Shown: positions 1 to 37,063 of the stretch, one piece after another
How positions within the stretch are numbered: the stretch's first letter is position 1
How the letters are laid out: every line of letters starts with the position of its first letter
Virus record (IMG/VR): IMGVR_UViG_3300042306_000590
Coordinates: 1-37,063 of that record
Source: a virus
Length of the DNA stretch: 37,063 nt
Reading direction: 5' to 3' (one strand)
The notes under the pieces: generated by a model
What the model was told of the DNA's origin: nothing
Seen by the model: the letters and a program-made list of their open reading frames with translations, nothing else
The model's database searches: none
Position numbers and translations under genes: made by a program

Positions 1-3000
1 GTAGACAAAGCCATAATAATACTTAACTCAGCAAGTACTTTACTTATTTGTGCTTTCTGATAGGGTGTATATGTTGACCAGTTTTTAATTACATTGAATT
101 TATACTGTCTAATATCAGACATCATAGTATCTCCAAATGTTCTATAGTATCCTTCAGTTGGTGTACCAATTTCATGATCCATAGATACACGTTTGAATCT
201 TCTCTTATAACCTGGAGCAACATGTTTTCTCCACATTAATGCTAGGCGGCCAAGAGAATGTTTCTGAATTGTACCTTTATCAAAGTCATTATAAACACCA
301 TGCATATACTTATTTAACCCATGAAGTCTAGCTTGAATATCTTGTCTTTGTGTTTCTCCAAAAGGAACATACAAAGGTTTACCATCTTGATCTAGTTCTG
401 CTTCACCCTTGCTATTAGTCTTTGCAATTTTTATTTTGCTGTGTGCCTCATCTGCACCATAGGTATTATATGCTTGGAGTAATGTTATTTCTTCTCCTGT
501 AGCTTTATCTAAAACTTTAATAGAATCAAATAAGGCAAACATAGTTGATACCTGGATTTCATATTCACCAAAGTGTTGGTTAAAGAAAAGAGTATCTGTA
601 CGGAATAATTTATTTGCCATACTCATACTTACTTTCTTACCATAGTTATCTTTGAAGTTACCTTGCATTGGATCATATTTCTCTACTAACTTTCCTGCTA
701 GGCTAGTAGGGGCAGGTTTTCCAAAATCACTTAAGATTCCCGGTAAGTTTTTAGCAAGAAATGCTTTACCTCTTCTTAGATTTTTACGGTTAAAGAACTG
801 TCCACCTACAGCTTCAATCATTATTTGGATATTACCTTGTAAGTTATTGGCCACACCTTTAAGTAAATCAGCTGCAATTGTAGTAATTGCTGAGTAACTC
901 ATAGCTGTATTGGTAATTTTAGTAAGTGATAATCCACCAAAGATCTCTTCAGCTTTTTGCATCTCACCATAAACTACCATGTCTATAAATGCATCAAGAT
1001 GTTTTTTAGAATAGCTCTCACCATTCTGACGGATGTACTCTTCATAACCAAGCTTCTTTGCAAATGCATCTAATACACCTTGACCTTTACTATTTGTTTC
1101 TGGAACTTTACGGGCACCAACAATAGTTTTCATAAGAGATGTTTCAGCATTTATATTATTCAAAGCTTCATACTTATTAGCCATAGCACTAAAGACAAGA
1201 ACAGACATTGCAAAATCTAGTGTAACATCTTTAGCATCCATCTTCTGTGTATAATAAATAGGCAAGAACTTTACATCCTCCTCAGATAATGAACCCAATG
1301 CATACTCTGTATCCCATGATTGCATTTTGACAGCTTCACTTACATTTGTTTTAACAAAGTCTTTGAGACCATTTTGCATTATTCTTTCTAGATCAGACTT
1401 AGAAATAGAAGGAACTCTGAATTCTTTTTGTTGTGATTCAGGAAGTTTAGCTTGAGCTTCAAAATAAATCTTAAGTAACTCAGCATGATATCTACCTTTC
1501 TCATTTTTGGCAACATCATTAGAGTCATACATGGCATCCCATTTATCACTCTTATATTTATTAGATGGAGTTGCAAGATCATCAAAGTAAGTTACTACAC
1601 CTTTATACTCATTTACATTTTTCCTTTGCCATTTATTGTAATCATCCTCACTAATAATTTTGTTGTCTCTATCCTTTTGCATCTGGAGAATAATCTTATC
1701 TCTTTCTTCTTTTGGTCTTGCTTGTGTATTATCTATATACCATTTATTGCGGGCCTCCCACCAAGCCTTGATTTTAGCTGCTTCTTCCTTAGTAGCTTTT
1801 TCTCCAACTTTCTGTGGCAATGGGCCCAACTTTTCAAAGAATTCTCTTTTTGCTTTGTTGAACTTACTCATGTCAAACTTCTGAACAAACTGTATTTCTT
1901 TTCTGCTTCCAGAAATAGTACCGTCTTTATCATATATAGGTATCTCAACTTCATCATAAATTCCTTCATTGAATTTAGCTGTGTTATCTGAAGAAGCCGG
2001 AGCTGTCTTTCTATACTTCTGAAATGCATCAACCAGTCTGTCTCTGACTTTGATATCTTTTTGTCTAGCAAATTCTAACTGACTCTTAACAGACTTAGCA
2101 AATAAAGCCAAGGCACTATCAGAAGATGTAATAAGAGGTGAAAGCAAAAAGTCAAGAACTCCTTCATCCCTATTGGCCATCTTCAGAATCTTCTCCATTG
2201 ACCCTTGATCAACATCAAATCCTTCAAAGAGTTTAAGTCTATCTTCTAGTTTTTTAATTTGTTTTTCTTTTTTCTTATCAGACATTTTGGTATTAGCTTC
2301 AATGTCCTTTATCTCTTGTTGCATTCTTGCTATTTCTTGAGGAATGGTTTTGTCTTGTAGGGTAGACTTGTACTCCACTAAATACTCTGCCATAAGAGGG
2401 ATAGCTTCAGTGACTACTTTTTTCTTTACCTTGTCTCTGATTTTAATAGCGTCCGTTAACATCTTTTGTGGTGTCATTGGGCCATATGTATCTTCTACTC
2501 CAGCTCCTGTTGTAAAATAGTCCATCATATCAGCTGAGTCAATTTCATCTAAGATAGAATAGCTATTTGCAAAGTCATTGATACCAGTCAGCTCAATCAT
2601 GATCTCTTTAGAAGTCATGTTCTTTTTATTAGCCAATAGCTTACCAAATCTAATCTCTACTTGTTTAGCTTTATCATAGGCATCCTTGACAAACATTCCA
2701 ATTGAAGCTACACCATCCATAGTTTCCACAGCAGTAAGTAATTCTTTTAACTTACTCTGCTTGTACTTTACATTTGCAATCTTCTTACTGTTTAAGATCT
2801 CAATTTGTTTGTTGATGTAAACTTTGATTCTTTGTACTAATCCAGAAAAATCATCATTCTCCAGCTCTTCTTGGCCAGGCACTCCTTGACGTTCATCCTC
2901 ATAGTTCTCTTCTTTAACTACAACATTTAAATCTGGATTGAATTCATACTCTTCTTCAATCCAAATTCTCATTGCTTCATCTTCATTACCATGAGCTCTT

Positions 3001-3050
3001 GCAAGAACATCTTGCCATTCTCTACTTGTTTTTCTTGGACAACTTAACAT
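1..3050 (-). CDS. Large C-terminally truncated protein downstream of the virion RNA polymerase (partial, >1016 aa)
   Basis: An open frame runs from the ATG at 3048-3050 to the left edge with no stop, giving 1016 complete codons; the 3' end is outside the window. The start overlaps the stop of the 307-aa gene by 7 bases (ATGTTAAG), the tight coupling typical of this operon. The N-terminus reads MLSCPRKTSREWQDVL, followed by a short helical W-x-x-L...G...A pattern that resembles the N-terminus of the 307-aa protein. The first 350 residues are rich in charged helices, including a K/E-rich coiled-coil-like stretch near residues 235-265. Near residue 700 is a mildly hydrophobic helix, and towards the window edge a basic segment (LALMWRKHVAPGYKRR). 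I recognise no catalytic motif. From its position in the giant-protein block it is probably a virion or transcription-block protein of a crAss-like phage; this is inference. Confidence 0.85.
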   Translation of the reverse strand, partial: MLSCPRKTSREWQDVLARAHGNEDEAMRIWIEEEYEFNPDLNVVVKEENYEDERQGVPGQEELENDDFSGLVQRIKVYINKQIEILNSKKIANVKYKQSKLKELLTAVETMDGVASIGMFVKDAYDKAKQVEIRFGKLLANKKNMTSKEIMIELTGINDFANSYSILDEIDSADMMDYFTTGAGVEDTYGPMTPQKMLTDAIKIRDKVKKKVVTEAIPLMAEYLVEYKSTLQDKTIPQEIARMQQEIKDIEANTKMSDKKKEKQIKKLEDRLKLFEGFDVDQGSMEKILKMANRDEGVLDFLLSPLITSSDSALALFAKSVKSQLEFARQKDIKVRDRLVDAFQKYRKTAPASSDNTAKFNEGIYDEVEIPIYDKDGTISGSRKEIQFVQKFDMSKFNKAKREFFEKLGPLPQKVGEKATKEEAAKIKAWWEARNKWYIDNTQARPKEERDKIILQMQKDRDNKIISEDDYNKWQRKNVNEYKGVVTYFDDLATPSNKYKSDKWDAMYDSNDVAKNEKGRYHAELLKIYFEAQAKLPESQQKEFRVPSISKSDLERIMQNGLKDFVKTNVSEAVKMQSWDTEYALGSLSEEDVKFLPIYYTQKMDAKDVTLDFAMSVLVFSAMANKYEALNNINAETSLMKTIVGARKVPETNSKGQGVLDAFAKKLGYEEYIRQNGESYSKKHLDAFIDMVVYGEMQKAEEIFGGLSLTKITNTAMSYSAITTIAADLLKGVANNLQGNIQIMIEAVGGQFFNRKNLRRGKAFLAKNLPGILSDFGKPAPTSLAGKLVEKYDPMQGNFKDNYGKKVSMSMANKLFRTDTLFFNQHFGEYEIQVSTMFALFDSIKVLDKATGEEITLLQAYNTYGADEAHSKIKIAKTNSKGEAELDQDGKPLYVPFGETQRQDIQARLHGLNKYMHGVYNDFDKGTIQKHSLGRLALMWRKHVAPGYKRRFKRVSMDHEIGTPTEGYYRTFGDTMMSDIRQYKFNVIKNWSTYTPYQKAQISKVLAELSIIMALS

Positions 3051-3967
3051 ATTGCTTTCAATAAGGTTTCTATAACTTTATTTAAATCTTTATCAGTTTT
3101 TGCATCTCTTAAAGACTCATAGATATCTGCAGTATCAATACCTTTTACAGCAAGATACTCATCAAATCTTTGTTCTTTAATCATTTGCAATACTGCTCTG
3201 AAAATTCTATCTCTTTTTGCTTCATCAAGAGGCACACCAGGATCTCCTTCTGGAACCATTTCTCCAGTTTCTAAATCCATGTTTCTAAAGTAAACATCAT
3301 TGTTATACTTATCTACTAAATTGTATAAACCATTTTTGTTTAACTGCCATTTTAAAGTGCCTGCCATAAACTCTACAGGTTTACGTCCTCTATTTGTCTC
3401 TACTATAGACTGATAGGTGCGCAAACTATCTTCCAAATCTATTTCATCAGCACTAGACATCTCTTCTTCAATATCCTCAAAAAGATCATCAGTCTCAGAT
3501 TTAACTCTAGGAGTGATCTCTACTATTATTGAGTTTGGATCTCTTGTTTCACGCAATTTAAAAATATCAGGATAAGCCTCTTGTAACATTTGCATTACCT
3601 TTTTGTTTGGCTTATATATAATTTCTAAAGCTTCAACATTTATAGATGGTAACCTTGAATTTATAAAACCAGTGGTAATAAAGTATGCATCTTGGTATTT
3701 ACTTATAACACCTTTCAACATACTTTTAAGTGCTGTCTCTGACATGTATGGATTAAGCTCCATTGCTCTCTTAATAAAACTAGGAATGTTTTTCTTTTTC
3801 TCAGTAAGCCAGTCTTTAACTTCTTGCTTAGTAGGAATATCAAATGTTGAGTCTTCTGACCTTCCAGTATTTGTAGGATACCCACGGACAAAAGCCTCTG
3901 CCAGAGCGTCACCATAGACACTCTGCAAAGCCTTATAACCTTTATCTGCTTTGTTTATACAACTCAT
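3044..3967 (-). CDS. Hypothetical 307-aa protein between two giant genes
   Basis: A complete ORF of 307 aa. Its ATG overlaps the TGA of the 4211-aa polymerase gene (ATGA), and its TAA lies inside the start region of the following gene, so all three are probably translated in a coupled way. The N-terminus (MSCINKADKGYKALQSVYG) shares the S-C-x-x-K start and a following aromatic-x-x-L...G helix with the downstream gene product. The centre is acidic (residues about 155-180), and the C-terminal 80 residues are a charged helical region ending in KAIC. No enzyme motif, signal peptide or membrane segment is visible. It could be a small accessory subunit of the virion RNA polymerase or a structural linker; position is the only support for either. 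Confidence 0.85.
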   Translation of the reverse strand: MSCINKADKGYKALQSVYGDALAEAFVRGYPTNTGRSEDSTFDIPTKQEVKDWLTEKKKNIPSFIKRAMELNPYMSETALKSMLKGVISKYQDAYFITTGFINSRLPSINVEALEIIYKPNKKVMQMLQEAYPDIFKLRETRDPNSIIVEITPRVKSETDDLFEDIEEEMSSADEIDLEDSLRTYQSIVETNRGRKPVEFMAGTLKWQLNKNGLYNLVDKYNNDVYFRNMDLETGEMVPEGDPGVPLDEAKRDRIFRAVLQMIKEQRFDEYLAVKGIDTADIYESLRDAKTDKDLNKVIETLLKAIC

Positions 3968-6900
3968 GATAATTTACATTTTAAACTTTCAATATATTCT
4001 TCTTCTGAATAGTCAAATGGCATGTTTTCAAATTCATCCATTAAGTCCTCTAAGTTACCTAATATTTTTTTCTGAGCTTCAGTAAGACCATTATAAAATT
4101 CAGATAGCATGACATTTGAACCTCCAGCTACTGTTTTATTAACATTCCTAGATGGTTTTAATGGCATTCCTGGTGTTAGATCTGCAGCTCTTCTGAATGT
4201 AAGTGTGATTGTATAATTACTTATTACTTTTCCGTTTGGTAATGTAATAGGTAACTGACTACCAACTTTAGCATCATTTATAGGTGTAGAATGAGTTAAC
4301 TGAAATCTACCATTTCCATTTAAACCAAATGTATAAATGCTACCGTCTTTAGTAAGTACTTCATTAGTATAACCTTTTAATTTTTCATCACCTCTAAGAT
4401 ATCTATCATCATATTGATTAGCAAAAGTCATCTTACCTTTATTGTTATCTACAATACCTAAACCAGCATTTGCTCCCATAGTATATACAATTACAGGATA
4501 ACCTTCAGCAGACTTAGATTCTGTTACATCTTTATGAGGAAAAATAAATTCATTTGGTTGATATATATTACCTATTACAGAATCATAATCTGACATGTCA
4601 ATACCTAATGCATTTTCAATATCATCAATTATTGGTTGTAATGCAGACATTGGTGGTAATGGATTACCGTTTTGGTCAAGCTCATGATATGCATATGTAT
4701 ACTCACTTGCACCTATAGTATTACCTTTAGCATTCTGTCCTAAATCAATCAATCTATCTCTGACTCCGGTAGGGGCAAATGAATTTATCTTAATTGGTTT
4801 TGCTTTTATAGTAACTCTACTCCACATCTTACCAAAATGAAACATTTGATTAGCTCCTTTTCCTACATTCTCTTTGTATGTTTGAGCTTGTATTTGAGGT
4901 TTTATAAGATCTAAAAACTGTTGTTTTTTAGTTTTACTAGGATTAGTTTCAGCTTGTACAACACCATAATCTTCTGATATTACTTTAACATTATCATTCT
5001 GATTTACAGGTTGTGCAGTTTGATTTAATGTTTTCTCATACACATCTTTAATAGCTTGTTTACCTTGTTCTGTTGTATTAGATGAAGTACCTATTCCAGC
5101 AAAATTTTTAGTTAATACAGGAGTATTTATAGATAAAAAATCTTGTTTAGAAGAATCCCATTTATACCAACCTTGTGGATAAGTACTATTAGCAACTTGA
5201 TTAAATACATAAGTTGGTTTATTCATCATAATACCTAATTGAACAGCTACACTTGTTCCACCATTAACTTGAGGTACTAATGCCTTTTTAGTAACTTTAC
5301 CCATAGAAATAGTAATATCAGTTCCTTTTGGAATTAAAGAACCTATAGCAAAAATTCCATCAGCATTTTTAACCTGTGCATAATTTCTAATCTTTTTTGT
5401 ATTTCTTGTTGTATGATTAGATTCTATTCTACCCATAATTCTTTCAGCATTTGTCACAGCTATTTGAGCTTCACCAGTTGCTGGACCTTGAGTAGCTACA
5501 TCACCAATATCATTGGAGGCATCTACAGGTTTAACACCTTTAGCTTTAAGTCTTGGATCTGAAACATCACCATCTATTGGTAATAAATAATGTTTATCAT
5601 TTACCATTCCAAACTCTTTTCCTATTAAGTCCCATTCAGCATCATAACCTTTAGCACCACCTGAGTGATTTGTAAATTGAGATAAACCTGTAGGTTGATT
5701 TTGAGTAGATGGTTGAGTACCTCTAAGTTCATTTCTTACTTCCATAAGTAATTTAGGAAACTCTTTACCCCATTTAGTTTTATCTTGTGTATGTGTGAGA
5801 GTGGCATTACCTGTAGCAAGTAATTTAGCAAGAGCATCTGGATTTTGTTCAAAAGAAGATTTAATTAAGATTTTCATATTAATTGAAGAATCCGCATCCC
5901 ATCTTTGTTCATCTAATCCTTTTACTGTCCTACCAAATGCTCTAGCCTGAGCTGCTGATTTTTTATTAATATCTTCTACAATAGCATTTTTTTGATCCTC
6001 TGTATAAGATTTACTATAGTTTAATTTCTCTAATTGATAAGCATGCTCCACAGAAGGATAAGTTATACCATCTCCTAACATAAAAGGTCTTTTAGCAAAA
6101 TTACTTAACTCAGCATTTTCTCCTGTACTTGCATAAATATTAATCTTAGTTTCTGGTCCAGGTAAATTACCAGCAGATGGTTGAGTAGGACCTTGTTCTA
6201 AGAAGTCAGACATATCTCCAAAGTCATCTTCAGAGAATGTACTTAAGAAATCTTCTACAGATTCTTCTTCATTTAAATTACTTGGGTCAATCATGTAGTT
6301 TTTAAACTGAGACTTTGCATTCAATCTGTTATAGATTCTTTCTAATGTTTCTTCTGACAAATCATTATTCAAGAAAGAGTTTGCAGCATTTTGCATAATT
6401 TCAGTAAACGCCTCTGGATCCAAGACTTTAACAAATCCTAATTTAGAATAACCAGTTCCATGTTGATAATACATAAACATAGAAAAGTTTTTGAAAACAT
6501 CACTGATTCTATTATTATCCATTTTCTGAACTTCCTTATTGGAGTTTACTACTTTTCTTACAGTATAATCTGCTAGTTGTCTAAGATTTTTATAATAATC
6601 ATCAGCAACAGTTCCTTTAGCTGTAGCTTTATCATTCAACTCTAAAACATTTACATCTTTTGTAAATTTAGCTGGAGCCAATTGAGCCAGTACAGGAAAG
6701 TTATCTTTGATGTTTTGGTCTTCAAACTCATTAATTATATCCATAACCATTGTAGTATATGAATACTTAGTAGTACCCATAATAAATGCACGGTTATAAC
6801 TGTTCATCAATGCTGTTTGAGTAATATATTTATCATAACCCAAATCTTCTGAGCCTGCTTGGAAAGAAAGCTTAAGAAAGTCTTTATTCTTAGCTAAAGA

Positions 6901-9900
6901 TTCTTTAGTGTAAACAGTAGTTAAATATTCTTTCTCTATTGCAAACTTAAGATAAGTTGGAAATGTTGGGAAAGGATTTTCTCCAGCATCAAATGTATCT
7001 AAGTTTTTAGCTCTGTTACCTTCTGGAGTATTATTTGAACTCAAGAATATCCTAGCATCAAAATCTTTTCTAGCTTGTTCTAAATTAACTTTTACATCCT
7101 TATCTGTAAATGATACTGCAGGACCTGTTGTTACTTCTTTAATTGGTAAGCTGTGAACTGATTCCGGTAGGGTAACCGGGCTTCCATCATTATCAAGAGA
7201 GTTAGACTTAGTATTCTGGAAAATGTAATTTACCACTGCATTGTTGTACATGTTAATAAATCTTTCTTTTCCTTTTACACCTGGTCCAAACTTTTGAACA
7301 ATCATATCTCTAGTTTGGTCTATCTTTTTCTCAACAAACTTTGAGATAGTTTCATTAAGTCTCAATGGAAATAATGGAACTACAAGATCCATAATCAAAC
7401 CACTCTTATAGAATGAAGAAAGAATAGAATCTTTTCTTAGTCTTTTTAAGAAATCAGAATCAATTTTAGATGTTTCATCAAATAGTTTAAATGCATCATC
7501 CCTCTTCTTAATCTGAAGAGTAGTATCCATTAAACCTGTGTCTGGACTAAATGCCATTTCCAATTCATCCATTCCCTTAAATTGTTTTTCTAACTGCAGC
7601 ATGTGCATTAAAATAGCCAAGTTTTCTATACTAGGATTGCGTCCTCCTCTTACTAAAGATTGTAATCTATCTTTAGAAACTGTAGAAGATCCTGGGAATG
7701 CTCTATTCCATAAAGCCTCTGATGCATAATAGAAGTTATCATTATTAGCAATACCACCGGATCTTTTGAATAAAGTTTTTAAACTATCATAGTCTGTATT
7801 TTCTTCAAATTCTTTTAACTCAATAATTTGATCTACTGGAAAGTCATTACTATGAAATATTCTTTTTCCAGTAGCTTTTTTTAGAACTTCTTCTCCTTCT
7901 GCATCTTTTGTTTTAATGATGTAAACTTTATCTTGATCCTTTTGTTTTAGCATATCAGCTATGTCCATCATTCTGCGGTCATTTGCATAGTTTGCAACCT
8001 GCTTAACTATTTTCTTCATTTCTTCACCACCTGCAGAAACAAGAGAAGCAACAGTCTCCCTAAAGGCTGTAGATTTTACTTGATGACTAGGAACAGGTGC
8101 TTCTTGAAGTTTAGCCATTGAGCCTCCATAGTACATTTGTTTCTGAATGTAATCTACAATCCAAGGGTTATTGATAAAAGCAAATACTTCTGGTACACTT
8201 ACTCCAGCTTCAATAAGGTGATTGATTGTACCCAATGCCTCTTTTACAATTTGTAATTTAAATGGAAAAGGATTATTAGCACGGTCAAGCAAACCTTGAA
8301 GACCATGAGAAAAAATATCTCCAATCTTTTCACCATCTACATTATTCTGATTAGATAAAGAAATATTTTCATTAAACATAGTTTTATTATGTCTCATACG
8401 GATTACAACATCATACTGAGCAGGAATTTCATCATACTTTTTAGTTTCATCATTCCACACAGTGGCATTGTATGATAACGGCATAATAGCTCCTACACTT
8501 TTGAATAATGCATGCACTTTGTTTTTCTTGGCCATAATACCAAGCGGCATATTACCAGATAACATTGCTTCATGCTGACTTAAGTTGTAATCATTATCTA
8601 ATGATCTTGATGGACTCATTACTTCTTTGTCACCATTTATCCTTACAGACTCACCATGTGCATTCTTTTTGTTGTTATACCCTCTAGAATACTTGTCATA
8701 GAATTCAACTTCATCTTCTACAAGATATGTATTATTAGGTTTTGTTAAACTTGCATGATTATCCGGTAAGGAGAGTATATCCCGCGTGCTTTTGATTAAC
8801 TTGTTTTGTGCAGCTTTTTTGTACTGATCAATTAAAGCTTGAGGATTTGGTAACCCTTTTTCTTTTCTTACTTTTTTGCTAACACTATTAGATTCTTTTA
8901 CCATCTTGGTAAGCTGTTCCAAATTTTCTGCAGGTGCCTTAGTTAAAGTACCATCAGAATTTATATTTGGTAGCATGAAGAAAATCTTATCAACGTCAAA
9001 GTCAGATCCAGCTTTTGCAACAATCTCAGTTGGTACAATTACTGTGTTACCTGCACTAGCATCAAGGAAGTGCCATACTTCAGCAAATTCCATAGAGTTA
9101 GCAGCATCTGTTGGGATCCTTGGTCCTACAATAGTGATAAGCTCTCTGTTCTTATCTAACCACTCATCATTTTTAATTAACTCATTAAGACGGTCTGTAG
9201 TTCCAATAAGTTCTCCATCAGGATGTTTTAAATTAAGAATGTTCAAAAAGTCACCATTCATAGGTATTGCAACTTTCATAGCTGAAGTTGGTTGTCTTGT
9301 ACCATCTTTATTTAATTTACCTCTAGTATAAAAAGGTAAGTTGTTAGAACCCAGATATTTTCTGATTAATTCATCATTATTTTTAATAGCTTCATCTCTT
9401 TGGTAGGCACTGTCCCACACACCGTTATAGAACGTGGATGGAGCTTGAACCATAGATTCTCCCTTTGTCTTCTGTTTTATTATACTTTTTTGAATTCTAT
9501 TTACAATAACTTTCTCAAGCATGTCTGCCTCCGGGTGAATAGAAAAGTCCATAGATAGCTGATCACTAAGTGTAGTATCCAGAAGTTTAATCAAATGCTC
9601 AGGAACTTCTTTAGCTCCTAATTCATCTCTGATAAGTTCAATAAACTTATCTAACTTTCCAACATACTTTTCTGTCTTAGGATCATATTCATAACCTATC
9701 TTGTTTAATAAATCCAGAGCTAATGTTTCAGTGTAATCCTTAACATTAGCTTTGTAGTTATTAGCTATTTCAGCATTTGCTTTGTTAATTACATCTCCAA
9801 CATTGAAGAGACCATCTAATAATAATACACGTTTCTGAGTAGGATAGCTAATTTCTTTCTTAAGTTTGCTTGCAACTTTAGTTACATCCTTAAGATACTC

Positions 9901-12900
9901 CAAGTAGATAACATTTTTTCTAATTGGTGCATCTGCAGAAACTGTTTTCTGTGTTTCATCACCAAAGATGTTATCAAAGTCTCCAGTCATAGTAAGTGTG
10001 GCAACTTTAGAACCAGAACCAAATGCTACATACTGAAGATTTTCCTTCATCATTTTTACATGTAAATTATAAAGCTCTGTACCTTTTACTGCAATAGTTG
10101 GAATAATAGGAGCTACTGCAAACTTATGCATTCCTGTTGTTGCTATAGGAGCATTAGCAATTGATCCATAGTAATGAAGTTTGTAAATTGGAAAGAACTC
10201 TTTTACTTTTAAAGGATCAACTTGTTCTCCGGCAACAATCTGTTGGTATAATGTTTCTTGCGGAATGGTCCAGCTTTTACCTTGTTTTTTAAGTGTACGG
10301 TATGCATCAAATGTCATAAAGGCTGCACCATCAGATTCTGTCATCTTCTTATAGGCCTTAGCATCTTTTGCAAGTCTTCTATCTATTTCTTTCTTTAATG
10401 CAGCTTTATCTGTGTATAAAGGGGTTAGGGCAGCTGTATATTGCTCTTTCCAGCTTTCTAACATTTCATCTAGATATACAGACTTTCTTTCTGCATCTGC
10501 TATGACACCGGTATTCAATGTACCATTCATAACAAACTTATCTAAGTCAAGACCTGTTTCTTTAGCAAGTTTTTTAGCATAAGTATTCTTGTTGAACACT
10601 TTGTTAATGAATTCATGCATGTACTTATCATTGACAAATCCATCACCATCTGATGTAGAACCAGGTGCACGTTTACTTGCTTGTTGTTTGTCATGATTGA
10701 ACTGAGAAAGATCACCATTGAAAATGTTAAACATTTCAAATTTATGTATCCAGTCATTAAACAAATAAGATTTAAGAACAGTTTTCTTTGATTCATCAGA
10801 TATATCACCTTTAGTGTCTATACCAGCTTTTTCATAAACCTTATTGTCTACATAAGGCAGATCTTTAAAGTAATCATTATACATTGCTTCTGTTTTCTCA
10901 GTGAAATAATCAGCAATGTCTTTTTGAATTTTTAAATAAAGTCCTTGGTTATTTCTGATATGGGTAGGTAAATCTACCAAAGGATCGGATGCTAAAGCAT
11001 ATAAATCTTTTTTGGTTTGATCTCTCAAGATGTTATCAAAAGCAGTGAAGAATTCTCCAGCTCTACCAATTAATTTATCATTCTTATCTTTAATCTCTCT
11101 GTTATAACCTTTGATATTTTTAAGATCCTGTGGATTCTGTTTAAAGTATCTGATTCTATCAAACTCTGCAGCAATATAGTCAAGGAAATAACCACCTACA
11201 GCAACTATTTCTCCATCACTAATTTGTTCATTTGGTTTAGTTACAAACTTACTGATATCAATGTATAAGCTTTGATCAACACCATTTGTAATACCATTGA
11301 CAATAACTTTCATTTTACCACCCAGTAACTTGATACCATATGCAGATTTCTTTTCAGCATGGCGGATAAACTCTGCTATACCATTTAAGCTCATAGTATG
11401 AAACTCTTGAAAGAATTTACCTAACTTATCTAAGTCAGATGTATTCACTCCTTCCATCTCTGCTATCTGTGTACCTGCAGTTTGTAAAAGCTCTAAAGAT
11501 CTGGTTCCTTTTCTATCAAAGGTTCCTTGAGCAGTGTCAAACATAGCTCCAAAAATTTTAGATCTTAAAGTAAAGAATGATTTACCTGGTCTCAAGTGTG
11601 ACATATAACCTAGCTCTGGTTTGCTCCAGAAATCACTAAGATTTTCAACATTGTTTATTGCATCTACAGTAACTGTAACTTGACTATGGTTTACATTTTC
11701 AAATACTCTGTTACCGTCCGGTAGCAAAATACCTGGATTAGCAGAATCATATCCATACTGAGATTGCAACTCAGCAATTCTTTTAAGGATATTCTTTTCT
11801 GCTACTTCTTTCTTAAAGCTTTTTAGTATTCCTTTTGGAATTTCACCTCTTAGTGTCCCTACTGGATTACTAACAAATTTGTTTAAGAATTCAAGTTGTT
11901 GTTCAGTGCTTTTATTTGATTTCTGAATGTCAGAAAAATCTTTTATAATATCATAGATATATGGTAACCCAAAATACTCTGCTCTATCTTCTATATTTTT
12001 TTTGATAACTGGTAAAGCATCAAGCTTCATACCTAATGCTGCAGCAAACTCAAATGCTTTAGATGTATCTAACTGACCAGGATATTTCTTATTCTCAAAT
12101 GCAGTAATTACGTCATCCAGTTTTAAAGTAGATTGGTTATCTGAATTCTTTTCTATGTAATCATTTGCTATACTACTTTTGAAAATTGATTCAAATTTTC
12201 TAATAGTACTGTCTACTTCAATAGATGATTGAGTAACATCAGCTTCAAATCCTTTTAATATATTTTCTGATTCCCCTGTAAGGAAGTTTGTTCCCGGCTC
12301 GTATTGTGGGAACACAGTGAATTGCCAGTATTTAACTGAAGGTTTTGCAAATGTTTGCCAGAATGAATTACTCACATCTATTTCAAATGTATTAGTAATC
12401 AATCTTGGATCTGGGAATTTAGTTTCAATAAGCTGAGCTATTTCTGGAAAGTTTTTTGCTTCTGCCATTAATGTCTCATATGCTTTTTCTCTATCTCTTA
12501 TACCACCAATTGCTTTAGTAACAATGTTCCAAACCTTTTTAAAATCTGCGCGCTCTTTAAAACCAAGTCTGTTGTATGAAGTATTACCATTACGGTCTAC
12601 TTTATATAAACTTTTAAGAATGTAGATTACTTCTTTATCAGCTAGTTGCATCAAAGATTTTTTAGTACCCGCTGAACTACCAAATGGTGTTTCAGAATCA
12701 TGAGTTTCATTTTCTTGATCTTCATCAATCTCATCACCATTCTCATCTAACATATCAAGATCAAGCTCATATTTCTTTTTAGATAAATCAAAATCTGAAT
12801 TCTCTAAGTGATATGCAATTGTTCCAGTAGCTTCAATACCTTTAATATCCCATTGTGGATCTCCAAAGTTATCTACAGCAGCTTGTAGAATTCTAACATT

Positions 12901-15900
12901 ATCTAACATAAATTCTTGTTCTGCAGACAACATGTAATCAGGAACATCTTTAACTTCAAAATCTGTATACTCTTCAGCTCCTCCAGCTTTGTAATTATCA
13001 AACTGAACTTGAGCATCCTCTAAACTAGAAACTACAATTATCCCTACCGGCTTCTTACCTTTCTTAATAGATTTATGTGAATAGAAATCACCAACTATTT
13101 TGATACCATGCCAAGACTCACCTCTAACTCTGGTACCTCTACGCATGTTAGCATCAAGATTATCAAAACCATCAATCTGTGATTTAAGGAATACATATTT
13201 GTCTTCTCCTTTGTTAGATCTTAATACAGCTACTGCTTCTGATTCAATTGTTTTCTGATTAGGGTCAGAAGATTCTAAAGCTTTAATTTCACTAAAAGGT
13301 GTTACACCTTCTTGAGAATGTAATTTTTCTTTAAACTCATCCAACTTATCTTGTAATCTTTCTTTGATTACCTCATACATGAATGCACGGTGGTCTGGAT
13401 CAATAAGTAAACCAATAGTTCCAGATTTTAAACTATTATAGTTACCAGTTTCTTCAGCTTCTTCAACTCTTTCTCTGTACCAATCATCAACAAAATCAGA
13501 AATGATCATGTCCATAGTATCAGAAACTAATCTAGAATCTTGATCACTAAGGGCACTATCACTTGGTCTATTTAACTTGCTGATACCACGGTTCAACATC
13601 ATAAAGTCAACATTATCTATATTGGCTTTGTATGATCTCACAAATGATTTCTTATTAGAACTATAGTTTAATTTCTCAAACAATTCTCTCACAGCTGGAA
13701 CATTCATTACATCTGTGATAACTTCAGTTGGATTAATTGCTTTTTTACCAAACAAGCTTCTGATAAAATTCATAATCTTTCTGAAGAGTTTATTTCTTAT
13801 AGGAGAACCTTTCTTAATGTAATTGCTCTTCATATAAGTTCTAAAGTCTTCAGCTAGTAACTCATCAACTGCCTTATAGTCCATAGACTTATAGGGTTGG
13901 TTTCCGCTGGCATCTTTGTAATTAATTACTTCATCATAAAGACTGTATTTTTCTTGGCGGGTAAGAAACAATTGAGAGAAACCATGCCATGCTTCATGGT
14001 AAACATCAACCAATGTACCTACACCTTTATTAATTTGAATCTTACCTTTAATATCAGGATTGGCCAATGTAGCACCGCTAACTACAAAGCGCGCAAATAC
14101 ATCTGAGTTAACCAGATTAAATGCATGTTGTAGTTCAATATGTTTTTGTAACTCTTTTCCTAATGCCGTATTGTTCCACCAGTCAAGGACTTTAGCTGTA
14201 TCTTCTTCACCAATTTCATCAGCCATATATCCTTCACGGTTTAAGCTATCATTCTTAGGTGCTCTAGAACGTAAGCTTCCTTTCTTAGGAGAAGGATTTA
14301 TTGTTGTTGGGTCTGGCATTTCAGGCTCAACAGTTTTTTGGATTATTTCAACTTCTCTCTGAAGAGGTCCTTCTGCTTTTGGAAATGCTCTATTGATTAT
14401 ATCAGTAACTGTATTAATTTGTTTACCGTTTATGTATCTTGCACCGGCAAATATATCACGTAACTGTTCAGCAGCTTCTCTGGTATATCTTTGACTAATA
14501 TTAGTATTGATAGCTTGAATAAGGCTTGCAGCATAATAGTATGTATCATACTTTCCTTCCATTCCTTGTTGAGCTAACTGAGCTCTAAACTCTGGAGAAA
14601 GAGCGCGATCAGCAATAACTTGTGCCTCAATTTCCATAGGAGATTTATCAGCATTTTCCAATGCTTTTCTTTCTTCTGCTAATTTAATTGATTCCTCAAG
14701 GGCCTCTTCAAATGTTTGTGATGCTGCCGCAGAAGCAATTTTAATTTCTTTTTCCACTTTATTCTCTTCATTAAACAACAGGTGCTTATTGTAGAAACCA
14801 GGATCTCCGTCAAATAAATCAACGTAACCATCAAGTGTGGATAAAAAATCAATGTAGTTTGCAACTTCAATTTGTTTTGTATTTGAATTGTATACTAAAT
14901 ACTCCTCATCATTCAACAAGTCAGATTTGTATGACATGTAAGTTGCTTTACCATTAGCTCTACCAGATTTGAGAGTGTCACTAAAAGTCTTAATACCGGC
15001 ATCTAATTTTTCTCTACTAGCCTTATCTAATACAGCTTTAGAAATAACAAAATCAAAAATAGGCTCAGTAACAAATCCATACTTGTCACCTACTTTATCA
15101 TATAGCTTAATTCTAAATGATTGGTTCACCATATCAGGAATGATCTCATGCTTTCTCATAGTATAAGCAAGCTTGGTTGTACTATCTTCCGGAATAAACT
15201 GTGAATAGAAATCTTTTTTAGTTTCAAAAGGAATATTAGGATCAAACATAACTGCAGCAATCTGGTCAGCTACACTGTCTGGCATAGATGATCTGTTTAC
15301 TTGGAAGTCTGTTCCATTTAAATTAATTACAGCTCTACCCTCTCCAAAGTTACCTTCTGCTTTTTTAAGAGTACGGATACTCTTTAAGTCTTTCTTTGTT
15401 GCTCCTGGTATCTTTAGAAAGTCCGATAGGGGAAGTTTGGTAGCTGTAAGATCTGAAGTAACTCCGGCACTAAGACCTGAGAATTCCAACATCATGTCAT
15501 TACCTAATGCACTTTCTCTTATTTGAAACAATCTCTTAAGTTCTTTCTCTCTATCATCTTTTACTTTCTCAAGATATGTAGGATAGTCTCCGTCAATTTT
15601 TTCATCATATGTTAGTTGGGCATAAGTCTCAATTGGCATTAACTGTTCTTCTTTTCCATAGATATCTGTTACTGTATAACCTTTTGAGGTTTGTCTAACA
15701 TCTCTCATGAATTGATACACTAGAGTTCCATTACCTTTAGTAGTAAGGTTTCCTTCTGTATCAAAATATAAGTTCTGTCCAGCATCATCTGTAATAACAA
15801 GTATTACTCTTTTATCACTTTGAGTAACACCTTCTTTATTTCTTCCTGTGCTAGTATAAAAGTTTGAATCCTTAATCTCTTGCTGAGTTGTAGGATCTAA

Positions 15901-16599
15901 ATCATTAAAATTCTGTTGAGCAAATGCATATAAGTTTGTTGCTTTAACTTTTACTTTCTTTCCTTGATATGTAAACTCTCCATCAAATGGATCTTGCATA
16001 CTTAATACATCACCTAGAATTGCAAGATTAGTAAGGATTTGAGCTCTTGGTTTATCAAGTCTTTCTGAGTAAGTATCAGTTTTTCTAGAAGGATCTACCG
16101 GAACAAATGATTGAAGTGTACCAGACATAACCACAGGAGTTTTAAGTCTTGCTTCAACTCTTGGATTTGTTTCTTTTTTCTCATCTTCAGGACCCTCTTC
16201 TTCTTCATCAGAAAATTCAAGTGATAGTTGATGTGCAGCCTCTCCTTTTAAATCTTTAGTATCTACAGGTTTTATATATTTCTTAAGTACATTCTGAAAT
16301 CCTTCACCGTTTGGTTTTGAGAAATCAGCCATCAACCCGTAAATATTTTCTAATCCTTTTACTAAAGGAATCTTATCACTAAATGATTTTGTAATAATTA
16401 AATTTATTACACGCGGAGTACTTTGCAACCATTTAGCTGCAGTTTCAGGATCAGCCTTTTTAACTGATTCCTCAAACAACTTCTCCATGAAATCATTTAC
16501 GTCAAAGGTTTTATCATTTCCTAGTCTATCTTTAATAGCGCGGAATACATACTTGTAAAAATTTTCAAGAGGTAACTGGGTAATTGGACAACTGATCAT
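3964..16599 (-). CDS. Giant multidomain virion RNA polymerase (4211 aa) with zincin, NADAR, SLOG-like and AlkB-like domains
   Basis: A single uninterrupted chain of 4211 aa, starting at ATG 16597-16599 four bases after the upstream stop. Visible order: an N-terminal region with no known motif; a zincin-type HEAWH at 868-872 with candidate third-ligand Glu at 913 or 917; a long alpha/beta region; a polymerase segment around 2491-2544 with GPRIPT followed by GSDFDVDK, the three Asp of DFDVD (2533, 2535, 2537) matching the metal-binding DxDxD of beta'-type double-psi barrels; then NADAR (3486-3627), SLOG-like (about 3640-3860) and AlkB-like (about 3895-4150) domains joined by Q/P/T/N-rich linkers. 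In studied crAss-like phages the single-chain polymerase is packaged in the virion and transcribes early genes after ejection. By homology the same role is expected here. The known phi14:2 enzyme is, as I recall, about half this length, so the extra C-terminal enzymes are unusual. The zincin may process the chain or a host barrier; that is inference. Confidence 0.92.
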   Translation of the reverse strand: MISCPITQLPLENFYKYVFRAIKDRLGNDKTFDVNDFMEKLFEESVKKADPETAAKWLQSTPRVINLIITKSFSDKIPLVKGLENIYGLMADFSKPNGEGFQNVLKKYIKPVDTKDLKGEAAHQLSLEFSDEEEEGPEDEKKETNPRVEARLKTPVVMSGTLQSFVPVDPSRKTDTYSERLDKPRAQILTNLAILGDVLSMQDPFDGEFTYQGKKVKVKATNLYAFAQQNFNDLDPTTQQEIKDSNFYTSTGRNKEGVTQSDKRVILVITDDAGQNLYFDTEGNLTTKGNGTLVYQFMRDVRQTSKGYTVTDIYGKEEQLMPIETYAQLTYDEKIDGDYPTYLEKVKDDREKELKRLFQIRESALGNDMMLEFSGLSAGVTSDLTATKLPLSDFLKIPGATKKDLKSIRTLKKAEGNFGEGRAVINLNGTDFQVNRSSMPDSVADQIAAVMFDPNIPFETKKDFYSQFIPEDSTTKLAYTMRKHEIIPDMVNQSFRIKLYDKVGDKYGFVTEPIFDFVISKAVLDKASREKLDAGIKTFSDTLKSGRANGKATYMSYKSDLLNDEEYLVYNSNTKQIEVANYIDFLSTLDGYVDLFDGDPGFYNKHLLFNEENKVEKEIKIASAAASQTFEEALEESIKLAEERKALENADKSPMEIEAQVIADRALSPEFRAQLAQQGMEGKYDTYYYAASLIQAINTNISQRYTREAAEQLRDIFAGARYINGKQINTVTDIINRAFPKAEGPLQREVEIIQKTVEPEMPDPTTINPSPKKGSLRSRAPKNDSLNREGYMADEIGEEDTAKVLDWWNNTALGKELQKHIELQHAFNLVNSDVFARFVVSGATLANPDIKGKIQINKGVGTLVDVYHEAWHGFSQLFLTRQEKYSLYDEVINYKDASGNQPYKSMDYKAVDELLAEDFRTYMKSNYIKKGSPIRNKLFRKIMNFIRSLFGKKAINPTEVITDVMNVPAVRELFEKLNYSSNKKSFVRSYKANIDNVDFMMLNRGISKLNRPSDSALSDQDSRLVSDTMDMIISDFVDDWYRERVEEAEETGNYNSLKSGTIGLLIDPDHRAFMYEVIKERLQDKLDEFKEKLHSQEGVTPFSEIKALESSDPNQKTIESEAVAVLRSNKGEDKYVFLKSQIDGFDNLDANMRRGTRVRGESWHGIKIVGDFYSHKSIKKGKKPVGIIVVSSLEDAQVQFDNYKAGGAEEYTDFEVKDVPDYMLSAEQEFMLDNVRILQAAVDNFGDPQWDIKGIEATGTIAYHLENSDFDLSKKKYELDLDMLDENGDEIDEDQENETHDSETPFGSSAGTKKSLMQLADKEVIYILKSLYKVDRNGNTSYNRLGFKERADFKKVWNIVTKAIGGIRDREKAYETLMAEAKNFPEIAQLIETKFPDPRLITNTFEIDVSNSFWQTFAKPSVKYWQFTVFPQYEPGTNFLTGESENILKGFEADVTQSSIEVDSTIRKFESIFKSSIANDYIEKNSDNQSTLKLDDVITAFENKKYPGQLDTSKAFEFAAALGMKLDALPVIKKNIEDRAEYFGLPYIYDIIKDFSDIQKSNKSTEQQLEFLNKFVSNPVGTLRGEIPKGILKSFKKEVAEKNILKRIAELQSQYGYDSANPGILLPDGNRVFENVNHSQVTVTVDAINNVENLSDFWSKPELGYMSHLRPGKSFFTLRSKIFGAMFDTAQGTFDRKGTRSLELLQTAGTQIAEMEGVNTSDLDKLGKFFQEFHTMSLNGIAEFIRHAEKKSAYGIKLLGGKMKVIVNGITNGVDQSLYIDISKFVTKPNEQISDGEIVAVGGYFLDYIAAEFDRIRYFKQNPQDLKNIKGYNREIKDKNDKLIGRAGEFFTAFDNILRDQTKKDLYALASDPLVDLPTHIRNNQGLYLKIQKDIADYFTEKTEAMYNDYFKDLPYVDNKVYEKAGIDTKGDISDESKKTVLKSYLFNDWIHKFEMFNIFNGDLSQFNHDKQQASKRAPGSTSDGDGFVNDKYMHEFINKVFNKNTYAKKLAKETGLDLDKFVMNGTLNTGVIADAERKSVYLDEMLESWKEQYTAALTPLYTDKAALKKEIDRRLAKDAKAYKKMTESDGAAFMTFDAYRTLKKQGKSWTIPQETLYQQIVAGEQVDPLKVKEFFPIYKLHYYGSIANAPIATTGMHKFAVAPIIPTIAVKGTELYNLHVKMMKENLQYVAFGSGSKVATLTMTGDFDNIFGDETQKTVSADAPIRKNVIYLEYLKDVTKVASKLKKEISYPTQKRVLLLDGLFNVGDVINKANAEIANNYKANVKDYTETLALDLLNKIGYEYDPKTEKYVGKLDKFIELIRDELGAKEVPEHLIKLLDTTLSDQLSMDFSIHPEADMLEKVIVNRIQKSIIKQKTKGESMVQAPSTFYNGVWDSAYQRDEAIKNNDELIRKYLGSNNLPFYTRGKLNKDGTRQPTSAMKVAIPMNGDFLNILNLKHPDGELIGTTDRLNELIKNDEWLDKNRELITIVGPRIPTDAANSMEFAEVWHFLDASAGNTVIVPTEIVAKAGSDFDVDKIFFMLPNINSDGTLTKAPAENLEQLTKMVKESNSVSKKVRKEKGLPNPQALIDQYKKAAQNKLIKSTRDILSLPDNHASLTKPNNTYLVEDEVEFYDKYSRGYNNKKNAHGESVRINGDKEVMSPSRSLDNDYNLSQHEAMLSGNMPLGIMAKKNKVHALFKSVGAIMPLSYNATVWNDETKKYDEIPAQYDVVIRMRHNKTMFNENISLSNQNNVDGEKIGDIFSHGLQGLLDRANNPFPFKLQIVKEALGTINHLIEAGVSVPEVFAFINNPWIVDYIQKQMYYGGSMAKLQEAPVPSHQVKSTAFRETVASLVSAGGEEMKKIVKQVANYANDRRMMDIADMLKQKDQDKVYIIKTKDAEGEEVLKKATGKRIFHSNDFPVDQIIELKEFEENTDYDSLKTLFKRSGGIANNDNFYYASEALWNRAFPGSSTVSKDRLQSLVRGGRNPSIENLAILMHMLQLEKQFKGMDELEMAFSPDTGLMDTTLQIKKRDDAFKLFDETSKIDSDFLKRLRKDSILSSFYKSGLIMDLVVPLFPLRLNETISKFVEKKIDQTRDMIVQKFGPGVKGKERFINMYNNAVVNYIFQNTKSNSLDNDGSPVTLPESVHSLPIKEVTTGPAVSFTDKDVKVNLEQARKDFDARIFLSSNNTPEGNRAKNLDTFDAGENPFPTFPTYLKFAIEKEYLTTVYTKESLAKNKDFLKLSFQAGSEDLGYDKYITQTALMNSYNRAFIMGTTKYSYTTMVMDIINEFEDQNIKDNFPVLAQLAPAKFTKDVNVLELNDKATAKGTVADDYYKNLRQLADYTVRKVVNSNKEVQKMDNNRISDVFKNFSMFMYYQHGTGYSKLGFVKVLDPEAFTEIMQNAANSFLNNDLSEETLERIYNRLNAKSQFKNYMIDPSNLNEEESVEDFLSTFSEDDFGDMSDFLEQGPTQPSAGNLPGPETKINIYASTGENAELSNFAKRPFMLGDGITYPSVEHAYQLEKLNYSKSYTEDQKNAIVEDINKKSAAQARAFGRTVKGLDEQRWDADSSINMKILIKSSFEQNPDALAKLLATGNATLTHTQDKTKWGKEFPKLLMEVRNELRGTQPSTQNQPTGLSQFTNHSGGAKGYDAEWDLIGKEFGMVNDKHYLLPIDGDVSDPRLKAKGVKPVDASNDIGDVATQGPATGEAQIAVTNAERIMGRIESNHTTRNTKKIRNYAQVKNADGIFAIGSLIPKGTDITISMGKVTKKALVPQVNGGTSVAVQLGIMMNKPTYVFNQVANSTYPQGWYKWDSSKQDFLSINTPVLTKNFAGIGTSSNTTEQGKQAIKDVYEKTLNQTAQPVNQNDNVKVISEDYGVVQAETNPSKTKKQQFLDLIKPQIQAQTYKENVGKGANQMFHFGKMWSRVTIKAKPIKINSFAPTGVRDRLIDLGQNAKGNTIGASEYTYAYHELDQNGNPLPPMSALQPIIDDIENALGIDMSDYDSVIGNIYQPNEFIFPHKDVTESKSAEGYPVIVYTMGANAGLGIVDNNKGKMTFANQYDDRYLRGDEKLKGYTNEVLTKDGSIYTFGLNGNGRFQLTHSTPINDAKVGSQLPITLPNGKVISNYTITLTFRRAADLTPGMPLKPSRNVNKTVAGGSNVMLSEFYNGLTEAQKKILGNLEDLMDEFENMPFDYSEEEYIESLKCKLS
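3968..3985 (-). promoter_or_regulatory. AT-rich junction motif before the 307-aa gene
   Basis: On the coding strand TTTAAAATGTAAATTATC directly precedes the ATG. Similar TTTAAAT..TAAT sequences precede three other starts in this window. It may be the A/T-rich initiation context used in Bacteroidota phages instead of a Shine-Dalgarno, or part of a phage promoter. The motif overlaps coding sequence of the gene before it. Confidence 0.3.
4150..4917 (-). other. AlkB-like 2-oxoglutarate/Fe(II) dioxygenase domain
   Basis: Residues about 3895-4150 at the C-terminus of the giant chain. An N-x-Y strand (GNIYQPNEF) leads into FPHKDVTES, an H-x-D iron motif at 4022-4024. A second histidine sits in RFQLTHSTP (His4103). 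The closing strand YTITLTFRRA supplies the final Arg4136 expected to bind 2-oxoglutarate. This order (HxD ... H ... TFR) is that of AlkB-family enzymes, which remove alkyl lesions from nucleic acid bases by oxidation. E. coli AlkB has an additional Arg six residues before the final one; here that position is Thr, so substrate or cofactor contacts may differ. Confidence 0.8.
5020..5682 (-). other. SLOG-like (Rossmann, nucleotide-binding) domain
   Basis: Residues about 3640-3860. The opening HSGGAKGYD (His3645) is the glycine-rich first loop typical of SLOG/LOG-type folds, with DAEWD and KEFG helices after it. Further on come RNYAQVKNADGIFAIG, VNGGTSVAVQLG and KPTYVFNQ, which fit later strands of the same fold. 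The domain ends with NFAGIGTSS (GIG at 3835-3837) and an EQGKQAIKDVY helix. SLOG domains bind nucleotides or NAD-derived ligands, and members act in cytokinin activation and as sensors in anti-phage systems. Its place next to NADAR points to ADP-ribose or NAD-derived ligands, an inference. It could also be a catalytic phosphoribohydrolase. Confidence 0.65.
5719..6144 (-). other. NADAR (YbiA-like, ADP-ribose glycosidase-type) domain
   Basis: Residues 3486-3627 follow the NADAR/YbiA family closely: INIYAS at the start, ELSNFAKRPF, then YPSVEHAYQLEK with the conserved Glu3518, an A-x-A-x-x-x-GR-x-VKG segment, W, a K-x-SFEQNP helix, LLATGNATL, a D-x-x-KWG motif and a final LLMEVR helix. The Gly/Asn-rich loop that normally precedes LM-x-x-R is shortened here. 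NADAR proteins act on ADP-ribose-type N-glycosides; some remove ADP-ribose from guanine in DNA or RNA, others belong to the riboflavin-intermediate family. Q/P/T-rich linkers flank the domain (3469-3485 and 3628-3640), which suggests an independently folding cassette. Confidence 0.85.
8968..9129 (-). other. RNA polymerase beta'-like catalytic barrel with DFDVD motif
   Basis: Residues 2491-2544 carry GPRIPT, a beta-rich stretch, then GSDFDVDKIFF. The spacing of R-x-P to the Asp triad resembles the catalytic double-psi beta-barrel of multisubunit and YonO/crAss-like RNA polymerases, where three Asp bind Mg2+. The residue between the second and third Asp is Val instead of the Gly of the cellular DFDGD. 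About 60 residues upstream is a Lys-rich strand region (RGKLNKDG, SAMKVAIP), which may belong to the partner barrel; I cannot assign that with confidence. Confidence 0.85.
13825..14052 (-). other. Zincin metallopeptidase motif (HEAWH) inside the giant polymerase chain
   Basis: Residues 868-872 of the 4211-aa protein read HEAWH in the context VDVYHEAWHGFSQLFL, a good match to HExxH on an amphipathic helix. About 40-45 residues downstream the helix DELLAED offers Glu913 or Glu917 as the third zinc ligand, as in gluzincins. Metalloprotease domains are known in crAss-like phage giant proteins. The substrate cannot be told from sequence: self-processing of the polyprotein, or a host envelope protein, are both possible. 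Confidence 0.7.
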
Positions 16600-16616
16600 C
16601 TAATTAGCATTTAAAA
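16600..16616 (-). promoter_or_regulatory. AT-rich junction motif before the giant polymerase gene
   Basis: On the coding strand TTTTAAATGCTAATTAG precedes the ATG at 16599 and contains the end and TAA stop of the 2217-aa gene (…F-K-C-stop). It belongs to the same TTTAAAT..TAAT group as the junctions before the 1030-, 2217- and 307-aa genes. No Shine-Dalgarno is visible. Confidence 0.3.
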
Positions 16617-19600
16617 TTATTAAAGAAATCATTTTTTAAATCATCAAGTGATATTGTATCTGCTGATGCTTCATCTTCCCATTTGGCAAGTTGTTCAAAA
16701 TCAGATAACTGACCATCTGTAACAGCCATACTTTCTGTCAAGTGACCTAATTCTTCTTCAGAAGGAACATATGGTTCATCTTCTTTAGGCATATTATTTA
16801 TTAATTCTTCACTCATTGCACTATCATTAAAGTCTTTGATACTCATAGTAAAAGTTTTATTATTACCAGGACCAACATTAGATACAGTAACTGTTTTAGC
16901 CATAGGGTCAAAACTATCTATTTTAACTCTATATCCTTGAGCAACTTGTTCATCTTTTACCGGTGCTGTAAAGATATAAATTTCTCCGGTTTTTAAAACT
17001 ATATTTCCTGTTTCATCAAACAATAATGAGGCGCGGGCATCAAGTTGTTCCTTAAGCATATTGTATGATTCTTCACTCAATTTAGGTTTAGCCTTATCAA
17101 GTTCAGCATACAATTCAAGAATCTGCTCAAATGTATCTTCCTTAATGGAATCTTCTATGTTTTCATCTTCTATTGCTGTTTCTTGAACAGGTTCAATAGT
17201 GTTTGTTTCTGTGACATTTTTGCCTGGCTTTCTTTGCTTTTGACTTTCAGTTTGTTTAACTGTTCTTTTGGCAGGCTCATTAGCACTAACTTCTGTAAAT
17301 TGTTCATTGTATCCTTCATATAAAAGTGTATTAATAATTTCAAGATTATCTAATCCTTTAGCATAAATTTCATCTGACTGTCTAGTGTATAATTTAGTCA
17401 TGCTAATTATAGCATCTGTCACCCATAAATCTACAGCTAGTCTTTCTGAATCATTTAGTTCTTGTTTACTATAGAGTTTACTTAAACCAGATTCAACAGT
17501 TTCATTCCAGTTTTTATTGTACACTCCTTCAAGAAGTTCAAGTTTTTGATGAGCTGCAGGATCATTAGCTTTTAGATTATTCATTGTTTCTGCATAATCA
17601 ACATCTTCTAGTTCCTCAACTTCAGTTATGAAATCAGTTTTATTTCTTTCAATTTCAACAGCAACAAGTAATCTTTCATTTTTAATAACTTGTTCTGGTT
17701 TATTTTCCGGACTTAAACCAATTACATTACCTGACTCATTTACTCTAATCTCATATGTAGTACCATCAACAGTAACAGAATTTTCACTATTGATTGTAAC
17801 ATCATACTTAGGTGTATAGAACTCTCCTTCAAAGTAGTCAATACCAAGATCACTTAAATTTTCTGAAGCTGTAGTATCTAATTCAATAACAGTAGATTCT
17901 GACTCAAGTACATATCTTACACCCTCTTTATTTACTGTGTAAGGCTTACCATTATAATATACTGTTTTACCTATGGCATCTTCTATTGTTACTACTGCTT
18001 TCCTTATAGGGGCAGTTGATGATTTACCGCTTGGTTTTGCCTGACCAGCATTGGCAAGTTTGTTCATAAAGTCATCAACAAACTCTCTTTCTTCTTCAGG
18101 GATTGAAACTTCTTTTTTAACAGTAAGCTTTGGTCTTTTACTACCTGGCACTCTTCTTACAGGAATAAGTTTTTGCATGAAATCTTCAATACTTATGTTT
18201 TCATAAACATTGGTTCCTTCTTTCTTAACCTGAATCATGTTTGTAGGATCTAATCCAATTGTGTAAGCTTCACTGCCTTCATCTCCAATAACTTCTTCAC
18301 CCGTAAACATAGATGGATTAGTTGGTTTACCTGCAGATACAATATAACCTTTACTATCAAAGCCAATCTCAATAGGTAAAATTTTAACTCCAAATTGTTG
18401 ACCAGACATGTCTTCTGCAAGATTTGCATATCCCACTTGTTGTAAAGTATTTTCTAACTGTTTCTTAAATGAATCAGTTCCTATAGTTTTATAGTTAAAC
18501 CATTTTCTTACTTTACCTGTTTTTAAATCTACAATAAATTTGTTTCCTTTACGGTCAACAATGATCATATCAATTTCACCAGCTACCGGTGGAAGTTTTT
18601 TACCATCAGCATCTACTAAATCATTAGCATGTACAATAAGATTTTTGGTAAAAATATAGATCTCACCAGCATCAGCTCTTCTTTTAAGCTCAGTAAGGTA
18701 ACCTGTTTCATCATCAAACAAAGCGTCATATGCTTCTTTGCTCATCTTCTTAGGATCCCACTTAGGTTTTACAGAAGTTGCTGTATCAAGATAATCTTTA
18801 AGCATAGGGTCAATTATGTTACCCGCATCTCTAGATTCTTCATATGCATTTTCCTTAACAGTATTTAAGATAAAAGACTTAATATTGTCTGATGTCATTT
18901 CAAATGGCTCATCAAACTTACCAGCCTCTTCATCTTTGATAGCTTGTTCTAATTCTACTTTCTGTTTCTGCAAGCTTGCAAGACGGTCTTTATCTTTTAC
19001 TGAAGCTAATTTATTTTCAATATCACTTAACTGAGATTTTAGTTTAGAAATATATCTCTGAATCTTTTTAGACTTAGTGCCATCTGTTTTAATTAATGTT
19101 TCTAACTCATCTCTTACTACATCTACTGTATAATTATTTGTATTTACACCAGGTAAGTCAGCAGCTACTAAAGCTTCTATGAACTCATTAATCAAATCTT
19201 GGTCTAATTCTCTATCCTCAGCAAGCGCTGCACCAATAGTCTCATCATAAAGATCCATAAGATCTTTTTCTCCAGTGTATCCATAAGTGTCATGACCAGC
19301 TTTAATTCTGTTTGACATTCTTTCATGTACCTCACCATCTATAATGTAGTTTCTTTTAGTCTGAACAATATCTTCTTTTCCAGCAAATAGCTCTTGTACT
19401 TCCTGGATGGATTTCTTCATTGCTTCAGGTCTAGCGGACTCAACTCCTTCCTTAACTGCCTTATCAAATTCTGCTCTAGCATCATCTATAAGATCATCAT
19501 ACTTAGTATTGATTTCATCTACCGCTTCTGTGTAATCCTTATAGGGTTGTGTTTCCTCATAGTTAGGAATCCCCTCCATTGCTGTTCCATCTACAAATGA

Positions 19601-22600
19601 TTGAAGAACTTCTATTCTTTTTTCTAGTAATGGTTTAAGAATTAATACATTAGAGGCAGCTTCCATAGCTTCTTCTTCTTCAGCATCAGTAAACTTTTCA
19701 GCTAAGTCAGCCATTTCATTTACAGAATCTTCATCACTAAACAAATCTTCTTTGGCCATGTTATACTCTTGTGGAGTAAACATGTCATTTTCTGTAGCAA
19801 GATCAAATACTGCTTCTATCTCAAGATGATTATCTGAATCTAATTGTTTAATTGCTTTTTTGACAAGTTCTAATTCCTCAGCTGCTTCCTCCGGTGTCAT
19901 GTCAGCATCAAACATAGCTTTATCACGCATCTCATCAATCTCTTCTTGAGTATAACCCAATAGATCTTTTAAGCTTTGGTCATATTGATTTTTGACAGTT
20001 TCTAATTCACCTTCTCTTTGATTGTTATAATTATCAATTGTTCTTTCAAGCTTCTGCTCTTCTGTACTTTTTGGTCTAGGAGCATTAGTTGTCTCAGCAT
20101 TTTTAGCTAGATCAAAATACTCAATATACTTATCATAGATGTAACTGTCTTTATTGATAATTCTTTTGTTTACTTGATCAACAAAGTATGTAGGTAACTT
20201 AGAATTATCTTGGCACCATTCAGCAAACTCTTCTAAGTCAACATAAATTCCTTTTTCAGCTAATTCTTCAAGAAGTGTATTTCTTTGAATAGCTGTCATA
20301 GAATTATTAATCAACTCATCATAATGGTCTTGTCTGTTATTATACAGCTTCTTCATCCATTCAAAGTTTCTTTGAACATGTTCATAGAAATCTTCTGGAC
20401 TATTAAGAATATTTATGAATTTATTAAGACGCATGTTCTCATCTCTAAGAAGATGTGTATCAGCCAGTATTTCAAAAATATCATCAAATCCTCCGGCATC
20501 ATCTAATTGTCTACCAAGGTTTGCTTTATTTTCTTCTGAACCTGCAAGAGTATCTAACAAATCTCTAAAACTTGTTTTATAACTTTCAAAAGGATGTAAT
20601 CCTTCATCTTCAAATTCTTTTGTAACCTGGTCAACAGCTTTGACTTGTGCCTCATTAGCAGAAATACCCTCAGTTTGCATTATGCTCATTTGAGCATTCA
20701 TGATTCTTTTAAAGAAATCTACAGTAACACCTGATTGTTCTTTCTGAAAATTTGTTAATTTATCAAGAAGATCTTTTTGTTTTTCATATTGTTCTTTAGC
20801 TTCTGGTGTTGCAGCATTTTTAGAAAGTTCAATCTCTGTACGGAGCATTGCTATTTCCTTAGTCAATCTTGCAGGATCAGTAATAGTTGCAATCTCTGAA
20901 AATCTTGAATTTTGTATTACAGGAATAGATGATAATTTACTATACATCTGATCTAACCTTTCAGCATTATTGTCAAATGCAGATCCCATGAATACTAAAT
21001 TGTCAATACCTGCAAGGTAGGCTTCATTATACACTTCAGCCATTTCTTTCTCCGGAGTATCATCCTTAAAGTTTGCAGGATTTACAACATGTGGAAATTT
21101 ATTTTTAGTATACTGCCATCTAGCAGCAATTGTTTTAGCATTAGCAATAGACTTATCAATATTCAATAGAGCTTTTTGACCTTGTCCTGGTTGCAATCTC
21201 CATGCTTGTTCTAACTCTTCTGGAGTAGCTTGTTTGTATCCTTCATAGTTCTTAAGAAACATATCAAATGTTCCTGTTCTTAAAGATGTTCTTACAGCAG
21301 ATTGAAAAGCTGCAAAGCTAGTATCTTTTGCTTCTTTAGTTGTAGCGCCTTCAGGATCATCAGCAACTTTACCAGCAAGCATTTGTGTTGTATAGTTAGT
21401 AAGTCTTGGATCAAAAAAGTTTTTGGCTCCTTTATCCATTGTGTTTAATGCATCAACAATTGTATCAACCTCATCTTGTCTCTTTTGAATATACTCATCA
21501 TAGTTATTACGGTGTTTGAAATACTTATTATACCCAACACTCATAAAATCTTTGACACCTCCAGGAATTCCAAGGATAGAACCCATTGCAAAACCTGAAG
21601 CAAATGTTTCAAGACCTTGTGCACTAATTTGTTTTTTCATGGCTCCGTTAAGAGTAGCCATAGAATATTCAAAATTTTGACGGTCTTTGTTTTTAAAACT
21701 ATTTATGTAATAATTCTCTGTTGCATCTGATAAAACATCCTGTGCTGTTTCTTGAAAACCTTCTACAAGGTTAGCTTTGAAATAATTCAATGCTGTCTTA
21801 CCATATGCTGCTGGTTTAGTAAATGCTTTTACTGCATTTCTAAGAGAAACTTTTTCAGCTGAATAGGCTAGTTCAGAAGCAACTTTTTTAGCTGGATCAT
21901 ATACTAATTGAAAAGGTCCAACTTTACCAACTGTTTTGCTGAATGTTGGAAGCCCTTTCATAAAACCTGCTCTTGCAATAGATGGAAAAGCAATGTTATT
22001 ACTATAGTGTACAAGCAAAGTATTCTTCCAAGTGTTTTGATAACCTGCTACCTTTGCTTGTTTACGCATATCTTTTTGAAGCTCATCACTTGGAGCTACA
22101 CCATACTTTTCATAGTACTTATTATAAAGTTCATCAAAAACTCTTTGTTCAGTAAAACCTCCTTCCAGTCTTCCTTCAGATAATGCAGCATTCATGTTTT
22201 TTACATCATGCCATAATGCTCCTACAGTTCTTGCACTTCTTGCAAGGTTACTAAGATCATCAGGATTTTTAAAAACATATTTCATTGCAGCCTCTGAAGT
22301 ATTGCTGATAGGGTTTATGAAGTTACCCATAGATTTACCAGCATTTCCAAAAAGGTTTCTTACTTCAGATATCTTTTCAAACTTTTTAAGATTCATGGTC
22401 ATCTTACCAAGATTCTTACTCATATTAAATAAAGTACCTGGTAATTTTAGTAATGATCCAAAACCCTCAGCAAGTCCTCCTATAACCGCACCTGGAGCAG
22501 CACCAACACCTTCTCCACCTACTGCACCTACTGCAGCACCAATAAGAGCTCCTTCAACTACACTTTCTGCAAGTATACCAACTGAGTATGCGGCTGAGTT

Positions 22601-23257
22601 CTGTAAGTTAATCATGAACCCGCCTATACCACCCTTAGTGGAATAACCAATAGCATTATACTCTTCATAGTCTCTAGCTTCTGCTATATCTTGACCAATG
22701 TCAGCTTGTCCAAGTAACTTGCCATATGAATGTAATGGTGCCATGAAACCAAGTTTCATCATAGGCCAAGCAGCCTGTGTAGCCATACGCTTCCAATCAT
22801 CATACATAGTAGTGTTAGCATTGAACCAAGTCTCATTATCTATCTCAGGACTGAATCCAATCTTATCATAAGTCTCTTGACCATATGCTTTGTATCTAGC
22901 TTTGTGTGCCCCTTTAGGGGAAGCATCATACCCATAGATTTTACTATAGGCATTGTTGTCTACATTAGTACTAATTCTAGCTTTAGTCTTTTGAAAAAGA
23001 GCATCAATCCCATCAAATTTTGGAGACTCAGTAGATTGAACACTCTTAGGATGATAAGGTGCTGAACCTGATGTACCATCCTTTACTCTTAAAGCAGGAT
23101 TGTCTACATTAGCTCTTGTGTTAAGATTATTAATATCAAATGTTGGAGCAACAATTGGACGGTATAAATTAACTCCAATTTCTGCTGGAGCTATGAATTC
23201 ACTTTTTTGAGTCAAGTTTTTTACACCTTCTTCTGGTACATTAGTTTCTTCTGCCAT
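16604..23257 (-). CDS. 2217-aa virion-type protein with glycine-rich hydrophobic segment and PD-(D/E)XK nuclease-like domain
   Basis: A complete ORF of 2217 aa, starting five bases after the stop of the 1030-aa gene and ending four bases before the polymerase gene. Residues about 207-270 form a hydrophobic, glycine-rich stretch (for example ALIGAAVGAVGGEGVGAA) of the kind found in membrane-active ejected phage proteins. A long acidic, helical middle follows, with coiled-coil-like heptads near 1400-1445. Around 1535-1650 sits a PD-(D/E)XK fold signature: AGEIDMIIVD with Asp1563, then FIVDLKTGK with Asp1577 and Lys1579, and a Q-x-x-x-YANL helix. The C-terminal 500 residues are acidic and include small beta-rich segments. 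Its place between a putative cargo protein and the virion polymerase suggests it is ejected with them. The nuclease substrate (host DNA, phage DNA ends) is unknown, and the domain could be a catalytic relic. Confidence 0.9.
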   Translation of the reverse strand: MAEETNVPEEGVKNLTQKSEFIAPAEIGVNLYRPIVAPTFDINNLNTRANVDNPALRVKDGTSGSAPYHPKSVQSTESPKFDGIDALFQKTKARISTNVDNNAYSKIYGYDASPKGAHKARYKAYGQETYDKIGFSPEIDNETWFNANTTMYDDWKRMATQAAWPMMKLGFMAPLHSYGKLLGQADIGQDIAEARDYEEYNAIGYSTKGGIGGFMINLQNSAAYSVGILAESVVEGALIGAAVGAVGGEGVGAAPGAVIGGLAEGFGSLLKLPGTLFNMSKNLGKMTMNLKKFEKISEVRNLFGNAGKSMGNFINPISNTSEAAMKYVFKNPDDLSNLARSARTVGALWHDVKNMNAALSEGRLEGGFTEQRVFDELYNKYYEKYGVAPSDELQKDMRKQAKVAGYQNTWKNTLLVHYSNNIAFPSIARAGFMKGLPTFSKTVGKVGPFQLVYDPAKKVASELAYSAEKVSLRNAVKAFTKPAAYGKTALNYFKANLVEGFQETAQDVLSDATENYYINSFKNKDRQNFEYSMATLNGAMKKQISAQGLETFASGFAMGSILGIPGGVKDFMSVGYNKYFKHRNNYDEYIQKRQDEVDTIVDALNTMDKGAKNFFDPRLTNYTTQMLAGKVADDPEGATTKEAKDTSFAAFQSAVRTSLRTGTFDMFLKNYEGYKQATPEELEQAWRLQPGQGQKALLNIDKSIANAKTIAARWQYTKNKFPHVVNPANFKDDTPEKEMAEVYNEAYLAGIDNLVFMGSAFDNNAERLDQMYSKLSSIPVIQNSRFSEIATITDPARLTKEIAMLRTEIELSKNAATPEAKEQYEKQKDLLDKLTNFQKEQSGVTVDFFKRIMNAQMSIMQTEGISANEAQVKAVDQVTKEFEDEGLHPFESYKTSFRDLLDTLAGSEENKANLGRQLDDAGGFDDIFEILADTHLLRDENMRLNKFINILNSPEDFYEHVQRNFEWMKKLYNNRQDHYDELINNSMTAIQRNTLLEELAEKGIYVDLEEFAEWCQDNSKLPTYFVDQVNKRIINKDSYIYDKYIEYFDLAKNAETTNAPRPKSTEEQKLERTIDNYNNQREGELETVKNQYDQSLKDLLGYTQEEIDEMRDKAMFDADMTPEEAAEELELVKKAIKQLDSDNHLEIEAVFDLATENDMFTPQEYNMAKEDLFSDEDSVNEMADLAEKFTDAEEEEAMEAASNVLILKPLLEKRIEVLQSFVDGTAMEGIPNYEETQPYKDYTEAVDEINTKYDDLIDDARAEFDKAVKEGVESARPEAMKKSIQEVQELFAGKEDIVQTKRNYIIDGEVHERMSNRIKAGHDTYGYTGEKDLMDLYDETIGAALAEDRELDQDLINEFIEALVAADLPGVNTNNYTVDVVRDELETLIKTDGTKSKKIQRYISKLKSQLSDIENKLASVKDKDRLASLQKQKVELEQAIKDEEAGKFDEPFEMTSDNIKSFILNTVKENAYEESRDAGNIIDPMLKDYLDTATSVKPKWDPKKMSKEAYDALFDDETGYLTELKRRADAGEIYIFTKNLIVHANDLVDADGKKLPPVAGEIDMIIVDRKGNKFIVDLKTGKVRKWFNYKTIGTDSFKKQLENTLQQVGYANLAEDMSGQQFGVKILPIEIGFDSKGYIVSAGKPTNPSMFTGEEVIGDEGSEAYTIGLDPTNMIQVKKEGTNVYENISIEDFMQKLIPVRRVPGSKRPKLTVKKEVSIPEEEREFVDDFMNKLANAGQAKPSGKSSTAPIRKAVVTIEDAIGKTVYYNGKPYTVNKEGVRYVLESESTVIELDTTASENLSDLGIDYFEGEFYTPKYDVTINSENSVTVDGTTYEIRVNESGNVIGLSPENKPEQVIKNERLLVAVEIERNKTDFITEVEELEDVDYAETMNNLKANDPAAHQKLELLEGVYNKNWNETVESGLSKLYSKQELNDSERLAVDLWVTDAIISMTKLYTRQSDEIYAKGLDNLEIINTLLYEGYNEQFTEVSANEPAKRTVKQTESQKQRKPGKNVTETNTIEPVQETAIEDENIEDSIKEDTFEQILELYAELDKAKPKLSEESYNMLKEQLDARASLLFDETGNIVLKTGEIYIFTAPVKDEQVAQGYRVKIDSFDPMAKTVTVSNVGPGNNKTFTMSIKDFNDSAMSEELINNMPKEDEPYVPSEEELGHLTESMAVTDGQLSDFEQLAKWEDEASADTISLDDLKNDFFNNFKC
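18308..18655 (-). other. PD-(D/E)XK nuclease-like domain in the 2217-aa protein
   Basis: Residues about 1535-1650. GEID (Asp1563) ends one strand, a short G/K turn follows, and D-x-K in VDLKTGK (Asp1577, Lys1579) ends the next strand, with a Q-x-x-x-Y helix further on. This matches the RecB/Cas4-like branch of the superfamily, where G-x-x-D ... D-x-K-T and a following Q-x-x-x-Y are common. All three core catalytic residues appear present. Confidence 0.75.
22447..22639 (-). other. Glycine-rich hydrophobic (possible membrane-inserting) segment
   Basis: Residues about 207-270 of the 2217-aa protein are nearly uncharged and dense in Gly, Ala, Val and Ile, with small residues at three- to four-residue spacing (glycine-zipper-like). 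Such segments occur in ejected phage proteins thought to enter the inner membrane. No topology can be assigned with confidence. Confidence 0.5.
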
Positions 23258-23274
23258 TGGTATTAATATTTAAA
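23258..23274 (-). promoter_or_regulatory. AT-rich junction motif before the 2217-aa gene
   Basis: On the coding strand TTTAAATATTAATACCA precedes the ATG and includes the last codons (F-K-Y) and TAA of the 1030-aa gene. It is the closest relative of the motif before the polymerase gene. Function could be translation initiation or transcription; neither is shown. Confidence 0.3.
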
Positions 23275-26200
23275 GCCTGACCACTCTGGTTTTTTATAAT
23301 ATGTCTTAACATTTGCAAGTGCTTTTTGATTTCCTGTAGATTGAAATTTTCTAAACTGTTGCATGTTATGTTCATTTATTGTTTGAATAGTATTGAATAT
23401 TTCATCTTGACTAGCATCAATCATATTTCCTGATTTTTGAAAAGGCATGTAATCTTTTTTAATTGTTACAGTTCCATCATCATTAATCCAATTACCTGAA
23501 AAAGATATTGCATAATCTACACCAGGAACATTTTTAACTTTAGCAATAGTATATTTTCCTGCACCTCCACCATGTTGATATTGCATTTGCCCAGAAGCAT
23601 TAAGTATCTGTTCTGTTGGAGTAAGTTCATTCTCATTAATAAAGTCATTTGTCCATGCACTCTTTGGAGCAATAAAGCTAATACCGTTCTTTCTAATTTC
23701 TTTAATCTTAGCCCAATCAACTGCACCAGCATCATCTTTAATATATTTTTTCAAAACATCTTGAGGTGGAACAATAATTAAAGCTCTAAGATTTGGATCT
23801 TCCAAAGCTACACTAGATCTTGCAATTTTAAAAGGAGCTGTTTTATTTTTTCCAGATGACATTTGCATTTCTCTAAGCATTGCTTTCATTTCTGCAGCAT
23901 CTAAAGTTTTTTCATTAGCTGCATATTTAGTTAAACCACCATAAGTAACTGCATATTTTTCAGGATTTTGAGTAAATCTAATTCTGTTAATATCCGCCAT
24001 ACCTTGTTGAAAAGCAGTGAACCCTCCCCATCCTGGTTTACTTAAAATAACATCTTGAGCAGTAACATCATTTGTACCTAAAGCATATCTTCCATCTTTA
24101 GTTCTTACAATACCAGCAAAACTTTTAATACCTTCTGGACCTGTTTGATTAACAGCTTTTAAATAACCACCTGATAAAGTTTGATATAGGTTTTCTAAAT
24201 CTATACCTGATCTTTTACTAAATGATGACACAGGTGAAGTACCTGAACCAGCACCAACATATGTTCCAACAGTACTTGTACCACTTGCAGACCATCTTTT
24301 ATATTGAGTTTTATAACCTAGTTCTTTATCAATAAGTACAGCAAATTCATCATAGTTAAACTTAGCATGTGTTTTATTATATTTATTGTATGCATCAGCA
24401 ATCTTAGCTTTAGTTTCTGGTTTGAGCCAAGCAAAAGATTCATTAGCAGTTAATGTTTTAACTAATTGTTTATTAATCTTAGTTTGATTTTCTTTGTTGA
24501 TTATGTTTGCTTGGTCTCTATAAATAACATATTTTTGAATTTGCATACCACTTTTATCATCATGATATGCATCAGCAATCCCATCACCTGTATTTTTAGA
24601 AGCCCATCCGTCCATAAACTTTTTAAGTTTAATAACCTGATTGGTTTTTGTAAAGTTAAGAACAAACTTATCATTATTATTTTGATACTCATTCCATAGT
24701 TTATAGATTAACTTCTTACCATCTTTAGTACCATATTTTGTTTTGGCTTCTTTGCTGTTTGGATCTAACCATGATAAAGCTTCCCAAGCATCTTTATTTG
24801 ATATTGCATTATTATCAGCTAATTGTTTTAGTCTAAGCAGGTTATTACCAATATATGTTCCTGTTAAATTAGAAACAGTTTCATTATATGTATTGGCATT
24901 ATGAGCCATTTTATTTATCTCATCACCAAATTGACCTGATGTAGAACCTAAAGTAATAGTATGAGGTGCTCCATCATTTTCTTGCATCTGGCCGTTTTTA
25001 TCATACCAAATTGTACCATCTGCAAGACCCTGTTTAATTCTATTATTTTCTATATCATATGCAGCTTTTAACTTCATCTCATCTTTTTTAAGTTGATGAG
25101 TATAGTCAATTCTTGCAAGAGCATTCTGATGTCTCATGTTCTCCAACCCTACAGGATTAGCAGACTTTTCAAGAACATAGTCTTTGTAAGCATATATATC
25201 AGCGGCACCAATAATATCTTGCTCAGCTAATATAGAAGCAGTACCTGCATCTACTTTTAATCTAGCAAGTTCCATATTACTAAAGTCAAGTACATTAGGG
25301 TCTCCTGTAACACCTGATGTAGCAATTGTATTATTTTTACCACCATTGATATCTTTATCAAGTTTTTCAGCATGATCAGCTACTGTCTCATCAATAGCCA
25401 ATGCTTTATTCAAACTTTCAAAATAAGATTCTGTAAAAGGACTAGATTCATTACTTGCTTGTGCTTGCTCAGCTGCTTTTGCTTTATTCTTATTTACATC
25501 AACAGCTTCTTTTGATTCAATCTTTTTACTAGCAGTATAGTTTTGTAAGAACTTGTATTGGTCTCTTAAGTATTCTTTCTCAGCTTCATCTTTGTTACCA
25601 TTAAACTTAGTAGCATATTGTTCTGCATAGTCTTTTCTTTTTACATAGGATTGCGTAGCATATACGGCCTGTAGGGCAGGATCATTTGCATACGCGCTCA
25701 TAAATAGATTTTGTAATGGAGACATTAGAGCTTGTCCATTCTTCTCTCTAACAAAGTACATTCCAGAAGCATCTACATCTTTTATATCAACAGATAAACC
25801 AGTTTCTTTTGCAAGCTTTAAATACTTCTCCATTGCATTAACATATGGTGTGTAACTTGCATTACCCATATTTAATGTTTCCTCCAATGTTGCATTTTTA
25901 AATTCTTCTCTGCGGTACTGCATATCTTTTATTCCAGTATCCCAGTATTGCCCACGCATTTTTTCATCTTGAGAATTCTTAAGATTTAATGCATGACTTA
26001 GTTTAGTAGTATAATTTTTAGTCCAAGCCATATCTTTCATCAAGTATTTATCCTCATAGAAAGGTCTAAATACTTGAGTAGCTTGATCAACATTTTGTTG
26101 TAAAGACAAATCTAATCCTGTAACTCTTTTTAAGTTAAAGTCAATTTGTTTTAAAACATCATCTTTCTTTTTAATATTTAAGTCATGAGTTAAATCAGCA

Positions 26201-26355
26201 TTATGCAAATCTGCATAAAGATTATTCAATGACTTCCAGTTGGAATCATATTGTGTTTGCTTAGTCTGCATGGCAGAACCATAGAAATTCAGGTCCGGTT
26301 GGAACGGCTGATAATCTGGTATATAATCTGTAACACCCTGAAGATAAGTAGCCAT
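23263..26355 (-). CDS. 1030-aa putative virion cargo protein
   Basis: A complete ORF of 1030 aa, starting two bases after the homing endonuclease stop. The N-terminus MATYLQGVTDYIPDYQPFQP and the following QTKQTQYDSNW helix look like the conserved start of a cargo/structural protein family located just before the giant polymerase block in crAss-like phages; this is recognition from memory and not a search result. The protein is mostly helical and charged, with an A/E/K-rich coiled-coil-like stretch near residues 275-305. A G/S/T-rich turn region near residues 690-710 separates it from a more mixed C-terminal third ending SGFKY. No enzyme motif or membrane segment is seen. The motif YIPDYQ (residues 11-16) also occurs in the 803-aa protein. 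The endonuclease upstream may separate it from its original promoter or leader. Confidence 0.88.
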   Translation of the reverse strand: MATYLQGVTDYIPDYQPFQPDLNFYGSAMQTKQTQYDSNWKSLNNLYADLHNADLTHDLNIKKKDDVLKQIDFNLKRVTGLDLSLQQNVDQATQVFRPFYEDKYLMKDMAWTKNYTTKLSHALNLKNSQDEKMRGQYWDTGIKDMQYRREEFKNATLEETLNMGNASYTPYVNAMEKYLKLAKETGLSVDIKDVDASGMYFVREKNGQALMSPLQNLFMSAYANDPALQAVYATQSYVKRKDYAEQYATKFNGNKDEAEKEYLRDQYKFLQNYTASKKIESKEAVDVNKNKAKAAEQAQASNESSPFTESYFESLNKALAIDETVADHAEKLDKDINGGKNNTIATSGVTGDPNVLDFSNMELARLKVDAGTASILAEQDIIGAADIYAYKDYVLEKSANPVGLENMRHQNALARIDYTHQLKKDEMKLKAAYDIENNRIKQGLADGTIWYDKNGQMQENDGAPHTITLGSTSGQFGDEINKMAHNANTYNETVSNLTGTYIGNNLLRLKQLADNNAISNKDAWEALSWLDPNSKEAKTKYGTKDGKKLIYKLWNEYQNNNDKFVLNFTKTNQVIKLKKFMDGWASKNTGDGIADAYHDDKSGMQIQKYVIYRDQANIINKENQTKINKQLVKTLTANESFAWLKPETKAKIADAYNKYNKTHAKFNYDEFAVLIDKELGYKTQYKRWSASGTSTVGTYVGAGSGTSPVSSFSKRSGIDLENLYQTLSGGYLKAVNQTGPEGIKSFAGIVRTKDGRYALGTNDVTAQDVILSKPGWGGFTAFQQGMADINRIRFTQNPEKYAVTYGGLTKYAANEKTLDAAEMKAMLREMQMSSGKNKTAPFKIARSSVALEDPNLRALIIVPPQDVLKKYIKDDAGAVDWAKIKEIRKNGISFIAPKSAWTNDFINENELTPTEQILNASGQMQYQHGGGAGKYTIAKVKNVPGVDYAISFSGNWINDDGTVTIKKDYMPFQKSGNMIDASQDEIFNTIQTINEHNMQQFRKFQSTGNQKALANVKTYYKKPEWSGFKY

Positions 26356-26372
26356 AATTAAATATATTTAAA
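26356..26372 (-). promoter_or_regulatory. AT-rich junction motif before the 1030-aa gene
   Basis: On the coding strand TTTAAATATATTTAATT precedes the ATG and contains the end and stop of the homing endonuclease gene. The last bases, TTAATTATGGC across the start codon, are repeated exactly at the endonuclease's own start. Confidence 0.35.
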
Positions 26373-26993
26373 TGTTGTTTTATTAATTCTTTTACCTGAT
26401 AATTTTCGGCTTAAAGAACTTTTTTTAATATTTAGTAATTCACATACTTCAGATAAAGAACTATAGACAATTTCTGTTGTGGTATCTAAGACTTTTTTAC
26501 CTCTTTTCATTCTATGTATTTCTTTAAAGTTTACAAGTTTTCTTGACTTTTCTAAAATTTCTTTATGCTCTATTGATAAAGTTCTTTCTTTAAGTTTTTG
26601 AATACATAAAGCAGATGGCTTTTTACCTTTATTAGTTTGTCTTAATTTTTCTTTTGTTTCTTCTGAATGAATAGAGCAACCATTAGGATCTGTTGGTTTT
26701 AGATTATAACCAATTAATCTATCTAAACAATTAAATTTATTAACCCAATAATGTTCTTTATCATGTAAATCAAAAACACTACATTTTTCAATTATTTCAA
26801 AAACAAAACTTTTCTCACCATATTTGATCCACGCTTTTTGCAAATATATATTTGAATGCGTACCTTTTCTTAAATTGTAAATATGATCATTTATTCTTGT
26901 TCTTATATTAGAAGCACATCCAACATATAACTTATTACTAATTAGATTAGTAATTTTATATATTCCAGAAATTGATTGTAAATACGTTGCCAT
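26358..26993 (-). CDS. GIY-YIG homing endonuclease with NUMOD-type DNA-binding tail
   Basis: A 211-aa protein. GIY at residues 10-12 and YVG at 23-25 form the GIY-YIG core, Arg31 follows in NIRTRINDH, and Glu80 in KEHYW fits the metal-binding Glu of the family. The second half holds a NUMOD3-like segment (HSEETKEKLRQTNKGKKPS and a weaker repeat), and then a NUMOD1/IENR1-like segment (EVCELLNIKKSSLSRKLSGK) that binds target DNA in such nucleases. The first six residues, MATYLQ, are identical to the start of the next gene, and the DNA around both starts is related, with all coding differences synonymous. The enzyme thus appears to have inserted at, and taken over, the 5' end of the cargo gene. 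It is likely active: all core residues are present and the frame is intact. It looks more AT-rich and Lys/Ile-rich than its neighbours, consistent with recent arrival. Confidence 0.92.
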   Translation of the reverse strand: MATYLQSISGIYKITNLISNKLYVGCASNIRTRINDHIYNLRKGTHSNIYLQKAWIKYGEKSFVFEIIEKCSVFDLHDKEHYWVNKFNCLDRLIGYNLKPTDPNGCSIHSEETKEKLRQTNKGKKPSALCIQKLKERTLSIEHKEILEKSRKLVNFKEIHRMKRGKKVLDTTTEIVYSSLSEVCELLNIKKSSLSRKLSGKRINKTTFKYI

Positions 26994-27050
26994 AATTAAT
27001 CTTTGATGTAAAAATATTAAAATTTTTAAAGTTTAATAAACTTCAAAAGT
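26994..27050 (-). promoter_or_regulatory. 57-base AT-rich intergenic gap before the homing endonuclease
   Basis: This is the longest non-coding gap in the window. It is almost entirely A and T, and contains three alternating 6-base arms next to the 989-aa gene stop and then T-rich tracts. It could hold a weak terminator, a promoter for the downstream genes, or the original leader of the 1030-aa gene. No clear -33/-7 Bacteroides promoter pair can be assigned. Confidence 0.4.
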
Positions 27051-27052
27051 TT
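27029..27052. repeat. Three alternating 6-base arms able to form two exclusive hairpins
   Basis: On the plus strand the arms are AAGTTT (27029-27034), AAACTT (27038-27043) and AAGTTT (27047-27052), each separated by three bases. The middle arm is the exact complement of both outer arms, so it can pair with either. The right arm overlaps the stop codon of the 989-aa gene. Stems are AT-rich and short, so stability is doubtful; the regular spacing is the reason for listing it. Confidence 0.45.
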
Positions 27053-30020
27053 ACATAATAAATGGGTAGGTGATATCTCCATAAGTAAATCCTCCTTTTT
27101 TCATCTGACCACCTTTCTTACCATACTGTTGTTTTAGTATTTCTTTTTTATTATCAGAAGTAGTTGTAGAACCTTGAGAATTAAATGCATTCTTAGCTGC
27201 ATCAACAGCTGCTGATTCAGTCATACCCTGGTCTTTATAATACTGTAACCATTGATCATATGTTTTTTCTGTACTAGATTTTTCACGTGTAAGTTCACGT
27301 CCTTGAGTAAAGTGCATGAATCCACCAGTACCTGGGCTTACAGCAAACTGTGGATACAATTGATTAAGAGCATCTGTCTTAGATCTATTTGTCATTGCAT
27401 TAGTATACTGATTTCTCAAATTATTTCTCATAGCCAATTTAGCATTATCAAACTGTTGATTTGCTATTGTATTCTGATCATATACTCTTTGAGCAGCCGC
27501 CTGATTCATTCCTTGTTCTTGGTTTCTAATGTTTGTTACTTGTCCTTCAAATTGATTTGCAAGATTAACATTAGCATTATTATATCTAGATAAAGTATCT
27601 GCTGCTTGTTTACTAGCTTGACCTTGAATAGATGATGCTCTAGAAGACATTGCTTGTGGTCCAGCAAACTGTGCTAACCCTTGAGTCTGAATGTTTGCTT
27701 GTTCTGCATTAGCAGCAAGTTCTCTTGTAGGATCCAAGAAAGTAGGACGCGGAGTTTCTAGGTCTACCCTAGGGGCCCACGGCATATACTTCTTAAGTCC
27801 CATCATATCTCCAAATGCTCCTGCAGTTTTAATTGTATCTTGTAACCACCATTCAGCTGGCTTGTTTACATCATATGGTACATCTTCCTCACATGGATTA
27901 CATTGTCCTGTATTAGGATCTCTACCTACATAGATTATTCCTGTAGATGTTTGACATGGACATTCTTGTTTTTTTGTATCAGTTTTAGCTTCTACATTTT
28001 CAATATCATATTTATCCAGTCCTGCTCCGGCCAACTGACCTGCGGTAGTATTACCATAAGTTCCTTTTTCAGGCATGTAAAAATCATCAATAGGAGAAAT
28101 CTGTACACCTTTAGTACTAAACAATCCATTAGACATACCAGCTTCATCATTAACTCCTACTTGGAGATTACCTAAGAAGTTACGTGTTTTATACTGAAGA
28201 TCTTTATCATACTTACTTCTATTCTCAGACATGTGTGTATAACCATGGAAAGTAGCTTGTTGTAAAGCTCTAGACTTTTCATCTTTATCTAAAGGTACAC
28301 CAAGTTTACCAGATACTTCATCAATTGAAACATCAATAACTTTTCCTTCTTTATCTTTATATCCAGCACGTCCACCACCGTAAGTAGTACGCATGTAATC
28401 TTTAACAGCTTTAGCTTCTTCTAAATCTTTTACTGGTGCACCTGTCTTAGGGTTAATAGCTTTTCTTTTTAAGATTTCTTCTGCGCTGGCAAGACCTTGT
28501 CCACTATCTGTAAATAATTTCGGATCAATGTTTTGACCCATAAAAGATAAGTTTCTTTTTTGATGTGTTAAAAATTGATTTACAACTTCTTGACATTCAG
28601 GCATTTTATGTCCTCTTTGTTCCCAAGTTTTACCTTTAGCTCCAGATTTACTTACATAAGATCTAGGATCTTTTAAGGAAGCTTGAGTTTCTTCACAAAG
28701 TTTTTTAGCAACATCAGGATCTTTCAAACTATTTTCAAGAAGTTTGTATTGAGCAGCTGCAGCAACAGCATTTGGACCAGTACCAAATGTTTTCATGTCA
28801 ATACCTTCAACATCTGTAGCTTTATCTTTTGAATACTTTAATGTACCTAAGCTTTTACCATTTTCAATAACAGTAATTTTCTTATCTGGATTAGCTATTC
28901 TAGCATCATAATAAGCTCTGTCTTTTTGATCTTGAGTCATACCAGTTACATCAACCTGTACACCTTCTTGAGCTTTTGGTAAATTTCCACCTTCTTCAAA
29001 GAAACGTGAAGCACCTCTTAGTTCTTTCTCACGTCCTTGGTAATTTTGTGGATTAGCACCCATAGCCATACCATATGCAGCTTCAGGCATTGATCCTGTA
29101 AATACAGCAATATCTTCTGGCATCCAACCACCATCTTGAAAAGCAAATGATTTGTTTTGAGACATTACACCTCCAGTTTGCATTTCCATTTGATCAGGCA
29201 TCATACCAGCAGCCTCATCTTGCATTGGTTCTGGTTGTGCAATAGGACGGTCACTATTAATCATTTGTGCTTCCTCAGCTTCATCACCATACTGTTCATC
29301 TTGTTCTTCAGTAGGTGAAGCCATAGTATCTGCACTTCTTTGATTATTGGAAGCTTGTTGATCCAACTGTTTAACAGTCTCTGTAATTTGTTGATCAGGA
29401 AGCACATCCTCATCTTTAATACCCATTGCTTCCATATAAGGTCTAGCAACAGCTGGTATTCCTTGAGGGAATCCTTTTTTAGATTCTTGAGCTAATGCAA
29501 GAGCTCCTAACTTAAGAGTATAGTTCTTAAGCATTAACTCTGCAGTTTTTCTATCTAATGCATCTGTGTTAGGATCCTGTAAGATCTTTCTATATTTTTC
29601 AATGTCATACTGCTTAGCTAAATCAGCCGGAGTATAGGAACCACTCTTTTTACCAAACACAGCTAAGAACTGTGGCTCCTTTACTTTCATTGATTTTGTA
29701 TCACTGAAGATAAATGTATCATCTGGTAACTTTAATGGTACACCACCTGCAGAGTGTCTTGGACCTTTGATAGTTTTATGTTCTGGCATTCCATCTCCAT
29801 TGATGTCACCATAAACAGTTTCACCTCCTTCAGCTTCTAGATTAGCTTCTTCTCTTGGAACAGCAGTAATGTATTTACTTGCTTGAAGTTTTGGTTCACC
29901 TATATAAGCATTATAGTCAGCTCCACCACCCATAGCAGGCACGTCATTATATAATGAACCTTGTACTTGAAAGCCTGTCTTTGCTTGCGGCAGTCTTTTG
30001 ATTCTTACTTTCTTTAACAT
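27051..30020 (-). CDS. 989-aa virion/cargo-type protein with GG and LPxAQxG motifs
   Basis: A complete ORF of 989 aa, starting nine bases after the 803-aa gene. It opens MLKKVRIKRLPQAKTG, like the KVRI start of the 803-aa protein. Residues about 60-135 hold a Gly/Pro-rich module (GGETVYGDINGDG, RHSAGGVPLKLPDDTFIFSD). An acidic Q/M-rich region near 210-300 follows, then glycine-pair motifs (MQTGG, FQDGG), MPEAAYG (311-317) and LPKAQEG (347-353). A four-cysteine cluster C-x-C (687, 689) and C-x-x-C (707, 710) may bind zinc. The last 250 residues are Q/N/A-rich helices, ending KKGGQMKKGGFTYGD. No enzyme motif is seen. By position and motif sharing it is probably a virion protein, possibly packaged cargo of a crAss-like phage. 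Exact role unknown. Confidence 0.87.
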   Translation of the reverse strand: MLKKVRIKRLPQAKTGFQVQGSLYNDVPAMGGGADYNAYIGEPKLQASKYITAVPREEANLEAEGGETVYGDINGDGMPEHKTIKGPRHSAGGVPLKLPDDTFIFSDTKSMKVKEPQFLAVFGKKSGSYTPADLAKQYDIEKYRKILQDPNTDALDRKTAELMLKNYTLKLGALALAQESKKGFPQGIPAVARPYMEAMGIKDEDVLPDQQITETVKQLDQQASNNQRSADTMASPTEEQDEQYGDEAEEAQMINSDRPIAQPEPMQDEAAGMMPDQMEMQTGGVMSQNKSFAFQDGGWMPEDIAVFTGSMPEAAYGMAMGANPQNYQGREKELRGASRFFEEGGNLPKAQEGVQVDVTGMTQDQKDRAYYDARIANPDKKITVIENGKSLGTLKYSKDKATDVEGIDMKTFGTGPNAVAAAAQYKLLENSLKDPDVAKKLCEETQASLKDPRSYVSKSGAKGKTWEQRGHKMPECQEVVNQFLTHQKRNLSFMGQNIDPKLFTDSGQGLASAEEILKRKAINPKTGAPVKDLEEAKAVKDYMRTTYGGGRAGYKDKEGKVIDVSIDEVSGKLGVPLDKDEKSRALQQATFHGYTHMSENRSKYDKDLQYKTRNFLGNLQVGVNDEAGMSNGLFSTKGVQISPIDDFYMPEKGTYGNTTAGQLAGAGLDKYDIENVEAKTDTKKQECPCQTSTGIIYVGRDPNTGQCNPCEEDVPYDVNKPAEWWLQDTIKTAGAFGDMMGLKKYMPWAPRVDLETPRPTFLDPTRELAANAEQANIQTQGLAQFAGPQAMSSRASSIQGQASKQAADTLSRYNNANVNLANQFEGQVTNIRNQEQGMNQAAAQRVYDQNTIANQQFDNAKLAMRNNLRNQYTNAMTNRSKTDALNQLYPQFAVSPGTGGFMHFTQGRELTREKSSTEKTYDQWLQYYKDQGMTESAAVDAAKNAFNSQGSTTTSDNKKEILKQQYGKKGGQMKKGGFTYGDITYPFIM

Positions 30021-30029
30021 GTTGTAAAA

Positions 30030-32441
30030 TTATATGTATTCAATTTCTCCACCATTGGCCATGAAGTTTTTAATGTCATCTTCTGTCATGTAAACTTCAT
30101 CACCTTCATCATAATCTGATTCACCACCGTCTTGCATGTAACCACCATATTTACCATATGATGAATAACCACTTGTATCTTGACCGGTGTCACCAGGATT
30201 ATACATACCAGCCATAGAACCTAAGTCATTCCATTGACCTTTCATCATGCCTGCTTGAGAAGCATAAAGATTATTAGATGTTTGATTGTCATACATCTGT
30301 CTTTCTCTTCTCTTCTCATCTTTTCTATTCAATAGTCCTGTTATACCTCTGACACCAGCATTAAAAACATTTACACCAGCTTCTGGATCTACAGTCTTAC
30401 TTCTATCATTGCGGACATCAACACCAACATAAGTCATTTGTCCTGCATTGTAACATTTACTAGTAGGATCTTTCTTTTGTTCTTCTGTACATTCAGACAA
30501 GTCATTTCCTAACGGTTCAGTTACATAAGAAGGATTATTACTATTGTATGCAGCAGCTTCTTTATTAACTGGTGCAGGTTGACTGAAAGATTGTTGCTGA
30601 CCCCATACAGTATTTGGGCCTTGATTAACCTGCCCTATAAGACCTGGCTGATTAGTTAATGTAAGTTCTGTATTACCAGGTGCCGGTTGAGGAAGATTAG
30701 GATTATTAATGGTTAATCCTCCTTGTGCTTTAGGCATGTAACTATCTAGTGCTCCTCCATACGCGTATTCAACATCTTTAAAGTCTGGATCTCTATCTAG
30801 TCTTCTAGTGTTTCTATTCATGAATCTCTCACCTCTTCTGATAGCCATCTTAGCTTTCATACTTAAATCATCAAAGTCTTCATAGTTATGCTTTATCTTT
30901 TCTCCATGTGGATTATCCAATAGGGGAAGATCTGCATACCCTCTGGAGTTTCTCTCTGGGAATATTAATGTGTTGCCGTCAGCTGTTATTTCACCATTAG
31001 CTTCAGCATCTTGCATAGCATAAATATCAGTGTATCTCTTTGGTCTTCCAAAGATACCTCTCTTAGTAACTTGTCTAGCAACAGGTGTTAATCCAGCAAA
31101 TGGACCTGTGTACTCAGTATTAGTTCCATAGTTATATGGTTTGCTAATTGGTACATCAACATTTGAAGATTCCATTATAGCATTCCATGGTGTTAAGCTT
31201 CTTGCCCATGTACCAGGAGTACTATTGTATCTTGGAACATAATTAATTCTAGCTTTAGGAATTGCATCAGCTTTTACTTCTTCTCCTTCTTCAGCTTTTC
31301 TTAAGTTTCCTGTAGAATATCCATAAGCTGCTTCAGGTAAAAAGTCTGCTTCATAGTAATTAGGATCTTCTTGAAATCCTTGATCACCACCACCAAGAAA
31401 TCTAAACAATGGATCTTGACCACCCGTCATACCACCAACTTGAAACTGTTGTCCCATTGCTAGTTGCTGCATACTAGGATCATTAGACTTTCTTAACTTG
31501 TCATACATCTCTTCTGTTTTGACAGTATTAGCCTTAGTCTTAATAGCACTTAAGAAATTGTTTTTATGTTTTTGAACATCTTCAGTAAGTGTATCCATAG
31601 GATTACCTTTACCCAATGTTGGATCTTCTTGTTCTGTATTATCTCCTCCTTCTTGTTTTTTCAAAAGAGACATTACATTTTTAACAAACTGTTTTTTCTT
31701 AACCATGCCACCAACTCTTTGTGATTCAAGTTGTGGTAACATGTCTTCATCAGTTTGTTCAGATTGTAATGCATCCATATTATTCCATTGGATATTTTGA
31801 TAATCCGGAATATATTCTGATAAACTTGGAAAGTTTAAACCAGGTTGGATACCCGGTGTTTTGCTAATAAGTTCTTGAAAATTAAATGGTTCAGCAGTAT
31901 TATCCTTAACTTCAGAATACTGATCCATCATACTATTTTGAGCATCATAGTCATCTTCAGTATAACCTCCCATTTGCATGTAAGATCTATCTTGAACATA
32001 CTCTTCTTCTGCATCAGCTGCATCTTGATCTTCTTCAAACATTGACTGATCCTCTTGTTGTTGTTCAACAGCAGCAGGCTCTTCTTCAACTGCCTGAGCT
32101 TCTTCTTGATTAGGATTTTCTTTTTCTCTTTTGTAATCAGGATTAATGATACCATCATCTACAAGTTTATCCATAAGAGATGTAATCATCTGATATGCAA
32201 CTTGTTCTGGTAGACCATTACTAACAAGGTCAGTATACACCTTATCAGGTGCTACCTCATTTGATAACTGTTGTTCAGCATACTGATAGTATGCTTGAAC
32301 CATTTCCTCTTGAGATTGTCCTTGAGGTTCTTCAGACTGTACTTCTTGTCCCATCTGAGCTTTGTTCAAGAACATAGCTGTCTTGTTATAATATCCTGCA
32401 GTTTCTCCAGGACCAGCTTTACGTATTCTTACTTTTGCCAT
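30030..32441 (-). CDS. 803-aa acidic virion/cargo-type protein with GG and LxKAQxG motifs
   Basis: A complete ORF of 803 aa starting MAKVRIRKAGPGETAG. LNKAQMG lies at 25-31, and residues about 105-150 are strongly acidic and Q-rich. YIPDYQ (210-215) matches the N-terminus of the 1030-aa protein. LPEAAYG (368-374), LRKAEEG (380-386) and MPKAQGG (569-575) repeat motifs of the 989-aa protein in the same order. Glycine pairs preceded by aromatic, Met or Gln residues recur (YMQMGG, FQVGG, YAYGG, KYGGYMQDGG), and the protein ends NFMANGGEIEYI. Compositional bias suggests a largely disordered chain. The shared start and motif order suggest distant paralogy with the 989-aa protein. It is probably a virion protein; cleavage or packaging signals are possible explanations for the motifs. 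Confidence 0.87.
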   Translation of the reverse strand: MAKVRIRKAGPGETAGYYNKTAMFLNKAQMGQEVQSEEPQGQSQEEMVQAYYQYAEQQLSNEVAPDKVYTDLVSNGLPEQVAYQMITSLMDKLVDDGIINPDYKREKENPNQEEAQAVEEEPAAVEQQQEDQSMFEEDQDAADAEEEYVQDRSYMQMGGYTEDDYDAQNSMMDQYSEVKDNTAEPFNFQELISKTPGIQPGLNFPSLSEYIPDYQNIQWNNMDALQSEQTDEDMLPQLESQRVGGMVKKKQFVKNVMSLLKKQEGGDNTEQEDPTLGKGNPMDTLTEDVQKHKNNFLSAIKTKANTVKTEEMYDKLRKSNDPSMQQLAMGQQFQVGGMTGGQDPLFRFLGGGDQGFQEDPNYYEADFLPEAAYGYSTGNLRKAEEGEEVKADAIPKARINYVPRYNSTPGTWARSLTPWNAIMESSNVDVPISKPYNYGTNTEYTGPFAGLTPVARQVTKRGIFGRPKRYTDIYAMQDAEANGEITADGNTLIFPERNSRGYADLPLLDNPHGEKIKHNYEDFDDLSMKAKMAIRRGERFMNRNTRRLDRDPDFKDVEYAYGGALDSYMPKAQGGLTINNPNLPQPAPGNTELTLTNQPGLIGQVNQGPNTVWGQQQSFSQPAPVNKEAAAYNSNNPSYVTEPLGNDLSECTEEQKKDPTSKCYNAGQMTYVGVDVRNDRSKTVDPEAGVNVFNAGVRGITGLLNRKDEKRRERQMYDNQTSNNLYASQAGMMKGQWNDLGSMAGMYNPGDTGQDTSGYSSYGKYGGYMQDGGESDYDEGDEVYMTEDDIKNFMANGGEIEYI

Positions 32442-32476
32442 AATAGTCTATATATCTAAATATACTAATTTTTAAT
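32442..32476 (-). promoter_or_regulatory. 35-base AT-rich gap before the 803-aa gene
   Basis: Coding-strand sequence after the upstream TAA is A/T-only apart from a few bases, with a TATATAGACTATT stretch just before the ATG. It may act as the A/T-rich initiation region typical of Bacteroidota phages. I see no Shine-Dalgarno and no convincing hairpin. Confidence 0.3.
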
Positions 32477-35400
32477 TTAATGAATAAACTTATTTAGTTT
32501 ACTTAAATCACCACCTTGTTGTCTTCTAATAATAATGTGTGGTTCATCTGTTCCATATCCATGAGCATTAGTTGGTGGAGGAGGATTTACAAATTCAGAT
32601 TTAGGAATTCCAGCTTCATTGTATTGTTTAGCTTGACTGTTCCAATAATCTTCAGCTCTTTTACGGTTAATAATTTCTCCAGTAAATGGATCAGGAAGTT
32701 TTGTATTAACAAAATGTTGATCTGTAAATACTGCACCTTTTGTATCTTTAACTGCATGATGAACTCCTCTATATAATGCTTCACCATATCTGTTTTCATT
32801 ATTTTCTTGAAGACGTTTAACAGTTTCTTTTGCTTTTGCTTTTGCTTGTCTTTTAAAATGTTTTAAAACAATAGGATTTGTTTTATCAGATTCATTTGTT
32901 ATTGTTGCTATAAGTTTTTCAATTTCTTCATTTTCTAAAAAATCTTGTGCTTCATCCCAATTTTCAAATTTACTATGCTTTAAATTGTAGGGGTGAAATT
33001 TATAATTTACTCCGGTACTACCAATTTTATAACCTTGTGTTCCTTCATGAGTTTTTGCTTTATATGCGTTTAAGGTACCAATAATATTTCCATCACCATC
33101 TACTAAATTTTTCTGACCATGAGAGTTTGAAATAATAGAAGCTTTTTCAATTTTATTTGGTTTGAGTCCCTGGGCTTTTAATTCATCTGCATATTCTGTT
33201 CTAAGCCATTTTGTTCCTTTGTAATCTTCAAGTTGTCTTGTAAGATTTTCTTTTAACTCACCGTCTCCTAATTTAGAAATAGCTGTTTCATAACTTGAAA
33301 TTAATCCGTCAAGTTCTTCAGTTTTAGCAATAAGTTTATTATCCTTAAGTTTATGAATTATAGGTTCTTGAACTTGACTATAATTTACTGTACCTGTTGT
33401 ATTTGACATTGAATAAGTATACATTGTATCTTCAATCTTATTTACAACATCTTTAGATAAACCTGCTTGATGAAGTTCAGTTTGGTTTTTTAATAATGGT
33501 GAAATCTCACCAGTTCTACGATTAAAAACAGGAAGGTTAGGATTTGGTACACCATGTTCTAAAACATATCTTACATCATCATATACTTGATTATTAAAAA
33601 CATTTATTAATAAATCACTAGTTGCATATCTATCTATAAATCCCTCTAGGTCATCCAGTGAATATCCATAATTATCAACTAATAACTTTTGTATAGCTTC
33701 TCTTTCTTCTGGGGTAGTTGCCCAACTTTCACTAAGTTTATAAATTTCAGAATTTGGTTTTGCTGAACCTGTATAAACTACATCTTTTGGAATCTTACTT
33801 ATTCTTGTAGCTTCAGATATAAAAAACTTTTTCTGTTTTGAATCTATAGGCATATCTCTTATTTCACCTCTTAACGCATTCATTAAATCAGAAGCAGTTG
33901 TTGAATTAATTGCTTGATCTTGAACAAGCCTTCTAACTTCATTAACTACATTTAATGGATTATCATGTACAGAAAGAGTTTCTGCTATTGTATATGGAGT
34001 ACCAGGAACTGTATTACTGTTAATAATTCGCGAAGTTCTTCTTGGAATTGTATGTGGTGATGTTCTATCTCCTTGTAAAGCAAAAAATGGATTAGGTTCT
34101 GCAATAGGTTGTATTTGTTGATTATCTGTAATGTCAATTACACCTCTAGAATTTCTACGTGGTCTGGTTAAATCAATCTGGCCTGCTGGTGCGGCAGATG
34201 TTCTATTATTTATTTCTGTTCTTAGTTTTCTTACTTGGTTATTTACTTCTTCAGCTCTTGCTATTTGTTCAGGTGTTTTTGGTTTGTTAGATGAATTAAA
34301 TAAAAGATCAACTGCTTCAGCATTAAGACGGTCAAGATCAGCACGTAATTGATAAAGATCTTTACTTGATATACCATTAACAGTAGAAGGTGTTGTTGAG
34401 TTAATATATCCAGGTTGGTTTCTAAAAGCAAGTATATCATTCAATCCTGGGGTAGATGTAAGTTGTTGAATTCTTTTTTGTCTTGCTCTATCTAAAAAAT
34501 TATCAATATCAGAAATTTTCTTTTCTAATTCAAAAGCTCTTAAGCGTACATTTTCAGGAGCCTCCTCCAATGATGGATAATTGTCTAAACCTAACGCATC
34601 ATATTTATTTTTAAGTTGAGCTCTTTGATTTACTATTTCCATACGTGTATCTCTTGATACAGGATTTGTTTGAATATCCGGAAGATAAATTTCATTAGGA
34701 GGAGTTCTTAGTTGATTTGATTCACCAAAGATTCTGGCCATTTCATTATCACCAAACATATTCATTCCTAGATCATCATTCTCATCTTGGTTACCCCAAT
34801 CAAAATCTTCATATGATATATTTTCATTATTCACACGTTTAAGTCTTTCTATATCTTGTTGGCTATAAATATCATCTTGAGTTATTGATTTATTTAATAA
34901 ACCTTGTTCATCAAGTGCTTTAGATGCTGTTTTTGCAGTAGCTCCTGTATTACCAATAAATTTTTGTAATCCTGTTTCTGTATATTTAGGATCTCCAATT
35001 TGTCTAATTACTCTACCTTCATTATTAACTATAGGTTCTAATTGTCTTGTGAGATCACCAATAGTAGTAAGTCCAGCCTGTGTAGATTTAAAAGGTCTTA
35101 TTACATCTGAACCTAAATCAAGCGCTCTATTTGAATTTGATGTTATTCTTGAAATATCAGATGATACATCTAACGGTAAAGATTTTGATCTAAATCCTTT
35201 TAAGCCTTTCATACCTTTCATTAGTGCTGCTGTAGGTATAATATTTGCAGCATCCATTGCATTTTCAGCAGTCCAAAAATTACCATCTACATTATCTGTA
35301 GCTCTGTCATAAATATTTTTTGCAGCATGGACTGCCCCTATAGGGGTATTATCAGTTACAACATCAAAAGGATTTCTTTCAGTATGCCATACTCCGTTTG

Positions 35401-37063
35401 CCCAATACCCATAGGTTCCATTATCTAATGACTCTTGTAAATAATCAGGTACTTCTTGGCCACGCATCCAATGACCAGCTGCAGTCATAGGATTAAATAA
35501 TATGTCCATTGCTTTATCATCCCATTTTTGTTTAGCTCTAGGTACAAACTTTTTGATTGTATCTGGTCTACCTGCATTAGGAGAAATATATTTGTTGTAT
35601 AATGCATCTACATCTGTATCAATATTATACACAGCACGTCTAGCATCATCTTCTGACATTCCAGTTTTATGAGCCATCATAGGAATTAGTTCTTCACGCA
35701 TTGTGTGGTATTCCTGTGATGCTTTATTCCTAAGAGCTACTGATCTTTGATCTGTTTTAAGACCGGTCTGTGCAGCACTGTTTTGTAAAGTTTCTGATTT
35801 CTGATTAATTACTGGAAACTGATTACGTTGGTTATAATAGTCAGTTTGCATAAACTCATCACGAGACATTGGTTTCATTGCTGGTACAGTTTTATTATAA
35901 ACTTTACCATCAGCAGTTTTTACTTTTATGTATTGTGTACCATCATCATCAGTAACTGTTATTGTAGTGTTACCTTTTTTATCAGTATGTTTTACAGTTT
36001 TTCCATTTTGAGCTTGGTTAAGTTCACCACCATTTTTATGCAATGCATTATTATACGGCATAGGTGTTTTAGGATATGATACTGATGTTGTTGTAGCAGG
36101 TCCTACATACTTAGGGTCACCAGGTTTTCTAATAATTCTACCACTTGGTGGTTGTACAACCGGTTGAGTTGGTACAATAGTTTGTTTAGTTGGGATTTGA
36201 TTTTCATAAACATATTCTATTGTTGTTACTGGTTTACCATTAGCATCAAGAGTTGTAATAGACCGTTCACCAATAACTTTTCTATTAGGATCTGGTGTAT
36301 TACTAACTGTTTGTTGCGCAGGCACAACAGATGGAACAATAACTGATTCTTTATTTTTTGTTTCTACTTTGGTTTCTTTCTTTTCATTTTCTTTTTTATC
36401 TTCCTTATCGGGCTTTGGTGGAATATAAGTAAATGGTTTAAATGTAAAAGCTCCTTGAACTTTTAATGATGGATTGTCTGGATTATATCCATTTACTTTT
36501 ATCATTTTTAAAGGATCTTCTTTATTTATTTTAGACAATCTTGAACGTGCACCTATTAAAGCTTTATCAGATACAATAGCATTTACATATTTATTTACTA
36601 AATTAACATTTGTTTTTCCATCTTTTTTAGGGGCTGCTAGGTAAGCGCGTTTAAAAGGATCTGCTTTTTTAAAAGCTTGCTCTATAATTAAACTATCCCT
36701 TTTCATAGCAGGTGTTGGTAAAGGTAATGGATCTATTACCATTCCTTCTGCAGCTTTAGTAAGTTCTGGTACAGATACATCTTCTATGATAAAACCTCCT
36801 TTAGCATACTCTTCTATTTCTTCTGGACTAAGATCCATTTCCATAAAGCCTGGAGAAACATCTTTATAATGCTTAGCAAAATAATTAGCATCTTCATCTG
36901 ACTCAAATCTCATTGCTTCATTAGACTCCGGACCATAGTCTCCTAACATCAACTGACCATTCTCATCTTGAATTTGTGGTACAGCATAGTTATCCATACT
37001 TGCCATATAATGTGTACCTGTATCTCCATTATCAAATTGATATGGATTATCAGGTAGGTTAAT
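32477..37063 (-). CDS. Large virion-type protein, 5'-truncated by the window edge (at least 1528 aa)
   Basis: The frame is open to the right edge. The 19 codons before the Met at 37004-37006 contain no stop and read as plausible protein (NPYQFDNGDTGTHYMASMDN), so that Met is internal and the true start lies outside the window. Early residues carry acidic turns and AKGGFIIED. Near residues 195-300 of the visible part is a K/E- then P/T/Q-rich linker, followed by HKNGGELNQAQNG (LNQAQNG at visible residue 348) and a small repeat-like beta segment (TITVTDDDGTQYIKV). The middle is helical and the C-terminal region alpha/beta, ending RRQQGGDLSKLNKFIH. The GG and LxxAQxG motifs match the next two gene products, so it probably belongs to the same virion assembly. 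An ALYRGVHH segment near the end vaguely resembles the start of ADP-ribosyltransferase folds, but other catalytic marks are absent. Confidence 0.87.
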   Translation of the reverse strand: MNLPDNPYQFDNGDTGTHYMASMDNYAVPQIQDENGQLMLGDYGPESNEAMRFESDEDANYFAKHYKDVSPGFMEMDLSPEEIEEYAKGGFIIEDVSVPELTKAAEGMVIDPLPLPTPAMKRDSLIIEQAFKKADPFKRAYLAAPKKDGKTNVNLVNKYVNAIVSDKALIGARSRLSKINKEDPLKMIKVNGYNPDNPSLKVQGAFTFKPFTYIPPKPDKEDKKENEKKETKVETKNKESVIVPSVVPAQQTVSNTPDPNRKVIGERSITTLDANGKPVTTIEYVYENQIPTKQTIVPTQPVVQPPSGRIIRKPGDPKYVGPATTTSVSYPKTPMPYNNALHKNGGELNQAQNGKTVKHTDKKGNTTITVTDDDGTQYIKVKTADGKVYNKTVPAMKPMSRDEFMQTDYYNQRNQFPVINQKSETLQNSAAQTGLKTDQRSVALRNKASQEYHTMREELIPMMAHKTGMSEDDARRAVYNIDTDVDALYNKYISPNAGRPDTIKKFVPRAKQKWDDKAMDILFNPMTAAGHWMRGQEVPDYLQESLDNGTYGYWANGVWHTERNPFDVVTDNTPIGAVHAAKNIYDRATDNVDGNFWTAENAMDAANIIPTAALMKGMKGLKGFRSKSLPLDVSSDISRITSNSNRALDLGSDVIRPFKSTQAGLTTIGDLTRQLEPIVNNEGRVIRQIGDPKYTETGLQKFIGNTGATAKTASKALDEQGLLNKSITQDDIYSQQDIERLKRVNNENISYEDFDWGNQDENDDLGMNMFGDNEMARIFGESNQLRTPPNEIYLPDIQTNPVSRDTRMEIVNQRAQLKNKYDALGLDNYPSLEEAPENVRLRAFELEKKISDIDNFLDRARQKRIQQLTSTPGLNDILAFRNQPGYINSTTPSTVNGISSKDLYQLRADLDRLNAEAVDLLFNSSNKPKTPEQIARAEEVNNQVRKLRTEINNRTSAAPAGQIDLTRPRRNSRGVIDITDNQQIQPIAEPNPFFALQGDRTSPHTIPRRTSRIINSNTVPGTPYTIAETLSVHDNPLNVVNEVRRLVQDQAINSTTASDLMNALRGEIRDMPIDSKQKKFFISEATRISKIPKDVVYTGSAKPNSEIYKLSESWATTPEEREAIQKLLVDNYGYSLDDLEGFIDRYATSDLLINVFNNQVYDDVRYVLEHGVPNPNLPVFNRRTGEISPLLKNQTELHQAGLSKDVVNKIEDTMYTYSMSNTTGTVNYSQVQEPIIHKLKDNKLIAKTEELDGLISSYETAISKLGDGELKENLTRQLEDYKGTKWLRTEYADELKAQGLKPNKIEKASIISNSHGQKNLVDGDGNIIGTLNAYKAKTHEGTQGYKIGSTGVNYKFHPYNLKHSKFENWDEAQDFLENEEIEKLIATITNESDKTNPIVLKHFKRQAKAKAKETVKRLQENNENRYGEALYRGVHHAVKDTKGAVFTDQHFVNTKLPDPFTGEIINRKRAEDYWNSQAKQYNEAGIPKSEFVNPPPPTNAHGYGTDEPHIIIRRQQGGDLSKLNKFIH

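Follow-up and report, generated by a model that had tools for sequence, protein, structure and literature searches.

Results

A polymerase chain and its gene block

The stretch of viral DNA analysed here, called the window, is the 37,063-nucleotide IMG/VR record IMGVR_UViG_3300042306_000590. Its minus strand carries a block of giant proteins in which a polymerase chain stands between an upstream protein and two further block proteins (Table 1). The sequence-only reading had described a polymerase followed by three enzyme-type domains in a single 4211-aa chain. This is confirmed by the coordinates, by the DFDVD catalytic motif and by the domain matches: positions 4150-6144 (minus strand) encode residues 3486-4150 of the 4211-aa ORF at 3964-16599. 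The linkers rich in Q, P, T and N that it had described are likewise present. The polymerase core matches crAss-like RNA polymerases, including g066 of phi14:2 (21.8%) and gp44 of p-crAssphage (22.9%), and the three Asp of DFDVD are invariant in the 7 aligned polymerase sequences.

A second IMG/VR record, L007, is identical to window positions 1-16180 and to the whole upstream protein, so that the arrangement has been assembled in a second record too. The downstream protein is complete there, with 1143 aa. DarT was not recognised in Pfam scans of the nine long minus-strand ORFs of the window, a record that is a fragment.

Table 1. Features of the polymerase chain and its gene block, in window positions
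Feature	Positions	Strand	Details
Upstream block protein, 2217 aa	16604..23257	-	ends ...NFKC; Cys at 1015 and 2217, none near the N-terminus
Putative virion RNA polymerase with payload cassette, crAss-like	3964..16599	-	4211 aa; Cys only at residues 4 and 4208
N-terminal junction Cys4	16588..16590	-	by residue count of the chain
DFDVD catalytic motif (DxDxD)	8989..9003	-	residues 2533-2537
NADAR domain	5716..6144	-	residues 3486-3628; Pfam and YbiA match
SLOG/DprA-like domain	5017..5682	-	residues 3640-3861; SGGAKG motif at 3646
AlkB-like Fe(II)/2OG dioxygenase	4150..4935	-	residues 3889-4150; N4011-x-Y4013, H4022-x-D4024, E4027, H4103, R4136
C-terminal junction Cys4208	3976..3978	-	by residue count of the chain
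Middle block protein, 307 aa	3044..3967	-	Cys only at residues 3 and 307
Downstream block protein	3..3050	-	cut by the window end; single Cys, at residue 4

Three enzyme-type domains behind the polymerase core

The NADAR call of the sequence-only reading is borne out. The domain matches Pfam PF08719 (E 3e-12; 47.5 bits, above the curated cut-off of 35.1), YbiA (2b3w, E 1.1e-7) and a solved NADAR, and we regard its identity, as judged from these matches, as secure. E3518 and K3525 are seven residues apart, as are the catalytic E88 and K95 of the E. coli C7 NADAR, and are invariant in 13/13 aligned domains; the catalytic Glu and Lys of NADAR are named in PMC11543638. The third catalytic residue lies in the last strand and is described as Glu, Asp or, in phages, His. 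In the window, His3603 in the last part of the domain is one position off the Glu of YbiA in an ungapped alignment. At the nucleotide level the domain is a mosaic, with both ends conserved and the middle diverged. According to PMC11125620, all four kinds of NADAR tested from E. coli and its phages hydrolysed guanosine-ADP-ribose; the phage enzyme did so in vitro and did not rescue cells from DarT1.

The AlkB-like domain matches Pfam 2OG-FeII_Oxy_2 with an E of 0.0016, below the curated cut-off. The assignment is upheld by a profile of 14 such domains (window included), which finds AlkB, ALKBH2, ALKBH3 and ALKBH1 in the PDB, and by the predicted model (mean pLDDT 77.8, pTM 0.84), whose best Foldseek matches are AlkB (E 2.4e-8). 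The window domain keeps N-x-Y, H-x-D and the distal His, and the iron ligands H4022, D4024 and H4103 (H134, D136 and H215 of the alignment) are invariant in 14/14 domains. In the same alignment, the 2OG site of the window keeps the second of its two Arg and has Thr in place of the first; both are found in L012, L025, L029, L058 and L059. The Thr position aligns with what we take to be Arg204 of AlkB, a 2OG-binding residue. Catalytic residues, which the sequence-only reading had expected to persist across homologues, are thus kept for the NADAR Glu/Lys pair and the AlkB iron ligands, and one 2OG Arg of AlkB is lost in the window. Since this Arg is replaced, activity of the window AlkB should not be taken for granted.

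The SLOG call depends mainly on PHROG 768 ('DprA-like') and is probably correct, being the least firm of the three. PHROG 768 matches all 12 aligned SLOG domains (best E 2.2e-13; 0.0017 for the window's own). Pfam gave no match for the window's own domain, and LDcluster4 was found in 1/13 SLOG domains (E 0.0037). The profile thus agrees with the sequence-only reading, and the fold comparison did not add to it: Foldseek found nothing for the predicted model at E<=0.001, and VIA-align gave 3imk as best match with a Z of 4.4. The model ended at residue 3830 and the match to L009 reaches 3861, so the model may miss a strand. A putative molybdenum carrier and nucleoside deoxyribosyltransferases, with Z values of 4.4 and lower, were rejected as too weak. 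The SLOG profile found nothing credible in the PDB. The cpYpsA domains of L034, L038 and L047 were considered as members of the same family and, as the SLOG profile does not match them, are kept as a separate one.

Recurrence and exchange of the cassette modules

From the loci of relatives we sampled 57 distinct complete polymerase chains, after dropping chains cut by the locus end, those shorter than 2,500 aa and those identical in the last 300 residues. Since one source scan contributed the best 80 of 489 confirmed relatives, the sample is weighted toward the window's side of the order. Clustering at 90, 70 and 50% identity gives 54, 40 and 27 clusters. The survey of C-termini that the sequence-only reading had called for shows that NADAR, SLOG and AlkB recur in relatives, which makes their presence more than chance. 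Custom profiles find at least one of them in at least 15 of the 57 chains, an undercount since Pfam adds AlkB in L041, L056 and L101. The orders are many: NADAR-SLOG-AlkB in the window, SLOG-AlkB-NADAR in L012, AlkB-SLOG in L029, AlkB-NADAR in L047 and NADAR-AlkB in L019. In L003 and L013, NADAR lies ahead of the polymerase core.

Other enzymes occupy the same part of the chain. Among 58 C-termini (the window and the 57), Pfam at E<=0.001 recognises 2OG-FeII_Oxy_2 in 12, AAA_30 (SF1 helicase) in 7, NADAR in 6, ART-PolyVal in 5, cpYpsA in 4, AAA_33 in 2 and RNase H in 1, and the NCBIfam matches include RecD, RecD2 and TraA helicases. ADP-ribosyltransferase, RecD-like helicase, RNase H and kinase domains are further cassette modules in related crAss-like polymerases. 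The cassette of L011 combines NADAR with A1S_2505 and ART-PolyVal, and L025 has ART-PolyVal, just under its cut-off, between SLOG and AlkB. Values of dN/dS range from 0.09 to 0.62 across the 11 pairs compared, which shows purifying selection in these pairs.

The sister phage L024 is 77% identical to the window over residues 1-3909 and 85% in the polymerase core. At the position of NADAR it carries a domain that matches A1S_2505 (3e-6) and DarG (2.4e-4) in NCBIfam, with neither match reaching its curated cut-off. The domain went unrecognised in Pfam and in the PDB, and no relative of it was found in the phage collection; a firm macrodomain assignment was dropped on account of these silent searches and sub-cut-off matches. 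Each of the two DarT classes has its own antitoxin, NADAR in one and the macrodomain protein DarG in the other (PMC11543638), so the difference looks like a swap, and there is a modest case that one ADP-ribose-removing domain has been replaced by another. The SLOG domain of the window is 84% identical to that of L009, though the L009 polymerase is only 20.5% identical (residues 1303-2759), and only 40% identical to that of the close sister L024. From such identities the cassette is evidently modular and mobile, its modules having been exchanged between phages. SLOG is also present inside the virion RNA polymerase of two Schitoviridae, Pylas and Alteromonas phage PT15-A5, which is a separate recruitment into an ejected polymerase.

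Cysteines at the ends of the block proteins

Every one of the 57 sampled chains has a Cys at residue 3-5, with the first Met taken as start, and another within the last 8 residues. In 51 of them this terminal pair is all the Cys there is, and the interiors hold 7 Cys in 217,476 aa. Among the upstream proteins, 53/54 have a Cys in the last 8 residues and 54/54 in the last 10 (three chains have no qualifying upstream ORF, and most upstream ORFs are cut at the other end). The last block protein has one in its first 8 residues in 57/57 cases, 17 of which are truncated at the other end; of the 40 complete ones, none has a Cys 10 residues or fewer from the C-terminus. Six small proteins between polymerase and last subunit have Cys at both ends; a 197-aa ORF in L076 (Cys 10, 22 and 190) fits this pattern poorly. 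The polarity is strict: the flanking proteins bear Cys only at the end that faces the junction.

As a control, non-overlapping ORFs of at least 100 aa that lie outside the block were picked by a greedy procedure from the retrieved parts of seven annotated crAss genomes. These 165 ORFs contain 660 Cys in 53,161 aa (12.4 per 1000); 1 of them has a Cys among its first 8 residues, 11 have one among their last 8 and none has both, which rules out a chance origin. A less reliable control set, 55 mechanical ORFs taken from the metagenome loci and possibly including spurious and antisense frames, gave 9.8 Cys per 1000 aa (first 8 residues 14, last 8 residues 5, both 1). An overlap of start and stop codons (ATGC plus stop) fits some junctions, such as that from the 307-aa ORF to the last subunit. 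It was rejected as a general cause of the C-terminal Cys because the distance from Cys to stop varies from 0 to 7 residues with both Cys codons used, and because crAss001 and cr85_1 encode the upstream protein on the opposite strand.

The pattern extends to ten annotated Crassvirales genomes of three families (cr126_1 and cr131_1, partly seen, are outside the count). In crAss001, gp47 has a C-terminal Cys only, gp50 one at both ends plus one interior, and gp49 an N-terminal one only. In phi14:2 the corresponding picture is g067 with Cys at the C-terminus only, g066 with residues 3 and 2179 of 2180, and g065 with Cys at the N-terminus only. Cys is found no more than 9 residues from the end in 25 of 26 junction flanks; in the sole exception, cr110_1 gp40, it is residue 17 counted from the annotated start. 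The first protein lacks a Cys near its N-terminus in 10/10 genomes, and the last lacks one near its C-terminus in 10/10. Upstream protein and polymerase lie on opposite strands in crAss001 and cr85_1, so gene adjacency cannot cause the terminal Cys.

Where proteins are fused, the Cys of the lost junction is lost as well. By BLAST, p-crAssphage gp44 and jaberico RNAP2 are a polymerase with a C-terminal match to the last subunit; they have Cys at residue 3 and none near the C-terminus. Conversely, cr4_1 gp26, cr130_1 gp79 (weak, E 9e-5) and cr108_1 gp054 show a BLAST match to the upstream protein and then one to the polymerase; their N-terminal end lacks a Cys, and the polymerase part carries one at its C-terminal end. 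Some polymerases are split inside DFDxD (cr108_1 gp054/gp053, cr131_1 gp48) or elsewhere (L097), and the split point has no Cys; we take these for introns or frameshifts. Interior Cys occurs in several gut phages, up to 26 in 5801 aa (cr130_1), which goes against a strict rule.

Within the cassette, SLOG has 0 Cys (16 pieces, 2470 aa), AlkB 0 (14 pieces, 3167 aa) and NADAR 1 (14 pieces, 1978 aa). The lone Cys belongs to the gut phage cr131_1, in the second part of a split polymerase with further interior Cys. NADAR stretches from bacterial and archaeal genome contigs contain 9.4 Cys per 1000 aa and 46/68 have at least one; this control was computed for NADAR only, and a phage origin is possible for a few of its stretches, such as L109 and L110, which are part of long frames. 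The giant virion RNA polymerases of N4-like phages are reported to have no Cys, which has been linked to passage through tail and periplasm (PMC3715699, PMC3915230). As the exclusion of Cys extends over the payload, we read it as evidence that the cassette would travel with the polymerase.

Discussion

In the reading that we propose and consider fairly probable, the chain has two functions: it would be a virion RNA polymerase of the crAss-like type and, at once, a delivery vehicle for exchangeable enzymes acting on entry. Presence in the virion and activity in early transcription are known for the phi14:2 and crAss001 polymerases, and crAss001 gp47, gp49 and gp50 have been detected in virions by mass spectrometry (PMC10172136). 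Residues 3486-4150 are probably ejected together with the polymerase. The modules behind the core would then enter the cell before any phage gene is expressed. NADAR would remove ADP-ribose, guanine being a known site, the SLOG/DprA-like domain would bind a nucleotide and AlkB would remove alkyl groups from nucleic acid. Most likely they would rid the entering DNA and the first transcripts of DarT-type base modification by the host and of alkylation, or shield them from both; they may alternatively destroy NAD-derived immune signals of the host. Modules would be swapped between phages as hosts differ. A pre-made payload was already suggested by the sequence-only reading. It gains from the Cys exclusion shared up to the C-terminal Cys, from module exchange and from virion homologues, with the reservation that the window AlkB lacks one 2OG Arg.

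Other readings deserve consideration. The modules may act on small NAD-derived immune signals and not on nucleic acid: NADAR and SLOG would bind or degrade messengers of the cyclic ADP-ribose type, with SLOG in a protein-regulating role. The authors of PMC9503650, who describe SLOG as often combined with NADAR and Macro, favour soluble derivatives of ADP-ribose as what phage NADAR, SLOG and Macro domains act on, and ADP-ribose-linked domains crowd the cassettes of relatives such as L011 and L025. We nevertheless find this reading rather doubtful: AlkB, RecD-like helicase, RNase H and polynucleotide-kinase-like domains at the same position act on nucleic acid, and the NADARs reported as tested to date act on guanine-ADP-ribose in DNA.

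A role of the modules on the phage's own nucleic acids, late in infection or at packaging and with incidental entry into the cell, would suit the late transcription of the structural and most cargo genes of crAss001 (PMC10136315). It is unlikely, however, given that the fused domains share the Cys exclusion of the chain and sit before its terminal Cys, and that an enzyme needed only late would need no fusion to a packaged polymerase. We regard it as very unlikely that the cassette is decaying or inert cargo riding along by recombination. The lost 2OG-binding Arg of AlkB and the mosaic NADAR could be taken that way, but the dN/dS values of the 11 pairs and the invariance of the AlkB iron ligands and of the NADAR Glu and Lys argue against it.

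The terminal Cys pattern strengthens the payload reading and leads us to propose an end-to-end train. Its polarity, its retention when the genes are separated and its loss at fusions would make most sense if consecutive cargo proteins were physically linked. We suggest, tentatively and as a possibility still short of probable, that the injected crAss-like proteins form a covalent head-to-tail train with their terminal Cys joined, its wagons carrying exchangeable payload enzymes such as NADAR or a DarG-like macrodomain. In each consecutive pair of the block, the C-terminal Cys of the first protein would be joined to the near-N-terminal Cys of the next, in the order upstream protein, polymerase with payload, optional small proteins and last subunit. 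The link would most simply be a disulfide, and other thiol-based contacts are possible; disulfides have been seen in the crAss001 tail by cryo-EM (PMC10172136). The interior would be kept free of Cys so that only the ends can pair. Such a train could thread the tail in a fixed order and separate in the reducing cytoplasm.

Phages of this order have been described as the most abundant viruses in the human gut (PMC10172136), and the crAss-like tail channel is reported to be narrower than 50 angstrom (PMC10136315). The terminal Cys rule bears on how giant proteins pass a narrow tail and arrive together, and it can be tested simply on existing crAss001 and phi14:2 virions. As the polymerase carries exchangeable enzymes, surveying the cassettes would show which host defences these phages meet in the first minute. 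The apparent exchange of NADAR and a DarG-like domain makes an encounter with ADP-ribosylation-based defence directly testable.

Comparison with known systems

N4-like virion RNA polymerases form a different polymerase family. They are giant ejected polymerases without Cys and in this resemble the window chain, which is probably ejected too and nearly free of Cys; SLOG is present in those of Pylas and PT15-A5. They differ in that the two examined have 0 Cys and hence no terminal pair. In N4-like phages, an ejected polymerase fused to disparate enzymes is already known as a theme of polyvalent proteins: PMC5512222 (Iyer et al. 2017) describes N4-like virion RNA polymerases with ART, lysozyme and PBECR domains. 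The window chain likewise joins several unrelated enzyme domains in one virion-linked protein, here by homology; its polymerase is of the crAss type, whereas that of PMC5512222 is N4-like. NADAR, SLOG, AlkB and crAss are absent from the text of that paper, and PMC7886860, a survey of crAss genomes, does not mention NADAR, DUF1768 or DprA in its main text. Annotation in GenBank already gives DUF1768 and DprA-like for some such proteins. Among the matches listed for open-licence PMC articles, to which the phi14:2 polymerase paper does not belong, none describes NADAR, AlkB or terminal Cys in crAss polymerases.

In the DarT1-NADAR and DarTG2 systems (PMC11543638), NADAR and the macrodomain are alternative hydrolases of ADP-ribosyl-DNA, and the alternation between the window and its sister phage seems to be the same. 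Here, in contrast, NADAR is part of a virion polymerase, and no DarT was recognised in the nine window proteins. The AlkB-like domain shares N-x-Y, H-x-D, the distal His, one Arg and a Foldseek match with E. coli AlkB and the ALKBH proteins, and differs from them by an identity of about 15% and by Thr at one 2OG Arg position. The crAss-like virion RNA polymerases resemble the window chain through the core match to g066 and gp44, DFDxD in g066 and gp50, the giant-protein block and the terminal Cys. In contrast to g066 (2180 aa) and gp50 (2412 aa), the window chain reaches 4211 aa and bears the cassette, and p-crAssphage gp44, unlike the window chain, is long through its fusion to the last subunit.

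Probable sequence exchange in the polymerase C-terminus

When the NADAR domain (window 5719-6147) is compared with that of five loci (L011 and L014-L017), its two ends show 80-94% DNA identity, but its middle has diverged. The phages that share these similar ends are otherwise distant from one another, and this pattern points to recombination within the NADAR domain. A domain of the A1S_2505 family immediately precedes NADAR in the polymerase C-termini of L011 and L017 (NCBIfam, 1e-32 and 2e-15, respectively). In the polymerase of the sister phage L024, a related domain occupies the place of NADAR.

Possible rearrangements and a split polymerase

The L024 relative of the 2217-aa protein encoded upstream of the window polymerase (contig G002, 49668-55775) matches it in three pieces with gaps between them, which suggests that a stretch was inserted or is missing. 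A GIY-YIG homing endonuclease ORF lies between two long ORFs of the window. Its first residues, MATYLQ, also start the next ORF, of 1030 aa, as though the endonuclease ORF had been inserted where that gene begins. In two gut phages, cr108_1 (gp054/gp053; L108) and cr131_1 (gp48; L005), the annotated split of the polymerase interrupts the DFDxD motif.

Features located in the window and in N4-like phages
Feature	Location	Strand	Basis
GIY-YIG homing endonuclease ORF	window 26358-26993	(-)	Pfam 2.4e-9
Long ORF, 1030 aa, 0 Cys	window 23263-26355	(-)	Cys count
Long ORF, 1509 aa, 0 Cys	window 32477-37006	(-)	Cys count
SLOG domain inside virion RNA polymerase, Pylas and PT15-A5	L002 9118-9561; L004 9863-10210		

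Cysteine-free proteins

Like the two long ORFs devoid of cysteine in the window, gp46 (cargo 2) of crAss001 contains no Cys, and none is present in either of the SLOG-bearing virion RNA polymerases of the N4-like phages.
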